Shown here in pieces: positions 1-64,000 of a DNA stretch of 64,000 nucleotides (positions are counted from its first letter, which is position 1; each line of letters starts with the position of its first letter). The notes under the pieces were generated by a model. The model was given only the letters and a program-made list of their open reading frames with translations. It was not told the origin of the DNA and ran no database searches. This stretch comes from Gammaproteobacteria bacterium (GTDB lineage Bacteria > Pseudomonadota > Gammaproteobacteria > Ga0077536): assembly GCA_021773835.1 (NCBI GenBank), contig JAJFJQ010000070.1, forward strand, positions 1 through 64,000, written 5' to 3'. Position numbers and translations under genes: made by a program.

Positions 1-30
1 TTCGGGGCGCCGCCGCTTCGCTCTGGCGTC

Positions 31-126
31 CAATCTCGCTCCGCGAGATTGTGATGAAAAAGCGAAGCCTCGCTTTTATCACCGCTGCGCGGCGACCTAC
101 GGTCGTCCTAATCGCTTCAGCGCGAT
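31..126. repeat. Cluster of four adjacent palindromes (REP-like)
   Basis: Four hairpins follow each other almost without gaps. Positions 31-51 form a perfect 9-bp stem with a 3-nt loop. Positions 51-82 form an 8-bp stem (58-65 with 70-77), extended by GTGAT/ATCAC across a 2-nt bulge. Positions 93-105 form a perfect 5-bp stem with a TAC loop. Positions 111-126 form a 5-bp stem around TTCAGC. The CTACGG and GCTTCAGC cores resemble the repetitive extragenic palindromes common in gammaproteobacteria. The second hairpin carries T and A runs and could also work as a terminator in either direction. No ORF is supported here. Confidence 0.5.
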
Positions 127-129
127 ATG

Positions 130-190
130 TCGAACCTCCGACCCCCTAGTTCGTAGCCAGGTACTCTATCCTGGCTTAAGCTTCGGGCGC
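130..190 (-). pseudogene. tRNA-Arg(ACG) gene lacking its 3' end
   Basis: Read on the minus strand, this 61-nt stretch has a 5' acceptor strand GCGCCCG, a D-arm with GGATAGAG, and a complete anticodon stem-loop (CCTGG, loop CTACGAA with anticodon ACG, CTAGG). The variable region, the 5' T-stem GGAGG and the start of the T-loop (TTCGA) follow. This matches bacterial tRNA-Arg(ACG). After TTCGA the sequence changes to CATATC and the palindrome cluster, so the 3' T-stem strand, the 3' acceptor strand and any CCA are missing. It should not give a working tRNA. An integration or repeat-insertion breakpoint inside the T-loop is an inference. Confidence 0.6.
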
Positions 191-407
191 TATGTATCGT
201 CATTCAGCTTGCGATTAAGTCAACGCCTATTCAAACTTTGTACAGTCGTGTTTAGGGTTACTTAATCAGGCGGGTCGGATTATCGGGATCGAGGTGTCAG
301 CTGTCAAACGGTCGGCAATTTCGACCATAGAACCCGGATCAATAAGGCAATCGTCCTACCCGTATCTCTTACTGGAAATACCGGCAGATTACCGCCGATT
401 AAACCTC
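191..407. other. Intergenic, nothing recognised
   Basis: This AT-richer stretch lies between the tRNA fragment and the 3' end of the FemAB-like gene. I see no ORF with protein-like composition, no convincing promoter and no strong hairpin with a T-run. Confidence 0.5.
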
Positions 408-1466
408 TCAGACAACGAGCCTCGATGCCAACGGAGACAATCTATCGACGATGCCTCGTGGTAGGTTTCGCCAAACATTACTAAAGACCCTGAAGCGACG
501 GCTTGCCGGATCCATGATCGGGTGCGAGCGACCATTAATTAGACGAGTCTGATACTGCAACGGTTGCCATTCCATGCCCCAGTTTTTCTTAAAATTGAAT
601 GAACCGGTTCCTCGAATGCTTCGACCAAAGTCAGCCATCGTACATCCACATTCAAATGCGTGTTTCACAATCGACCACAGCATAAAAGTAGCGGCATTTG
701 TTGCGTATGCGGCGTCGCTTGCTCCGCCGTAGTAGGGCAGAATTTGTCCATTGAAATTAAAGCATAGTGCCGCAGAGATTGGTCGATGACGATTATTTAC
801 AACAACAATTTCTGCACAATCGCCGAACTCGGAGAGCAGAGTGCTGATGTATTTCTTCGGGTACGCAGGCGTTCCTAATCGATGCATACTCTCAGTGTAC
901 AAAGAATAGAACGGCTCCACGTCGCAGACTATGCTGGCAGTTAATCCTAATGCCATCGCTTTTCGAATATAGGTACGTTGTCTTTTAGGGACGGCGGTAA
1001 AGTTCTCCTCTTCGGATTCGAGTATCGGACGCGTAAAGGAGATAAATTGATTGTGCAAATGCCAACCCTCGAGCGATCGCCGCGAGTTACGTAGTTCTAC
1101 GTAGTCAACCCGCAGTGCTTTAGCCCGTGCGATCATGGCCTTTTCGAGAAACTCAGTCGCTTCACCACTGAACGCCGCGACACCGCCCGTTGCGCACAAT
1201 GGCGTAGAGATCAATGCCGTCCCAAACGGCCCCCGATTCACCACAAATAGTGGTAGGACGCCGATAATCCCGGACGCGTCTTCAACTGCGAGGTACTCAC
1301 TGTCGAAGCCGAAACTCCGCCTGATAATGGATTCCCACTCAGCGAGATGAAAAAAGGTTCCTCCGGGCACGGCTGAAACCGTAGTATTCCAGGCATCAAT
1401 CCCTACCTCATCAAGTGACCGTATCTTCATGAGCAATATAGTCGGTGGAAAGCGACCATTATCCAC
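408..1466 (-). CDS. FemAB-like GNAT transferase (XrtA/PEP-CTERM associated)
   Basis: This 352-residue protein resembles the FemAB family found in exosortase A/PEP-CTERM exopolysaccharide loci. Members have a double GNAT fold and are thought to transfer an aminoacyl or acyl group in surface-polymer assembly. The N-terminal half contains TFFHLAEWESI, and the middle contains VPKRQRTYIRKA, a basic segment typical of the family. The C-terminal half has LPYYGGAS and a terminal GNAT-like DFGRS segment. Length fits the family. The GTG at 1466 has GAGGG just upstream; an in-frame ATG at 1430 is an alternative. It diverges from pxpA. The substrate cannot be told from the sequence. Confidence 0.75.
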   Translation of the reverse strand: MDNGRFPPTILLMKIRSLDEVGIDAWNTTVSAVPGGTFFHLAEWESIIRRSFGFDSEYLAVEDASGIIGVLPLFVVNRGPFGTALISTPLCATGGVAAFSGEATEFLEKAMIARAKALRVDYVELRNSRRSLEGWHLHNQFISFTRPILESEEENFTAVPKRQRTYIRKAMALGLTASIVCDVEPFYSLYTESMHRLGTPAYPKKYISTLLSEFGDCAEIVVVNNRHRPISAALCFNFNGQILPYYGGASDAAYATNAATFMLWSIVKHAFECGCTMADFGRSIRGTGSFNFKKNWGMEWQPLQYQTRLINGRSHPIMDPASRRFRVFSNVWRNLPRGIVDRLSPLASRLVV

Positions 1467-1550
1467 TATTACCCTCGAGTACTCCTGCCCCTAACACTTC
1501 GCACCAGCAAGACAGTAAACTACCCAAGCCATACATGACGGAGACTTACG

Positions 1551-2318
1551 ATGCTTGAAATTATGGACATCAATTGCGATATGGGTGAGAGCTTTGGCAA
1601 CTGGAATATGGGCGATGATATTGGAATGATGCCGCGGATAACGACGGCCAACGTTGCATGCGGGTTTCACGCTAGCGATCCGGTAACCATGCTCGAAACC
1701 GTGAAGCTGGCCAAACAGCACGGTATCGCGGTTGGCGCGCATCCCGGTCTGCCGGATTTGCTAGGATTTGGGCGCCGCGCGATGAACATTACCCCAGAGG
1801 ACGCGTACGCCTACGTTGTCTATCAAGTCGGAGCGCTACAAGGTGCGCTCGCTACCCAAGGATTGAAACTTCACCACATCAAACCCCACGGTGCATTTTA
1901 TTCTGTATTGAAGACCAATGAAGACCTTGCGGACGCGGTTGCAAAGGCAATCAAAGAGTTGTCCGATGATCCAATCTTATATTGGCCGGCACCGACGACC
2001 GCCGCTATGCCATCGGCGGCAAAAAAGGTCGGTATCCGGGTCGTTGGCGAAATTTATCCAGATCTCATCTATGCTCCTGACGGATCACTGATATTGCAAC
2101 GGGAAAAACACGAAACGGATGTAGCGTTTGCTGCCTCTCAAGTTCGACGTTATGTCGAAACCGGAAAGGTCGAAGCCAATGACGGCTCCCTGGTTGAACT
2201 CGATGCCGAAAGTCTTTGTATCCACGGCGACGGTCCCAATTCGGTTGCAGTCGCCGACGCCATTCGTACGACCTTAGGTGAGATCGGCTGTAAGATTGAC
2301 CCGGTAATGCTTGCCTGA
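1551..2318 (+). CDS. pxpA: LamB/YcsF family protein, 5-oxoprolinase subunit A
   Basis: This 255-residue cytoplasmic protein is a clear LamB/YcsF (PxpA) family member. PxpA works with PxpB and PxpC in ATP-dependent hydrolysis of 5-oxoproline to glutamate. The start has the family signature DINCDMGESFG, followed by NVACGFHASDP, GVAVGAHPG-like GIAVGAHPGLPD and HIKPHGAFY. Near the C-terminus CIHGDGPNSV is also typical. Length is normal. No pxpB or pxpC lies nearby; the next gene is a luciferase-like oxidoreductase 11 bp downstream on the same strand, so the two are probably co-transcribed. That pairing leaves room for a different amide-type substrate, which is an inference. Confidence 0.9.
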   Translation: MLEIMDINCDMGESFGNWNMGDDIGMMPRITTANVACGFHASDPVTMLETVKLAKQHGIAVGAHPGLPDLLGFGRRAMNITPEDAYAYVVYQVGALQGALATQGLKLHHIKPHGAFYSVLKTNEDLADAVAKAIKELSDDPILYWPAPTTAAMPSAAKKVGIRVVGEIYPDLIYAPDGSLILQREKHETDVAFAASQVRRYVETGKVEANDGSLVELDAESLCIHGDGPNSVAVADAIRTTLGEIGCKIDPVMLA

Positions 2319-2329
2319 GCGATGCGACC

Positions 2330-3361
2330 ATGAAATTCGGATTATTGTTTACATTTCAGCTTCCGCCGGACTGTGGCATTCCATGGAATGAGCCATATCA
2401 AGATATGCTCGATTGCCTGCCGCGCGCCGAAGACTTGGGCTTTGAGTCGATGTTTATGGCGACTCACCATGCGAAGACCGATGGCCTATGTCCAGGGCCT
2501 TTAATCGCCTGCGCTGGCGCGGCGGCCGTGACAAAATCGATGCGTATTGGTACGGCCGTCTTGCTGGTACCAATGTATGCGCCATTAAAGCTTGCCGAAG
2601 ATATCGCCGTGCTGGACAACCTATCGCAAGGCCGCTTCGTATTTGGCGTTGCGCCTGGTTATGTCGCAGAAGAATTTGCGGCCCACGGGATCCCACGCGC
2701 CCAACGAGTTGGGCGTTTCGAAGAATCGCTCGATCTGATGGTCACCGCGTGGACTAAAGATGAGTTCGAATTCAACGGAAAATATTTCCAAGTTCCGCCC
2801 ACGGTTATGACACCGAAACCGATGCAGAAACCGCACCCGCCGATCTGGTATGGCGTCTCTGCCACGAAATCGCTCGAACGTGCTGCGAGACGTCATGCGG
2901 TGCAGATTATGTCGCCGCGCCATGGCGTAGACGAATTAATGCACCATTACGCCCCCTACGAATCAATGGCTGCCGAAATCGGATGGACAATTCCAGAACG
3001 CCCGATCATTCGTCAGGTATTTATCGCAAAGACAATGGCAGAAGCCGAAGCAATCGCAGCGCCTGCAGTAAATCATCTGTATCGCGAGATATACGGAAAA
3101 GCGTCGGCGGCGGGTGACCGCGTGTTACGCGCCGATGACGGCAGTGTCATTACGGATCACGAACAGGTCGGGTTTGAGAATTTCAAAGATCGATACATCA
3201 TCGGTGATCCTGAATTTGCAATTGAATCTCTTAAGCGCTACGAGCAAGCCTGTGATCCATCCGAAATGGTCTGCTGGATGCATATGCCGGGCATCACCGG
3301 CGCCGATGCTATGAGCTCGGTAGAACTGTTCGCCCAAGAAGTGATGCCTCAGTTTAAATAG
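2330..3361 (+). CDS. Luciferase-like (LLM) flavin/F420-dependent oxidoreductase
   Basis: This 343-residue protein belongs to the bacterial luciferase-like monooxygenase superfamily, TIM-barrel enzymes that use FMN or F420. Visible hallmarks are MKFGLLFTFQ at the start, the AEDLGFESMFMATHH segment, LDNLSQGRFVFGVAPGY near residue 100, and PHPPIWYGVSAT around residue 165. The C-terminus ends in a typical QEVMPQF. It starts 11 bp after pxpA on the same strand. The substrate is unknown. It is similar in build to the LLM proteins at 41748-42752 and 47349-48416 of this window, both in a catabolic cluster. Confidence 0.85.
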   Translation: MKFGLLFTFQLPPDCGIPWNEPYQDMLDCLPRAEDLGFESMFMATHHAKTDGLCPGPLIACAGAAAVTKSMRIGTAVLLVPMYAPLKLAEDIAVLDNLSQGRFVFGVAPGYVAEEFAAHGIPRAQRVGRFEESLDLMVTAWTKDEFEFNGKYFQVPPTVMTPKPMQKPHPPIWYGVSATKSLERAARRHAVQIMSPRHGVDELMHHYAPYESMAAEIGWTIPERPIIRQVFIAKTMAEAEAIAAPAVNHLYREIYGKASAAGDRVLRADDGSVITDHEQVGFENFKDRYIIGDPEFAIESLKRYEQACDPSEMVCWMHMPGITGADAMSSVELFAQEVMPQFK

Positions 3362-3465
3362 ATCACTCGCAGACCACGGTCTTACCGACGATATACCTGT
3401 ACCGTCCGCAGGAAAATTATGCCGCTAGCGTGCGGGGGACCGTAACCTGCATTGGCTTCACAGTC

Positions 3466-4128
3466 ATGATAGAAAGAGTTTCAGTCAACGACATACGAAA
3501 AATCACGACCGCCGAAGTTGCTGGTATGTCGGATCACGATCGAGACGAAATGGCGATCCCGTCATACCTTCACTCGAACCCGTTGATTCGCTGGCTTATG
3601 TGGCGGCGCTATGAGGTAGTTGCCGATCTCATCGGCGACGGCACTAACCAAACCGCACTTGAATTTGGCTGCGGAATGGGGCTGTTCTTGCCGGAGTTAG
3701 ACCGGCGTTTCGACCGAACTTTCGCCGTGGACCTATATCCCGATTACGCGATGTCTTTGAGTGATCGCCGTGGTCTCACGATAGACTTCGTCACCACGCT
3801 TGATCAGATTTCCGACGGCGAAGTCGATGTCATTGTCGCTGCCGATGTCTTGGAGCACGTCGAGGACCTGCCCCACTACTTATCGAAATTTTCGGCGATT
3901 CTCAAGCCCGGCGGACGATTGATCGTGTCGGGCCCGACGGAAAATATTGTATATAAGATTGGCCGAATAATGGCGGGCTTTGGCGACAAGGGAGATTACC
4001 ATCACACCAATATAGGCCGCTTAATCGATGACATCACCGCGCACGAATTCGAATGCGTACGCACCGTACGGCTTCCCCACCGCTTGGCGCCAACGCTATT
4101 TAAGGTATGCGAATTTAAGAAAGCCTAG
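3466..4128 (+). CDS. Class I SAM-dependent methyltransferase
   Basis: This is a Rossmann-fold SAM methyltransferase of about 220 residues. Motif I is seen as ALEFGCGMGLFLPEL, followed by a D at the end of strand 2 (FAVDLYPDYA), motif IV VDVIVAADVLEHVEDL and the post-motif segment LKPGGRLIVSGPTE. The ATG at 3466 is preferred; a GTG at 3430 in frame would add 12 residues of poor composition. It lies between a metabolic pair and the convergent polysaccharide deacetylase, and probably acts on a sugar or lipid in the same surface-polymer context. The acceptor cannot be identified. Confidence 0.7.
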   Translation: MIERVSVNDIRKITTAEVAGMSDHDRDEMAIPSYLHSNPLIRWLMWRRYEVVADLIGDGTNQTALEFGCGMGLFLPELDRRFDRTFAVDLYPDYAMSLSDRRGLTIDFVTTLDQISDGEVDVIVAADVLEHVEDLPHYLSKFSAILKPGGRLIVSGPTENIVYKIGRIMAGFGDKGDYHHTNIGRLIDDITAHEFECVRTVRLPHRLAPTLFKVCEFKKA

Positions 4129-4143
4129 CATCGCGGCGATGCT
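4127..4143. terminator. Hairpin at convergent gene ends
   Basis: A perfect 17-nt palindrome with arms AGCATCGC and GCGATGCT starts on the stop codon of the methyltransferase gene. It lies between two convergent genes. No T-run follows, so intrinsic termination is uncertain; it may serve as a bidirectional mRNA 3' end. Confidence 0.4.
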
Positions 4144-4240
4144 GCCCAGCCAAACGTAAGAGGCCTCGATACGCTGCGGTGAATGGGATCGTTTCATTGA
4201 ACAGTATCGATGACCAGTCCGATGAATACTCAAGTGACGT

Positions 4241-5083
4241 TTACGGGTGAAATGTCGGCACGTCTTCGAAGTCGCCGGTAGTTATCTGCGTCGCAAATGA
4301 GTGCGCACTTGCAGTGGCTCCAGTCCGAGGAAAGAGAGCATCGAGTTTCTCAAAAGTCCTTTTTCGATTGAACCACAGCGCAAGACTGACCGCGAGCGAC
4401 ACGCCGGCCATTTTATAGAATGGCTGCTCATGATCGAAATCATGCGGGTGGCAGTAGGCCCAGTAGCTCTGGCGGTCGTCTGCCTTTGCCAAAAATCTAA
4501 GAATCACTGAGCGCGGGAGATATCGGAGGTATATTCCTCCGAGAAACGGTAAGACGACCGGCCCAATATGTGCGATCGGAACCGGGATCTCGAGAAGCCC
4601 ATTTGGCCATCGAAACGGATGTGCCGGCGCGCCCGGAAATCCTGAAATCGGATTCTTACCGGGCAATAAACTAGAAGAGTAGGAAAACCCCAACTCACCG
4701 ATCACATCAACTGCCCAGACACTTTGTCGTGTAAGCGACAGTGCAGGTGCGCGATAGCCAGTTATCGCCGTACCGGTCAAATCCTCAAGATACTTTTTAT
4801 TATCTCCGGTTTCCTGTCGCAGCCGTGCCGGATTCTCTTCAGTTAGATGTAAGTGGGCAAAGGAATGGAAAGCGATCTCATGACCACGACTCGCAACCTC
4901 ACGGATCAGGCTGGGCTCTTCATGTGCAACTCGACCGAGGACGAAAACCGTCGCATTAATTTCACGCTCGTCAAGAAAATCGAGGATGGTATGTGTAACG
5001 TCAATGTAGCGCCTCGGATAAGCAGCATAGGGTCGATGGTCCTCAAGATCGAGCGTGAACGTAAGCCGTTTAGAATTGATCAC
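4241..5083 (-). CDS. Polysaccharide deacetylase (NodB fold, XrtA/PEP-CTERM type)
   Basis: This 280-residue protein has a NodB-type carbohydrate esterase fold. Motif 1 is FTLDLEDH, the diverged form seen in exosortase-associated deacetylases rather than TFDDG. Motif 2 is IAFHSFAHLHL, giving the two metal-binding histidines. Motif 3 is GYRAPALS. The late YCHPHDFD segment resembles the YxHPxE/D ending of the XrtA-associated family. It would remove N- or O-acetyl groups from the exopolysaccharide. It starts with GTG 9 bp after the FAD monooxygenase stop and is last in a four-gene run on the minus strand from 7985. Confidence 0.8.
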   Translation of the reverse strand: MINSKRLTFTLDLEDHRPYAAYPRRYIDVTHTILDFLDEREINATVFVLGRVAHEEPSLIREVASRGHEIAFHSFAHLHLTEENPARLRQETGDNKKYLEDLTGTAITGYRAPALSLTRQSVWAVDVIGELGFSYSSSLLPGKNPISGFPGAPAHPFRWPNGLLEIPVPIAHIGPVVLPFLGGIYLRYLPRSVILRFLAKADDRQSYWAYCHPHDFDHEQPFYKMAGVSLAVSLALWFNRKRTFEKLDALFPRTGATASAHSFATQITTGDFEDVPTFHP

Positions 5084-5092
5084 TAGCGCCGG

Positions 5093-6238
5093 TCAAGCCT
5101 TTGAATACTTATTTTTGAAATAACGCTGATAAAAACTATTCGGCAGATATCGCATTGCTGTATCACGTAGCGCGTAGCGCACATGCGTGCGCGGAATGTA
5201 CCATTTTGCCGCCCGACGGGTTACTCGCTGAAGGTCGACGATGACCGGCCTGAGAGTCGCTTCGTATGTCTTGAAAGCGTCAGTTTTGGACTGCCCCACC
5301 AAGGCCTCGGCCAACGCACAGGCCCCCCAAAATGCCGATGAAGCCCCTTGCCCAGAGAGTAAGGTCAGGCAGTGTGCGGCATCGCCAAGCAGCACGACAT
5401 TCCTATTCCACCACTGTTTCATCTCGATCTGAATCACAGGATCCATATAAATCGTGCGATCCTCCGGAGCGGCTTGCAATACCGTTTGCACCACTGACGG
5501 CGCGCCGTGATAGCAGCTCAATAACTCGCCCATCCGGGCGTCAGGTGGCGGTGCCGTTGCCTTGTCCGATTGCCAGATGAACGCGCAGGCAAGATCGTCA
5601 TCACGGGTCGTGTAAACACACATGTACCGCGAACGCTCCATATGATTCTCGAAGCGTCCACGCAAACCGATCACGTTGGGTAGTCGATATGCCGAGGAAA
5701 ATAAACCCAGATAATGTCTATTTATGTCTGTCGCTTGAAAGCTGAGACCGCGAGTATTCGAATGTAGCCCGTCGGCACCGATTACGACGTCGAACTCCTC
5801 GCAGCCCCCATCATCGAACGTCACCTTTGCTTTATCGTTGTCCTGCTCAATCGAAATAGCGGACGAAGCGAGGCGGATCTCTGCTAAATCCAAGCAATGG
5901 TCATAAAGAACATATTCGAGATCATCTCGCATGATCTGTGCGATATCGATTCCGGCGAATAACTCGCGAAAATCAAGCGTCATCATCGCCCTGCCACGGC
6001 GGTCGTGGTAGCTGGACTCGCCGATCATGGGCTTGAGTGCCTGCACCTTCGATAGCAGATCAAGGCGTCGGGCGTAATGGTATGATGCATGCGACAACGA
6101 GACGAGGTAACCGTCAGCGCGAATTGTCGGCGACTTTTCGATCACGACCGGGCGAAATCCATTGCGGCCAAGCCATATAGCGCAGGTAAGGCCCGCTATC
6201 CCGGCACCAGATATCAATATTCTGCTGTTCTTGTCCAT
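5093..6238 (-). CDS. FAD-dependent monooxygenase (PHBH-like)
   Basis: This 381-residue protein is a class A flavoprotein monooxygenase. It shows the N-terminal dinucleotide motif ISGAGIAGLTCAIWL, the FAD/NAD(P)H motif VVIGADGLHSNTRG near residue 155, and the ribityl-binding motif VVLLGDAAHCLTLLSGQG near residue 285. The start ATG has GAAGG about 5 nt upstream. It sits between a methyltransferase and the polysaccharide deacetylase in one direction. A monooxygenase inside a polysaccharide operon is odd: it may modify a lipid carrier or a co-produced small molecule. The substrate is not predictable. Confidence 0.8.
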   Translation of the reverse strand: MDKNSRILISGAGIAGLTCAIWLGRNGFRPVVIEKSPTIRADGYLVSLSHASYHYARRLDLLSKVQALKPMIGESSYHDRRGRAMMTLDFRELFAGIDIAQIMRDDLEYVLYDHCLDLAEIRLASSAISIEQDNDKAKVTFDDGGCEEFDVVIGADGLHSNTRGLSFQATDINRHYLGLFSSAYRLPNVIGLRGRFENHMERSRYMCVYTTRDDDLACAFIWQSDKATAPPPDARMGELLSCYHGAPSVVQTVLQAAPEDRTIYMDPVIQIEMKQWWNRNVVLLGDAAHCLTLLSGQGASSAFWGACALAEALVGQSKTDAFKTYEATLRPVIVDLQRVTRRAAKWYIPRTHVRYALRDTAMRYLPNSFYQRYFKNKYSKA

Positions 6239-6303
6239 ACCTTCGATATATTACGTGCTGCTTCTGTTACGCGCTGGGCTTGAATTACCACCCTCAACGA
6301 CGC

Positions 6304-7014
6304 TTATAGCGGTTTGCTCAAAATGCAGATATTAGAAGCCCCGATCAATTGTGCACGCCGTGAGCCTACCTCACCGCTGAACCAACCCAGCGGCGCGAAG
6401 GATACAGCGACGCGATCAACTTCTAATCCGGCTGCAACTGCATAAGCTTGTACACTCTCGAGCGAATGATTTTCATAAGGGAAGCTCGGCATTGCCCGAG
6501 CACGTTCGATCCATTTGAAGCACGCCAGCACAATTCGGTGTATCCATGCGGAACCATTGCGCCAGACCATAATGACGCGTCCGCCGCCGCGTAGCACGCG
6601 CGCGCATTCTGCAACAAACTGTTCGACCGCTGCGGGTGTTTGCTGGTTAAAAAACTGACACGTCACGATCTCATCAATCACCCCATCAGCGAGCGGCAAC
6701 TGGAAGGCGTCGCCGCGTACGACGGTCAACCCATTTGATCGCGCCGCACGGCAAGCGTCCGCATTAAAGTCGATGCCGATCACTTGCTCGCGTTGAACTA
6801 TTAGCGGCTGGACCATCACACCTGATCCACACGCAATATCGACCAGAACCTTAGCTTGCGGATTGAGTAGTGAAAAAAGTATACGTTGCTCTCCACGAAA
6901 ATAACCATTGTAGAGATATCCATTTGCACGCGAATTCTGGTCTCCGTATCGGCGTCGAACACTAGCGTAAAGTTTGTCGACGTCGCGATCCGCGGTAATT
7001 TGCTTTTTACTCAC
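6304..7014 (-). CDS. Class I SAM-dependent methyltransferase
   Basis: This 236-residue protein is a SAM methyltransferase. Motif I is VLVDIACGSGVMVQP, with GIDFNADACRAA as strand 2 and VVRGDAFQLPLADGVIDEIVTCQFFNQ covering motifs II-IV. CARVLRGGGRVIMVWRNG is the post-core segment. It begins with GTG whose last bases overlap the stop of the upstream membrane protein (GTGA overlap), showing translational coupling. The overall build is that of UbiE/COQ5-like or small-molecule methyltransferases. The acceptor is unknown. Confidence 0.75.
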   Translation of the reverse strand: MSKKQITADRDVDKLYASVRRRYGDQNSRANGYLYNGYFRGEQRILFSLLNPQAKVLVDIACGSGVMVQPLIVQREQVIGIDFNADACRAARSNGLTVVRGDAFQLPLADGVIDEIVTCQFFNQQTPAAVEQFVAECARVLRGGGRVIMVWRNGSAWIHRIVLACFKWIERARAMPSFPYENHSLESVQAYAVAAGLEVDRVAVSFAPLGWFSGEVGSRRAQLIGASNICILSKPL

Positions 7015-7985
7015 GGGAAATCTCTATTTAAGGGCAGCAACGCGAATATGGCGTCACCAGCCAAGATCAATATCCAGAATAAGATCGGTGCTGAAATTAA
7101 GGCCAGGCGGATGGCGATCGCTATCGGCGCACCGACTTCGATCGAATACCCCAGCCAGCTAAAACTGCCGAGGAGCGCGACCTCGCTGATTCCGAAACCA
7201 CCGACTGTTTGAATCGGGATCACGGCGGACAAATTATAAACGATCCCCACACCGAGAGCGGTCGACGGCGATAGTGCTGATACGACCGCGATTACGACAC
7301 AAGCTATCCCACTTAGGTTTGCAACCCATTTCAGTAACGTAAACGCGCCAAGATTGAAGCGGCGTTTACGATCCATGTGATGGCGACTAACCATCCGCGC
7401 CTGCAAAACTACACGTAGGAATCGTCGCGGCCACTTTTCGTGGCGTCGCAAGATGAGGCGACGAGCAACGATCGCCAGTAAAGCTTCAAGATAGCTTAGT
7501 AGAGCCAACAACATAGCTAAGATTGCGCCGATCAGCAGGAAGACCGGCAGCGGTGCGACCTTCGAAAATGCGAGTGCACAGACTCCAGTCATCAACAAAA
7601 GTAATACAATCAAATCGAATAGACGTTGAAACAACAAACTCGCGGCGGCTGCGCCGGCTCTTTCACCCATGTGATGAACAATGATACCGATGCCGGCAAC
7701 CTCTCCGAGACGAGCCGGTAGTCCAATTAGCATAAGTACATACCACGCTGCAGCTCTCATACACGCGCCATAGCTAACTGGCGTCCGCGCTAAAAGTTGA
7801 AATCGAGCAGCCGATATCAATCCCTCTAGCAATAACAACGCGATCCCTGCGCCGATCCAACCGTAATTTGTGGTCAGCACAAGAACCCGTGCCGCGCCCC
7901 AATCTACCTGAGCCACGACAAGCCCGATTAAGATCAAGCTTGCGGCGATCGAGGTCAGCCATATTGTCCTTCGACGCAAACCCAT
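7011..7985 (-). CDS. Lysylphosphatidylglycerol synthase TM-region (UPF0104) membrane protein
   Basis: This protein of about 324 residues is strongly hydrophobic with roughly eight membrane segments. It resembles the flippase-like membrane region of MprF and of UPF0104 proteins, which are common in glycan and lipid loci. The family signature is visible as PARLGEVAGIGIIVHHMG near residue 95 and PIQTVGGFGISEVAL near residue 265. It is first in the minus-strand run down to the deacetylase. The ATG at 7985 is preferred to the TTG at 7988. A role in moving a lipid-linked precursor across the inner membrane is an inference. Confidence 0.75.
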   Translation of the reverse strand: MGLRRRTIWLTSIAASLILIGLVVAQVDWGAARVLVLTTNYGWIGAGIALLLLEGLISAARFQLLARTPVSYGACMRAAAWYVLMLIGLPARLGEVAGIGIIVHHMGERAGAAAASLLFQRLFDLIVLLLLMTGVCALAFSKVAPLPVFLLIGAILAMLLALLSYLEALLAIVARRLILRRHEKWPRRFLRVVLQARMVSRHHMDRKRRFNLGAFTLLKWVANLSGIACVVIAVVSALSPSTALGVGIVYNLSAVIPIQTVGGFGISEVALLGSFSWLGYSIEVGAPIAIAIRLALISAPILFWILILAGDAIFALLPLNRDFP

Positions 7986-8170
7986 CAATGATCCATATCG
8001 TCGTCGTACACAGCAGATTTTACCTACAGCACCGAACCCAAACCTCGACCCTCAAAGTCGCAACCATTTGATTCAAGCCAAGTGTTCTAGCAGTCTTCAT
8101 TGTGCTCGATCGAGTAGAACACGCGTTCGCGCGCCGCGCATAATCGTGATTTGGCGTAAACTGCCACCCC

Positions 8171-9535
8171 ATGTTGCTGAACGAACAACCGTTGTCGAAA
8201 CGCGAAGTCGTCACCTTTCTGGTCGTCGCGACGCTGATGGTGACACTCCTACAAAACTTGTTTTATCAAATGCCGACACCGACGCTCGATGCGCTACGGT
8301 ATACCGATTACGCGCTAAATATACACGACCACGGCGTGTTCGGGCTCTCTGGAGCAAGGCGAGACACGCCACCGGCCCCAGGTAATGCGAACAGCCCGCT
8401 CTACCCTATGGTGATTGCGCTCGCCTTAGCGCTTGACCCCAAGCTCAAAGAAAGTTTGGAATGTGCTATTACAAACAATCAATTCCCGCCTAGCGACTGT
8501 CCGGACAACTACACACTTATTGTCGGATTCCAAAACGCCCTCATCATCGGCGCGCTATTTAGTTTGTGGTTGACCGTTAATTTGTTGTATCGACGATCGA
8601 CAATGGCCTGGATTGCCTGCGGTCTAGCATTAGCCTCAACCAAGCCGCTGTTTTTCGCAAATCGGCTGCTAACTGAAATTCTAGTCCTGTTTTTCTTCTC
8701 CTTGCTGATGTTGGCACTCGTGTGGGCTTTTAAATCTAGACGTAGCCGCTGGTGGCTAACGATTGGTTCCATCCTTGGGCTGATGACCCTGGCCCGTCCC
8801 GAGTATCTCTACCTTAGTTACTGTTTCATAGCGGTCGCGGTTGGAATCTTGATTGTCCGCAGGCAGAAACACGTTGCGCTCGCATTGACCTTATATGTAA
8901 TTGGATTTTATGTAGTCATTGGACCGTGGTTGATCCGGAATCACTATCATTTTGATAGCGCCACGATCACCCAGGGTTACGGCGATATCATTATTGCCTA
9001 CCGAAGTGGCTACAATCGTATGTCGCTGCACGAATGGGCTGCCGCATTTATATATTGGCTACCGGGACACGGCGAGGCCCTCGCGGCCAAACTATTGCCC
9101 TCTGCCAGCTACAGTAAGCTCGGTACAGATCCCGTGTCCTACCTTTACGAAGATGGAGCGGAAATTTTCCACCAAGGACTTGCCGCGGTCGGCGGCGACA
9201 GGGATCGCCTAATGGGCTATCTCGTTAAAACAGAGATCCTGCAGCATCCGCTGAAACACGCGTTCGCCAGCATTCCTTTAGCCTGGCGCGGCATACTCGC
9301 CGGTAAGTATCTCGCAGTACCTGGGCTACCATGCTTATTTATTTTGGTCGTGGTCTCGTTACGGCGCCGTGACTGGACCCTCCCCGTTCTACTTGTCCCG
9401 GCAGCTATTATGGTCGGCCTATATGCATCGGTATCCGCGAGCATCCCACGCTACAACGTATACCTCATCTATTACTACGCTATTGCCGTCGCGTGGACTG
9501 TTGTCACCCTGACCGATCGCGTGCGCCGAGACTAA
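8171..9535 (+). CDS. Membrane glycosyltransferase, GT39/ArnT-like
   Basis: This 454-residue protein has an early transmembrane helix, then a periplasmic loop starting TPTLDALRYTDYALNI, whose acidic residues match the catalytic loop of GT-C enzymes. About ten further membrane helices follow, with LARPEYLYLSY and a GPWLIRNHYHF segment typical of dolichyl-phosphate-mannose/ArnT-like transferases. It would transfer a sugar from a polyprenyl-phosphate donor on the periplasmic face. The convergent GT2 gene at its 3' end overlaps by 32 bp and probably makes the polyprenyl-phosphate sugar. Confidence 0.7.
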   Translation: MLLNEQPLSKREVVTFLVVATLMVTLLQNLFYQMPTPTLDALRYTDYALNIHDHGVFGLSGARRDTPPAPGNANSPLYPMVIALALALDPKLKESLECAITNNQFPPSDCPDNYTLIVGFQNALIIGALFSLWLTVNLLYRRSTMAWIACGLALASTKPLFFANRLLTEILVLFFFSLLMLALVWAFKSRRSRWWLTIGSILGLMTLARPEYLYLSYCFIAVAVGILIVRRQKHVALALTLYVIGFYVVIGPWLIRNHYHFDSATITQGYGDIIIAYRSGYNRMSLHEWAAAFIYWLPGHGEALAAKLLPSASYSKLGTDPVSYLYEDGAEIFHQGLAAVGGDRDRLMGYLVKTEILQHPLKHAFASIPLAWRGILAGKYLAVPGLPCLFILVVVSLRRRDWTLPVLLVPAAIMVGLYASVSASIPRYNVYLIYYYAIAVAWTVVTLTDRVRRD

Positions 9536-10553
9536 TCGACAAAAGGCGATGCAGCGGAATTGTCGGCACACTTTTAACGTCGAAGTCGATAGCAGCCAAG
9601 ATAAACTGCAAACCGATTATTACTGGTAACGCCGCCAACATTACCGTACCCGCGGTTGCCGCGACACCTTCCGAGCTCGCTGCGATCCATTGATAAAGGC
9701 CAAACGATGTGCCAAAGATGAGTAATAACGGACCCAAAATCCACTGAATAGAAGCAACACTAAAACTCCGCAAGAAATAACTATAGAAAATTCGCTTTAC
9801 GAAGTTGCCAGCGTGTTTTTTCGCGAACACCGGAAGCGCCTCTCGGATTTTCAGGTGGCTTTCCTCGTCACCATATACCGCGAGCATCGGTACATCGACG
9901 ACAACTGCACGTAGCGTATTTAGTCGAAACAGCATGTCGGATTCAAAAAAATAGTCGTCGCTAATTTTCGACAACGGAAGCACGCGCAATGCAGCACAAT
10001 GGATCGCTGTGAAGCCATTATTCGGATCGAAGATGTGCCAGTAGCCCGACGAAAACTTGCTAACGAATGACATGACGAGGTTCCCGATCACCCGATAGCG
10101 TGGCATCGACGCGGTGTTCTCGATACTAAAAAATCGATTGCCCTTGGTGTAATCGGCATGACCATCGACGATGGGCGCAATCAAACCAGGAATCAACGCC
10201 GGATCCATTTGCCCATCGCCGTCGAGCTTAACAACGATATCTACACCAGCCTCGAGTGCGGAAAGGAAACCGCGCTTCGTAGCGCCCCCGACACCTTCGT
10301 TGGTTTCGCTCACAATCACGGCGACCCGCGGATCGTCGTTTTGCTCCTCAACGAGCGCGCCCGTTCTATCCGGACACGCGTCATCAACACAGATGATCTG
10401 GGTCACCTCGGGTCCAATTCGAGCGAGGACATCGATTATGTGACCGCGTTCTCGATAACATGGGATCACGACTGCGACCCGCGGTTCGGCTGCGACATTT
10501 GCATCGCGCTTACCGTCGAGCTGCTGCATCAATTTCTGCGTTTCAATCGCCAC
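9504..10553 (-). CDS. Family 2 glycosyltransferase (polyprenyl-phosphate sugar synthase-like)
   Basis: This 349-residue GT-A enzyme has VVIPCYRERGHI, an early acidic pair IICVDDACPDRT and a DxD motif in VKLDGDGQMDP near residue 115. Two hydrophobic helices form the C-terminus (residues about 268-325), as in DPM1/ArnC-like proteins. It probably charges polyprenyl phosphate with a sugar for the membrane glycosyltransferase at 8171-9535. The GTG at 10553 is used; an internal ATG eight codons on is possible. It follows the alcohol dehydrogenase by 31 bp on the same strand. Confidence 0.8.
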   Translation of the reverse strand: MAIETQKLMQQLDGKRDANVAAEPRVAVVIPCYRERGHIIDVLARIGPEVTQIICVDDACPDRTGALVEEQNDDPRVAVIVSETNEGVGGATKRGFLSALEAGVDIVVKLDGDGQMDPALIPGLIAPIVDGHADYTKGNRFFSIENTASMPRYRVIGNLVMSFVSKFSSGYWHIFDPNNGFTAIHCAALRVLPLSKISDDYFFESDMLFRLNTLRAVVVDVPMLAVYGDEESHLKIREALPVFAKKHAGNFVKRIFYSYFLRSFSVASIQWILGPLLLIFGTSFGLYQWIAASSEGVAATAGTVMLAALPVIIGLQFILAAIDFDVKSVPTIPLHRLLSISLGARDRSG

Positions 10554-10584
10554 AAGCTAATGCAAACACCGCTCCATACCGGCG

Positions 10585-11670
10585 CTAGGCGTGCACGATC
10601 ACGCCCCGAGCATTGGCACCTTTTTCCAAGTCTTCAAATGCCGCCATTGCCTCATCAAGCGTGTAGGTTTTGCTGACCAATGAGTCGAGATCGAGTTTCC
10701 CCTGGCGATAAAGGTCGAGATACATGGGGAAATCGGTTTTGAAATTAACCCCGCCATACATCGAACCCATTAAGGTCTTCGCTGTAAACACCATAATTGG
10801 TTGACGGATCGAATACTTATCGTCCAAGCGCCCCACACCAACAACCACGATATTTCCGCCCTTACGGGCAGCCTTGAGACACTGCTCAACCAACTTGCCG
10901 CTGCCAACAACTTCGAATGCGTAGTCCACTCCCATACCGCCGGTCATCTCGAAGATCTGCTTCACTGCATCACCGCTTGGGTCGATCGTATCGGTCGCGC
11001 CGAACTGACGTGCCATCTCCATTTTTTCCATCGAAAGATCGCAGGCAATAATCTTACCCGCACCGGCTAAACGGGCGCCTTGTACAACATTGAGACCGAC
11101 CCCCCCGCAGCCGAACACGGCGACCGTAGCGCCAGCGGGCACCTGCGCGGTTTTGATCACGGCACCAACTCCAGTGCTGACACCACAACCGACCAGTGCA
11201 GCGGCTTTGAAGTCAAACGCCTTGTCGATCGAGATAACGCAAGCCGACGGAACTACCGCGTATTCAGCCATCAGCCCGACGAACGACATGACGAAGATAT
11301 CTTTACCGTTTTGATGAACGCGCGTCGTACCGTCGAAAAGATTACCGTCCTGCTTTGCGACATTACACAGGTAAGATTCGCGCCGGAGACAGTGAAAACA
11401 CTCTCCGCAACTCGGAATAAATGAAATCGCGACATGGTCTCCTGGCACGACGTTGGTCACGCCTTCGCCGACTTGTTCGACGACCCCAGCGCCCTCATGT
11501 CCCAAGACCACCGGCAGCGGACTCGGGATCGTGCCATTCGCGATGGAAAGATCCGAATGACACACGCCAGTGGCCTTCATCTTAATCAACACTTCGCCAA
11601 CCTTTGGCGGATCAAGCTCGACGTCGGTGACGCCAAATTTATCCAGTTCGTCTACGACCACTGCCTTCAT
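10585..11670 (-). CDS. Zinc-dependent alcohol dehydrogenase
   Basis: This 361-residue medium-chain dehydrogenase carries catalytic zinc ligands C37 (GVCHSDL) and H58 (GHEGAG). The structural zinc cysteines are C88, C91, C94 and C102. VAVFGCGGVGLNVV is the nucleotide-binding motif, followed by an Asp-containing IIACDLS that favours NAD. It is close to the class III/aryl-alcohol branch. A perfect AAGGAG lies 10 nt before the ATG. It precedes the GT2 gene on the same strand. The natural alcohol or aldehyde is unknown; it may be unrelated to the polysaccharide genes. Confidence 0.88.
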   Translation of the reverse strand: MKAVVVDELDKFGVTDVELDPPKVGEVLIKMKATGVCHSDLSIANGTIPSPLPVVLGHEGAGVVEQVGEGVTNVVPGDHVAISFIPSCGECFHCLRRESYLCNVAKQDGNLFDGTTRVHQNGKDIFVMSFVGLMAEYAVVPSACVISIDKAFDFKAAALVGCGVSTGVGAVIKTAQVPAGATVAVFGCGGVGLNVVQGARLAGAGKIIACDLSMEKMEMARQFGATDTIDPSGDAVKQIFEMTGGMGVDYAFEVVGSGKLVEQCLKAARKGGNIVVVGVGRLDDKYSIRQPIMVFTAKTLMGSMYGGVNFKTDFPMYLDLYRQGKLDLDSLVSKTYTLDEAMAAFEDLEKGANARGVIVHA

Positions 11671-12061
11671 GCGGATAGTCTCCTTATCGCACTATCGTTT
11701 AAACCTGATTCAATTTACTCGCAGCACCCCAAATATATCGATGCCAGCCGCCGGTTCAGGGTCACACTTGGGGCAACGGCGTAGGAGCCACAAATTGCAC
11801 GAGGCAAGTTGTTCCCAAGCATCTTTTTCTCGACGGCCGCCGGAAGTCTGAGGCGCCCAAATGAAATCGACATGAGCCGCCTATGATAACCGGGTTTGGG
11901 AGTTTCGGGCGATAGCAGCGACGTATAAACACCAGGGCCGGCATTTTTGGTAGCGGTGAGTTGAAATGTTGCTTTCGGCATTTTGGCCAGTTTTGTCGAT
12001 GACCACGACATTTCCGTACGCTTTCTACAGCGCCTGAACGGACCTCAGGATATCCCTGCGA
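11671..12061. other. Intergenic between divergent genes
   Basis: This 391-bp stretch separates the divergent alcohol dehydrogenase and ClpP-like genes, so promoters for both should lie here. I could not fix a convincing -35/-10 pair. A minus-strand frame of 98 codons (11715-12011) is open but has no recognisable domain and would lie in the alcohol dehydrogenase leader; I do not call it a gene. Confidence 0.4.
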
Positions 12062-12967
12062 ATGTTATCCTGGGCCATGCCAATCTGGTTTGCATATTCG
12101 ATCCTCGCCTGCAGCTTAACCGCCACCAGCCTACTGGTGCGGGCGACGCCGGCGGACAATGCAAATGAGGTCTGGATTGAACATATCGATGATGCTATTC
12201 ACTACCGCGGACCAATCAGTGTCGCTGGGCAAAAGCGACTATTAGCGTTACATCGAGACGGTAATCGCAACGGCATTGTCAAATGGCTGGTGGTCACTTC
12301 TTCGGGCGGTGAAGTCAATTTGGCGATGGACATCGGCGATTGGATTTTCGCGAACAAACTCAACGTGCGGGTGATAGATCGCTGTCTATCGTCATGCGCG
12401 AACTACATATTTACAGCAGCGACAGTGAAAGTAATTGAGCCCGGCGCAATCGTAGCCTGGCATGGATCCGCGATCCTATCCGAGGCGCAAAGCCGGACGC
12501 AGATAATGGACATCATTAAACGAGACATTCTTCCGCGAACGCCCGAAACCGAACGGACGGCGGTTGCCTCGCAACTGCTACGCGATACATTAGATGACCT
12601 CAAGCGTTCGAGAGAACGACAAGCGCAGTTTTTCAAAAAGATCCAGGTGGACGAACGTATCACCACAATCGGCCAAAACCACCCTGCAGTAAGAGACTTC
12701 TGGTTTCTATCGGTTGCTGCGATGGCACGTTTCGGCATTGGGTTTGTCGTCGCACCATCGGATTATCCAACAACAAATACTTCACGGTTTGGCGAAGGTG
12801 CGGTGACATACATTGATGTGGACGCTGATTTTCGATCTAGGGGAGGGTTAAGCGGTTTCGAGCCAACGAACAATGCCTCTTCGTTTCGTTCAAGCCTCCC
12901 GTATCACGCAACGCGGCCACGTAATGAATTTCGACAGGATCGTCTAAGGCTCGTACAAACGGATTGA
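12062..12967 (+). CDS. Secreted/membrane-anchored ClpP-like serine protease-fold protein
   Basis: This 301-residue protein begins with a hydrophobic signal or anchor (residues 4-25). The middle resembles ClpP/crotonase-fold periplasmic proteins (COG3904 type): VVTSSGGEVNLAMDIGDWI matches the oxyanion strand and turn, and VIDRCLSSCANYIFTAAT places a candidate nucleophile serine next to a conserved cysteine. IVAWHGSA supplies a histidine in the expected region. The C-terminal 60 residues are polar and low in structure. The stop overlaps the acyltransferase start as TGATG, so the two are coupled. Whether it is a working protease is not shown. Confidence 0.6.
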   Translation: MLSWAMPIWFAYSILACSLTATSLLVRATPADNANEVWIEHIDDAIHYRGPISVAGQKRLLALHRDGNRNGIVKWLVVTSSGGEVNLAMDIGDWIFANKLNVRVIDRCLSSCANYIFTAATVKVIEPGAIVAWHGSAILSEAQSRTQIMDIIKRDILPRTPETERTAVASQLLRDTLDDLKRSRERQAQFFKKIQVDERITTIGQNHPAVRDFWFLSVAAMARFGIGFVVAPSDYPTTNTSRFGEGAVTYIDVDADFRSRGGLSGFEPTNNASSFRSSLPYHATRPRNEFRQDRLRLVQTD

Positions 12968-14094
12968 TGGACGAATCGGAGTCAATTTACCTCGATCTCG
13001 TTCGATTTACTGCTGCAGTGTGCGTCGTCGTCAACCATTTGCTACATAACGACGTACTGCATCCCGCGATCGCCCGTGCAATACCGGATTTCGGGCGCGA
13101 AGCGGTGATGGTGTTCTTCGTGCTTTCCGGATACGTGATCTGCTATACCACCGAGACCCGGAACGCGAGCTTGAAATCCTATCTGACCGCACGCGCCGCA
13201 CGCTTGTATTCGGTCGCCGGGCCTGTGTTGTTGTTGGCTTTTTTGATCGATAGCGTCGCGATCCAGTTTAATGCCGACAACTATCATCATTTATATCAGT
13301 ACGAAAAATTCTACCTCTATATCCCGTTACATCTGGGGTTTCTTGGCGAAGTTTGGTTCCTGGCAGAACGGCCATTTACGATCCCAGCCTACTGGTCTCT
13401 AAGTTATGAAGCGTGGTACTACGTGTTATTTGCATCGCTGTATTTCTATAGCGGCCGTAAGCGAATTGTATTTGCGCTTCTGATCGCCCTCCTCGTCGGC
13501 TATCAACACTGGATACTATTTCCGGTCTGGATGAGCGGCGTTGCGTTGTACCGCTATCGCGATCGGCTTCGTCTATCCGTAACGGTGGCCAGAATCGGAC
13601 TAGTCTCGACCATTGCCGCGGCGTTCATCTTGGAATTTACGGGATTAGACATCGCGTTGTGGCAACTCGGTCGTAGTATTTGGCCGTTTCCAAATTTGCC
13701 ACAAGGTAGTGCAGATCAATTCTTACTGGATTATGTTATTTGCACTCTCGTTGTCATTAATTTCTGGTGCGCGAGATACGCTCAGCTCTCGTGGATCCTA
13801 TCCCTGAGCAATCCCATCCGGGCGTTGGCGTCCTATACGTTTACGCTTTACTTAGTCCACACCTTGGTAATTTACACGTGGCTTCGAAACTTCACCTACG
13901 ACCAATATGATTCGCTTCACTGCGTGGCCATGGTTGGATTGATTGGGGTCGTCACCTGGGGTGTCGGAGAGCTTACTGAGAAACGTAAGATGTTCTTTGT
14001 TCGGATGGCCTCTTGGTTGGCCGATGCGATTGAGCGAACCCTCATATCCTCGAGCTGGATCACCAGAGCGCTAGCACCAAATCGGGCGCTTTAG
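12967..14094 (+). CDS. OafA/YrhL-type acyltransferase (acyltransferase 3)
   Basis: This protein of 375 residues has about ten membrane segments and the acyltransferase-3 family pattern. YLDLVRFTAAVCVVVNHLLH near the start includes the conserved R and H, and AVMVFFVLSGYVICY follows. PAYWSLSYEAWYYVLF near residue 142 is the usual WSLxxE segment. It would acetylate or acylate a surface glycan using cytoplasmic acyl-CoA. Its ATG overlaps the stop of the ClpP-like gene. O-acetylation here and deacetylation by the gene at 4241-5083 could together set the polymer's acetyl pattern (inference). Confidence 0.85.
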   Translation: MDESESIYLDLVRFTAAVCVVVNHLLHNDVLHPAIARAIPDFGREAVMVFFVLSGYVICYTTETRNASLKSYLTARAARLYSVAGPVLLLAFLIDSVAIQFNADNYHHLYQYEKFYLYIPLHLGFLGEVWFLAERPFTIPAYWSLSYEAWYYVLFASLYFYSGRKRIVFALLIALLVGYQHWILFPVWMSGVALYRYRDRLRLSVTVARIGLVSTIAAAFILEFTGLDIALWQLGRSIWPFPNLPQGSADQFLLDYVICTLVVINFWCARYAQLSWILSLSNPIRALASYTFTLYLVHTLVIYTWLRNFTYDQYDSLHCVAMVGLIGVVTWGVGELTEKRKMFFVRMASWLADAIERTLISSSWITRALAPNRAL

Positions 14095-14280
14095 AAACCG
14101 CTGCCAATGCCTGAACGATGCCGGGGTTAGCGGTGGGCCGTCGAATTTGGTCAGGATCGGGACCCCAAACTGAGTACTATTCCTCCCTGGCACCACTTGG
14201 CAGACCCCGCGTGGCGTCGTAACATGCATCGTCCTGAATTGCTTGCGTTAAACCCCAGGAGAGGGAGATGACGACCCCGC

Positions 14281-16104
14281 GTGAAGGAGTGCGACTTGGA
14301 TCGCACTGACATCGGCAACCCCGATTATTTTCACAAAGTAGTAGACTGCCAGTGGGCCTGCCCGGCCCATACCCCAGTTCCTGAATATATCCGTTTGGTC
14401 GCCGCTGGTCGCTACGGCGACGCCTATATGATCAACTGGTATTCGAACGTTTTTCCGGGGATCCTCGGCCGCACCTGCGACCGCCCGTGTGAGCCGGCAT
14501 GTCGCCGCGGCCGTGTAGAAGACGAGCCTGTGGCAATTTGCCGCCTAAAACGTGTCGCCGCCGACTTTAAAGGGGATATTCGCAAACGCCTACCCACGGG
14601 CGCGAAAAAGAAAAACGGTAAGCGGATCGCCTGTATTGGCGCTGGTCCCGCATCACTTACCGTCGCCTGTGACCTGTTGCCGCTGGGTTACGAAGTCGTC
14701 ATCTATGACGGCGAGGACCGCGCCGGCGGCATGATCCGTAGCCAGATCCCGAAGTTTCGCCTTCCGGAACGGGTCATCGACGAAGAGGTGGGCTACATCT
14801 TGGAACTTGGGGTCGAATTCCGGGGAAATACCTGGGTCGAATCGCTGAAGGATATCTTGGCCGAAGACTACGACGCCGTGTTTGTCGGTACCGGCGCACC
14901 ACGCGGGCGCGATCTCAATATCCCTGGTCGCGAAGAAGCTTCACGGAACATCCATATCGGTATCGATTGGTTGTCGTCGGTGTCCTTCGGACATATCGAA
15001 AAAATCGGCAAACGCGTCATCGTCTTGGGCGGCGGTAATACGGCAATGGATTGTTGCCGTTCTTCCCGGCGCCTCGGCGGTAAAGATGTCAAAGTCGTCG
15101 TCCGTTCAGGCTTCGATGAAATGAAGGCATCGCCCTGGGAAAAGGAAGATGCGATGCACGAGGACATCCCGATCCTCAATTTTCTCGTGCCCAAAGAATT
15201 CAACCACGTCAAGGGCAAGTTGAAGGGGATGACCTTCGAGAAGGTCGAGGCCAAATATGACGATACGGGCCGGCGCTCGTTGATCCCAACCGGGGAACCA
15301 GACGAGTACATCGAAGCCGACGACGTCCTGGTCGCCGTCGGCCAAGAAAATTCCTTCCCCTGGATCGAACGTGATATCGGCCTGGAATTCAACGAATGGG
15401 ATATGCCCGTTGTCGACAAGGTCTCGTATCAGTCGACCATACAGAACGTTTTTTTCGGCGGCGACGCTGCCTTTGGTCCTGAAAATATCATTTGGGCCGT
15501 CGCCCATGGTCATGATGCGGCCATTTCGATAGACAAGTATTGCCACGGGGAGGACGTATCCGTACGGCCGCCGCCGCGCGTGGACTTTAGCTCTCAGAAA
15601 ATGGGGATCCACGAGTGGAGCTACGATAACGATATCTCGAACGACCTGCGCTACAAGGTTCCGTTGAAAGACCTGCGCAACGCCCTGGCCAACATAAAAG
15701 TTGAAGTCGAACTAGGTTATGACCAAAACCTCGCGGTCGCCGAGGCCGAACGCTGCCTAAATTGCGATATCCAAACCGTATTCGACCACAATCTGTGTAT
15801 TGAATGCGATGCCTGCGAAGATATCTGTCCAACTGATTGCATCAATTTCACGGCGAACGGCGATGAGGCAGACCTACGCACGCGCCTGCACGCACCCTCA
15901 GAGAACCTCGACCAGGATCTCTACGTCTCGCCCGATCTCAAAACGCTACGGGTCATGGTCAAAGACGAAGACATGTGCCTGCATTGCGGCTTGTGTGCCG
16001 AGCGTTGTCCGACAGGCGCTTGGGACATGCAGAAATTCTTACTCGACGTAGAACATGCGGGTCCAAAGTGCCGAGATCCAAAACGCCCTTCGAAAGCTGC
16101 GTGA
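14281..16104 (+). CDS. GltD-like NAD(P)H:ferredoxin oxidoreductase with two [4Fe-4S] sites (KorC-like)
   Basis: This 607-residue protein has a GltD-type N-terminus with paired cysteine motifs (QWACPAHTPVPEY and GRTCDRPCEPACRRGR). A FAD/NAD(P) double Rossmann domain follows, with CIGAGPASLTVACDL and VIVLGGGNTAMDCCR. The C-terminus is a bacterial ferredoxin domain with two Cx2Cx2Cx3C sites (LCIECDACEDICP and MCLHCGLCAERCP). It should pass electrons between NAD(P)H and ferredoxin for the KorAB enzyme encoded just downstream, as KorC does in Thauera-type operons. The in-frame start is GTG 14281. A better-placed ATG at 14268 with strong GGAGAGGGAG is out of frame. Confidence 0.8.
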   Translation: MKECDLDRTDIGNPDYFHKVVDCQWACPAHTPVPEYIRLVAAGRYGDAYMINWYSNVFPGILGRTCDRPCEPACRRGRVEDEPVAICRLKRVAADFKGDIRKRLPTGAKKKNGKRIACIGAGPASLTVACDLLPLGYEVVIYDGEDRAGGMIRSQIPKFRLPERVIDEEVGYILELGVEFRGNTWVESLKDILAEDYDAVFVGTGAPRGRDLNIPGREEASRNIHIGIDWLSSVSFGHIEKIGKRVIVLGGGNTAMDCCRSSRRLGGKDVKVVVRSGFDEMKASPWEKEDAMHEDIPILNFLVPKEFNHVKGKLKGMTFEKVEAKYDDTGRRSLIPTGEPDEYIEADDVLVAVGQENSFPWIERDIGLEFNEWDMPVVDKVSYQSTIQNVFFGGDAAFGPENIIWAVAHGHDAAISIDKYCHGEDVSVRPPPRVDFSSQKMGIHEWSYDNDISNDLRYKVPLKDLRNALANIKVEVELGYDQNLAVAEAERCLNCDIQTVFDHNLCIECDACEDICPTDCINFTANGDEADLRTRLHAPSENLDQDLYVSPDLKTLRVMVKDEDMCLHCGLCAERCPTGAWDMQKFLLDVEHAGPKCRDPKRPSKAA

Positions 16105-16132
16105 TTGATTACCCAGGCGGATCCGGCTAGCC

Positions 16133-17974
16133 ATGAAGAATATCGCAGCGGTTAACGACTTCGTCGTCAAATTCGCGAATGTCAACGGTTCCGGCTCTGC
16201 ATCGGCGAACGCCTTATTCGCTCGCGCAGTGCTGCGCATGGGCGTATCCGCGAGCCCGAGAAATATATTTCCATCGAATATTCAAGGTCTACCTACTTGG
16301 TATGAGGTCCGTATCAGCGAACGCGGATGGCAAGGTCGACGCGGCGGGGTCGATTTGATGGTAGCAATGAATCCGCAAACATGGGACGAAGACGTCGCCG
16401 AAATCGAACCCGGTGGCTATCTCTTGTACGACTCCACGAAAGATTTGCTACCCACTAAGTTCCGCGACGATGTACAGTCGATCGGGATCCCGCTGACCCG
16501 GATCTGCAATGAAGCGTATACGGATGCACGCCAACGTCAATTATTTAAAAATATCATCTACGTTGGCGCGCTTGGCGCGTTGCTCGACCTCGATCCACAG
16601 GTCATCGCTGCGCTGATCGGCGAACAATTCAAGGGCAAAGAGGCGCTGATGCAATCGAACGTGAAAGCGCTCGCGATGGGTCGCGATTACGCGTTGTCAC
16701 ATTTCGATTGTCCAATCGGTTTGCAGATCCAGAAAAGTGACTCCGTGGGCGAGAAGATATTTCTTGAGGGCAATAGTGCAGCTGCCTTAGGTGCCGTTTA
16801 TGGCGGCGCGACGGTAGCTGCGTGGTATCCGATCACCCCATCCTCGTCGCTCGCCGAAGCCTTTGAACGCCACTGCAAAACGTATCGGCACGACAGCGAC
16901 AGCGGTCGCGCGCGCTACGCGATCCTCCAGGCAGAAGACGAATTGGCTTCTATAGGCATGGTTATCGGTGCAGCATGGAATGGCGCTCGCGCATTTACCG
17001 CGACGTCCGGTCCTGGGATCTCGCTGATGCAGGAATTTATCGGCTTCGCCTACTTCGCCGAAATTCCTTCCGTGATTTTCGATGTGCAACGTGGTGGCCC
17101 ATCAACCGGAATGCCCACCCGAACGCAGCAGTCCGACATCACCCTGTGCGCGTATGCCTCACATGGAGATACGAAGCACGTCTTGCTATTTCCCGAAGAT
17201 CCGAAGGAGGCGTTTGAAATGAGCGCGACCGCCTTTGATCTGGCCGACCGTCTGCAGACGCCCGTGTTTGTGATGCTCGAACTTGACATCGGCATGAACG
17301 AGCGCCTCTGTGACCCGTTGGAATGGGACGATAGCCGCCGCTTCGACCGTGGCAAAGTGATGACCCATGAAATGCTCGAGCGCGGCGATGAATTCGGCCG
17401 CTATCTCGATGTTGATGTCGATGGCATCCCCTACCGAACCTACCCTGGCACCCATCCACAACACGGTTCCTACTTCACGCGGGGTACGACCAAGGATCGT
17501 TACGCAAAGTACAGCGAAGCGGGACCGGATTACGTTGACAATATGCAGCGCCTACTGCGGAAGTTCGAGACTGCGAAAAACCTCGTGCCTGAACCAATCT
17601 TGCACATGGATACCCACGCGTCGCAGTTTGGCGTGATCTTCTTTGGATCAACGGCGCCCGCTATGTACGAGGCCATCGATGCGCTCGAAGTGCGCGGACT
17701 CGAAGTAGACGCCCTGCGGATCCGCGCGTTCCCGTTCTCCGACGCCGTGACTGAATTCGTTGCCGAACATGATCAAATTTTTGTAGTCGAACAAAATCGA
17801 GATGCACAACTACGCATGCTGTTAATTAACGAGTGCGGCTTTAATCCAACAAAGTTAGTAGCAGTGCTGCATTATGATGGCACCCCTATTACGGCTCGCT
17901 TCATCGTGCATGAAATCAGCGAAGGAATAGCCGCCTTAAATGAGGCACCACTGCGCGGCACAGCGGCGAAATAA
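16133..17974 (+). CDS. korA: 2-oxoacid:ferredoxin oxidoreductase, fused gamma-alpha subunit
   Basis: This 613-residue protein fuses the gamma domain (about residues 1-190) to the alpha domain (about 205-600), as in KorA-type 2-oxoglutarate:ferredoxin oxidoreductases. The gamma part has VNGSGSASANALFARAVLRMG. The alpha part has GNSAAALGAVYGGATVAAWYPITPSSS, the EDELASIGMVIGAAWNGARA segment and GGPSTGMPTRTQQSD, all conserved. It decarboxylates a 2-oxoacid to its acyl-CoA with ferredoxin as electron acceptor. The gene lies 28 bp after the flavoprotein and 17 bp before the beta subunit. Substrate (2-oxoglutarate versus others) is inferred. Confidence 0.88.
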   Translation: MKNIAAVNDFVVKFANVNGSGSASANALFARAVLRMGVSASPRNIFPSNIQGLPTWYEVRISERGWQGRRGGVDLMVAMNPQTWDEDVAEIEPGGYLLYDSTKDLLPTKFRDDVQSIGIPLTRICNEAYTDARQRQLFKNIIYVGALGALLDLDPQVIAALIGEQFKGKEALMQSNVKALAMGRDYALSHFDCPIGLQIQKSDSVGEKIFLEGNSAAALGAVYGGATVAAWYPITPSSSLAEAFERHCKTYRHDSDSGRARYAILQAEDELASIGMVIGAAWNGARAFTATSGPGISLMQEFIGFAYFAEIPSVIFDVQRGGPSTGMPTRTQQSDITLCAYASHGDTKHVLLFPEDPKEAFEMSATAFDLADRLQTPVFVMLELDIGMNERLCDPLEWDDSRRFDRGKVMTHEMLERGDEFGRYLDVDVDGIPYRTYPGTHPQHGSYFTRGTTKDRYAKYSEAGPDYVDNMQRLLRKFETAKNLVPEPILHMDTHASQFGVIFFGSTAPAMYEAIDALEVRGLEVDALRIRAFPFSDAVTEFVAEHDQIFVVEQNRDAQLRMLLINECGFNPTKLVAVLHYDGTPITARFIVHEISEGIAALNEAPLRGTAAK

Positions 17975-17991
17975 CACACGGATTCCGACCG

Positions 17992-19047
17992 ATGACATAC
18001 ATTGCAAAACCAAAGCTTGCGCACCCGGGAATTCCGACAAATGAACTCGGCTACACCCGCCGCTATTATGAAGGAGCGGTATCAACCTTATGCGCTGGCT
18101 GCGGTCACGATTCGATCAGCGCTGGTATCGTGCAGGCGTTTTTCGAGCTCAACATCGAGCCGCATCGTGTTGCCAAGCTGTCTGGAATCGGATGCTCCTC
18201 GAAAACGCCAACCTATTTTCTCGGTAGTTCCCATGGCTTGAACAGTGTGCACGGGCGCATGCCGTCGGTACTTACCGGTGCGAACCTTGCCAATCGCGAA
18301 TTGATTTATCTCGGCGTATCAGGTGACGGTGACTCTGCGTCGATCGGGCTTGGACAGTTTGCCCATTGTCTGCGCCGCGGTGTGAATATGGTGTACATAG
18401 TTGAGAACAACGGTGTATATGGTTTGACCAAAGGCCAATTCTCCGCTACCGCCGACAAGGGATCGAAATCGAAGCGCGGCATCACCAACGCTGATAGCAA
18501 TATCGACATGGTTGGACTTGCGCTGCAATTGGGCGCGACCTTTGTGGCGCGAAGCTTTTCTGGCGATAAGGCCCAACTCGTACCACTGCTGAAGGCCGCT
18601 GTGGAGCATAAGGGAGCGGCATTCATCGACGTTATCAGCCCCTGCGTCGCGTTCAATAATCACGCCGGGTCAACGAAAAGCTACGATTATGTTCGCGAGC
18701 ACAACGAGGTCTTGAACCAGCTCGATTTTATGCCACGGCGAGAGCCGATCACGGCGGATTATGAAGCGGGCGAGGTGGAAGAAATTCGCCAGCACGATGG
18801 CCAAGTGCTTCGCTTACGCAAAGTGTCGAAAGATTATGATCCGCATGACCGCATAGCGGCCATGAATATTCTTCAAGCGCGTGCCGCCGAAGGCGAGATC
18901 GTCACTGGTCTTATATATTTTGACCGCGAAGCCGAGGATCTACACAGCAATCTGAACACCGTTGAATTTCCGCTGAATACACTTGGTGAAGAAGAGCTGT
19001 GCCCTGGCAGCGCTGCGCTTGATTTGTTCAACGCCGATTTGCAATAG
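17992..19047 (+). CDS. korB: 2-oxoacid:ferredoxin oxidoreductase beta subunit
   Basis: This 351-residue protein is the thiamine-diphosphate-binding beta subunit. LCAGCGHDS (C34, C37) is a typical iron-sulphur ligand region, and SGDGDSASIGLGQFAHCLRRG is the ThDP/magnesium motif. VENNGVYGLTKGQFSAT is a strongly conserved beta-subunit stretch. ISPCVAFNNH later supplies another cysteine. It forms the catalytic heteromer with the gamma-alpha subunit encoded 17 bp upstream. Together with the KorC-like flavoprotein this gives a NAD(P)H-connected low-potential electron system. Confidence 0.9.
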   Translation: MTYIAKPKLAHPGIPTNELGYTRRYYEGAVSTLCAGCGHDSISAGIVQAFFELNIEPHRVAKLSGIGCSSKTPTYFLGSSHGLNSVHGRMPSVLTGANLANRELIYLGVSGDGDSASIGLGQFAHCLRRGVNMVYIVENNGVYGLTKGQFSATADKGSKSKRGITNADSNIDMVGLALQLGATFVARSFSGDKAQLVPLLKAAVEHKGAAFIDVISPCVAFNNHAGSTKSYDYVREHNEVLNQLDFMPRREPITADYEAGEVEEIRQHDGQVLRLRKVSKDYDPHDRIAAMNILQARAAEGEIVTGLIYFDREAEDLHSNLNTVEFPLNTLGEEELCPGSAALDLFNADLQ

Positions 19048-19072
19048 TTCGATCTACTAGCCCTAAGGATTG

Positions 19073-19873
19073 ATGCAATCTGTTCTAGTTACGGGCGCGA
19101 CCGATGGAATTGGCCGCGCTACCGCACATGGCCTCGTGCAACGCGGCTGGCACGTTCTGATGCACGGCCGCACCGAAGCGAGAGCACGCAAACAAGCACA
19201 AAAGTTGGCAGACGCTAATGGAAAAGTTACACCGGTATGGGGTGACTTCGCCGTGATGAAAGAGGTTGTCGACCTTGCTGCACAAGTTAAATCGGAGATC
19301 CCTGCACTTGACGTTCTAGTGAACAACGCAGGGATCTACGCCGATCGACAAACCTTCAATGCGGACGGATTCGAGATGACCATGGCGGTTAACTACTTTG
19401 CACCGTTTTTGCTGACCCAGCATCTGTTTTCACCCCTTATCGCCGCTCCTGCCGCACGCATCGTCAACGTCAGTTCGATGACCCACAGTGGCGCGTCCTT
19501 AGACTTCGACGATCTACACTTCGAGAAGCATTGGAGTAGTTACACTGCCTACGCTACGTCTAAGCTCGCGAATATCCTGTTTACCAAGCGTCTCGCCACC
19601 GAGATCAAACGCACGACTGCAACCACCAACGCCCTGCATCCAGGAGTGATTGGGACAAAGCTCCTGCGCCAGGGATTCGGTATGGGGGGTGGATCGGTCG
19701 AGGACGGCGCACGTTGTTCGTTATTCCTTGCGACGTCGCCGAAACTAGCGTCCGTCTCGGGTAAGTATTTCGTTGATTGTCGTGAGGAGAAACCGGCAGC
19801 GAAGGCACGCGACGAACGCCTGGGCTCGAAACTCTGGGATGAGTCATTGAGCTTGCTCGGCGATTATCTTTAG
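19073..19873 (+). CDS. Short-chain dehydrogenase/reductase
   Basis: This 266-residue protein is a classical-type SDR. It shows the cofactor motif VTGATDGIGRATA, with HGRT after strand 2 suggesting NADP. VLVNNAGIYA is the NNAG motif, and NVSSMTH with YTAYATSKLANIL gives the catalytic serine, tyrosine and lysine. NALHPGVIGTKLL is the usual PG segment. It resembles retinol-dehydrogenase-like SDRs. AAGGA lies just before the ATG at 19073, and the gene follows korB by 25 bp, so it is probably the last gene of the kor operon. The substrate is unknown. Confidence 0.85.
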   Translation: MQSVLVTGATDGIGRATAHGLVQRGWHVLMHGRTEARARKQAQKLADANGKVTPVWGDFAVMKEVVDLAAQVKSEIPALDVLVNNAGIYADRQTFNADGFEMTMAVNYFAPFLLTQHLFSPLIAAPAARIVNVSSMTHSGASLDFDDLHFEKHWSSYTAYATSKLANILFTKRLATEIKRTTATTNALHPGVIGTKLLRQGFGMGGGSVEDGARCSLFLATSPKLASVSGKYFVDCREEKPAAKARDERLGSKLWDESLSLLGDYL

Positions 19874-19955
19874 ACGATGCGGACAGCGAAGGTCGAGCAA
19901 TGCACAAAGATGCGATAAGGTTAACAGACTTAATTAAAATGCTTGAATCGAACCA

Positions 19956-21749
19956 ATGAACGAAAAACGACAGCCGTTGTACGGTCTCGCCATCATCCTA
20001 ATTTCGCTGTTGATTCACAATTTGGTATTCGCCCAGGCAGCCGTCGACCCGGCACCACCGGCAGCAGAGCCACCACCGATACCCGATTATTTGATGTCGC
20101 CACGCGCGACCATGGAAGCCTTCCTGGCCGCAATGAAGGCGATCCGCAACGGCGATGATGAAAAATTCGCGCAAGCCATCGAAACCTTAGATCTTTCTGA
20201 GATAAACCCCTTGGTGCGCGCTGAAAAAGGCCGCGACCTCGCCTGGATTCTGCAAGAAGTCATCGATCGAACCCGCAAGCCGGATGTTAAGCGCTTTTCA
20301 ACACGAAAGACCGGCAAGCCCTTCGTCTTTCATACCTATGAAAACGGGAAAGTCGAAATCGTATTTACCGAACACCAAGGTTGGCGCTTTAGCACCGCAA
20401 CCGTTGCGGCGTTGCCAACGCTGCTCGACGAGCTGTCAGACACAGACAAAGTTGAGGGGACCGACGAAGTCAGCGTGACCCGCATGCCGTTACACCTGCG
20501 CCTTAGGGGCATGATTCCGGCGAAATGGAAAGAACAAGGACTGATCCTCGAACATTGGCAGTGGATCGCAATCTTCGTCATTGTCCTGGCCGGCATCATT
20601 CTGGACAAACTCGTCTCGGTGTTTTTGGGTCTGATTGTCAAGTATTGGCGCACTCACTTTGCAAAAGGGAGTTTCCGAAACATTTCCGATTCCATCCTTC
20701 GACCATTTGGTCTGATGGCGATGGCGTTCGCCTGGTGGGCAGGCCTGAATGTCCTTGGCCTTGCTGCCAACGTGTTGGTTATTTTATTGGTGTCGGTCAA
20801 ATTTCTCGCCGCGTTGTCGACGGTTTGGGGTGCATACCGGCTAGTCGACCTGCTTTCAGCTTTTTTACAGGACGCAGCAGAAAAGACCATAAGCCGGCTT
20901 GATGATGCGCTCGTGCCCATGGTGACGAAAACGATGAAAGTTTTTGTCACGGTAATGGGCGCGGTATTCATCGCGGACAACCTAGACATTGATGTCACCA
21001 GCCTACTTGCCGGCCTCGGCCTAGGTGGCCTTGCCTTCGCGCTCGCCGCCAAGGATGTCGCCGGGAATCTATTCGGATCAGTCACCGTGCTGCTGGATCA
21101 GACTTTTCACGTTGGCGACTGGGTGATAATCGGCGATGTTGAGGGCTCGGTTGAACACATTGGTTTTCGTAGTACGCGTATTCGGACGTTCTACAACTCG
21201 CAAGTCTCGGTGCCGAACTCGAATCTGATCACGGCAAATGTCGACAACATGGGTAAACGCAGCTATCGCCGTCTTAGCTGCAAAATGTCGCTCGCCTATG
21301 ACACGCCTCCAGAGCGCATCGATGCATTTTGTGAAGGCGTTCGCGAGCTCGTGCGCCAACACCCGTATACGCGCAAGGATTATTTCCACGTCTATTTGAA
21401 TGAATTTAGCGCTTCAGCCTTGGAAGTCCTGGTTTATGTTTTTTGGCAAACGCCGGAATGGGGAACGGAGTTACGCGAACGACATCGCTTTTTGATCGAT
21501 TGCCTGCGGCTCGCTAAACGACTCGGTGTTGAGTTCGCCTACCCGACACAAACTTTATACATGAAGCAAAGCGATAGTGATCTGCTCAACCCAGAGACCG
21601 GCGATTTTTCACCCGCACAATCTGAGCAAGATGCACTCAAGCATGGCGCAGCCGAAGCGCGCTCAGTTGTTGCAGCGACCCTCGGTCTTGGCGTTATTCC
21701 ACCGCCCGTGGACGCCGCGGGCAGTGGGAGTTCAGACGAGGGCGAATAG
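19956..21749 (+). CDS. MscS-family mechanosensitive channel
   Basis: This 597-residue protein has a signal peptide (cleavage near FAQA, residue 27), a periplasmic domain of about 160 residues, and four or five membrane helices. The pore helix and beta domain are clear: LDIDVTSLLAGLGLGGLAFALAAKDVAGNLFG near residue 345, then HVGDWVIIGDVEGSVEHIGFRSTRI and SVPNSNLI. It would release solutes on osmotic downshock. The N-terminal periplasmic domain makes it larger than basic MscS, like YbiO or MscK-type relatives. The C-terminal 60 residues are acidic and variable. It stands alone. Confidence 0.88.
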   Translation: MNEKRQPLYGLAIILISLLIHNLVFAQAAVDPAPPAAEPPPIPDYLMSPRATMEAFLAAMKAIRNGDDEKFAQAIETLDLSEINPLVRAEKGRDLAWILQEVIDRTRKPDVKRFSTRKTGKPFVFHTYENGKVEIVFTEHQGWRFSTATVAALPTLLDELSDTDKVEGTDEVSVTRMPLHLRLRGMIPAKWKEQGLILEHWQWIAIFVIVLAGIILDKLVSVFLGLIVKYWRTHFAKGSFRNISDSILRPFGLMAMAFAWWAGLNVLGLAANVLVILLVSVKFLAALSTVWGAYRLVDLLSAFLQDAAEKTISRLDDALVPMVTKTMKVFVTVMGAVFIADNLDIDVTSLLAGLGLGGLAFALAAKDVAGNLFGSVTVLLDQTFHVGDWVIIGDVEGSVEHIGFRSTRIRTFYNSQVSVPNSNLITANVDNMGKRSYRRLSCKMSLAYDTPPERIDAFCEGVRELVRQHPYTRKDYFHVYLNEFSASALEVLVYVFWQTPEWGTELRERHRFLIDCLRLAKRLGVEFAYPTQTLYMKQSDSDLLNPETGDFSPAQSEQDALKHGAAEARSVVAATLGLGVIPPPVDAAGSGSSDEGE

Positions 21750-21810
21750 TTCACCGCCCAATATCGCGACGCCGGTCTAGCGCGGCACTATCTCCAAGAA
21801 AGTTCGAACC

Positions 21811-21839
21811 AACATCATTCAGGCGAAGGCGCGATCCAA
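21811..21839. repeat. Degraded copy of the 21873 palindromic repeat
   Basis: The stretch CATCATTCAGGCGAAGGCGC followed by GATCC matches the repeat at 21869-21896 at most positions but has lost the right arm. It appears to be a decayed copy of the same element. Confidence 0.45.
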
Positions 21840-21868
21840 ACTCAGTCCGACGATGACACTTATTCCAA

Positions 21869-21896
21869 CGTCATTCCGGCGAAGGCCGGAATCCAC
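21869..21896. repeat. Proteobacterial ATTCCGGC-type palindromic repeat
   Basis: Positions 21873-21892 form a perfect palindrome with 8-nt arms ATTCCGGC and GCCGGAAT around GAAG. The sequence, including the flanking CGTC and CCAC, is a widespread intergenic repeat seen in many proteobacterial genomes. It lies between the convergent MscS and LLM genes and could act as their shared transcript end. Confidence 0.6.
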
Positions 21897-22007
21897 TACA
21901 AGTTATAAAGAGCTACTAACTCGATCCCACCCATCCGGCCCCCCCAACGACGGCGGAAATGCGAATCGTTTGTTGGAACAAGTCTTGTGAGATCACGCGA
22001 CCGGCGA

Positions 22008-22877
22008 TTAACCCGGCGCAAAAGCCTCCAGCGCCGCCCAATCGGGCCCGGCTTGGCCGTCGGCTCGCAGCGGCTGGATCACGACTTGATCGGCACCGCC
22101 GTCGAAGTACTTCTGAAGTTTCGCCTTAATTTCATCGGCCTCACCCCAATAGACCATGGCATCCATCAACCGATCACTCCCGCCATCTTTAAGGTCGTCC
22201 TCGTTGAAGCCTAAGCGAAACCAATTCTTGAAATAGTTCGGCATCGGCAGATAAAACCCCAGATTGGCACGCGCTACCTCTCGCGCTTTAACCGGATCGG
22301 TACACAGCAATACTTTCTGCTCACAGATCACCGCGGCATCTGGGCCCACATTAGCGCGCGAGACGCTGGCTTGCTCTGGCGTGATGTTATAGGGGAAAGC
22401 GCCAAGCGTTCGCTCAGCTGCCAGTTGCGACATCTTCGGTCCAAGCGCTGCCAACACGACCTGCTTTTTCTCTGGTGCACCCATTGCAGCCCATGCCTGA
22501 TCCATGCCGTCGAGATACGACCGCATCATTGCCATCGGCTTTTTATATTCATGACCGCGCACATCAGACACTAACGCCGAATGTGAAACGCCAAGGCCCA
22601 AAACGAAGCGCCCACCGTATAGCGAGTTTAGGGTGTTATGTCCTATCGCCGCCGCCGCCGGGTCGCGTGCGTAGATGTTAGCGATGCCACTGGCAATGTT
22701 GAGCTTGGTCGACTGGCTCAGTAAATAGCTGCCTAGCCCAAGGGCCTCGTACGCGATTGCTTCCGGATACCACAAAGTCGAGTAACCGAGATCTTCGAGC
22801 CGCTTAACCAAATCGGACAATTGACCCGCATCCAACGCGTCGGTCATGGTAAATACACCGTATTTTCCAAACTTCAT
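22008..22877 (-). CDS. LLM-class oxidoreductase, F420-dependent type
   Basis: This 289-residue protein matches the short F420-dependent branch of the luciferase-like family (TIGR03620-like). The start is MKFGKYGVFTMTDALDA, then LEDLGYSTLWYPEA, and GGRFVLGLGVSHSALV near residue 88 is the family motif. QVVIQPLRADG and a final FAPG are typical of the branch. GGAGG lies about 9 nt before the ATG. It follows the NIPSNAP gene by 123 bp on the same strand. It supports F420 use by this organism, although F420 dependence is inferred from similarity. Confidence 0.8.
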   Translation of the reverse strand: MKFGKYGVFTMTDALDAGQLSDLVKRLEDLGYSTLWYPEAIAYEALGLGSYLLSQSTKLNIASGIANIYARDPAAAAIGHNTLNSLYGGRFVLGLGVSHSALVSDVRGHEYKKPMAMMRSYLDGMDQAWAAMGAPEKKQVVLAALGPKMSQLAAERTLGAFPYNITPEQASVSRANVGPDAAVICEQKVLLCTDPVKAREVARANLGFYLPMPNYFKNWFRLGFNEDDLKDGGSDRLMDAMVYWGEADEIKAKLQKYFDGGADQVVIQPLRADGQAGPDWAALEAFAPG

Positions 22878-23000
22878 AGAGGGCCTCCCCGCTTATTATT
22901 GAGTGGCGCAGGATAGCGAATGAATGCGGTTTGCGATAGGCCGTATACCTTCGATTTCGATCTTCGACAGGGTGTGGCGTTGTGCGGTTTTGCTATTCGA

Positions 23001-23624
23001 CTAGCGCACTGGTGAAAATGGTGCAGCAAGCACTATCTTATTTTTCTGTGCGACCAACGTTTCCTTCGGACCCCTAGGCGGCCAGAGCTTTTTCGCCACG
23101 GCCTCAGCTCGCACGGCGCTCCGATGTTCCAAACTTTCATAAGCCCAGATGTGCACGAACTTGAACAAATCACCTATCTCCGAGTGCATTGCCATCACCA
23201 GAGGCGACAATTCGATCCGCTTGGCCAGCTTCTTTTCCCAGTTGCGATACATCTCAGGCATCATCCCCGGCAAGATTTGGTATTCACGCCACTCGAATAT
23301 CGGGCCCAAGTCGCCTTTGGCCATCGTTGGAGAAAACGGTGCGGGAATAAAAATTTCGGAATTCATCGTGTTAGCAAGATGCGCGACCTTCGGGGGCCAG
23401 CCAAGTTTCTTCTCCGGTGGAAACTGTCCACGCTTTTTCTCTCGATCACCTAGATTCTTAAACGGCCAAATGTGGATCACTTCGTTTAGCGGCCCTATCT
23501 CCGTGTAAAAGAATCCGCTAAGCTTCGAGGCCTTTTCGCGTATGGGCAGCGCCTTACCAAATGTGTCAATAAACTCAGGCACTGAGCGCGGCTTCAATTG
23601 ATAGGTGCGTACTTCATAGATCAT
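23001..23624 (-). CDS. NIPSNAP family protein
   Basis: This 207-residue protein has two ferredoxin-like NIPSNAP repeats. The first starts MIYEVRTYQLKPRSVPEFIDTF and contains HIWPFKNLGDRE. The second starts FEWREYQILPGMMPEMYRNW and contains FVHIWAYESLEHRSAVR. The domain binds small molecules, and in bacteria it often sits near oxidoreductases, but no reaction is assigned. AAGGA is placed 8 nt before the ATG. The F420-type LLM gene lies downstream on the same strand, so the two may be co-expressed. Confidence 0.85.
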   Translation of the reverse strand: MIYEVRTYQLKPRSVPEFIDTFGKALPIREKASKLSGFFYTEIGPLNEVIHIWPFKNLGDREKKRGQFPPEKKLGWPPKVAHLANTMNSEIFIPAPFSPTMAKGDLGPIFEWREYQILPGMMPEMYRNWEKKLAKRIELSPLVMAMHSEIGDLFKFVHIWAYESLEHRSAVRAEAVAKKLWPPRGPKETLVAQKNKIVLAAPFSPVR

Positions 23625-23823
23625 GCTATTTCCTTAGTTGGATATCTATTGGCGCTGGTGCGCAGTATTGGATCGCCTGTGCACCATCATAGCGAATACC
23701 CATTACCGCTCCAACGATAAATCAACATCAGACATCCAGGTGCGGCAACGCAGTTCGATGAGTTGTAATGCGCCACTACCTCGGCGCCTACCGAGTCAAA
23801 CGTAAAGCTCGACGAGAACCGAA

Positions 23824-24519
23824 TTGGATTCCGATAGAACAACCGGCCACATAACGGCAACGCAGGCAAAACTCGCGAGAAGTCATCGCGTTGGCGATTT
23901 CCTTTTCTTCGTGCAAATGATCACGGCCGTTGGGTTCATCGGCACTCAAGCGCGGTTAATGCTAAGCACCACCGAAGGGATCAGTTTGACCTGGCTGTCG
24001 TTCTGGGGAGTGTTCCTACTGATCAATCTGTCCTTGTCGGCACGGGCCCATCAACTTCAACCCAGTCGGGTAACGTTTCAAACCGTATTCACTTATGCCA
24101 CTTGGACCGTGGTGGTATTGCTATGCATCGGAATATACATCTGGCGAAACACGAACTTTTGGACGCCGCTGGATACCTGGACCACTGGTTTAGCACTATG
24201 CGGCATCGTTGCAACACTGATGGTTGCATATCACAACAAGCTCACCATCACCGATCCCATTGTGCGCGGCTACCTCGGTGTGTTTTTCAAGGGCGTGCCC
24301 CAGTTAACCCTGGCCTATAACATCACCATGATGGGTGGTGCCGGCATCTCAACGTTCGCCATCGTGACTGGACATATCAACATTTGTACTCGCTTGGGGC
24401 AGGTGTTGATGTCGCTCCGAGAAGCCCGCTGGGACCGTAATCGACTCGGTTCTGCAATCAGCGAGACCGCTAATGAGGGCACTTGGATTGTGGCCACGAT
24501 CGCGTGGTTGATGGTTTAG
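23824..24519 (+). CDS. Unknown multi-pass membrane protein
   Basis: This 231-residue protein is not recognised. It shows about five hydrophobic segments (near residues 28-48, 58-76, 92-110, 121-140 and 158-185), an EGTWIVATIAWLMV C-terminus and no obvious catalytic motif. It starts with TTG at 23824. It stands alone between the NIPSNAP gene and the DUF3300 gene. It could be a permease-like or sensory membrane protein, but the sequence does not decide. Confidence 0.55.
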   Translation: MDSDRTTGHITATQAKLARSHRVGDFLFFVQMITAVGFIGTQARLMLSTTEGISLTWLSFWGVFLLINLSLSARAHQLQPSRVTFQTVFTYATWTVVVLLCIGIYIWRNTNFWTPLDTWTTGLALCGIVATLMVAYHNKLTITDPIVRGYLGVFFKGVPQLTLAYNITMMGGAGISTFAIVTGHINICTRLGQVLMSLREARWDRNRLGSAISETANEGTWIVATIAWLMV

Positions 24520-24645
24520 CCGACCTCACATAAAACCTTGAAATAACAAACAAAACAGTTCAATTCAGGCCACGTTCACACACCCTAGGCTACGCTCGCT
24601 CCATGTTCGAAGACTTAACGCCCGAATCGGCGTAAGGTAGATCCC

Positions 24646-26451
24646 ATGAACAGCTCGACGACGCAACAATCTGTTCTAATAGCCTTGATTTTCGGCCTGA
24701 CCCTCGGCGCCGCGAACACGGCGATTGCGGCGTCGAACCTTGGCTCACTGGCGGTCGCACCGACTACAGATTCAGCTGAACTAATGGACGCCGCAAACCT
24801 AGAGGATGTGGTTGCTCGCGTCGCGCTGTACCCGGACGAACTGCTCGCAATTGTTCTGCCGGCATCCACCTTTCCGCTGCAAATTGTCCAAGCCGCGCGT
24901 TACCTCGAGGCGCACAAAAGTGATCCAACACTCGAACCGAACTCGGCGTGGGACGAGTCGATAGTGGCGCTGCTTAATTACCCTGAAGTGATCGCTCTGT
25001 TAAACGCCGATCTCGATTGGACCTGGCAACTCGGTGACGCGGTAATTAAACAACAGTCCGATGTTATCGTTGCGATAGAACGCTTCCGTGAGCGCGCATA
25101 TGCGGCTGGCAACCTCAAAAGCGATGAGCATAAAGTCGTAAAAAGAGAAAATAACGCCGTGGCAATCACTTCGGCCGATCCCGAAGCGGTTTATGTCCCC
25201 TACTACGAACCGGAACAAATCGTATACCAACAGAACGTTACGCCCTATTACTACTATCCGACACGCTATCCGTTGTACTACTACCCATACTCACCCGGAC
25301 ATGCGTTTCATTCCCGCGCGTTCTGGGGCATAACCACTGCCTTTACGATTGGTTGGTTTACCAAGCACCTGCATTATCATCCCTACGGCTACCGTAGCCA
25401 TCCTTTCTACGGACATCGTTACCACCGGTCTAACTTCAGGCGTCACGGCTTGCATGCCGGGCGCCGTCATCTCAATTCAAAACATCGGCATAAGCGTCAA
25501 TATCACGGCGATTACTGGAACGGGAACAATCGACTCGGTCATCGGCCGCGTCATCTTCGGCACGCACGCGCTCGTCACAACACCGGTTTCAATGGACACC
25601 ATGGGCGTAGCAATGCGCCACTGCGCGCGTCCAACGGATTGTTTGGCAACGGCACCAATCATCACCGTCGTTCGGCCAACCATCACAACCGGCTTCGCGG
25701 TCGACACCAGGGCCAGGCAACCGCTATCCCGCGCGCCGCCAACGGTCTAATCGGAAATGGCGAAAGTAATCGCCGAGGCGTACTAAACCACGGCGACAGG
25801 TTTCGCGGCCGACAGCAATCTCAGGCAACCGCTATCCCGCGCGCCGCCAACGGCCTGATTGGAAATGGCGTGGTTCATCGCCAAAGCGTGCCGGATAGGA
25901 GAAGTGCGACCAGAACCCTACGACGTGGAACTGCAAACACAAGTCAGCGCGCTTCGAATGGGTTTGTCGGCAATAGATCCCCGCGTGCCAACTCCGCGCG
26001 TGCGAACCGTGGTCCACGACAAGCAACTCGTTCTAATCAAAGGCCACGCACCGATCGATCGCAGGCCGCAGGTCGTGGGCGCGGCAGGGTTGCGGACCGG
26101 GGTCCAACCCCTACCGCCGCACCGCCTAATGCAATACAACGGCCCACGCGGTCTTCATCGCAACGGCGCCGTGGCGCGCGTTCCAACACCTCACAAGCAA
26201 TTTTGGCGTACAACAATTTGCGCGGAGGTCCGCGGGCCACGGCCCCCGGTTCACGCCGCGCGACCAGCGCAAGATCCTCCAACCACGCTGCATCTGCGCC
26301 GCGTGCAACCGCCACGCGCGGCAATCGATCATCCGGTCAACCCCGTAATCGATCGTCTAGCACCAGAAGCGGGGCTATGGGAAACCGCTCTGGTCGCGGA
26401 TCCAGATCAGGTGCGACTGGATTTGGCCGTTCCGCTCTGCGCACCCGATGA
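24646..26451 (+). CDS. DUF3300 protein with 36-residue repeats and basic low-complexity tail
   Basis: This 601-residue exported protein has a signal peptide ending near AIAASN. A DUF3300 domain follows (about residues 48-240), with VALYPDELLAIVLPAST and DPEAVYVPYYEPEQIVY. The rest is very rich in H, R, N, G and S. Within it four units of 36 residues begin R-A-(A/S)-N-G-(L/F)-(I/F/V)-G-N; two of them share a nearly identical DNA segment starting at 25714 and 25822 (108-bp period). The function of DUF3300 is unknown. The basic tail may bind cell-wall polymers, metals or nucleic acid (inference). Confidence 0.75.
   Translation: MNSSTTQQSVLIALIFGLTLGAANTAIAASNLGSLAVAPTTDSAELMDAANLEDVVARVALYPDELLAIVLPASTFPLQIVQAARYLEAHKSDPTLEPNSAWDESIVALLNYPEVIALLNADLDWTWQLGDAVIKQQSDVIVAIERFRERAYAAGNLKSDEHKVVKRENNAVAITSADPEAVYVPYYEPEQIVYQQNVTPYYYYPTRYPLYYYPYSPGHAFHSRAFWGITTAFTIGWFTKHLHYHPYGYRSHPFYGHRYHRSNFRRHGLHAGRRHLNSKHRHKRQYHGDYWNGNNRLGHRPRHLRHARARHNTGFNGHHGRSNAPLRASNGLFGNGTNHHRRSANHHNRLRGRHQGQATAIPRAANGLIGNGESNRRGVLNHGDRFRGRQQSQATAIPRAANGLIGNGVVHRQSVPDRRSATRTLRRGTANTSQRASNGFVGNRSPRANSARANRGPRQATRSNQRPRTDRSQAAGRGRGRVADRGPTPTAAPPNAIQRPTRSSSQRRRGARSNTSQAILAYNNLRGGPRATAPGSRRATSARSSNHAASAPRATATRGNRSSGQPRNRSSSTRSGAMGNRSGRGSRSGATGFGRSALRTR
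25607..26046 (+). repeat. 108-bp (36-codon) tandem repeats inside the DUF3300 gene
   Basis: Four units with a 108-bp period lie head to tail in the coding frame. The second and third are most alike in DNA (around 25714-25760 and 25822-25868). The period is a multiple of three, so unit gain or loss keeps the frame. Limits are approximate. Confidence 0.6.
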
Positions 26452-26625
26452 GGATCGGTTTCTTCGATCGAATCTGTCAACTGTCGTTGGGCGTCGGCAA
26501 CTCGTGATATAAACCGCGCTATAACGCGCACGGCCATCGATGGCCTTGGATCATCCACACGGTTTGAATCGAGATGGCCTAACCGCGAATGCGCAAGGCC
26601 ATAATGCGGCTACTAATAGTTTGAG

Positions 26626-29154
26626 CTATGCGGCTCGCGTACCTGGCATTGGGATACCGGTTGCAGCAGCGGTCGCAATGGTGATCGACCGTAAATCTTC
26701 GGGCTCGAGGTTGTGCAACTGGGTCTTGCCGGTACAACGCGCCATCATGGAGGCCTCCGAAGCATGAGCTTTCAATAGGTTCGCCGCTGCCTCACCGCGT
26801 TCTTCGACAGTATAGTCGGCGGCAAATTCCAGTCCCGTGTGGGAGATCGATGCCCCCATCCCCAGCGCAAGCGGCAGGCCATAAACGACCGCCTTGCAAC
26901 CCATCGCAATTAGCTTCGCCGCATCGGTACCAGAACGCGCGCCGCCGTACCAAATAAGATCGATTGCTTCCTCTTTTTTAAGCTTACGTAGCACCGTGAT
27001 CGCGTCACGTATAAGCGTAAGATCTGGCGGTGCTGCCAACTCGGGCCATGACTTTCGCGGATCACCGTTGCCACACAACACTAGGAATTCGAAACCGCTA
27101 TCAAGTCCATAGACGATCGCGTCTTCCAATGCCCCGCTCGCATAAACCGCCATACCGCGCGGCTGCGTGGTCGACGCGGCAAGGTCAATCGGCTCAAATC
27201 GCTCGCCTTGTACGTACACGACAGCTGCAGCTTCGGGGTTAGCGCTCGTACCCGGAGAAACCAATTGCAACCATGGCACCCCGTCGCCAAGTGGAGACAC
27301 ACCAAGATACCCACATGCTGCACGGCGCAAACCATCCGCAAGCCCGTCTTTTACAGCACTCGCTTCGGCATCGAAGCCTGCGGCAAAAAACGGCAAATCC
27401 AACTCAAGCCGCCCACTGATGTCTGTCGAAACCTTGCAGGCCTCTCGATAGGGATCGATCACGAGCCGGGATAAATTCGCTGGGAGAAAGGTTATGTCGT
27501 CGAGCGTCGCGTCGCGGCCATCGGGAAAGGGATCCGGGCGCTGGCGCACGCGCTTATCGAACATAGCTTTGAGTTTCGCTTGATCATTGGGATTCGTGCG
27601 CGCCATCGAGAAGAGGTCTTCGCGATGCCCGACTGAATAATCCGCGGAGCCCGTCTCAGCATCGCAACGATAGCAGCGCGCCGCTTCATCGCGTGCCGTG
27701 TTGACGTCATAGGTGGCTTCGATTTCCGGAAACTCGATCGGCTTGTCACCTATCCCAAAAAATTTAGGCTCCTGCAGCGGGTTCTTTTCCCACTGTAGAT
27801 CTTGGGCAACTTCGACTCGACGCGTGCGGTAGGGGGTTCGATATGGCAGGGGATCGTCCCGACCTTCGAGGAAAGCCTTGATGTAGTAAGCAGCACGCTG
27901 CCCATGGCTCATTGCCATAACAATCGTTGAGCCGCCGAATGCACCATCGCCGGCAGCAAAAACCTGCGGGTCGGCGGTGCGCATTGACTCCCACTCGGTG
28001 GCAACCCGATCGCCACCCATCAAACCCAAATCGCCCAGGTGATCGCATTCGCTCTGTTGGCCAACGGCGGCAATGACGAGCCCGCAATCGATAGTATGCT
28101 CGCTATTGGCCACAACAATCGGGCGCCGGCGCCCATCTTCATCCGGCTCGCCCGATTCCGTACGTACGCATTGCAATGCAAGATCATCGCCGTTGCCTTC
28201 GACCGCAATTTGCTGCGTGTTATAGATAAATTGGATACCTTCTTTGACCGCGTGGTGCAGCTCGATTTCGCGCGCCGGGATCTCTTCAGGCCCGCGGCGG
28301 TAGACGACTTTTACCTCGCGGCAACCGGGTAGACGCAAGGCCGCGCGACACGCGTCCATCGCCACATCGCCTCCACCAACGACCACCACCGTCTCTGGCA
28401 TTTGCGGGCGTTCACCATTATTTATGCGACGCAGAAATCCGACCCCATCAACGACGCGTGGATCGTCTTCCCCGGGGATCTGCATGCTTTTCCCCCACCA
28501 CGAACCGATTGTCATCAGTACCGCGTCGTGGCGCGATTTCAATTCATCCAGTGACACATCCTTGCCGAGTTCGGTGTTCAGGTGGATCTTGATCCCAGGA
28601 CAACGCGTTGTGAGCCTATCGATATCTTCTTGGATGATCTCTGGAGGTAGGCGAAAGGCCGGGATCCCCCAGATCATCATGCCGCCGAGGCGGTCGGTCA
28701 TTTCGTAGACGTGCACTTCGTAACCAGCAACGGCTAAGTCGTGCGCGGCGACTAAGCCAGCGGGTCCAGAACCAACCACTGCCACTGTTTGTGACTGGCT
28801 GACCTCGATCGCGGGTAAGTCATAGGTGTGCCCCACCGCATCCATGACGTAACGCTTGAGGTTACGTATTTGCACGGCACCGTCACTCGAGGTCCGACGA
28901 CAAGCAGGCTCACACGGCGCATCACACACGCGGCCACAGATCGAACTGAATGGATTGGTCGAGGTGATCGCCTCGAACGCCTCTTCGAGTTTGCCTTCCC
29001 AGATGTAGCCGATGTAAGACGGCGCATCCGTCCCAACCGGACACGCCACCTGGCATGGTGCGGGCACAAAATGAGTTTGGCCGGTATGGTCTTCGGTGCC
29101 GGACGCCGCCTGCGGAACCTTGATCCGATTGATGTCGTAGACGCTCATCGTCAT
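26626..29154 (-). CDS. GltD-like flavoprotein with C-terminal glutamate-synthase-like domain
   Basis: This 842-residue protein starts with a GltD-type iron-sulphur region (PCQVACPVGTDAPSY, then SSICGRVCDAPCEPACRR). A FAD/NAD(P) double Rossmann core follows, with AVVGSGPAGLVAAHDL and VVVVGGGDVAMDACR. After residue 500 comes an extra 340-residue part whose end (WYGGARSGTDAAKLIAMGC and LEPEDLRSITIATAAATG) resembles the FMN domain of GltB but lacks the three-cysteine iron-sulphur motif. It would feed NAD(P)H electrons to the partner encoded upstream, with which its start overlaps by 4 bp. This fusion is longer than ordinary GltD (about 470 residues). Confidence 0.75.
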   Translation of the reverse strand: MTMSVYDINRIKVPQAASGTEDHTGQTHFVPAPCQVACPVGTDAPSYIGYIWEGKLEEAFEAITSTNPFSSICGRVCDAPCEPACRRTSSDGAVQIRNLKRYVMDAVGHTYDLPAIEVSQSQTVAVVGSGPAGLVAAHDLAVAGYEVHVYEMTDRLGGMMIWGIPAFRLPPEIIQEDIDRLTTRCPGIKIHLNTELGKDVSLDELKSRHDAVLMTIGSWWGKSMQIPGEDDPRVVDGVGFLRRINNGERPQMPETVVVVGGGDVAMDACRAALRLPGCREVKVVYRRGPEEIPAREIELHHAVKEGIQFIYNTQQIAVEGNGDDLALQCVRTESGEPDEDGRRRPIVVANSEHTIDCGLVIAAVGQQSECDHLGDLGLMGGDRVATEWESMRTADPQVFAAGDGAFGGSTIVMAMSHGQRAAYYIKAFLEGRDDPLPYRTPYRTRRVEVAQDLQWEKNPLQEPKFFGIGDKPIEFPEIEATYDVNTARDEAARCYRCDAETGSADYSVGHREDLFSMARTNPNDQAKLKAMFDKRVRQRPDPFPDGRDATLDDITFLPANLSRLVIDPYREACKVSTDISGRLELDLPFFAAGFDAEASAVKDGLADGLRRAACGYLGVSPLGDGVPWLQLVSPGTSANPEAAAVVYVQGERFEPIDLAASTTQPRGMAVYASGALEDAIVYGLDSGFEFLVLCGNGDPRKSWPELAAPPDLTLIRDAITVLRKLKKEEAIDLIWYGGARSGTDAAKLIAMGCKAVVYGLPLALGMGASISHTGLEFAADYTVEERGEAAANLLKAHASEASMMARCTGKTQLHNLEPEDLRSITIATAAATGIPMPGTRAA

Positions 29155-31109
29155 CCGGCCTGCATTTGTAAATCGGGGTTGATGTCGCGATATTCGGGTT
29201 CGTAGGGCAGACCGGTGATGTGCGCGGCTTCAGGGGTCACTGCAACCAGGTCGTCGCGCGACAATTGGCGTACATCGGTGTAACCCAAACCGTCGGTGAT
29301 GGCGGCGATCTGGAAACGCACGCTTTCGAAGAATCGATGAATGTTGTGCGATTCGACGCCGGGTTTATAGCGTTTCTCGTGCTCTGGATCCTGCGTCGCG
29401 ATACCCGTGACACATTGGCCAACGTGGCACTGCATACAGGCAATACAACCGCCGGCAACGATCGCCGACGTGCCAAACGCAGCCGCATCAGCACCTAGGC
29501 ACAACGCTTTCACGGCGTCGACGCCATCGCGCAACCCGCCCATCAGCACTATCTGGATCCGCTCGCGAGCGCCAATCTCTTCCAGCGCCTCGATGGCCTC
29601 GATGATGGCGGGCAATGTTGGTATCCCGACGTACTCGAGCACTTCCGCGCTGCCGGCTCCCGTCGACCCCTGCATCCCATCCAATTCAACGAAGTCGAAA
29701 CCGTCCTTTGCCGCTATCTTGATATCGTCGCGCACCCGCCCCGCACCGAGTTTTACACTAACCGGCAATCGATATCCGGTTGCCTCGCGTAATTCTTCAA
29801 CCTTAATAACAAGGTCATCCGCGCCGAGAATATCCGGGTGCCTTGACGGCGAGCGCAGGTCAATGCCCGGCGGAATACCGCGTATCTTGGCCAGCTCTGG
29901 GGTGACCTTCTTCGCCATTAGCTGGCCACCGAGGCCCGGCTTTGCGCCTTGCGAGATGTAGATCTCGAGACCATTTGCGCGTTGCATATCATGGATGTTC
30001 CAACCCAACCGACCGCCAAGCATCTGGAATATAAGCTGCTCCGCTGCATCACGCTGGGCATCGCTCATACCGCCTTCGCCCGTGTTCTCTGCGATCCCCG
30101 AAAGTGTCGAGGCCATGCCGATAGCCCGTTTTGTCGACGCGCTAAGCGCGCCATAACTCATCGGCGCGACCATTACAGGCATACTCAGCGTCAATGGATT
30201 AGCGCCGTTAATACCGCCGATCTCGGTCTTCATTGCGACTCGTGACAGCACGCCCATATCGTTTCCAGCACTCGATAAGTCTTTACGAAAAGCGAGGTCT
30301 GACAAATGTGGGAGTTCACGTGCGCCACCGTAGCCGCGGATCCGGTAGCGCCCAATTTGGGCTTTGATGAAGATGTCTTCTTGGACCTTCGCATTCCAAT
30401 AATCAGAGGCGCCGGAAAAACTGAAAAACGGAATGCTGCGCATCTGCTGTTCGCTGGTCGCGTAACGCAACTTCTTCCCAGCGTTCACAACCTTTTGAAA
30501 ATGTCCCTTAAAGCTGATCTCATAACGGTCAAGAAACTCCATGATGCTGTCGACTTCGTCTCGCGGCAGGTCAATCAATGTCGCATCAGAACCCAAGGAT
30601 TCGACTTTCCCAGCAACATAGATATCGCCGCTCGCCATGTCCTCACCGACCTTCTCACCGGAATTGCCGAGGATAATAATGCGCCCGCCGTACATCAGGT
30701 ACCCGGCCATAAAGTTTGCGTTGCCGGCGCACAACAGCGTACCGGCCTTCATTACCTGTCCAGAGCGAGAACCCATGTTGCCGTGGATCACGACCTCGCC
30801 ACCGCGGATTGCAACCCCGGCAATTGCGCCAGCGTTTCCTTTGACAACGACGGAACCTTGATACATGTTGTCGCCGACTCCCCAACCGACGTTGCGGTCG
30901 ACGAGGAAGTTGGCGGAGTCGGACAGCCCTGCGCAAAAATACCCGGCCGAGCCGCGCACCGTGACATTGATTGGTGAAGTCAACCCAACGCCGAGATGAT
31001 GGCGCGCATCGGGATTAATGAGTTCGACGTCATCTCCTGCCGCGCCGATCCGGCGGAGCTGCTCGTTCGCCTCGCGAACTGGGAGAGTGGCTAGATCGAT
31101 CGTGACCAT
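29151..31109 (-). CDS. Glutamate-synthase-like subunit: GXGXG domain fused before FMN domain
   Basis: This 652-residue protein opens with a GXGXG beta-helix domain (about residues 1-200), seen as repeated G-N-x-G turns such as GNAGAIAGVAIRGGEVVIHGNMG. An FMN-binding synthase barrel follows: VAPMSYGALSASTKRAIG, ENTGEGGMSD, SQGAKPGLGGQL, VKLGAGR and ELDGMQGSTGA. The late ACMQCHVGQCVTGIATQDPE carries the [3Fe-4S] cysteines. In canonical GltB the FMN domain comes before GXGXG, so the order is reversed, as in joined GlxC and GlxD of N-methylglutamate-synthase-type systems. It overlaps the amidotransferase gene by 19 bp. Confidence 0.8.
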   Translation of the reverse strand: MVTIDLATLPVREANEQLRRIGAAGDDVELINPDARHHLGVGLTSPINVTVRGSAGYFCAGLSDSANFLVDRNVGWGVGDNMYQGSVVVKGNAGAIAGVAIRGGEVVIHGNMGSRSGQVMKAGTLLCAGNANFMAGYLMYGGRIIILGNSGEKVGEDMASGDIYVAGKVESLGSDATLIDLPRDEVDSIMEFLDRYEISFKGHFQKVVNAGKKLRYATSEQQMRSIPFFSFSGASDYWNAKVQEDIFIKAQIGRYRIRGYGGARELPHLSDLAFRKDLSSAGNDMGVLSRVAMKTEIGGINGANPLTLSMPVMVAPMSYGALSASTKRAIGMASTLSGIAENTGEGGMSDAQRDAAEQLIFQMLGGRLGWNIHDMQRANGLEIYISQGAKPGLGGQLMAKKVTPELAKIRGIPPGIDLRSPSRHPDILGADDLVIKVEELREATGYRLPVSVKLGAGRVRDDIKIAAKDGFDFVELDGMQGSTGAGSAEVLEYVGIPTLPAIIEAIEALEEIGARERIQIVLMGGLRDGVDAVKALCLGADAAAFGTSAIVAGGCIACMQCHVGQCVTGIATQDPEHEKRYKPGVESHNIHRFFESVRFQIAAITDGLGYTDVRQLSRDDLVAVTPEAAHITGLPYEPEYRDINPDLQMQAG

Positions 31110-32002
31110 GTGTTGAATGTCCCCGGTGGTGGCTCGTAGGTATTTAGTGCTTGACCAGGAAAGAGTCGATTAAGCGACACCTCCTCTGAAGCGACGGCCA
31201 CGAGGTCGTCGTTCTCGTACATGATCATGGGCTTCACTGCCAGACGATCTTTCGCATATCCGATTTCGTCCTTGGTCGACACCAAAAATGAGAAGGTCCC
31301 ATCGAGATCGTCGATTGACGTTTCCAATGCGGCGCGAAGCTCGACCCCTTGCGAAAGTTTGTCGGCCAAATACACCGCGATCAATTCGCTATCGTTATCC
31401 GTGGTGAATTCGAAACCGCGCTGCTCCAAGCGACGCCGCATTTTCCAATAATTGGTGATCTGTCCGTTGTGGACAATCGCGATGTCACCAAAGCCGGTCG
31501 CCCAAAACGGATGTGCGGACTCAGGCTTTACTTCTGACTCGGTCGCCAGGCGAACATGCCCGAGACCGTGGCTCCCTTTGTACTCATGGACGTTATAGCT
31601 ATCGTCCACGTCGTGGGCGCTACCAACATCTTTGATGATCTCGAGGCTAGACCCGATAGAGACAACCTTCGCCGCGTGTTCCATCGCATAGGCGAACGGC
31701 TTGATGTCGCCGGCGTAGGCAACCGTCAGACGGTAATTTGTGCCAATGAGTTCTTCGCTAATTATCGAAGCCTCATATTTCGCTAAAGCCTCTTTTATTC
31801 GGCCAATTGCCGTGTCTGCATCGCTGTCTTCGCCGACAATGAAGCGCAAGCGTAGGTGGCCCGGTTCAGTGGGGCCGTATAACGCAAACCCAGTTGAATC
31901 CGGCCCGCGATGTTGACAGCCATCGAGCATGGAAATAAGCGCCTCGCCCGCGGAACGAGTCGCACCTTCGTCCTTGAACAAGATCCCGGCAATTCCACAC
32001 AT
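31091..32002 (-). CDS. Class II glutamine amidotransferase (GltB N-domain/GlxB-like)
   Basis: This 303-residue protein starts MCGIAGILFKDEG, so C2 is the N-terminal nucleophile that frees ammonia from glutamine. GCQHRGPDSTGFALY, GLGHVRLATES, IVHNGQITNYWKMRRRL and TDNDSELIAVYLADKL are class II amidotransferase hallmarks. It corresponds to the first domain of GltB as a separate protein, as in GlxB. It is first in an operon with the FMN and flavoprotein subunits; CTAAGGAG precedes the ATG. The product may be glutamate or an N-substituted glutamate, which the sequence cannot settle. Confidence 0.85.
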   Translation of the reverse strand: MCGIAGILFKDEGATRSAGEALISMLDGCQHRGPDSTGFALYGPTEPGHLRLRFIVGEDSDADTAIGRIKEALAKYEASIISEELIGTNYRLTVAYAGDIKPFAYAMEHAAKVVSIGSSLEIIKDVGSAHDVDDSYNVHEYKGSHGLGHVRLATESEVKPESAHPFWATGFGDIAIVHNGQITNYWKMRRRLEQRGFEFTTDNDSELIAVYLADKLSQGVELRAALETSIDDLDGTFSFLVSTKDEIGYAKDRLAVKPMIMYENDDLVAVASEEVSLNRLFPGQALNTYEPPPGTFNTWSRSI

Positions 32003-32080
32003 GCGCTACTCCTTAGTTACCAATACGGTGTATTCAGCCATCCTACATCGAGAATCAGACTGGGCACAGTTCGATTAAAA

Positions 32081-32136
32081 GTTGCATGTGATGCAACTCT
32101 GTTTATTAAGGTACAACTGCAGGTAGAGCCGGTCAA
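32081..32136 (-). promoter_or_regulatory. Sigma-70-like promoter with downstream palindromic operator
   Basis: On the minus strand, TTGACC (32136-32131) and TACCTT (32113-32108) are separated by 17 bp and fit -35 and -10 boxes. Directly downstream lies a perfect inverted repeat, GTTGCAT/ATGCAAC with a 3-bp spacer (32097-32081), covering the expected first transcribed bases. A repressor bound there would block the amidotransferase operon. No regulator gene is adjacent, so its identity is unknown. Confidence 0.5.
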
Positions 32137-32170
32137 GGCGCGAACGGGGCTCGATTGGTACTTTAGGTCG

Positions 32171-33499
32171 CTACAAGGCTGGTCCAAGTTCGAGCGCACT
32201 GCCGTCACTAAACCGGGACAAGCGAAAGCGACCGAGATCGTGACCAAGCGGGTTGCCCAAGACCATGTCTGCCATCACGCGACCGGCGCCAGGTCCAATG
32301 CCAAAACCGTGTCCGCTGAAGCCGGCGGCGACAAAAAGCCCCGGCAGTCCCGTGACGCTATCCATCACTGGCACGATATCTGGGGTGGTATCGATCATCC
32401 CGGCCCACGCCTGCTCCAGCCGGATGTCCGCCAAGGCGGGTAACTGCGCCTTAAGCTGGACCCGTATCTGGCCAAGCGCTGCCGCTGAAGGTTCGGGATC
32501 AAGCACGCGCGTACGTTCAAACGGCGAGATGTCGTCGCCGGACCAACTTTTGGTTCCGCGCATGCGCGCGAACAGCCCAGCGCCGAAGCGCAGCGACATA
32601 TCTTTGCGGGCACGCACAATACTTGGGACAAATTGAGGCAAATAGCGAAAGCTGTCGCGACCAATAAAATGTTCGAAATTGCCACTCGCCGCGAGTGTGT
32701 AGCCACCATCGTTACGGCGGCGAAAGGCAAGACCGTGACTTGCCGCATTACCTTTGAAAATATCCGGCGCCTCAGTGGTGCGCGCCACAGTCGCGCGCAC
32801 GGTCAATTGCGGGAAGTCGTGTCCTAGGTTGCGGCAAAATAAGGAGCCCCAGGCGCCGCCGGCACAAACGACACTAGTACATTTAATCAGACCGTGCTCC
32901 GTCACGACGCCGGTCACGCGACCTGCAGCAATATCCACCGTCCGTACCGCGCAATTCTCAGTGATCGTCACCCCTTTTTTGCGCAAAGCCCGGGCGATCG
33001 CTGGAACCGCGACAAACGGCTCGGCACGTGCATCACTGGGTGTATAGCTCGCACCTATCCATTTCGAGGAATCTTCCGTAATGATTTGCGCAAGCTCGCT
33101 AGCACCTATCATCCGCGTATCAAGCTCGTGATCACGGGCAATCGATAACCATCGCTCACGCTCGGCAAGTTCGGCATCCGTTTCAGCGAGATACATCACG
33201 CCGTGCTGGGCAAAACCGATGTCTTCGTCAAGCTCGCCGGCTATCGATTTCCAATGTTCGATACTCTCGATAACGATCGGCAATTCCGCCCGATCGCGCC
33301 CATGCTTTCGGATCCATCCCCAATTACGACTCGATTGTTCGCCCGCAACACGACCCTTCTCGCACACGGCGACCGAGACGCCTTGCTGCGCGAGAAACCA
33401 CGCCGTGGATATGCCGATAATGCCGGCGCCAATGACGACAACATCGACCGCACTTGGTAACGGGTCGGCAAAGTTGATGGGTGAGCTTTCGTTTAGCAT
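32171..33499 (-). CDS. FAD-dependent amino-acid/amine oxidase (DAO family)
   Basis: This 442-residue flavoprotein belongs to the DadA/sarcosine-oxidase-like group. The start has VVIGAGIIGISTAWFLAQQG, then SSRNWGWIRKHGRD, which is seen in a branch of DAO-type oxidases. GVVTEHG and CTSVVCAGGAWGS form the middle FAD contacts, and GLFVAAGFSGHGFGIGPGAGRVMADM is the C-terminal FAD motif. It oxidises an amino or N-alkyl amino acid, giving an imine that hydrolyses to an oxo acid. It lies 168 bp upstream of the glutamate-synthase-like operon, same strand. Together they suggest amine nitrogen handling through glutamate. Confidence 0.8.
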   Translation of the reverse strand: MLNESSPINFADPLPSAVDVVVIGAGIIGISTAWFLAQQGVSVAVCEKGRVAGEQSSRNWGWIRKHGRDRAELPIVIESIEHWKSIAGELDEDIGFAQHGVMYLAETDAELAERERWLSIARDHELDTRMIGASELAQIITEDSSKWIGASYTPSDARAEPFVAVPAIARALRKKGVTITENCAVRTVDIAAGRVTGVVTEHGLIKCTSVVCAGGAWGSLFCRNLGHDFPQLTVRATVARTTEAPDIFKGNAASHGLAFRRRNDGGYTLAASGNFEHFIGRDSFRYLPQFVPSIVRARKDMSLRFGAGLFARMRGTKSWSGDDISPFERTRVLDPEPSAAALGQIRVQLKAQLPALADIRLEQAWAGMIDTTPDIVPVMDSVTGLPGLFVAAGFSGHGFGIGPGAGRVMADMVLGNPLGHDLGRFRLSRFSDGSALELGPAL

Positions 33500-33618
33500 T
33501 AGCTTTTAACCACGTCAGACCGCAGGCCTAGGCAGTATCACCAACTTTGCTGCTCAGTGTCCATGCATAGCTGAGTCGTCTTACTTGGCGGGGGTCTGCT
33601 CCGAGTTCATACTTGACC

Positions 33619-33639
33619 CCGAAAATCAGCGGATTTCGG
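33619..33639 (+). promoter_or_regulatory. Hairpin covering the ribosome binding site of the NtaA-like gene
   Basis: CCGAAAATC (33619-33627) pairs with GGATTTCGG (33631-33639) across an AGC loop with one mismatch and one G-T pair. The candidate Shine-Dalgarno GGAGAG (33638-33643) starts inside the right arm. Folding could reduce translation from the TTG start at 33647. This is inferred from sequence only. Confidence 0.3.
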
Positions 33640-33646
33640 AGAGCCC

Positions 33647-34975
33647 TTGGCACGCAACGAACACCTAAGGCTTGGCGCTTTCATGCGACCGGTCAGTATT
33701 CATACCGCCGCGTGGCGGTATCCCGGATCGTTTGCGGACGCCAATTTCAATTTCGGTCATTACCAGCGATTTATCGAAACGCTGGAACGTGGAGGTTTCG
33801 ATGCGTTTTTCATGGCCGACCATCTCGCGGTGATGAATATGCCAATGCCGGCGCTAAAACGTAGCGCCACCGTTTCGTCTTTCGATCCATTGACATTGTT
33901 ACCGGCACTCGCGGTCACAACAAAACATATTGGGCTTATTGCTACTGCATCGACAACGTACAACGAGCCCTATCATGTGGCGCGTAAATTCGCCTCGCTT
34001 GATCACATCAGCGGGGGACGTGCGGGCTGGAATGTCGTGACCTCGACCAATCCGGACGAAGCCTTGAATTTTGGCTTTGATCACCACATGGAACATGACG
34101 AACGCTATGTTCGGGCACGAGAATTTTACGATGTGGTCACGGGGTTGTGGGACAGCTGGGCCGACGACGCCTTTGTGCGCGACCAGGAGACCGGGATCTA
34201 TTTTGATCCGGATAAACTGCGCGTAATCGACCATGACGGGCCACATCTGAAGGTCCGCGGACCACTTAATATTGCCCGCCCGATTCAAGGTTGGCCGGTG
34301 ATCGTTCAAGCCGGAGCGTCCGAAGCAGGCCGTCAGCTCGCCGCCGAAACCGCCGAGGTCGTATTTGGCGGTGCGAATAATCTCGACGACGCCAAAGCCT
34401 ATTACACGGATTTGAAGGAGCGCATGCGCCGGTGTGGACGCTCCGCAGACCAACTCAAGATCCTACCCGGCGCGTTCGTCGTCATTGGGGAATCAATTGC
34501 CGAGGCACACGCGAAGAAAGCGCAACTCGATAATTTGGTCCATCCCGACAGCGGTATCGCGACCTTATCCGTCTTGCTCGGCACCGATGTGTCGAAATTC
34601 GACCTCGACGGTCCCTTGCCCGAAATCGCCGAAAGTAACGCTAGCAGGAGCGGTCAACATAAATTGATCAACATGGCGACCCGAGACGAGCTTACCGTTG
34701 GGCAACTCGCCCAATATGTCGGCGGCAGCTTCAGTACCCTAGAGATCGTTGGAACGCCCATGACTATCGCGGACACAATGGAAGAATGGTTCGAATCCCA
34801 CGGGTGCGATGGCTTCAACATCATGTTTCCGTATTTGCCGCAGGGACTCGACGATTTTGTCGATAAGATCATCCCCGAACTCCAACGGCGCGGCTTGTTT
34901 CGAAATGAATACGAAGGTGCCACGCTGCGGGAGAATCTTGGACTGCAGCGGCCACCGGATAATTTTTCGAATTAA
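33647..34975 (+). CDS. NtaA/SnaA/DszA-type FMN-dependent monooxygenase
   Basis: This 442-residue protein is a group C flavin monooxygenase of the luciferase-like superfamily, of the branch that includes nitrilotriacetate monooxygenase NtaA and DszA. Signs are SIHTAAWRYPGS near the start, FDAFFMADHL, SLDHISGGRAGWNVVTSTNPDEALNFG around residue 115, and VIVQAGASEAGRQLAAETAEVVFGG near residue 222. It needs FMNH2 from a separate reductase. TTG at 33647 is used because the family N-terminus (residues 2-12) lies before the first ATG at 33683. It is divergent from the amine oxidase gene; NtaA-type enzymes cleave C-N bonds, which fits that neighbour. Confidence 0.85.
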   Translation: MARNEHLRLGAFMRPVSIHTAAWRYPGSFADANFNFGHYQRFIETLERGGFDAFFMADHLAVMNMPMPALKRSATVSSFDPLTLLPALAVTTKHIGLIATASTTYNEPYHVARKFASLDHISGGRAGWNVVTSTNPDEALNFGFDHHMEHDERYVRAREFYDVVTGLWDSWADDAFVRDQETGIYFDPDKLRVIDHDGPHLKVRGPLNIARPIQGWPVIVQAGASEAGRQLAAETAEVVFGGANNLDDAKAYYTDLKERMRRCGRSADQLKILPGAFVVIGESIAEAHAKKAQLDNLVHPDSGIATLSVLLGTDVSKFDLDGPLPEIAESNASRSGQHKLINMATRDELTVGQLAQYVGGSFSTLEIVGTPMTIADTMEEWFESHGCDGFNIMFPYLPQGLDDFVDKIIPELQRRGLFRNEYEGATLRENLGLQRPPDNFSN

Positions 34976-35012
34976 GAGACAACCTATTAAGATAAGTTTG
35001 CATCATTTAGTG

Positions 35013-35028
35013 TGGCTCAGATTTTGCT
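35013..35028 (+). promoter_or_regulatory. Sigma-54 promoter of the PrsT-like gene
   Basis: TGGCTCA-GATT-TTGCT fits the -24/-12 consensus TGGCACG-N4-TTGCW, with the GG and GC elements exactly 12 bp apart. Transcription would start near 35039, 27 nt before the ATG at 35066. That rules out the earlier in-frame GTG at 35012, which overlaps the promoter. PEP-CTERM systems commonly have the PrsK/PrsR sigma-54 regulators. Confidence 0.65.
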
Positions 35029-35065
35029 CGATAAAAAACCGCACGACTTTAGACTGTTAGCCAGC

Positions 35066-37921
35066 ATGCGTGATTTGCAGATCATCTTCGCGACAATACT
35101 CCTGGGCGCCGTGCTATACAGTACAGGTTGCTCAACCGAGCCCGATGTCACCGCAGCAAACTACATCGGCAATGCGAAGCTCCTCATGGCTTCTGGGCAG
35201 GTCCCCGCGGCGATCATCGAACTCAAAAACGCATTGCAATTAGAGCCCGACTCGGCGGAAGGGCGCTTGTTATTGGGCAGTAACTATCTAAAGCTTCGCG
35301 AAGGCGCACTCGCCCAAACGGCAATCGAACGCGTTCCGCCTGACTACCCAGGTCGCCGAGCGGCTTTGTTGCGCGCGCTACTACTGCAAGGCGAGTACGA
35401 ACGGGTTTCGAATGAAAGTGCTGGCGCGAACAAAGATCCCACACTACTTACCATTCGCGGGGAGGCGAATCTCGGTCTGTCCGATATTGGAGTGCCCGAA
35501 TTTGAGACCGGTAACGATAAACGAAAGTGGCGCCAAGCCTACGTCGACATTGCAAAGGGATTATTCGACCAAGCGTTGGCGATCGATCCAAGTGACTACC
35601 GAGCGCATCTCGGATTGGTGCGCGCCGCCCTATGGGAGGGCGACTTCGAACGGGCGGCAACCGTGCTTGACGCAGCCGAGACCCTCGAACCCACGGACCC
35701 TGTGCGATGGATCTTGCGCGGCATGCTCAGTCAATTTACTGGCCGCCACAGTGAGGCTGAAATCGCCTATAAACGTGCGCTCGATATTGCACCGTATGAC
35801 GTAGTTGCGAAATTAAACCTCACCCGAGTATTGCTCACACGCCGGAAATCCGATGACGCGTTCAACCTTGCCGTTCAACTGATCCGGGAGCATCCGAAAC
35901 TTCCAAACCCACACTACCTTAAAGCCCACGCGCTGCTGCGAAAAAAAGAACCCGACAAGGCGCTAGTGGTGCTCCACGATTTACTGCGTGACTTCCCAAG
36001 CTATGTGGACGCTGAGTTACTCCTGGGTCGGACGCTGATTGAACTCGATAAGCTTGAACAGGCGCACACCATCATCTCGGGGGTTCTTAGTCTCTATCCG
36101 GAATATCCTCCGGCGCAGCGGGCCCTCGCGCAAATCGAGTTGAACCGGGGGAACGCACGGGCCGCAATAAGGGCCTTGAAACTACTGCCGGACGATGACG
36201 TACAGACACTCGCGCTGCTGGGTAAGGCCTATGACGCACTCGGCAGCACCTCACGCGCCAGTTGGTATTTGGGTCAGGCCGAAGCTGCCGCTACCCAGCA
36301 GGCGCTTGAACATGAGAATGTTCCGAATGTCGTCATGTTGAATCTCCTTAAAACGCATTTAAAGAATAACGACAACGACAAGGCGCTTGAGATAGCAACA
36401 CGCTTGGAGGCAAGAAATCCCGACGACGAGGTGGCGTATTATTTTGTCGCGCTCGCCTACCTGGCCAGTGGTGACCACGAGGCGGCACGCGCAGCATTCA
36501 CTACATCGCTGAAACAAGCGCCCAACTTTGTCGCATCGATGATGCGCTTGGCGGCTATCGAGGGACTCGATGGGCACCCGGAAAAAGCGAAGGAACTTTA
36601 TCATCGCGTTCTAGGGCTCGACGACAATAACATCGAAGCACTGCTAAATATTGCGCGCATAGAGGACGCTGAGGGCCGGCGATCCAAAGCCAATGAACAT
36701 CTACAAAGAGCTTTGGTGGCCGATCAAGAAAATCCTGCAACGCTATTAGCCTTGGCAAAGCTTGCGCATGGCGCGGGCGACCAGACGAAAATGTTTGAAT
36801 ACCTGGAGCGTGCCGCCATAGCTGATCCCCATGCAATTCAGCCCCACATCTTGGTAGCGCGCCATTCATTTGACATCGGTGATTTCAAGCGCGCGCAAAT
36901 CGCATTGGACAAGGTATTCAATATCGACCGGACGCACGCCGGCGCGATGTTACTATCCAGCGAACTCGCCTATGTTACGGGCGACAAGGAAAAGTCACTA
37001 GACACCGCTATAGATCTGGTAACTCATTACCCCGATAGCGCCGACAGCCAACGTACCGTTGCCATCGCTTATTTGCGCACCGGTGACAGCACTGCTGCAC
37101 GGAAGGCACTCAATAGAGCACTCGAAATCGAGCCCGAACATGCGCTCGCGCTTTCAACACTGACGAGCCTCGAAATGAATGACTCACGTTATGATGCAGC
37201 AAAGGCAGCCGCATTGCGTCTGATTGAAGTCGAGCCGGAGGCCGCAACAGGTTACAAGTTATTTGGCGACGTTTTGCTCAGCACTGGCGATAACGACGAC
37301 GCGATAACACAGTACAAGCACGCGCTCGCTAAACCGCGCGGTACAACATACATCGCGAACATACACGGATCCCTGCTACGCGCCGTTGGCGAGACATCAG
37401 CCCAAACGTTTTTACACAACCAAGTCCAACGCTTCCCCGATGACACGAATACCCTACTCGTTATGGCGCGTGAACAGCTACGGACCGGAAATTCCGAAGA
37501 GGCCAGCAGCACCTTTGAAAAGGTATTGCGCATCAACCCAGATAACACCGGCGCGCTCAACGACCTAGCGTGGCTCTATCACAGCGAAGGCCGCAGGGAC
37601 GCGGCCCAACTCGCGGAGCGCGCCTACGCGTTGCGTCCTAGCAGCGTCTCTATTGCCGATACATTAGGCTGGATTTTAGTGGAGCAAGGCGACCCTGCAC
37701 GCGGGGTCGAGATCCTACGGAACGCCGTGGCATACGCACCCGGCGTCACCACGATCCGCTACCACCTTGCCGCAGGACTCGCGGCGCTTGGTCAAACGGA
37801 ACAAGCAATAACAGAATTAAAAACCGCGGTTAGAGACCAAGACTTCGCCGAACGGGAATCGGCGCAAGCATTGTTGCAGGCCCTGCGCGGACGGTCAGCA
37901 ATAAGGGGGGCTTCTGATTAA
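35066..37921 (+). CDS. PrsT-like TPR lipoprotein of the PEP-CTERM/exopolysaccharide system
   Basis: This protein of 951 residues has a lipoprotein signal (LYSTGC, modified Cys at residue 22 from this start) and then more than 20 tetratricopeptide repeats to the end. The first mature residues, NAKLLMASGQVPAAIIELKNALQLEPDSAEGR in pattern, match the XrtA/PEP-CTERM-associated TPR protein PrsT (TIGR02917). It would sit on the periplasmic side of a membrane as a scaffold for polysaccharide export. Length (about 900-950) fits the family. The sigma-54 promoter at 35013 decides the start. The PEP-CTERM gene lies downstream on the same strand. Confidence 0.85.
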   Translation: MRDLQIIFATILLGAVLYSTGCSTEPDVTAANYIGNAKLLMASGQVPAAIIELKNALQLEPDSAEGRLLLGSNYLKLREGALAQTAIERVPPDYPGRRAALLRALLLQGEYERVSNESAGANKDPTLLTIRGEANLGLSDIGVPEFETGNDKRKWRQAYVDIAKGLFDQALAIDPSDYRAHLGLVRAALWEGDFERAATVLDAAETLEPTDPVRWILRGMLSQFTGRHSEAEIAYKRALDIAPYDVVAKLNLTRVLLTRRKSDDAFNLAVQLIREHPKLPNPHYLKAHALLRKKEPDKALVVLHDLLRDFPSYVDAELLLGRTLIELDKLEQAHTIISGVLSLYPEYPPAQRALAQIELNRGNARAAIRALKLLPDDDVQTLALLGKAYDALGSTSRASWYLGQAEAAATQQALEHENVPNVVMLNLLKTHLKNNDNDKALEIATRLEARNPDDEVAYYFVALAYLASGDHEAARAAFTTSLKQAPNFVASMMRLAAIEGLDGHPEKAKELYHRVLGLDDNNIEALLNIARIEDAEGRRSKANEHLQRALVADQENPATLLALAKLAHGAGDQTKMFEYLERAAIADPHAIQPHILVARHSFDIGDFKRAQIALDKVFNIDRTHAGAMLLSSELAYVTGDKEKSLDTAIDLVTHYPDSADSQRTVAIAYLRTGDSTAARKALNRALEIEPEHALALSTLTSLEMNDSRYDAAKAAALRLIEVEPEAATGYKLFGDVLLSTGDNDDAITQYKHALAKPRGTTYIANIHGSLLRAVGETSAQTFLHNQVQRFPDDTNTLLVMAREQLRTGNSEEASSTFEKVLRINPDNTGALNDLAWLYHSEGRRDAAQLAERAYALRPSSVSIADTLGWILVEQGDPARGVEILRNAVAYAPGVTTIRYHLAAGLAALGQTEQAITELKTAVRDQDFAERESAQALLQALRGRSAIRGASD

Positions 37922-38156
37922 CGGGGAGGGAACACAACCCATTGTATCTTAAGCGTTTAATGACCACCTGGAGACCTGTCAAGATTTTTTACAGCAACAT
38001 ATAGCGACTTCCGACGCTAACCCATTGATTAATATGATTTGTTATAAACACTTAGCGTTCATGGCCCCAAACATGCTGTCAATAACTTTTACAAACCACT
38101 CACACAAGCGCTGCTAGTTTTCCGTAACTAATTGATTTGGCAGTTTTTAAAAAAAT
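37922..38156. other. Intergenic leader of the PEP-CTERM gene
   Basis: This AT-rich stretch lies between the PrsT-like gene and the sigma-54 promoter at 38157. It is the expected place for upstream activator (PrsR-type) sites, but I could not define a clear repeated motif. Confidence 0.35.
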
Positions 38157-38172
38157 TGGCTCGATATTTGCA
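38157..38172 (+). promoter_or_regulatory. Sigma-54 promoter of the PEP-CTERM gene
   Basis: TGGCTCG-ATAT-TTGCA is a near-perfect -24/-12 promoter (six of seven and five of five key positions) with 12 bp between the GG and GC elements. The predicted start site is near 38183, about 40 nt before the ATG at 38224. It shares TGGCTC with the promoter at 35013. Confidence 0.75.
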
Positions 38173-38223
38173 GCTTCGAATGCCGGTAGAACCCTTATCC
38201 GTGTGCAAATCGAGAGAAGTACA

Positions 38224-38805
38224 ATGGTACAAATTCTTAGGAACCAACCGCTCGTCGGCGCCGTAGTCACGCTAGCGCTATTCGCTTGCTGTGGGGCTGC
38301 AAATGCCATCCCATGCTCTGCGGGCAGTCTTGTCCCGTCCATAGATTGCCAGGACGGATTGTCCAACAACGACTTCCCGGCACCTGATAAAGTCAACATG
38401 GAAACCTTCTTTGGCTTCAACGACTGGGAGTATTTACAGAAGTGGGAAGGCGGCAGCCTCGATACGAATATGGACTATGGTTGGACTGTCACCCCCCCCG
38501 GGGCATCGTCTACTGGAAACTGGGAGTTTGACTTAAGCGCATGGGGCGACTTTGAGGACATCATGATAGTGCTGAAGTCCGGAAACAGCGACGGCACGTT
38601 CTTTTCGGGATACCTGCTCGATAATATGACGATGCCAACGATGGGCACCTGGGACACGGGCGGCAAAGCAATTTCACACCTGACGCTGTATGCACGCGGC
38701 GACAGTCCGCCAGGCGGCGGTGGCATACCCGAGCCCACGAGTCTGAGCTTGATTGCGCTGGCGTTTCTAGGCGCCGGCTACCGACGCAAACGAATAATAT
38801 CTTGA
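38224..38805 (+). CDS. PEP-CTERM sorting-domain exported protein
   Basis: This 193-residue protein has a signal peptide (cleavage after AANA, about residue 27) and a C-terminal PEP-CTERM sorting signal: IPEPTSLSLIALAFLGAG followed by YRRKR. An exosortase (EpsH/XrtA) recognises this signal, cuts at it, and the protein is secreted or surface-attached. The body is rich in G, D and W with four cysteines near the N-terminus. The ATG at 38224 is preceded by GAGAGAAG; a TTG 87 bp upstream would overlap the promoter. The function of the body is unknown. No exosortase gene is in the window. Confidence 0.85.
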   Translation: MVQILRNQPLVGAVVTLALFACCGAANAIPCSAGSLVPSIDCQDGLSNNDFPAPDKVNMETFFGFNDWEYLQKWEGGSLDTNMDYGWTVTPPGASSTGNWEFDLSAWGDFEDIMIVLKSGNSDGTFFSGYLLDNMTMPTMGTWDTGGKAISHLTLYARGDSPPGGGGIPEPTSLSLIALAFLGAGYRRKRIIS

Positions 38806-39206
38806 GTGGTTAGTGCGGGTTCAACGATACCAAAACCAATAGCGGCGCCCGTGCCGCTGGCTACTCACTGACCGAACCACCGTTCAGTACCCACAATCCC
38901 TGCGGGTATCTTCCCGCCTATGGCCGCCACTCGATGAAGACGTCCCAACCGATTTCCAGATCAACACAAAAGCCATTGGTTGCGATGGCTGAACGGCTTA
39001 TCGCTGGTCTCATTGGTCAGTATTTTTCAGGCTAACGCGCCACGCTCAAGCCAGTGATCGATGCGCGCACGCGTCCGCGTGGGTCCCTGTGGGTAGCCGC
39101 ATTCGGTCCACTGCCGCAGATCAATGAATCGCGGCTATAACATATCCTGCGACGCTAGTATCACTTACAGTGCTCACCTGGTCGAAACAGTGGAGGACGA
39201 GAAAAA
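38806..39206. other. Intergenic with hairpins and decayed sequence
   Basis: This 400-bp stretch has no intact gene. Early on AGCGGC/GCCGCT and GCGGG/CCCGC form two short hairpins that may end the PEP-CTERM transcript. Positions 39017-39134 hold minus-strand remnants described separately. Nothing else is recognised. Confidence 0.4.
39027..39134 (-). pseudogene. Possible C-terminal gene remnant
   Basis: A minus-strand frame of 35 codons plus TGA reads like a protein C-terminus (contains RQWTECGYPQGP and HWLERGALA). It is closed upstream by a TAG and has no start. I do not recognise the family. In another frame, positions 39017-39058 resemble the 3' end of the SMP-30 gene at 40704 (ending PEKY-stop versus GEKY-stop). 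Confidence 0.3.
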
Positions 39207-39656
39207 ATGCGATCGATAGTCGTCCAGAGGCGGATCCCTGCGGCGCCGGCAAACGTCTGGGCTGTACTCGCCGATTTTCCGAATATCGCGCGGTGGAATA
39301 CGGGTGTCGCAAAGTCGTTCTCTACCTCCGAGGTTACCGGTGGGCTTGGCGCAAAGCGGCATTGCGATCTGATCCCATTCGGTCAACTCGAAGAAACGGT
39401 CAAGCAATGGGACGATACGCGCCGTATGGTTATCAGCATCGATTCCGCGAAATAACTACCGATCGCCCAAGGTGAAGTCACCTTCGACCTGGCCCCCGCG
39501 CACGACGCAACCGAGGTGACCATCACCTACGCCTACCGGCCGAGGCTGGGCTTCCTCGGGAACGTCATGGGCGGCCTAGTCCTCGATCGGCAGCTCGAGA
39601 AAGGTTTCAATGTTTTTCCGCAAGATCTGGATGCCGCCGCCCGGCAACAACACTAG
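39207..39656 (+). pseudogene. SRPBCC/polyketide-cyclase-like gene broken by an in-frame stop
   Basis: The frame opens at ATG 39207 with SIVVQRRIPAAPANVWAVLADF and WNTGVAKSF, the start of a START/SRPBCC lipid-binding-type domain. It is halted by TAA at 39453. The same frame then continues without a break for 66 more codons (GEVTFDLAP, TYAYRPRLGFLGNVMGG, QLEKGFN) to TAG at 39654. That second part is the missing C-terminal half of the same domain, giving about 149 residues in total, the normal size. A single nonsense change is the simplest explanation; a sequencing error is possible. Confidence 0.75.
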
Positions 39657-39744
39657 CCGCTCTATCCGATTCCGAGTGCTCTCAATGACTTTTGAACTCG
39701 GTGTAAACTAACACCATTCACTCACGCCCAACCGAGGTCAAGAT

Positions 39745-40641
39745 ATGTCACAAGCCCAACTCGATGAGGTCATAAACGATATTGCCAGAACGTTTGGTGC
39801 ATGGGACGACGATACACCCCTTGATGTCATGCGTAAGGGCTGGGACGGCCTCTTCTCGGACGTGGAGTATACCGTTGGTGCGAGCGCCGAGCCGGTAGAC
39901 GCAGACGGCGTCACCGCGGAATGGATCACTGCGCCGGGTGCCCGGTCGGATCGGGCTGTCGTGTATCTGCACGGCGGCGGTTACATCATGGGCTCCGTCA
40001 ATTCGCACCGCGATATGTGCGAACGGCTCTCACGGGAAGCCCAAGCACGGGTCCTCGCACTTGATTACCGTCTCGCGCCAGAGCACCCGTTTCCGGCAGC
40101 ATTGGAAGACTCTATCGCGGCATACCGGTGGTTGTTAAAGGAAGGTATCGAGCCACAGCATATCGCCATCGGCGGCGACTCAGCTGGCGGAGGATTGACC
40201 TTCGCCACCCTGGTCTCGCTCCGGGACGCCGGCGATCCGCTTCCAGGGTGCGCCATTCCGCTATCGCCCTGGGTTGAATTCGAAGGCACCGGCGACTCCA
40301 TTACTTCCCGTGCAGACATTGATCCAATGGTGCGCCAAGACCTCGACCTGAAGATGGGTAAGGCCTATCTCGACGGCGGCGACTTACGAAACCCGCTTGC
40401 AGCACCGATTTATGCCGATCTCCACGGCTTGCCGCCCTTATTCATCCAGGTCGGTGAGCGCGAGATCCTATTTGACGACTCATCGCGCATGGCCGACAAG
40501 GCAACTCAGGCCGGGGTTGAGGTGACCTTGCGCGAATGGCCGGGAATGATCCACGTATGGCAGATCTTTGCCAGCCGTCTCGACGAAGGCCAGGCGGCCA
40601 TAGAGGAACTCGGTGCGTTCGTGCGCGAGCACATCGGCTAA
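39745..40641 (+). CDS. Alpha/beta hydrolase of the hormone-sensitive lipase family
   Basis: This 298-residue cytoplasmic esterase has HGGG at residues 76-79 (YLHGGGYIMGS), which forms the oxyanion hole, and the nucleophile S146 in GGDSAGGGL. The acidic residue is probably in QVGEREILFDDS and the histidine in GMIHVWQIF. DYRLAPEHPFPAAL is also a family hallmark. It hydrolyses short-chain or small aromatic esters. It stands alone downstream of the broken SRPBCC gene and convergent with the SMP-30 gene. Confidence 0.9.
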   Translation: MSQAQLDEVINDIARTFGAWDDDTPLDVMRKGWDGLFSDVEYTVGASAEPVDADGVTAEWITAPGARSDRAVVYLHGGGYIMGSVNSHRDMCERLSREAQARVLALDYRLAPEHPFPAALEDSIAAYRWLLKEGIEPQHIAIGGDSAGGGLTFATLVSLRDAGDPLPGCAIPLSPWVEFEGTGDSITSRADIDPMVRQDLDLKMGKAYLDGGDLRNPLAAPIYADLHGLPPLFIQVGEREILFDDSSRMADKATQAGVEVTLREWPGMIHVWQIFASRLDEGQAAIEELGAFVREHIG

Positions 40642-40661
40642 ACCTACTTTGTAGATTTAGC
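40637..40661. terminator. Hairpin between convergent genes
   Basis: GCTAAA-C-CTAC and GTAG-A-TTTAGC pair around a TTT loop with one internal mismatch. The hairpin begins on the hydrolase stop codon and lies 40 bp from the end of the convergent SMP-30 gene. There is no T-run, so confidence is moderate. Confidence 0.4.
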
Positions 40662-40703
40662 TCGGGCAACTCGGAGCGATCGACTTCGTTCCGGTTCGGG
40701 CTC

Positions 40704-41708
40704 TCAGTATTTTTCGCCCCAATGCGCCATCGCTAAGCCAGCAACGGGTGATTTAAATTTCGCGATACGGTCGCCAAACAGACTGCCAAGATAAACGGTT
40801 TTTAAATCGTCGCCCGCAAAAGTAATACTCGCGGTCCAGCGCGCGATTGTGCCACCGCAATCCATCAATAAGTCTGTTGTGATCTGCCCCGCCTGGAACG
40901 CCTGATCGATCTTTTCAATGTCGCCGGTTCTGCCATCGTCTAACAGGATCCGGAGTTCGCCTTCTGGGGTCAGGGCAAATACCCGGTCAACCATGACGTG
41001 CGTACCCCATAGATTGCCGTAGCTATCGAAGGTAATGCCGTCGACAAACGCGCCGGTATCGGTAGGACCAAAGATTTCCTTATCGGCGAGATCGCCATTC
41101 GGCTTGATCCGGAACCGCGCGACGTTGCGGCCGCAGGTTTGCGCGACGTAAAGATACTCTTCATTGGCATCGAGCCGGCACTCATTAGCGAAATGGATAT
41201 TCTCGGCTACAACCCGCACACCTTTACCTTCTTCGTATAGCAAGATGCGCCCATCGATGACGTCTTTGCTGATCGATGCCGGCATATAGTCATCAATTAG
41301 AGTCGACACCGTGATCCATAATCGATTTTTGGAATCGCGCACCACGAAGTTGAGTTTCCCAGGCCATGCACCATCGTTCAGCGTCTCGAACATGACGGTG
41401 GTTTCGCCGTTGCGCTTCATTCTTTCCATGAAGTTCGTACCGAAATTTGCGATTAGCAGATCGCCATTATCAGCGATCGCCATACCGTTCGGCACCGTGC
41501 CTTCTATCGCACCACCGGTTTCGAAGCGTTGCGCAATAAATTCCTGACTGCCATCTGGGTCGATCCTAACGACGCCACCACGTTCATCGGCCGACCACAC
41601 GGTGCCGTCTTTCTCAGCAAGGATACATTCGGGTCGTTTTAAATCCTTCCCGATGTGGGTGATCGAATTCGGATCAATCGTATAGCCATCTATTGGGTTC
41701 GCTGCCAT
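40704..41708 (-). CDS. SMP-30/gluconolactonase/LRE-family protein
   Basis: This 334-residue protein has a six-bladed propeller pattern of the SMP-30/gluconolactonase family. Visible parts are RPECILAEKDGTVWSADERGGVVRI, VPNGMAIADNGDLLIANFG, NECRLDANEEYLYVAQTCGRNVARF and GAFVDGITFDSYGNLWGTHV, which carry the acidic and asparagine metal ligands. It probably hydrolyses a lactone. The ATG at 41708 has AGAGG 8 nt upstream and is preferred to a TTG/ATG-less extension to 41744. It is last in the five-gene minus-strand operon that starts at 46008. Confidence 0.85.
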   Translation of the reverse strand: MAANPIDGYTIDPNSITHIGKDLKRPECILAEKDGTVWSADERGGVVRIDPDGSQEFIAQRFETGGAIEGTVPNGMAIADNGDLLIANFGTNFMERMKRNGETTVMFETLNDGAWPGKLNFVVRDSKNRLWITVSTLIDDYMPASISKDVIDGRILLYEEGKGVRVVAENIHFANECRLDANEEYLYVAQTCGRNVARFRIKPNGDLADKEIFGPTDTGAFVDGITFDSYGNLWGTHVMVDRVFALTPEGELRILLDDGRTGDIEKIDQAFQAGQITTDLLMDCGGTIARWTASITFAGDDLKTVYLGSLFGDRIAKFKSPVAGLAMAHWGEKY

Positions 41709-41747
41709 AGTTTTAGCCTCTTTGATAACTCGCCGTTGGGACAAATT

Positions 41748-42752
41748 TTACACTGCAAATGCCGGCATGATCTCGCGCTGCATGTTCGCAACGGTTTGCA
41801 TCGAAGTCTCAAGCGTGAGATCGCCGAAAGCAAAACGGCCGAGCAGATAGTTCACCCCGGCCTCTTCGATTTCGCGTCCGAGCACCTCCCGCACCATCGG
41901 CGCCGTACCGACAACACAATGCCCTTCGGATCGGGCTTGCTCAAATTTTTCCGGGAAACTTAACGGGATCTCAATATTGTGGATGCGCCACAGATGGAGC
42001 AGGCTCGCCCACCACTTCTCATACGCCGGGGCGGCACATTCGATCGCCTCCTTTTCAGTCCGCGCGATCACAATATGTCGACTCATGCCGATCATCGGTA
42101 GGGGCTCGTCCGCAAAAGCACTATCGGTCCATTCGGCTTTGAAGCGATCGGTCGTTTTCCTGACGACGCTCGCGAGCCCATTCGTAATGATATTCATTTT
42201 GTTGGCAACCGCCGACGCAGCCCGCTCTGGCAGCGCAACGCCGTACCAAAGCGGTGGGTGTGGGCGCTGGAACGGTCTTAGTTCGAGTGGCACATCTTCA
42301 AAGGAAAAATATTTTCCGGCGTAATTTAGTCGATCCGAAGTCAATCCCTGCCGCACGATCGCAATCACTTCCTCGTATTTTTCGCGCGATTCTTCACCGA
42401 CGCCGTAGAAGCCCATCTCGATCGGTGAAACACCGCGGCCGACGCCGATCTCTAGCCGGCCACGACTGAGTTGATCAAGCATGCAGATCTCTTCGATCGC
42501 ACGCAAAGGATGATAAATACTCAGAGTGTAAACCATCGGCCCAAACCGTAATGTCTCGGTCCGCTGCGAGACGGCAGCAAGGAATACGCTTGGCGCCGAT
42601 GCAATGCCAAGCGGTGTGCCGTGGTGTTCGGCCAGGTGGTAGGCATAGAACCCGGCGCGGTCGTAGGCCTCGACGAGTTGTAGGCGGTCACTGAATTGTT
42701 GGGCTAAGTCCAGCCCGTTTCGATCCAGGTGATCAAAAACGCCAAATCGCAT
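41748..42752 (-). CDS. LLM-class flavin-dependent oxidoreductase
   Basis: This 334-residue luciferase-like protein has MRFGVFDHLDRNG, FYAYHLAEHHGTPLG, LDQLSRGRLEIGVGRGVSPIEM near residue 100 and RPHPPLWYGVALPE near residue 165. The family normally uses reduced FMN or F420. It lies 52 bp after mmsA and 39 bp before the SMP-30 gene in the same operon. A second LLM gene at 47349 lies in the divergent half of the cluster, and the two share the AEHH/TEHH and GVGRG/GLGRG motifs. The substrate is unknown. Confidence 0.85.
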   Translation of the reverse strand: MRFGVFDHLDRNGLDLAQQFSDRLQLVEAYDRAGFYAYHLAEHHGTPLGIASAPSVFLAAVSQRTETLRFGPMVYTLSIYHPLRAIEEICMLDQLSRGRLEIGVGRGVSPIEMGFYGVGEESREKYEEVIAIVRQGLTSDRLNYAGKYFSFEDVPLELRPFQRPHPPLWYGVALPERAASAVANKMNIITNGLASVVRKTTDRFKAEWTDSAFADEPLPMIGMSRHIVIARTEKEAIECAAPAYEKWWASLLHLWRIHNIEIPLSFPEKFEQARSEGHCVVGTAPMVREVLGREIEEAGVNYLLGRFAFGDLTLETSMQTVANMQREIMPAFAV

Positions 42753-42803
42753 TTTAATTTCTCAACGTATAATTTATAACGAAGCGCCGATCACTTCAGC
42801 AGC

Positions 42804-44333
42804 TCAACTGCTACTGGGAAACGAGAATTGCGCGGTTTCGCGCACGCCGCCCGACGGCCAGCGCTGGGTAATGGTCTTTCGCCTGGTGTAGAAACGCACA
42901 CTATCGGGGCCGTAGGCGTAAAGATCGCCGAACAACGATCGCTTCCACCCACCAAAACTGTGCGCCGATACCGGCACCGGTAACGCAACATTGACGCCAA
43001 CCATACCGACTTTAATATTGTCGGTGAAGTAGCGTGCCGCCTCGCCGTCGCGGGTAAAGATGCAAGTGCCGTTGCCAAATTCATGCGCATCGATCAATTG
43101 CATGGCTTCTTCTTGAGAACCGGCACGCAGAACACACAGCACCGGCCCAAAGATTTCTTCGTTGTAGATCCGCATCGACGGCTTCACCTGGTCGAACAGA
43201 CATGCGCCCAGGAAGTAACCATTTTCTCTGCCCGCAACCTGGAGTCCGCGGCCATCAGCCACCAGCTCGGCACCCTCTTCGATCCCGAGATCTACATAGG
43301 ACCGCACCTTCTGCAATTGCTCCGCTGTGACTAAAGGCCCCATGTCATTGGCGTTATCCGTACCATCGCCGATTTTCAAGTCGCCGATCTGGGCTTGCAG
43401 TTTGCCGACAACGTCGTTGGCGGTATCGTTCCCAACGCAAACAACTGCCGATATCGCCATACAGCGCTCGCCACAGGATCCATAAGCCGCACCCATGATC
43501 GCGCTCACGGCGTTATCGATATCAGCATCCGGCATGACGACTGCATGATTTTTAGCGCCGCCTAAGGCCTGCACCCGCTTCCCGTTGGCAGTCCCAGTTT
43601 GGTAGATATATTCAGCGATCGGTGTTGACCCAACGAAACTCAATGCCACCACCCGCTGATCGTGCAGCAGTGCATCGACCGCTTCCTTGTCGCCATTAAC
43701 GACATTAAACACACCGTCGGGTAGGCCCGCTTCGCTGAACAGCTGGGCTAAAAAGATCGCTGCACCCGGATCTTTCTCAGACGGCTTTAGAATGAATGTA
43801 TTTCCGCAGACGATCGCCATCGGATACATCCACATGGGCACCATCGCTGGGAAGTTGAATGGGGTGATACCGGCGACGACGCCGAGTGGCTGGAATTCAG
43901 ACCAAGAATCAATCGCAGGTCCGGCGTTCTTGGAATGTTCACCTTTCAGTAACTCAGGTGCACCGCAGGCGTATTCGACGACTTCGACGCCGCGTCCAAA
44001 TTCCCCCATCGCATCGTTGAGTACCTTGCCGTGTTCTTCGGTGATGCGCGCAACAATCGCATCAGCGTTTTGCTCAAGCAGTTGTTTGTACCGAAACATG
44101 ATCTGGGCACGCTTGACCGGCGGCGTATCGCGCCAAGCAGGGAACGCCGCCTGCGCTGCGGCTACGGCCTCGCCGACGGTCTTGGTGCTCGCCATCGCGA
44201 CCTGGCGAACATCCTCGCCGGTTGCAGGATTCGATACCGGTAGCAGTCGCTCGCGGTCAGGGACATCTGCCCCATTGATGTAATGCCCAACAATATCGTG
44301 TTGATCGGCAACCGCGGAAATTTGTGTATTCAT
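42804..44333 (-). CDS. mmsA: CoA-acylating (methyl)malonate-semialdehyde dehydrogenase
   Basis: This 509-residue aldehyde dehydrogenase matches MmsA/IolA. It shows GHYINGADVPDRERLLPVSNPATGE at the start, ITPFNFPAMVPMWMYPMAI, LGGAKNHAVVMPDAD and GSCGERCMAISAVV with the catalytic cysteine near residue 290. EEIFGPVLCVLRA is typical of the family. It converts malonate or methylmalonate semialdehyde to acetyl-CoA or propionyl-CoA plus CO2 with NAD and CoA. GGAG stands just before the ATG. Within this operon it would be a late step that drains a three-carbon semialdehyde. Confidence 0.92.
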   Translation of the reverse strand: MNTQISAVADQHDIVGHYINGADVPDRERLLPVSNPATGEDVRQVAMASTKTVGEAVAAAQAAFPAWRDTPPVKRAQIMFRYKQLLEQNADAIVARITEEHGKVLNDAMGEFGRGVEVVEYACGAPELLKGEHSKNAGPAIDSWSEFQPLGVVAGITPFNFPAMVPMWMYPMAIVCGNTFILKPSEKDPGAAIFLAQLFSEAGLPDGVFNVVNGDKEAVDALLHDQRVVALSFVGSTPIAEYIYQTGTANGKRVQALGGAKNHAVVMPDADIDNAVSAIMGAAYGSCGERCMAISAVVCVGNDTANDVVGKLQAQIGDLKIGDGTDNANDMGPLVTAEQLQKVRSYVDLGIEEGAELVADGRGLQVAGRENGYFLGACLFDQVKPSMRIYNEEIFGPVLCVLRAGSQEEAMQLIDAHEFGNGTCIFTRDGEAARYFTDNIKVGMVGVNVALPVPVSAHSFGGWKRSLFGDLYAYGPDSVRFYTRRKTITQRWPSGGVRETAQFSFPSSS

Positions 44334-44367
44334 GCTATCTCCAATCGTTATCTCTATGGTCTAGTAT

Positions 44368-45231
44368 TCAATGCTTAATATCTTCAACCGTACTTCGCCG
44401 TAGCTCGCGCCGCTGACTCAGATCGTAACGCCGTCCACGATGTAGCACGGCGCGGTTATCCCAAATTACGAGGTCCCCCGGGCGCCAATGGTGACGATAA
44501 ACGAATTCGCGTTGCGTCGCGTGCTCCAATAGTTCGGCCAACAAGAGCCGTCCCTCTGGCACCGGTCGATCGACAATGCGTTGAGCGTGCACGCCGATAT
44601 ACAAGGTCTTTCGCTTCGACCCTGGATGCTCCCGAACGATCGGCCACTGCACTGGTGGGTATAAGGCCAGATCTGCCTCAGTGTATTGCGCATCATCAAG
44701 CTGCATACGCGAATGGAAGGCCGAATGCTCGGCAATGAGACCCTCGATCTCGGCAACGTTGGCATCCGGTAATGCGTCGAAGGCGGCGCGCATATCGGCA
44801 AATTCCGTCTCGCCTCCATGATCAGTCACGATGCAGGCCAACAATAGTGAGTATTTCGCGGCTGGTTGCTTGAACGAGCTATCGCTATGCCAGAGTTGAT
44901 TTGCGAGCATCGCGACGAGCTTTGGATCGTCACGTTCACGTACTTGGCTGTCGAGATCGACATTCGAGATGTCGATCATGCCGGCCTCCTTGAAACGACT
45001 TTTGGTTTGTAACACCTTTAGCAAGCCCATATCGATTGGACCTAGCGTTCGTGTAAATGCCATCTGTTGTGACTCGTCGAGGATCTGATCGCGAAACACC
45101 AGCACCGCAAATTCGTCCATCGCAGCTTCAACCTCGGCCGCCAGCGAACCGTCGAGCGCCGCGCGCAGATCAATACCTTCTACCTCCGCTGCAAACACCG
45201 GGTGCAGCGGTTTACACTGTAACGACCTCAT
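44368..45231 (-). CDS. TauD/TfdA-family Fe(II)/2-oxoglutarate dioxygenase
   Basis: This 287-residue protein is a 2-oxoglutarate-dependent dioxygenase. H115 and D117 (LWHSDSSF) form the HxD iron motif, and the distal histidine lies in AVLHRGRRYD close to the end, with RRELRR arginines for 2-oxoglutarate. The start VFAAEVEGIDL is typical of the TfdA branch, which cleaves ether, sulphonate or amine side chains by hydroxylation. It lies 12 bp after the racemase-family gene and 34 bp before mmsA. The substrate is unknown. Confidence 0.88.
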   Translation of the reverse strand: MRSLQCKPLHPVFAAEVEGIDLRAALDGSLAAEVEAAMDEFAVLVFRDQILDESQQMAFTRTLGPIDMGLLKVLQTKSRFKEAGMIDISNVDLDSQVRERDDPKLVAMLANQLWHSDSSFKQPAAKYSLLLACIVTDHGGETEFADMRAAFDALPDANVAEIEGLIAEHSAFHSRMQLDDAQYTEADLALYPPVQWPIVREHPGSKRKTLYIGVHAQRIVDRPVPEGRLLLAELLEHATQREFVYRHHWRPGDLVIWDNRAVLHRGRRYDLSQRRELRRSTVEDIKH

Positions 45232-45243
45232 CCGTTCAGATGA

Positions 45244-46008
45244 TCACCCAGCGACACGTTTTCGATCGTCAGCTGGCAATGTACCGAAATCGGTAACGAT
45301 ACCGGTGAACGGCTTGGGTTCCGGATACTTGTACGTTTTCTGTTTACTGGTTTTGCGCCGCATACCAACAATCGCCTCGGCCATCTTGGTCGCGCACACA
45401 ACACCATCGAGAACCGGGATCTCGAGTTCTGCTTCAAGCTCGTCGGCAAAATCGGCGAATCCGGCGCAACCGAGGCAGATCGCCTCCGCGTCGTCTTCGC
45501 TCTTCGCCATACGGCACTCTTCGCGCAGACTTTCCAATGATCCAACTGGAGCGCTTTCGACGTCGAGCACATACAGCGGTGATGTGCGTACCGTGACCTT
45601 ATGACTCAGCCCATAAGCGGCAACCATATCTTCGACGCAGACCTTAAAGCGGGGGATGATGGTGACAATAGAGATCCGCGCGGCCAACATGCAGGCGGTA
45701 TACAGCGACGCCTCGGCGATACCGATAACCGGTTTATCGGTCAATTCACGTGCGGCGTGCAGACCGGGATCGCCATAGCAGGCGATGATGTAGGCATCGT
45801 AATCTCCCGCGGCATCACCTTTTTGAATTTCGTTTAATATCCCGGGCACACACAGGTATTCGTCATAATAGGATTCGATCGAGGCTGGCGCATGCTCTGG
45901 GGTCACCGCCACGACTTCGGTTCCCGGTGATGCGACCGAACGACCGGCGACACCGTCTGCGGCAGTCATTTCTGCGGACGAATTTGGATTGATAATCATA
46001 ATCTTCAT
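45244..46008 (-). CDS. Asp/Glu/hydantoin racemase superfamily protein
   Basis: This 254-residue protein resembles hydantoin racemase (MKIMIINPNSS at the start). Two cysteines stand in the two halves of the active site: C77 in YIIACYGDPG and C181 in ICLGCAGFAD. That is the two-cysteine racemase arrangement also used by maleate cis-trans isomerase in this superfamily. GCGAGGAGC precedes the ATG. It is the first gene of the minus-strand operon and is divergent from the C45 gene. A hydantoin/amino acid racemase or a maleate-isomerase-like role are both possible. Confidence 0.82.
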   Translation of the reverse strand: MKIMIINPNSSAEMTAADGVAGRSVASPGTEVVAVTPEHAPASIESYYDEYLCVPGILNEIQKGDAAGDYDAYIIACYGDPGLHAARELTDKPVIGIAEASLYTACMLAARISIVTIIPRFKVCVEDMVAAYGLSHKVTVRTSPLYVLDVESAPVGSLESLREECRMAKSEDDAEAICLGCAGFADFADELEAELEIPVLDGVVCATKMAEAIVGMRRKTSKQKTYKYPEPKPFTGIVTDFGTLPADDRKRVAG

Positions 46009-46200
46009 CGACTATGCTCCTCGCTACGACGCGGCCTGGACCCGCGGTAGAATACGGGCAGGCGACGGTTAGGATCAGGCTTGGCGGCTAGCGCCACAAC
46101 CTCCGTGCACCGGCGGGATATTGTCGAGTCCCCGTTGGGCGCAGGCCCTAGTGTACGCGCCTGTGGTGAGAATTCGACCCATCCATGTTCGAGGCAAGCC

Positions 46201-47262
46201 ATGACTGCACAGCGCTTCCCCCATTTCACCTTCGCTGGCGATGCACGCAGTCGCGGACTAGCCTACGGGCGTGCACTGGGTGAACGTATCCACGCGACGT
46301 TCGCGGTCTATAACGAGCGATTATTTGCCAAGAGCCACTTGGACGAGCGCGAATTTATGGCGCGGGCTGAACGCGTGCGCTCAATCGTTACCGAATTCAA
46401 TGGCGAATTCGCCGCAGAGCTCGATGCGATAGCCGAAGCCGCAGCGATGCCCAGATGGCAAATCTACTTGCTCAACGCGCGCACCGAAATCCTCAACGCC
46501 GGGGTCGGCGAGTGTACGGCCTTATGTTTCCCCCAAGCAGCGCTGCTCGGGCAAACCTGGGATTGGTTCGATGGCTTTGAAGAACTTACCGTCTTGGTGA
46601 CCTATGAACGCCCGGACGGAAGCCGGATCCTTGCCTTCACCGAGCCCGGCATGCTGGCCAAAATCGGGTTCAATAGTGCCGGTGTCGGGGTGTGCCTTAA
46701 TTTCCTCGACCACCGCCATGTACTCGATGGCTTACCCGTACACCTATTGAGCCGGGCCATACTTGAATGCACGAGCGTCGACGATGCGCGCCGCTCGATA
46801 GAACGCGCGGGCTTCGGAAAATCAAGCCACTTCCTGATCGCCGACGCGACCCACAGCGCGCTTAGTATCGAGTTCATGGGTGCGAGCGCCGCAACTGTCG
46901 ACCCATATCGCGGCGCCTATGTGCATACGAATCATTGTATTTTCCCCGAGGCGCCAGCAGATGCCACTGAGGAAACCTCATCAACGGCACGCCGCTTAGC
47001 ACGCGCGCGTGCGCTGCTCGAATCCGACGACGAGCGGACATTCATCGCACTGAAACGGATCTTGGACGACGAACACGGCGGCGATCTCGCGATCAACAAT
47101 CCATTCCACCCGTCGGCGAACTTCCCTAACGAACGGATCGGCAGCTGCGGGACCTTTATCATGGATCTAAAACGGCGCGAGATGCATGTCCGTAAAGGCC
47201 CTGGGCAGACCAATCCATTTGCCGCCTATGCGCTCGATGGGCCTAAAGAGGCTGCCGCTTGA
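46201..47262 (+). CDS. C45-family Ntn acyltransferase/amidohydrolase
   Basis: This protein of 353 residues resembles isopenicillin-N acyltransferase and related peptidase family C45 proteins. RSRGLAYGRALGERI is the usual start. GVGECTALCFPQ places the autoprocessing and catalytic Cys at residue 105, followed by LLGQTWDW. Family members hydrolyse or transfer acyl groups on amides. The ATG at 46201 is preferred to an upstream in-frame start that adds 40 residues without family character. It starts the plus-strand half of the divergent cluster and is followed by an LLM gene 86 bp on. Confidence 0.82.
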   Translation: MTAQRFPHFTFAGDARSRGLAYGRALGERIHATFAVYNERLFAKSHLDEREFMARAERVRSIVTEFNGEFAAELDAIAEAAAMPRWQIYLLNARTEILNAGVGECTALCFPQAALLGQTWDWFDGFEELTVLVTYERPDGSRILAFTEPGMLAKIGFNSAGVGVCLNFLDHRHVLDGLPVHLLSRAILECTSVDDARRSIERAGFGKSSHFLIADATHSALSIEFMGASAATVDPYRGAYVHTNHCIFPEAPADATEETSSTARRLARARALLESDDERTFIALKRILDDEHGGDLAINNPFHPSANFPNERIGSCGTFIMDLKRREMHVRKGPGQTNPFAAYALDGPKEAAA

Positions 47263-47348
47263 CCGGGGATTGTCGGGGGCGGACCATAGTGCCTTCTACT
47301 GAGCAATCCAGTGTATTGCTTCAGACAAAACTCTAAGGAGTAGTAACG

Positions 47349-48416
47349 ATGGAATTCGGGATAATAATAGTGCCCCAGGTCCGTGACGGTAAGACCGAAC
47401 CATTCGACGAGGTCATGGAACAGATCGTCTACGCCGAGGAGCTCGGCTACGATACGATATGGCTGACTGAACATCATTTCAGCCCGTACGGGCGCGCCGC
47501 CGTTCCTGCGCTCGCGGGCTACGCCATTGCGCGCACCTCGAGGATCCGGATCAGCACGGCGGTAGCCGTGACCTCCTTTCAGCATCCGATCCGCATCGCC
47601 GAAGATTGGGCCACCTTGGATCATCTGTCTGGCGGACGCGTTGATGTCGGGCTCGGTCGTGGTAATCAGCCGGCGGAGTTCAAAAGTTTCGATGTCTCGA
47701 TGGACGAAGCCGATCAGCGATTCACCGAGTCACTTGAGATCTTGCGCTTGGCCTGGACCGAAGAGCAGTTTTCCTACGACGGCCAGTTTTGGCGGATCCC
47801 GGAGACTTCCGTCTTACCAAAACCGCTTACCCAGCCTTATCCACCGTTGTGGCAGGCTGCACTGAGCGACTACACCGTGGAAAAAGTCATTTCGCGCGGT
47901 ATCAATGGATTGATTGGACCATATCTGTGCCCCTATGAAACCTTAAAATCAAACTACTTCGACCCTTGGCATCGTTTGGCGGCAAGCGCAGGACGCACTG
48001 ATCTCAGAATGGCGCACAATGAGTTCGTCTATGTCGGAGAGAGCGATGCACAAGTGAAGGCCGATATTAAAGACTACGTGATGTGGTATGTACGCACGGC
48101 CGCGAAAATTTGGGGCGAGCGGGACCGCAGCAAGGTATCGGCGCAGTTCGCAAACTATAACGACATCCTCGAATGGCTCGACGTCGTACCGTTCGAAGAG
48201 ATCTACAACGACCTCGGCATGTTCGGCACCCCCGATGCGGTCGCGGAAAAAGTCCGTTGGATGCGCGACGAGGGTGGTGTCGATCACTTGATCAACTTTA
48301 TGTGGATTGGCGGCTTCGAACAGGAGAAGGCGCTCAGAAATATGGAGCTGTTTGCCAAAGAAGTCATGCCGCAATTCCAAGAGCCGGCGAGGCAACGTAC
48401 AGCAGCACGGGCCTAG
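47349..48416 (+). CDS. LLM-class flavin-dependent oxidoreductase
   Basis: This 355-residue luciferase-like protein starts MEFGIIIVPQVRDG and has YDTIWLTEHHFSPYG, LDHLSGGRVDVGLGRGNQPAEF near residue 100 and LTQPYPPLWQAALSD near residue 165. The end KEVMPQF is shared with the LLM at 2330. AAGGAGTAG precedes the ATG. Downstream by 20 bp are the alpha/beta hydrolase and then the NicX-like gene. LLM monooxygenases open N-heterocycles in other pathways (RutA on uracil, PyrA on pyridine), so a ring-attacking role is plausible but inferred. Confidence 0.85.
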   Translation: MEFGIIIVPQVRDGKTEPFDEVMEQIVYAEELGYDTIWLTEHHFSPYGRAAVPALAGYAIARTSRIRISTAVAVTSFQHPIRIAEDWATLDHLSGGRVDVGLGRGNQPAEFKSFDVSMDEADQRFTESLEILRLAWTEEQFSYDGQFWRIPETSVLPKPLTQPYPPLWQAALSDYTVEKVISRGINGLIGPYLCPYETLKSNYFDPWHRLAASAGRTDLRMAHNEFVYVGESDAQVKADIKDYVMWYVRTAAKIWGERDRSKVSAQFANYNDILEWLDVVPFEEIYNDLGMFGTPDAVAEKVRWMRDEGGVDHLINFMWIGGFEQEKALRNMELFAKEVMPQFQEPARQRTAARA

Positions 48417-48436
48417 GCCACCATATTGCAGGCGGC

Positions 48437-49219
48437 ATGCCAAAAATAGCTGTAGGCGACATCGCCCTCAATGTGCGCCAATGGGGCGGCGGCGCCCCGG
48501 TCGTGTTGGTCCACGGTCTCGGTATGAGTAGCGACCTGTGGCATCACCAGATCCGACCATTTTCAGAACGCTATCACGTGACCGCCATCGATCTACGCGG
48601 GTTTGGGCGCTCCGATCGACCACATGGCATCGGACTGTATTCGGTCGACAACTTCACCGCCGATATCGCCGGCGTGATCCGCGCATTGGATCTCGATCCG
48701 GTTCATTTCGTCGGCACATCTATGGGGGGCTATTGTGGTATCGCCTTGAGCTTGAGCGCGCCTGAGCTATTGCGGTCCTTGTCGTTGTGCCACACGGCGT
48801 GCCGATCTAGCATTGCTGATGACGTACTCGCTGCCCGCACCGCCGCGCTTAAGAATCAGTCGATGGATGAATACGCAAAACTCGTATCGGCACAGGCACT
48901 CGCGCAGCCTGCCGATCCCATAGTTACCGAGTGGGTGGAAGAACGCGTCGCGAACAATGACCAAGAAGTCTATGCGCAGGTGCTTACCGAAGGCCTCCGC
49001 AGTTTCGACGCAGCCGAGGCCGTGGCGTCAATTCGGCTACCGACGCTCGTGCTCGTTGGTGAGCACGATCGGATAATACCGCCCGAGCGCGGGCGCGATT
49101 TAGCGTCACGCATCCCACACTCGCATCTTGTTGAGATCAACCAGGTCGGGCATCTGAGCTATATGGAACACCCAGAAGCATTTAACGAATCGATTTTGCA
49201 GTTTCTCGCACAGCACTAG
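48437..49219 (+). CDS. Alpha/beta hydrolase (NicD/RutD-like)
   Basis: This 260-residue hydrolase has VVLVHGLGMSSDLW (oxyanion loop), DLRGFGRSDRP, nucleophile S95 in FVGTSMGGYCG, VLVGEHDRIIPPE (acidic residue) and QVGHLSYMEHPE (histidine). It starts at ATG 48437, 20 bp after the LLM stop; an upstream in-frame extension is only the shadow of the LLM gene. In Nic and Rut pathways such an enzyme hydrolyses an N-formyl or carbamoyl intermediate. Its position just before a NicX-like gene supports that type of role, but the family is broad. Confidence 0.85.
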   Translation: MPKIAVGDIALNVRQWGGGAPVVLVHGLGMSSDLWHHQIRPFSERYHVTAIDLRGFGRSDRPHGIGLYSVDNFTADIAGVIRALDLDPVHFVGTSMGGYCGIALSLSAPELLRSLSLCHTACRSSIADDVLAARTAALKNQSMDEYAKLVSAQALAQPADPIVTEWVEERVANNDQEVYAQVLTEGLRSFDAAEAVASIRLPTLVLVGEHDRIIPPERGRDLASRIPHSHLVEINQVGHLSYMEHPEAFNESILQFLAQH

Positions 49220-49246
49220 ACAGCAATCGAACTAGAGGAAATCACC

Positions 49247-50305
49247 ATGGCAAACACCGCATCAATGGAAGAAATGACCCAGGTTTTTAGCGACGAGCTC
49301 GCGCTGTGCAATGTCGGACCTGGTGAGAAAGTATCGGTATTGTCCGAGGGCAAACACCTGCAAGACTACGCCGAGGCCTTTGTACGTGCGGCTGAAGGCC
49401 TGGGCGCCGATGTTAACAACGTCCACGTCGCTGCCGATTCCACCGGCGGTGGCGCCGAAGCGCGCATTAAAGAAGTTGGGATCAATCCCTTGAGCGAAGA
49501 TCCGGCAGCGATGGCGACACTCAAAGAGTCCGATATGGTTGTCGATTTGATGTTGCTGTTGTTTTCGAAAGAACAACTCGAACTTCAAGCTGGTGGTACA
49601 CGGATCTTACTGGCGGTTGAGCCATTCGAAATTTTAAAACGCCTGTTTCCCGACGAAGATATTCGTCGTCGGGTAGAGGTTGGCGAACAGCGGGTGCAAG
49701 CGGCCAAGACCCTGCGCTTTACGAATAAGGCCGGCACCGATGTCATTTATGAGTTGAAAAGCGGCGATGACGGGCTCAAGCGGGTGGTGACAGAGTATGG
49801 CTATACCACGACACCTGGTCGTTGGGATCATTGGCCGAGTGGCTTCCTTGCCTGCATTGGCACAGAAGACGGCGTTGAGGGCCGAGTGGTAATGGATGTA
49901 GATGACATCATCCTGCCGAATAAGGAATTTGTACGCGACCCGATCGATATGACAATCCGCGACGGATTTATCACCGAATTTAGAGGCGGTGAAGACGCGA
50001 AGAAACTGCAAGCATTCTACGAGAGTTTTGAAGACCCTGGGGCCTTCGGCATCGCGCACATCGGCTGGGGTCTCAACCAACACGCGCTGTGGGACGTGTC
50101 CGCGCCTGGGATCTGTCAGGACGGTCGTGCGTACTACGGCAATGTATTGTTTTCGACCGGACCGAACATAGAATTTGGTGGCACGAACAACACATCTTGT
50201 CACTTTGACCTGCCGATGAAAGACTGTTCGCTATGGTTGGATGACGAGTTAATCGTGCGTGACGGCGAACTCGTCCCGGATGATTTGCGTGCACCGGGAC
50301 GTTAG
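49247..50305 (+). CDS. NicX-like 2,5-dihydroxypyridine 5,6-dioxygenase family protein
   Basis: This 352-residue protein belongs to the NicX/M29-like family. H271 in GIAHIGWGLN, H319 and D321 in TSCHFDLP have the same spacing as the iron ligands of Pseudomonas NicX (known as H265, H318 and D320). Conserved WDHWPSGFLA and FGGTNNTSCHFDLPM also match. NicX opens 2,5-dihydroxypyridine to N-formylmaleamate with O2. A related aminopeptidase-like role cannot be excluded. It follows the hydrolase by 27 bp, as a NicX/NicD pair would, and ends the plus-strand operon. Confidence 0.78.
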   Translation: MANTASMEEMTQVFSDELALCNVGPGEKVSVLSEGKHLQDYAEAFVRAAEGLGADVNNVHVAADSTGGGAEARIKEVGINPLSEDPAAMATLKESDMVVDLMLLLFSKEQLELQAGGTRILLAVEPFEILKRLFPDEDIRRRVEVGEQRVQAAKTLRFTNKAGTDVIYELKSGDDGLKRVVTEYGYTTTPGRWDHWPSGFLACIGTEDGVEGRVVMDVDDIILPNKEFVRDPIDMTIRDGFITEFRGGEDAKKLQAFYESFEDPGAFGIAHIGWGLNQHALWDVSAPGICQDGRAYYGNVLFSTGPNIEFGGTNNTSCHFDLPMKDCSLWLDDELIVRDGELVPDDLRAPGR

Positions 50306-50400
50306 GATAATCCGTTCACGCAATCATATCCGTTGGTGCATATCCATAAATAAACCAACGCCCAGCAAGTATTCGGAACCGTCCCTGGAAGGCTAGCGAC

Positions 50401-52182
50401 ATGTCCGAATCGAGACGCAAGCTAAGCGCAATACTAAGCGCCGATGTGGTCAGCTATTCCCGTCTCATGGGCGCCGACGAGCAGGCAACGCTCGATACCT
50501 TAAACGCTTACCGCACTGTATTTCGGAATCATATTGCGTTGCACGACGGTCGGGTCGTCGATACGGCTGGTGACAATGTGTTGGCTGTATTCGATAGCGT
50601 TGTCGAGGCGATCGAATGTGCTATTGACGTGCAGTCCGAGATCGAAATCCAAAATGCTGCGCTCGCAGAGGATCGGCGCATGCAGTTTCGGATCGGGGTG
50701 AACCTCGGCGACGTCATTGAGCAAGACGACGGCACCGTGTATGGGGATGGCGTGAATATCGCCGCGCGTCTAGAAAGCCTCGCGTCCCCCGGGGGTATTA
50801 CGCTATCTGGCCAGGTCTACGATTTCGTGGATGGCAAGGTGTCTGCTTCGATGACGTTCATCGGTGAGCACGAGGTCAAAAATATTGTGCGGCCTGTTCA
50901 GGTTTTCCAAATCGAGCAAACGCACGCCAAACGCGAAGAAACAACCGCCGCTGAGCACGTGCCGGTAACCACTACACTTCCGGATAAGCCGTCAATCGCG
51001 GTATTGCCATTCACCAATATGAGCAGTGACTCAAGCGAAGCGTATTTCGCCGACGGCATTAGCGAGGACATCATCACCGAATTATCCCGCTTCCAAGAGC
51101 TGATCGTTATGGCCCGCAATTCGACGTTTGCCTACAAAGACCAAGCGGTGAATATCCAAACGATCGGCTCAGAATTAAATGTCCACTACATACTTGAAGG
51201 TAGCGTGCGTAAAGGTGGCGATCGCGTTCGCGTGACAGCGCAGTTGGTGGAGGCCGCGAGCGGACATCACGTTTGGGCCGAACGCTACGATCGGAAGATT
51301 GAGGACGTGTTTGCTGTGCAAGATGAACTCACAGGCAAAATCGTTGCAACGCTGGTCTCTAAAATGCACGACAGCGAACGCCGTCGTGTCCGCAGCGACG
51401 CGCACACGGAAGATCTTAAGGCGTACGAGCTTGTGCTGCGTGGGCGCGAGCACTGGTATCGCTTTACGAAAAAAGATAACGCTGCGGCACGAGCACTATA
51501 CGAGGACGCGCTTGCAGTTGATCCGGATTACGGACGCGCCTACGCGAGCCTTGCCTGGACTTATATTACCGCCTACAACGAATATTGGACTGACGAACCA
51601 CAAGCAGCTTTAGATAAGGCCTTAGAAGTTGCGCGCCTCGGGGTCGAGGTTAGCCCGTCTTCGCATTCGAATCGACTAGCTTTAGGGCAAGTCTATTTCT
51701 ACCGCAAGCAGCTGGATCGTGCGCTTGAATCCTTGGAGAAAGGCATTGAACTCAACCCTAACGACCCCGACGGCTACGTCTCCCTTGCTACAGTTTTGAG
51801 TCATCGCGGAACACCCGAGCTGGCGCTGGAACGGCTAGATCACGCCTTTGGACTCAATCCCAATCTCAAACAATGGCAACGATCGATATACATCGTCGCC
51901 TATTTCAATGCTCGGCGTTATGGGGATGCCATTGCGGTATGGGATAAGCTAGACGACTCGCCAGTGTATTTTTGCCGCTGGATTGCGGCGACATTTGCCC
52001 ATGCTGGTCGCATAGACGACGCGCACCGGACTGCGCGATTTTATTTAAAGGCCTACCCGAATTTTGATCTTAGCGAGCACCTCTCGCGTATGCCATTCCA
52101 GCGTCCTGAGGACCTCGAGCACTATGCAGCTGGCCTAAAGCTCGCGGGTCTCGATCGAGAAACACAATCGATGCTCGGATGA
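50401..52182 (+). CDS. Class III nucleotidyl cyclase with TolB-like and TPR domains
   Basis: This 593-residue protein has a class III adenylate/guanylate cyclase domain at residues 8-170. LSADVVSYSRLMGADE and VDTAGDNVLAVFDS give the metal-binding aspartates, and GDGVNIAARLESLA the conserved Asn/Arg helix. A TolB-like/FlgO-like middle domain follows (SIAVLPFTNMSSD near residue 200 to about 320) and then five or six TPR motifs. No clear membrane segment is seen. It probably makes cAMP in response to a bound partner. It stands alone between the catabolic cluster and mtd. Confidence 0.85.
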   Translation: MSESRRKLSAILSADVVSYSRLMGADEQATLDTLNAYRTVFRNHIALHDGRVVDTAGDNVLAVFDSVVEAIECAIDVQSEIEIQNAALAEDRRMQFRIGVNLGDVIEQDDGTVYGDGVNIAARLESLASPGGITLSGQVYDFVDGKVSASMTFIGEHEVKNIVRPVQVFQIEQTHAKREETTAAEHVPVTTTLPDKPSIAVLPFTNMSSDSSEAYFADGISEDIITELSRFQELIVMARNSTFAYKDQAVNIQTIGSELNVHYILEGSVRKGGDRVRVTAQLVEAASGHHVWAERYDRKIEDVFAVQDELTGKIVATLVSKMHDSERRRVRSDAHTEDLKAYELVLRGREHWYRFTKKDNAAARALYEDALAVDPDYGRAYASLAWTYITAYNEYWTDEPQAALDKALEVARLGVEVSPSSHSNRLALGQVYFYRKQLDRALESLEKGIELNPNDPDGYVSLATVLSHRGTPELALERLDHAFGLNPNLKQWQRSIYIVAYFNARRYGDAIAVWDKLDDSPVYFCRWIAATFAHAGRIDDAHRTARFYLKAYPNFDLSEHLSRMPFQRPEDLEHYAAGLKLAGLDRETQSMLG

Positions 52183-52304
52183 TGTAGCTGCTAATAGCAA
52201 CGGTGTGGTCTCGATTCAAAGCCTACGATGCCCTACCATTCGTATGACATTGACACCCACCGGATTAATATCCACCTTGGTATCTCCTAGATTAGGACAT
52301 TTAC

Positions 52305-53171
52305 ATGAGCGGTAGTGTATTTAAACTCGGCGTACTGAAACTCGGTTGTATTGGCGCGGCGCCTTTACTTGACCTACTACTAGACGAACGCGCCGACCGC
52401 GACGATCTGGATGTTAGGGCCTTTACCAGCGGCGCAAAATTAGACCCGACTGCGTGCGTCGACGCCACGGCATCGGCACTTGAATACGGCGCCGATCTGA
52501 TGTTGTTGGTTAGCCCCAACGCCGCCCTACCCGGCCCGAAGACCTCACGTGCGAGCATTAGCGCAGCCAACATCCCAATTATTACCGTGTCTGACGGGCC
52601 ATCAAAAAAAGCGTTCTACGAGAAAAATGACGAGGGTGCGACCATCGTCAAGGCCGCTGAAGGCCAAGGTTTTTTTGTACTGCCCTGTGATCCCATGATC
52701 GGCGCGCGCCGCGAATTTCTTGATCCGACAGAAATGTCTCTTTTTAATGCCGACGTTATAAAGGTGCTTGCCGTTACCGGCGTCCTGCGCCTGATCCAAA
52801 CCGAACTAGACCGCGTCATTGAGGAACTAAAAGCCGACGGCACGGCGGACATGCCAAAGGTGAATCTGACGGCCGAAAAGGCCGTTACCGCCGCCGGATT
52901 CGCGAACCCTTACGCGGCAGCTAAGGCGTTGGCGGCGCTGAAGGTGTCGGAGTCCGTCGCCGCGGTCACCACAAAGGGTTGTTTCGTCGAGCAAGACGCG
53001 GACAAATACATCACGCTGGTCGCTGCCGGGCACGAGATGATACGTGCGGCCGCCCGCCTAGCCGACGAAGCACGCGAGCTTGAGAAATCCGGAGATTCGG
53101 TGTTGAGGACGCCGCACTCAAGCGAAGGGAAGACGTTGAGTAAAGTTCGCTTAGGCGACAAACCCGCTTAA
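52305..53171 (+). CDS. mtd: F420-dependent methylene-tetrahydromethanopterin dehydrogenase homologue
   Basis: This 288-residue protein looks like Mtd, known mainly from methanogenic and sulphate-reducing archaea. It oxidises methylene-H4MPT to methenyl-H4MPT with coenzyme F420. Segments that match archaeal Mtd closely are KLGCIGAAP (12-20), DERADRDD (27-34), DPMIGARREFLDP (129-141), LFNADVIKVLAVTG (146-159), SVLRTPH (265-271) and GKTLSK (275-280), along the whole length. Archaeal Mtd has about 275-280 residues. TTAGGA precedes the ATG. Bacteria that carry H4MPT normally use the NADP enzymes MtdA or MtdB. No other C1 or F420 gene is in the window. Confidence 0.88.
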   Translation: MSGSVFKLGVLKLGCIGAAPLLDLLLDERADRDDLDVRAFTSGAKLDPTACVDATASALEYGADLMLLVSPNAALPGPKTSRASISAANIPIITVSDGPSKKAFYEKNDEGATIVKAAEGQGFFVLPCDPMIGARREFLDPTEMSLFNADVIKVLAVTGVLRLIQTELDRVIEELKADGTADMPKVNLTAEKAVTAAGFANPYAAAKALAALKVSESVAAVTTKGCFVEQDADKYITLVAAGHEMIRAAARLADEARELEKSGDSVLRTPHSSEGKTLSKVRLGDKPA

Positions 53172-53268
53172 AAACGCTAACGGTTGCGCTTGCCGTTATT
53201 ACTCGAGGATCTGATGTTGGCATTCAACGCCGAAGTCAGCATTATTGATTCGAACTGCTAATGCCCTG

Positions 53269-54237
53269 CTATGCGGTCTCGGCTTCGTCAACTGGGTCCG
53301 TTTCGAGACTTTCCATTAATTCATCTAAATCGTCGGCCGTCATCGGCTTCCCGGCTTGCGTTTGCGGGGTCTCAACCACCTCGGCAATATCGTCGTCGTC
53401 ATCGAGCTCTTCGATCATATCGCTGATCAATCCCGGATCGTCGGCCTCACCATCGGAGGATTGCACGTCCTCTGCGTTCTCCGTATAGACAGGCTCGTCA
53501 TCATCGTCGTCGGCCAGCTCCTCGATCATATCGGTCGTTGGATTGGAAGCAACCGGCGAGTCAACACGCTCCTGTGGGGCACCTTCGGCCATGGCAACCG
53601 CCGCCGTCGATGGATCCTCTTGATGGTCGTCATCCAACTCGTTGTCGTCGGAAAGATCGACGCTAAGTAGTGCATCATCGGATGATGCATGCTCGTTTTT
53701 CCCTACGTCGGCAGCAAGATCCTCTTCCGGTTCGATATTGAAGGCGCGATTGTATTCGGCCATCATTTTCTCTAGTACCTGTTTAGTCTCGCACAGTTCC
53801 GTCTCGGCTTGTGACTTGGCCTGCTCGAGCGATTCCGCCGTACCTTTATCCACCATGTTTTTTGGCGTGATGCTGATCCACGGAGCGACAACTTTAGTTA
53901 GCTCGTCATTCAGATCCGAGATCTTGGTGGTCCCACGCCCCAAAAATGCACCGACAACCGCATTGTAGAACGCCTTTTCCCGTTGCATGAATTCATCGAC
54001 TACGGCGGTTAACTCATCGCCTTCGAATTGATATTTTTCTTTAAACACCGTTTGCAAAGCTAAGCTACGCGCATCCTCAGTGTTGCTCACCTTGCTGACT
54101 AGCTCCGTTGCTTGTTCGGTGGATTTGGCCTCGACAGTACGTGCCCCGCGGTAGGCAAAAAATGTTATCACGGTAGCGATAATGCCGAATTCAACCGCTA
54201 ATATTAGAAATGCCGCCTCAAGTGACGTCGTAATCAT
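53269..54237 (-). CDS. Acidic single-pass membrane protein of unknown function
   Basis: This 322-residue protein has one N-terminal membrane helix (about residues 6-26), a helical, probably coiled-coil middle (residues 35-160) and a very acidic tail. The tail holds two copies of the motif DMIEEL(A/D)DDDDD about 50 residues apart, and a diverged third, DDLDELMESLE. No known domain is seen. The ATG at 54237 overlaps the stop of the VWA gene as ATGA, so the two proteins are made together. The repeats look like docking motifs for a partner protein (inference). Confidence 0.65.
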   Translation of the reverse strand: MITTSLEAAFLILAVEFGIIATVITFFAYRGARTVEAKSTEQATELVSKVSNTEDARSLALQTVFKEKYQFEGDELTAVVDEFMQREKAFYNAVVGAFLGRGTTKISDLNDELTKVVAPWISITPKNMVDKGTAESLEQAKSQAETELCETKQVLEKMMAEYNRAFNIEPEEDLAADVGKNEHASSDDALLSVDLSDDNELDDDHQEDPSTAAVAMAEGAPQERVDSPVASNPTTDMIEELADDDDDEPVYTENAEDVQSSDGEADDPGLISDMIEELDDDDDIAEVVETPQTQAGKPMTADDLDELMESLETDPVDEAETA

Positions 54238-55997
54238 TGCAGTACCACCTGGTTTGATGGGATTCGTCGGCGTCGGCCCAGCAATAGCCACACACTACCG
54301 AGAATCGCTGCGATCACGACGTTGCCGATCAGCACCACGGTGCCACTTTGGACCCAATTGATTGGCGCGGGCGCGGGTTCTGCAGTGTCGACTACTTCGG
54401 CCGGTGTTTCGATGCTTATTCCTGCGGTTATTTCCGTTGATAGGGCTGTTGATTTGAAGTTCAACACCCGCCCGCTGGTACTGCGTCCAATGACCCGAGG
54501 CTCGATCCGGTAAACACCGTTCAGAGGTGCGGTTACGGATAGGTTAACTTCGCCATTGGAGAAATCTGGCAGGTCAAATATATCTGTAGATCCATCGGGC
54601 CGTGCAACGAGTACAAACCCAACGAGGGATCCGAGCTCGACTAGGCCTTGTTCAGCACGCGCTACGAAATTGAACGACTGCCCATCGTCCGCTAGGGTAC
54701 TCGTGAACGTAAGCGGCGCACCATGAATCCGCATTTTGGCGCGTTGCTCGCGCTGGAAGGTGCCGCCATCGACCTTTATAAGAAGCTCATACTCACCGCT
54801 AGGCCAGTCAATCAAACGCTCGGTGAAAAAACGTGCTTGTGCGGTATCGAAGTCGATCGGGTACACGTTCGCCTGCTGCCCTTGTGCACCGGTGAGGTGT
54901 AGTTCAGATTTTAATAGTTCTAAGAAATCCTGTCGTACAAGTTGCTCCCCACGCTCGGTAATTCGCGCGCCAATGCTAAGTAATTCATCGGTCAAAACGG
55001 CGGTCGGCAAAGCATCTAGCTCCAGCTTCAGGTCGGTTACAATCAACACTCTGTTGTCCGGGTCGGGATCGGTATTGATCTGCCAAGCACCGGTTTCCGG
55101 GTTGGCTACGGACACGAGGTCGTAACCACTTTCGGCGCGCCAGTTAATGTTGCTGGGTCGTGATTGTTCCTCGATCACCACCCCGCTCGGTGACACGAGC
55201 TGTAGTGGCTCATTCGACTGTCCGCGAAACACAAGCAAGGTCATTTCGCTAATCGATTTGTCGACCTCAAAGCGATTATCAACCAAGGGTACGGAATCAG
55301 GGCTCGCAGCTTGCTCAAACATGTGTAGGAAAACCCGCTGTAAGGCCGTCGAATCTTCGACCTCCTCGGCCCATCCATCTGTGCTCTGGGCAAGCGTTGT
55401 CATTAGCTCACGATCGGAATTCGCCGACAACGAAATCGTATGCAGTTGGGCGCCGTAAGACTTAAGCCGTGCGAGCCCGGGTCCAAGAATGCGTTTTCGC
55501 GATGCAGCGCTGTCCGCAGCCTGCTTCGAAACGTCGACCATCCCGTCGGTCAATAAGATCACGTGGCGGCTATCAGCAACCCCATCGGCCAGATCCCAAT
55601 CACGCGTTGCTGTGCTCAACACAGCTTCGATGTCAGTAAATTGTCCTCGCGAATGGATCTTAAGCGTCGCCTCAGTCGCAGCCGCCTTCCATTCGTGATC
55701 GACCGTCGCGGCTGGAATGAGCTCCTCGACTTGTTCGCTGAAAGCCCATATGCCGGCTGTCGCGCCTTGGGGCATCAATTCGGCCACTAGGCGAACTGCC
55801 GGAATACGGAGATTATGTGGATCGTTGGCCTTCATGCTGCCCGAGACATCGATCAAAATGCGAACGTCTACATCCGTCGCAGACACCGTAATAGTCGCGG
55901 TAGAGATGAGCAGTCCGATTGCGGCCCGGACAACAGTTCTATTTAAGTAATCCAATATTGGACTCGGACAAAATGATCGTAGTGAGATTAACGGCAA
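54234..55997 (-). CDS. VWA-domain exported protein (TIGR03503-like)
   Basis: This 587-residue protein has a signal peptide (about residues 20-40, ending VSA) and a von Willebrand factor A domain. The MIDAS residues are D50, S52 and S54 (LIDVSGSMKAND), with a second metal contact in HVILLTDGMVD near residue 150. The middle holds beta-rich domains. A membrane helix near the end (VVLIGNVVIAAILGSVWLLL) and a cytoplasmic RRRRIP tail anchor it. It resembles the TIGR03503 family of gammaproteobacteria, of unknown role. It is coupled by ATGA overlap to the acidic membrane protein. Confidence 0.82.
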   Translation of the reverse strand: MPLISLRSFCPSPILDYLNRTVVRAAIGLLISTATITVSATDVDVRILIDVSGSMKANDPHNLRIPAVRLVAELMPQGATAGIWAFSEQVEELIPAATVDHEWKAAATEATLKIHSRGQFTDIEAVLSTATRDWDLADGVADSRHVILLTDGMVDVSKQAADSAASRKRILGPGLARLKSYGAQLHTISLSANSDRELMTTLAQSTDGWAEEVEDSTALQRVFLHMFEQAASPDSVPLVDNRFEVDKSISEMTLLVFRGQSNEPLQLVSPSGVVIEEQSRPSNINWRAESGYDLVSVANPETGAWQINTDPDPDNRVLIVTDLKLELDALPTAVLTDELLSIGARITERGEQLVRQDFLELLKSELHLTGAQGQQANVYPIDFDTAQARFFTERLIDWPSGEYELLIKVDGGTFQREQRAKMRIHGAPLTFTSTLADDGQSFNFVARAEQGLVELGSLVGFVLVARPDGSTDIFDLPDFSNGEVNLSVTAPLNGVYRIEPRVIGRSTSGRVLNFKSTALSTEITAGISIETPAEVVDTAEPAPAPINWVQSGTVVLIGNVVIAAILGSVWLLLGRRRRIPSNQVVLQ

Positions 55998-56177
55998 TTA
56001 TTGGCGATTCTTTAGTTTCGCAGCCTTCCTAAACTGGCCTCGCCATACCGATCGCCATTGCTCTATTAACCATCAATCACTAAGCTGCGCCTCTGGCTGT
56101 CGCAACAATTGCAACTCATTCCCCCGAGCTAATATACATGTCCCTATTCGCCAAGACCCTGACGCCTGGCCGGTGAT

Positions 56178-57110
56178 ATGAGCGCGGTATTCGACGTTGT
56201 CATTCCGGTTTTTAGTATCGTTCTGCTGGGCTATGTCTTGGCTCGTGCGGGAATTTTTAGCGCCACCACGAGTGAGGGCCTCACCGGATTCATGTTTTAC
56301 GTTGCGGTCCCCGCGATGCTGTTTAAAACACTTGCGACAACGGCCTTACCCACGACCTTTCCGTGGAGCTATCTCTTAGCGTTCTACGGTGCGTCGTTTC
56401 TGGTTTTTGGTGGCGGCATCGTCTTATCGCGACAGCATTTTGCGTGGCCAAAACGCGATCACGGTATTGCCGCGATTTCAGCAGGGTATTCAAATATGGT
56501 GATGCTTGGATTCCCACTGGTCGTCAGCGCATTTGGCGAACGCGGTGCCCTCCCTTTGTTTATCCTGTTGGCATTCCAAAGCACCCTATTGTTCCCGGCG
56601 ACGACCTGGATGATCGAAGTCTATGGTCGTGCGCGCAATGCAAAACGACCTGGGGTCGTTGTTTCCGCAGGCAAAATGCTGTTGAACCCAGTCATTCTAA
56701 GTCTCGGCCTCGGCATCGGTGCCAATCTTCTCTCAATCGAGATATCCGATACGCCCGCTCGTATCCTTGAGACGATCGGCGCCGCCGCCCCGGCGTGCGC
56801 GTTAGTCGCGTTAGGGGTAGCGTTGGCACAGTACGAAATTCGAGGGGATTTTCAGAAATCGATTGCGCTGGTACTCCTCAAAAATTTCCTGCACCCGGCC
56901 CTAGTGTGGGTAGGGTGCTGGATTTTTAAAGTGCCGACCTTATGGATGCAAGTTGCGATACTGCTCGCGGCAATGCCGACCGGCATCAACGCGTTTATCT
57001 ACGCGCGAAACTACGACATCCGCGTGGAAGTCGTAACGAAAACAATTGTTTTTAGTACTCTGGTGTCAATGGTTACGGTGTCGATTCTGCTGCATATTTT
57101 TCTCAATTGA
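56178..57110 (+). CDS. AEC-family transporter
   Basis: This 310-residue protein has about ten membrane helices and the auxin-efflux-carrier family pattern. FDVVIPVFSIVLLGYVLARAG is the first helix. SAGYSNMVMLGFPLVVSAFGERG near residue 100 is the conserved GxxN segment, and AAMPTGINAFIYARNY near residue 270 is the second-half counterpart. Family members move organic acids such as malate or malonate. It is divergent from the VWA gene and stands alone before the diguanylate cyclase. The solute is unknown. Confidence 0.88.
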   Translation: MSAVFDVVIPVFSIVLLGYVLARAGIFSATTSEGLTGFMFYVAVPAMLFKTLATTALPTTFPWSYLLAFYGASFLVFGGGIVLSRQHFAWPKRDHGIAAISAGYSNMVMLGFPLVVSAFGERGALPLFILLAFQSTLLFPATTWMIEVYGRARNAKRPGVVVSAGKMLLNPVILSLGLGIGANLLSIEISDTPARILETIGAAAPACALVALGVALAQYEIRGDFQKSIALVLLKNFLHPALVWVGCWIFKVPTLWMQVAILLAAMPTGINAFIYARNYDIRVEVVTKTIVFSTLVSMVTVSILLHIFLN

Positions 57111-57254
57111 CGCCGGGCGCCCGGTAGAATGCGCATCCCGTCGAACGCGCGCCCTCAGAAGCTAAAGTTCGGACCGGATCCGACCGCTAAATCAAGAACG
57201 AGTTAGGCTCCATATTCGGGCCACCAACGCCCCTAAGGCAGGCGACCATCGCAT

Positions 57255-58988
57255 ATGTCAACGACCACATCTGAAAAAAACAGCGACAGCGAACAATGGA
57301 AAGAAAAATATCGCGACGCCGTACGTGAACTAGACGCGAAAGAAAGTCGGTGGCGTGACGGTGAGACGCACTTGCACAAGGCGTTATTACGCCTAAGTTT
57401 TTCTTATCTAGGGCTTAATCCAGGACTTGATCGCCAACTAAAAGAACTGCAGTCGGCTCTGAAAAAGAACCCCGACCCGGCATCTCGCACCAAATTAATC
57501 GACGAAATCGTCGAGCAAATTACGCGTATCAAAGATGCCGATGTTGGTTCGGGCGCCCTGCCCGGTACGGATCCCAGCGCAATCGTTGCATGGCTTGCAG
57601 AAAACCTTCATTTACCAGATTCCCACTCGAGCAAGCTGGATATCATTTCGTCCAAGTTACGTGAAAATGATGAGCAAGCGCTGAAGCGAAACACCGGCAG
57701 ATTAGCCGATCTGATCAATGAAGTAATCGAACAAGCGCAAGAGACGTCAAACACCCGCCACGGCGACACTTTTATTGAGTTTCTGCAAAAGTTTTCTCTG
57801 CCTGGTTCTCTCGGCGACAAAGTAACTTCGCTGCAGATGCGATCATTGGAAATCAAAACCGATCTCGAGCGTCTAGCCGTCATTGACGACACCATCGCGT
57901 TTCTCACCGACGAACTTGACCGAGATCTAACCGCAACCGTCGGGACAAGCGAAACACAGGCGATCGTCCGCGAACTGATCGAATGGATGACCTTACCGAG
58001 TCAAGTAAAAGAAGAACTCCAAACGATTCAAGCACAACTTGAAGGAGCGAGTTGTGGGGGCGATTTGTCAACGATTCTCCGTGACCTTGGTTATACCGTT
58101 AGCCAATTTCACCGTAATCTGATGTCGGAATTAACGGATGTCGAATACTATTTGAAAAACATCGCGATCCGATTGAAGGAACTTCAACTCGGCATCGAAG
58201 ACGCCTTCAACGATCAACGCGACTCCCTACACGAGCAGGAAAACCTCAATACCGGCATCTCGGAGAAGGTCTCCGACATTGCAACGAAACTTGCGCAAGA
58301 AGACGATTTGGGCGCGGTAAAACGTTTGATTGACCAAGGTATGAGCGACATCCGAGTAAGGATGCAAGAACATCTTACGCGAGATAGGCAGCGCGTCGCC
58401 GAAGGCGAAAACCGCCTGCAAGAAATGTCCAAACAACTGAAGACGATGGACGAGGAATCAACTCGTTTGCGCGCGCAGGTTCGACATGAGCGGAAACGCG
58501 CCCAACACGATGCGCTGACTGGGATCCCCAACCGGGCAGCCTACGATGCGCGAATCAGAGCCGAAAGCGGCCGAACGAATCGGCACAATCGTCCATTGAG
58601 CCTCGCGGTCATCGACATCGACAAATTTAAAGACGTCAACGATAGGTTTGGGCACAAGGCTGGAGACAAGGTTTTGAAAAACGTGGCGGAGATCTGCGCT
58701 GCAAATGTTCGATCGAGCGACTTTCTTGCCCGTTACGGCGGCGAGGAATTCGTTCTCCTACTTCCGGAAACCGACATAGCCCAAGCGTATAACGTAGCTG
58801 AGAAATTGCGCAGTGAAATCGCAAGTAAAGGATTTTATTACGACAGCCGCCGTGTTCCGATCACGATATCAATTGGCATCGCGGAATTCGTCGCCGAAGA
58901 AGATACGGATACCGTATTTCAACGCGCCGACCAGGCACTCTACGCAGCGAAACAGGCTGGTCGAAATCGGTGCTTCAAGGGCCAATGA
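57255..58988 (+). CDS. Cytoplasmic GGDEF diguanylate cyclase
   Basis: This 577-residue protein has a long helical N-terminus (residues 1-400, coiled-coil rich, no membrane segment) and a C-terminal GGDEF domain. DALTGIPNRAAYDARI starts the domain. VIDIDKFKDVNDRFGHKAGDKVL gives the metal-binding Asp, and RYGGEEFVLLLPE is the active site, with GGEEF starting at residue 495. It should make cyclic di-GMP. No RxxD inhibitory site is seen at the usual place. WKEKYRDAVRELD at the start resembles the N-terminus of FimV-linked cyclases, but that is uncertain. The convergent gene is a histidine kinase. Confidence 0.88.
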   Translation: MSTTTSEKNSDSEQWKEKYRDAVRELDAKESRWRDGETHLHKALLRLSFSYLGLNPGLDRQLKELQSALKKNPDPASRTKLIDEIVEQITRIKDADVGSGALPGTDPSAIVAWLAENLHLPDSHSSKLDIISSKLRENDEQALKRNTGRLADLINEVIEQAQETSNTRHGDTFIEFLQKFSLPGSLGDKVTSLQMRSLEIKTDLERLAVIDDTIAFLTDELDRDLTATVGTSETQAIVRELIEWMTLPSQVKEELQTIQAQLEGASCGGDLSTILRDLGYTVSQFHRNLMSELTDVEYYLKNIAIRLKELQLGIEDAFNDQRDSLHEQENLNTGISEKVSDIATKLAQEDDLGAVKRLIDQGMSDIRVRMQEHLTRDRQRVAEGENRLQEMSKQLKTMDEESTRLRAQVRHERKRAQHDALTGIPNRAAYDARIRAESGRTNRHNRPLSLAVIDIDKFKDVNDRFGHKAGDKVLKNVAEICAANVRSSDFLARYGGEEFVLLLPETDIAQAYNVAEKLRSEIASKGFYYDSRRVPITISIGIAEFVAEEDTDTVFQRADQALYAAKQAGRNRCFKGQ

Positions 58989-59021
58989 CCTGCCAGAACG
59001 ACTCGGTGCTCCGCCCACATC

Positions 59022-59720
59022 CTACGGTAACCAAAGTTTAAAGCTACCGCCGCCTTCGATGCCATCGTTTGACAAGCTTACCCGCCCTACCCTGTCGCGA
59101 TGGCGATGCAGCTTGGCGATACGGCTGGCAAAAAATAATCCAAGGCCGGTACTACCAGCGCTATAGCTAGTGGAACCGGGATCAATTTCCTGACGGGTAA
59201 GTATTTCCTGTGGGTATCCGTCACCATCATCTTCGACACTTAATACGGTATAACCGTCATCAACGCTGCAAGCGACGCGTATCGTCGCGTGTGCATAACG
59301 TTGAGCGTTGTTTATCACGGAATTTAAAATCCCGAGGACATGCTCGCGATCAAAATACCCTTCGACAGACTCGTGCGCATCCGCTTCAAATTGCAAGCCA
59401 CGCATTTCTAAGAGTGGATTATTGTAGGCGACTAGTTCCTCTATCAAGTCTTCACAATTCACAATAACTGGACAGATCCCTTGTTTCGAATGATCCATCT
59501 TATACAGACCGAGAAGATGAATGAGATCATGATTTATGCGCCGCGCTTCCGTTTGTAGCGCGGTAAGTTCAGGCGCTACATCAACATCGGATACCGTTTG
59601 CCGAATTGAATCCGCCGCATTGATCACAACGCCTGCGGAATTTTTAATATCGTGAACACAATTCGCCAGCGCCTCGACGAAATCAAGCCCCTTGTCGGAT
59701 TCTTCAATAACGTCTTCCAT
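59022..59720 (-). CDS. Small cytoplasmic sensor histidine kinase
   Basis: This 232-residue protein has only the kinase core. H23 in VHDIKNSAG is the phospho-accepting histidine. The ATPase domain shows NSVINNAQRYA (N box), VEDDGDGYP (G1) and GSTGLGLFFASRIA (G2). It has no membrane segment or sensory domain, so its input must come from a partner. Its ATG overlaps the stop of the TPR response regulator gene by one base (TAATG), so the two form a coupled pair. It is convergent with the diguanylate cyclase gene. Confidence 0.85.
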   Translation of the reverse strand: MEDVIEESDKGLDFVEALANCVHDIKNSAGVVINAADSIRQTVSDVDVAPELTALQTEARRINHDLIHLLGLYKMDHSKQGICPVIVNCEDLIEELVAYNNPLLEMRGLQFEADAHESVEGYFDREHVLGILNSVINNAQRYAHATIRVACSVDDGYTVLSVEDDGDGYPQEILTRQEIDPGSTSYSAGSTGLGLFFASRIAKLHRHRDRVGRVSLSNDGIEGGGSFKLWLP

Positions 59721-61366
59721 TAAACCGCCTGCTGTTGATGCTCCATTTGCTGAATGGCCGATATCTTTTGACGTATCTTGCCCAATTTTGGATTCTCACT
59801 GTCAATTCGCTCGGCACGCTCAATATATTCGTTGATCAGATACTGGCGTTGATTCGTGTAACCGGCATGTTTAATTTGACTCAGGATTGCTTGCAGTACG
59901 TTTAACGAAATCGTGAGGTTCCCGGGTAACTCATCGGAGGCTTGGGTTAGCATTTCAACTGCATCATCGAGCTTACCTTGCTTCGCCAAACCGACGCCAC
60001 GGTTGTTGATCTCTATCACCGCGCGGCACGCATTATCGATTAGGTCTCCACCCAGGCCCTCCATTCCGAGCTCGTTAAACATCTCGCGCACGGCGGCAAT
60101 AATGTCTTCACGGTCGTGATTCTCACGCACAATTCGGTCCAGCAACTTCTGTGCTTCCGCCGTCATACCCACCGCATAGCATGCCTTTGCCAGTGCAATT
60201 GCCGACGGATCGGCGGCATCGCGGGGGACCTCGAGATAACCCGCCAATGCTTTTTCGATCGACCCTTTCGCGTTGACCGCCTGTTCGTTCTTGAGCAGCA
60301 CTTCGCCCATACTTAAATCAAGCCGCCAATCTGGTTTTTCTTGATTTGGGTCACCGCTACGAGCTGTAGGTTTAGCTAGTTCGCTAAGAACTTTTAATGC
60401 AGCCTCAGCGCCACCAGTCTCCGCTACTGCATTGACCAAACCAACCTGATCGTCGACGCGCGAGTAGCACGAATGCACACCCAATTCGACCGCCGCCTCA
60501 AACGCCTTACGAGCAGTATCATGATCGCCGTTCTCTACGGCTAAATCAGCAAGCACTTGTTGTCGCCCGATCGATTTTGGCGACATTTTTACTGCTTGCG
60601 CTAGCGTCTTTTGCGCGGTTGCCAAGTCGCCGGTTTCACGGTCGACTTGAGCGAGCCAATCATAGGCTTCCATCGATGTATTGTTTTGCTCGATTGCTTT
60701 GGTAAACAGCAACCGGGCCTTGGCGAAATCGCCAACGGCGTAGCGCGCACGCCCCATAAATACTGTTGCCCACGGCACGTCGCGCTCCATCAGTATGCCG
60801 GCACATAGTTCTGCAACCGCGTCGGGGTCGTCCATTTTAAACAGGGCCTCCGCTTTCATACGGAGCAAATCGAAACGCATTTTTGGGTTTCGATCGATCA
60901 TCAGATCACAGATGGCGGCGGCCTTGGCAAACGCACCCGTCGCCATCTGCGCCTCAATTTCCTTAAAAACGCGTTTGCGATGGAGTACTTTTTCAATCCG
61001 CAGCTCAAGTACGGATTTATTCAACGGTTTGACCAGATAGCCGTCGGGCGAATGTTCAACGACGGCCATGACGACATCCATCGTATTGTCAGCAGTGATC
61101 ATGATGAAAGCAGCATGCGGCGAGATCATTCCGTATTCCTTCGCTTCCTCGAACACCTGCTGGCCATCGCGGCCCTCACCCAAGTTGTAATCACATAAGA
61201 CGATATCAACATCTAGGGACTGCAGTTGTTCGATCGCTTCGAGACCGGATTTTGCCTCATAGACCTTTTGCGCCCCCAGGGACTTCACGATCGTGCGCAG
61301 CGAAGTGCGCATTTCACGAACGTCATCCACGATGAGGATGCTGTATTTTTTAAGGTCTAATGCCAT
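59720..61366 (-). CDS. Response regulator with TPR output domain
   Basis: This 548-residue protein has a CheY-like receiver domain (residues 7-125). D14 and D15 form the acidic pair, D59 is the phospho-acceptor (IVLCDYNLG), T91 and K113 are the conserved switch residues. The rest is TPR repeats (AKARLLFTKAIEQ, LATAQKTLAQAVKMSP and others). It has no DNA-binding or enzyme domain, so it probably acts by protein contact. It is translationally coupled to the histidine kinase gene downstream. Proteins of this build occur in gammaproteobacteria, without a settled role known to me. Confidence 0.87.
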   Translation of the reverse strand: MALDLKKYSILIVDDVREMRTSLRTIVKSLGAQKVYEAKSGLEAIEQLQSLDVDIVLCDYNLGEGRDGQQVFEEAKEYGMISPHAAFIMITADNTMDVVMAVVEHSPDGYLVKPLNKSVLELRIEKVLHRKRVFKEIEAQMATGAFAKAAAICDLMIDRNPKMRFDLLRMKAEALFKMDDPDAVAELCAGILMERDVPWATVFMGRARYAVGDFAKARLLFTKAIEQNNTSMEAYDWLAQVDRETGDLATAQKTLAQAVKMSPKSIGRQQVLADLAVENGDHDTARKAFEAAVELGVHSCYSRVDDQVGLVNAVAETGGAEAALKVLSELAKPTARSGDPNQEKPDWRLDLSMGEVLLKNEQAVNAKGSIEKALAGYLEVPRDAADPSAIALAKACYAVGMTAEAQKLLDRIVRENHDREDIIAAVREMFNELGMEGLGGDLIDNACRAVIEINNRGVGLAKQGKLDDAVEMLTQASDELPGNLTISLNVLQAILSQIKHAGYTNQRQYLINEYIERAERIDSENPKLGKIRQKISAIQQMEHQQQAV

Positions 61367-61425
61367 TGGTGATACCGATCCAACCAGTCACACCCCTAAT
61401 TATCGGCGTACGACGACGCAAACTT

Positions 61426-61444
61426 GAGGCCAAAATTTCGCCTC
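61426..61444. terminator. Weak hairpin downstream of hemW
   Basis: GAGGC and GCCTC (61426-61430 with 61440-61444) pair around an A/T-rich loop, about 105 bp beyond the hemW stop. It could end the rph-rdgB-hemW transcript, but the stem is only 5 bp and no clear T-run follows. Confidence 0.2.
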
Positions 61445-61549
61445 TTTGCGACTGATTTAGTTCGCGTTGGAATGGCGGCTTTGCTGTATGCGGGCCAATG
61501 GATTGCCCACGCCGGGTGTTTACCCAACGACAGTCCGGGCTGGCCGTTT

Positions 61550-62698
61550 CTATGCCAAAAATAGCAGCTGGAGATCGTTGAGAAAGCGATACCCCAGCTC
61601 AGTTGGGCGCACGACGCCGGCCTCACAGACGAGCCAACCACGCTGTTCACCCTGTGTGATCGGCGTGGCGAGCGTATCCCGATCAAGTCCCGTGCGCGAC
61701 GTGAATAGATTCTCCGCAAAGCCGTCGCGCAAGCGCAGAGCATTGATGGCGAATTCCGTAATAAGCCCAGTGTCACTTAATGGCCCTGTCCGCTTCGTGC
61801 ACTCGGGCAGCCCCGCATGTGACAGATAGGCAATCGGGCTGCGTCGCTTTTCGCTGCGAAATATACCGGTCGGTGTCGTCATCTTGCCGTGCGCACCAGC
61901 CCCGATCCCAATGTAATCACCGAACTGCCAATAATTTACGTTGTGTTTCGCACGCCGCTCCGGCTGTGCGTAGGCAGATATTTCATAACGCTCGTATCCG
62001 GCAGCCGCGAGCACTTCCCAACCTGCGTCAAAGTCGCGTGCGATGGTATCGTGATCCGGTAACACTGGAGGTTTGTGTGCAAACGGCGTGCCGGGTTCAA
62101 GCGTCAACTGATACCAGGAGATATGCGCTGGCTGGTAGGCCAAGGCCTCGCGTAAATCCACCAGACTATCGCCTGCGCGGTCTTCCGGTAAGCCATGCAT
62201 GAGATCAATATTGATATTGTCGAAACCCGCTTCGCGCGCGGCACGGACCGCCGCGTGTGCACTCGCCCCGTCATGCACGCGTCCGAGTCGCATTAGTTGA
62301 TGATCGCGAAAGCTTTGTACGCCGATAGAGATTCGAGTCACCCCCGCCGCAATATAGCCGGCGAATCGTGAAGTGTCGGCGACCCCAGGGTTGGCTTCTA
62401 AACTGACCTCCGCGTCATCGGCGCACTCAACCCGGTCACGAATACCGTCAAGTAACCGCTGAATTGCGGGTGCTGGAAATAGGCTTGGCGTGCCGCCGCC
62501 AATGAAAATAGTTTCCACGAACCGTCCATGGAGTTGGTGTATTTCCGTTTCTAAGTCGCGTAGTAAGGCGTCGACATACGGTTCGAACGGCGGTTCGCCC
62601 GTGGCTTCGTGGGAATTGAAATCACAATATGGGCATTTACGGACACACCACGGCAAATGGATGTATAAGCCAACTGGGATCGCGGCAGTTACGTTCAC
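61550..62698 (-). CDS. hemW: HemW, radical SAM heme chaperone-like protein
   Basis: This 382-residue protein is the HemN-like radical SAM protein HemW. The motif LPWCVRKCPYCDFNSHE gives the Cx3Cx2C [4Fe-4S] ligands. TIFIGGGTPSLF, EANPGVADTSRFAGY and GVTRISIGVQSFRDHQL are family hallmarks, and WQFGDYIGIGAGAHGK lies near residue 265. It lacks the longer HemN N-terminus. HemW inserts heme into target proteins. It starts with GTG overlapping the rdgB stop (GTGA). The rph-rdgB-hemW order is common in gammaproteobacteria. Confidence 0.93.
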   Translation of the reverse strand: MNVTAAIPVGLYIHLPWCVRKCPYCDFNSHEATGEPPFEPYVDALLRDLETEIHQLHGRFVETIFIGGGTPSLFPAPAIQRLLDGIRDRVECADDAEVSLEANPGVADTSRFAGYIAAGVTRISIGVQSFRDHQLMRLGRVHDGASAHAAVRAAREAGFDNINIDLMHGLPEDRAGDSLVDLREALAYQPAHISWYQLTLEPGTPFAHKPPVLPDHDTIARDFDAGWEVLAAAGYERYEISAYAQPERRAKHNVNYWQFGDYIGIGAGAHGKMTTPTGIFRSEKRRSPIAYLSHAGLPECTKRTGPLSDTGLITEFAINALRLRDGFAENLFTSRTGLDRDTLATPITQGEQRGWLVCEAGVVRPTELGYRFLNDLQLLFLA

Positions 62699-63312
62699 TC
62701 AAGACCGTCAGCGCTTTGAAAAACACCTCGCAGCGCTTGGACCATTTGCTGCAGCGCTTGTGCCCGGTGACTGATCGTGTTTTTCAGCGCCGGTGCTAAC
62801 TCCGCCGACGAGGCGTGTCTATCCGGGACATAAAATATCGGGTCGTAACCGAATCCATGTGCTCCAACCGGCGCACGCAATAGCCTTCCATGCCAGATCC
62901 CTGCGCACACGAGCGGCAACGGATCGCTTGCATGACGCACAAACGCAGCAACGCAAATAAACCGGCATTGCCGTTGGTCGTCCGGCACATGTTCGGTGTC
63001 GGCAAGCAGCTTTTCTAAATTTTCAGCGTCACTTGCGCCCTCACCCGCGTAACGGGCTGAGTAAATCCCGGGAGCGCCCGCCAAGGCATCGACGGCGATG
63101 CCGGAATCGTCGGCGAGGGCGGGTTGCTTGGTGTGAGCTGCCGCGTTGCGCGCCTTGATGATCGCATTTTCGATAAATGAAAGGCCATCTTCAATCGCTT
63201 CTGGTACACCGAAATCAGATTGCGCGCGCAGGCGTACCGGGACATCACGCAGCAGATCTTTCAGCTCGGCAAGCTTTCCCTGATTACCACTAGCTAAAAC
63301 AATGTCGACCAT
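62695..63312 (-). CDS. rdgB: RdgB/HAM1 non-canonical purine NTP pyrophosphatase
   Basis: This 205-residue protein is the Ham1/RdgB enzyme that hydrolyses XTP and dITP/ITP to the monophosphates, keeping damaged purines out of DNA. Hallmarks are VLASGNQGKLAELKDLL at the start, SFIENAIIKARNAA, LADDSGIAVDALAGAPGIYSARYAG near residue 70, and FGYDPIFYVPD near residue 155 with AELAPALKNTISHRAQAL. Length is normal. It lies 14 bp after rph and overlaps hemW by 4 bp. Confidence 0.95.
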   Translation of the reverse strand: MVDIVLASGNQGKLAELKDLLRDVPVRLRAQSDFGVPEAIEDGLSFIENAIIKARNAAAHTKQPALADDSGIAVDALAGAPGIYSARYAGEGASDAENLEKLLADTEHVPDDQRQCRFICVAAFVRHASDPLPLVCAGIWHGRLLRAPVGAHGFGYDPIFYVPDRHASSAELAPALKNTISHRAQALQQMVQALRGVFQSADGLE

Positions 63313-63326
63313 CTTGTGCTCGCGTG

Positions 63327-64000
63327 CTATTGCTCGCGTAGAACTTGCTCCTGCATCATTAACAAATGGTCAATGCCAAGCGTTGCCAAATCGAGCAGCG
63401 AGTCGAGTTCCTCGCGCCGAAACGCATGGCCTTCAGCGGTTCCCTGAACCTCGACGAAGTGGCCCGCATTGTTCATAACGACATTCATGTCGGTCTCGGC
63501 ATTGGAGTCCTCGGGATAATCGAGATCCAGTACCGGTACACCTTCAAAGATTCCGACAGACACAGAGGCTACCGCACCATGCAGCGGATTGCTGCTTAGT
63601 GAGCCGTCCGCTAGACGTTTGCTCAAAGCATCTGCCAATGCGATGTAGCCGCCTGTTATCGACGCCGTTCGCGTGCCGCCGTCCGCTTGGATCACATCGC
63701 AGTCAACGGTTACGGTGCGTTCGCCGAGCGCGCTGCGGTCGACAACCGCGCGTAACGAGCGACCGATCAACCGCTGAATTTCTAAGGTCCGTCCGCCTTG
63801 CCGGCCCTGCGACGCTTCTCGGCGCATGCGCGAATTGGTCGAGCGCGGCAACATGCCATACTCTGCCGTGATCCAACCTTCCCCCTTGCCTTTCAAAAAT
63901 CCGGGTACTCGATCTTCAATTGTCGCGTTGCATAGCACTTTGGTATTCCCGAATTCGACTAAGACTGAGCCTTCGGCGTGCATCGTATAGTGTCGTGAAA
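63327..64000 (-). CDS. rph: Ribonuclease PH (5' end outside the window)
   Basis: This is the C-terminal part (about 224 residues) of RNase PH, which trims the 3' ends of tRNA precursors with phosphate. [25 protein letters not shown] and [22 protein letters not shown] are seen at the start, then [38 protein letters not shown] and [17 protein letters not shown]. The frame stays open to the window edge, reading SRHYT before MHAEG, which matches the family's TRNYTKHAEG. The ATG at 63983 is therefore internal, and the true start lies beyond 64000. Confidence 0.94.

Follow-up and report, generated by a model that had tools for sequence, protein, structure and literature searches.

We find that the genome of a gammaproteobacterium contains a full-length gene for an archaeal-type F420-dependent 5,10-methylene-H4MPT dehydrogenase (Mtd), located at positions 52305-53171 (+) of the window, by which we mean the whole stretch of 64,000 nucleotides that was analysed. 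With a probability of roughly three in four, we suggest that this Mtd, which is probably of a single, Asgard-related origin, works in bacterial H4MPT-dependent formaldehyde oxidation and there charges F420; the activity, the cofactor, the oxidative direction and the fate of the F420H2 are what we infer in this proposal. The case is stronger than that made in the preliminary description of this DNA, because the pathway is complete and its usual enzyme is missing.

The mtd open reading frame starts with ATG, codes for 288 amino acids and is assigned by Pfam and NCBIfam profiles, a PDB search, conserved residues and the predicted fold. The product scores 362.9 bits against Pfam PF01993 (MTD) over profile positions 1-273 of 274 (cut-off 25) and 360.1 bits against the NCBIfam equivalog NF002162, F420-dependent methylene-H4MPT dehydrogenase (curated cut-off 297). 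PF01993 is its only Pfam match, and it does not contain PF09176, the Mpt_N domain of MtdA/MtdB. The sole match in a PDB sequence search was the Methanopyrus kandleri Mtd 1qv9 (E 1.9e-70), and in an alignment of 99 Mtd sequences the protein has the archaeal residue at each of the 50 positions with at least 93% conservation among archaea. An AlphaFold2 model, built from 13 sequences, has a pLDDT of 82.6 and gives TM scores of 0.88/0.89 against 1qv9, with no other close structural match. The full-length match to Mtd noted earlier is thus borne out by both profiles, which place the product inside the Mtd family, and by the match to 1qv9, and the open reading frame is a genuine full-length family member. 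Judged by its sequence, the enzyme is predicted to transfer hydride between F420 and methylene-/methenyl-H4MPT. It resembles the archaeal Mtd (EC 1.5.98.1; PF01993; M. kandleri 1qv9/3iqe) in full-length sequence, near-invariant residues and predicted fold, but it occurs in a bacterium that has a XoxF/Fae pathway; whereas archaeal Mtd serves methanogenesis or archaeal C1 metabolism, the Mtd described here presumably oxidises methylene-H4MPT derived from formaldehyde.

The gene is resident in the gammaproteobacterial genome, as had been proposed from its bacterial flanks. It sits on a contig of 178 kb, and bacterial genes are found elsewhere in the window (Ham1-like, RNase PH, HemN-type), and therefore this is not an archaeal contaminant contig. 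The GC, GC3 and codon usage of mtd fall within the range of 50 window genes. The host genome amounts to 6.14 Mb, spread over 74 contigs, with a completeness of 98.2%. Its class was taken from named members of its family, namely Baikal-deep-G149 and SJ420, both labelled Gammaproteobacteria, and UBA981, labelled Proteobacteria. An assembly in 74 contigs could in principle hide a binning artefact, namely an archaeal fragment inside a bacterial MAG, but we regard this as extremely improbable: among the 36 genomes of the order, 22 have Mtd, several of them on contigs of 116-187 kb, and the sequences form a clade separate from all archaeal rows of our tree. Contamination is ruled out by this recurrence in relatives together with the size of the contig and the native composition of the gene.

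Apparently mtd forms a single-gene unit; the upstream gene ends at 52182 and the downstream gene is convergent. When a conserved neighbourhood was sought in relatives, no window neighbour recurred beside mtd outside G002, a genome of the same genus. The only recurring neighbour (window 53269-54291, -) encodes a protein of 340 aa that matches nothing in Pfam or NCBIfam; it is 51% identical to its counterpart in G002 (L028). In other genera a small number of genes around mtd were inspected and none was a C1 gene, and no Mtd was found in the plasmids of PLSDB. Three other regions of the window may be mentioned here. A run of genes at 26626-33499 (-) encodes an FAD oxidoreductase of the sarcosine/glycine oxidase kind, a class-II glutamine amidotransferase, a glutamate-synthase/GXGXG protein and a GltD-like protein with an FMN domain, and is reminiscent of the operons for N-methylglutamate synthase, which might supply C1 units. 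The region 39745-49219 is catabolic-looking, with two luciferase-like monooxygenases, a TauD-type dioxygenase, an Asp/Glu racemase, an aldehyde dehydrogenase, alpha/beta hydrolases and a C45 autoproteolytic acyltransferase. Finally, a 2-oxoacid:ferredoxin oxidoreductase-like protein lies beside a Fer4/pyridine-nucleotide oxidoreductase at 14281-17974 (+), which is unexpected in an aerobic-looking genome.

The ancestry of the gene was addressed with a maximum likelihood tree (LG+C20, 99 rows), for which the profile sampling of bacterial Mtd covered only the Pseudomonadota. The 19 Mtds from bacteria fall into a single clade (100/99), and this clade lies within a larger one of 44 rows (100/99) whose remaining 25 rows are archaeal. 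All 25 belong to the same phylum as G779 and Ca. Sifarchaeum (G780, L013), hence to the Asgard archaea. Other rows from the Asgard phylum, for example those with the Lokiarchaeota record, fall outside the 44-row clade. Within it the bacteria are nested beside particular Asgard genomes (98/92 and 97/78), and when long branches were removed they again formed a single clade with three nearest archaeal rows, the same in number. In AU tests, a topology in which those archaea group to the exclusion of the bacteria could not be rejected (p 0.20 and 0.14), and we therefore claim no specific donor. The earlier suggestion that the gene was perhaps acquired from archaea gains support from this grouping of one bacterial clade with Asgard Mtds. 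A single acquisition by an ancestor of the gammaproteobacterial family is likely from the tree, and the source was probably a subset of the Asgard-phylum archaea or something close to it. One further sequence, L012, whose Mtd is 60% identical, was checked and is archaeal, as its genome encodes the archaeal ribosomal protein L24e and the flanks of the gene encode TackOD1 and longin domains.

The host is predicted to encode complete F420 synthesis. The genes cofE-cofD-cofC-cofGH, the last a fusion, lie on contig C71 at about 363,900-371,500 (locus L066), and each product scores above the cut-off of its own curated family. A second, divergent fae (L066:18970-19518) follows 2.2 kb downstream and physically links F420 with H4MPT metabolism; similar copies are present in G009, G010 and G393. 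All 16 family members tested have CofD (14 above the cut-off), and since some of them lack Mtd, F420 must serve further purposes in this family. In G001, G327 and the genera g3 and g5, CofD is present where tested and both Mtd and Fae are missing, F420 being retained for other purposes where the C1 pathway is absent.

A H4MPT/XoxF cluster is found on a different contig from mtd (C26, about 70,900-94,000; loci L120 and L075). It begins with a XoxF-type PQQ methanol dehydrogenase, a pseudoazurin-like protein, FdhA and a NuoE/NuoF-like FdhB, continues after this formate dehydrogenase with fhcC-fhcD-fhcA-fhcB, RFAP synthase, a MfnD-like ATP-grasp protein and mch, and ends with a MptN-like ligase, a CitG-like protein, fae and a MfnF-like H4MPT-linked protein. 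The XoxF-type protein (L120:16900-18807) is a PQQ alcohol dehydrogenase of the methanol/ethanol family (TIGR03075, 688 bits vs 480) with an Asp two residues past the catalytic Asp, and we take this D-x-D, here in the motif RDVDTG, to be the mark of the XoxF type. Fae, Mch, FhcA, FhcC and FhcD score above curated cut-offs. FhcB (267 bits vs a cut-off of 328) and some cofactor-synthesis proteins fall below equivalog cut-offs and their assignment is backed by position; RFAP synthase is above the subfamily cut-off and below the equivalog one. Read in this way, the cluster encodes the H4MPT route by which bacteria oxidise formaldehyde to formate, with the methylene-H4MPT dehydrogenase as its one missing enzyme. 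The preliminary description raised a link to the formate that a neighbouring Nic-like route would release; our explanation does without it, as the H4MPT genes are on a contig other than that of mtd, and genomes outside the genus have none of the window's neighbours beside mtd.

The missing step has a fixed place in relatives. In seven of them (G006, G008, G010, G011, G012, G386 and G394) a gene for a PF09176 protein, which we name mtdB by its position, stands directly upstream of the MfnD-like gene and, in assemblies whose contig extends that far, follows RFAP synthase. No such gene separates the MfnD-like gene from RFAP synthase in the host genome (G000), in G003 of the same genus or in G009, where the two are neighbours; in the host they are 105 bp apart. 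PF09176 has no match anywhere in the host genome, and the same search found it in 21 of the 36 genomes. G009 retains a PF09176 paralogue elsewhere, and the host is therefore the clearest case of mtdB loss. As mtdB is absent from both cluster and genome, the predicted Mtd is the only methylene-H4MPT dehydrogenase found there; it is possible that the assembly (98% complete, 74 contigs) missed an mtdB, though not at the usual place. The MtdB/MtdA proteins of bacterial H4MPT methylotrophs belong to a sequence family unrelated to Mtd and carry out the same reaction of the C1 carrier, the same slot in the pathway for which we propose Mtd. MtdA and MtdB use NAD(P), whereas Mtd uses F420. The absence of PF09176 does leave room for an unrelated, unrecognised NAD(P)-dependent dehydrogenase that fills the gap while Mtd is an accessory enzyme which only balances F420, and the retention of both types in relatives would agree with this. 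We nevertheless consider such an arrangement quite unlikely, since the place of mtdB is empty in G000, G003 and G009 and the host genome already encodes a known enzyme for exactly this reaction.

In the pathway that we propose, XoxF would oxidise methanol, and demethylations may also feed in. Fae would condense the formaldehyde with H4MPT to methylene-H4MPT, and Mtd would pass hydride from this to F420, so that methenyl-H4MPT and F420H2 are formed. Formate would then be released by Mch and the Fhc complex and oxidised by formate dehydrogenase. With mtdB lost in this genome, the methylene-H4MPT step should charge the F420 pool with formaldehyde as the electron donor, and F420H2 would serve reductases. 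Luciferase-like proteins number four in the window alone, one of them FMN-type by family.

Mtd could also run in the reducing direction. Methenyl-H4MPT would then be reduced by F420H2 to methylene-H4MPT, and assimilation would draw its methylene groups from formate or formyl units, in the manner of archaeal CO2 reduction. Archaeal Mtd is reversible and runs that way in CO2-reducing methanogens (PMC8498797). Our search for F420 reducers covered F420:NADP oxidoreductase (Fno) alone and found none above the cut-off in 36 genomes, with matches below 26 bits only, which leaves this possibility some room. However, the XoxF, Fae and formate dehydrogenase encoded beside the pathway genes point to formaldehyde oxidation, and the loss of mtdB with fae, mch and fhc kept needs an oxidative replacement, so that we hold the reducing direction to be unlikely.

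The preliminary description had suggested an F420-coupled C1 step with either H4MPT or H4F. The coupling to F420 now has behind it the full cof set and mch, fae and fhcABCD in the same genome, and the choice of carrier can be refined: the partner of Mtd is most probably H4MPT, because Mtd co-occurs with Fae and the mtdB of the pathway itself is missing here. Across the 36 genomes of the order, Mtd and Fae are both present in 21 and both absent in 13, and only two are discordant, one genome (57% complete) having Mtd alone and one other Fae alone (Fisher p = 8e-8, a value inflated by shared ancestry). Counting against our proposal, mtd lies outside the H4MPT cluster and has no conserved operon, and the order has no Fno above the cut-off that could act as a sink for F420H2. 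The distance of mtd from the cluster, and the company of Mtd with a MtdB-type gene in most relatives, would also be expected if Mtd had shifted to a F420-dependent methylene-H4F dehydrogenase, or to another substrate, independent of the H4MPT pathway. We find such a shift improbable: the genome has FolD, so that Mtd is not required for folate metabolism; within the order the presence of Mtd follows that of Fae; none of the near-invariant Mtd residues has changed; and the shift would leave the H4MPT pathway of the host without a dehydrogenase. Returning to oxidation of methylene-H4MPT as the role in the host, we add that Mtd may have a separate role in relatives, since most of these keep both genes.

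A sample of 369 genomes from the class gave only three Mtd matches above the cut-off, all in the family of the host, and a sample of 398 genomes from the phylum gave only the genome of the window itself. A scan of 84,980 species genomes with the Mtd protein, whose reach is limited to close relatives, returned no other bacterium.

What we describe is thus an established enzyme family that occurs in a new domain and has a predicted new pathway role, its biochemical function being read from homology. Mtd is given for archaea only in a review (PMC8498797), which ascribes F420 reduction in bacteria to Fno, Fgd and Adf. Like these enzymes, Mtd in the proposed role would charge the bacterial F420 pool, but its donor would be a formaldehyde-derived C1-pterin, whereas theirs is NADPH, glucose-6-phosphate or an alcohol. 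Since bacterial F420 reduction is now ascribed to these three enzymes (PMC8498797), a reduction driven by formaldehyde would be new. The titles and abstracts by which we judged the literature, which cover its evolutionary part incompletely and do not establish priority, contain no account of a bacterial Mtd and do not describe bacterial H4MPT methylotrophy and F420 together.

As mtd is resident in a bacterial family, its detection in metagenomes should not be read as a sign of methanogens. That mtdB has been lost from a single constant position in the cluster offers a natural test of functional replacement across domains. We lean towards the view, held with less confidence than the role of Mtd in formaldehyde oxidation, that a laterally acquired archaeal Mtd displaced the NAD(P)-dependent MtdB, and that the oxidation of methanol and formaldehyde in these presumably aerobic gammaproteobacteria thereby reduces F420 directly and supplies F420H2-dependent enzymes. 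Such a pathway would join two cofactor systems, bacterial H4MPT methylotrophy and F420, and would offer a new answer to how F420 may be reduced in bacteria without a recognisable Fno.
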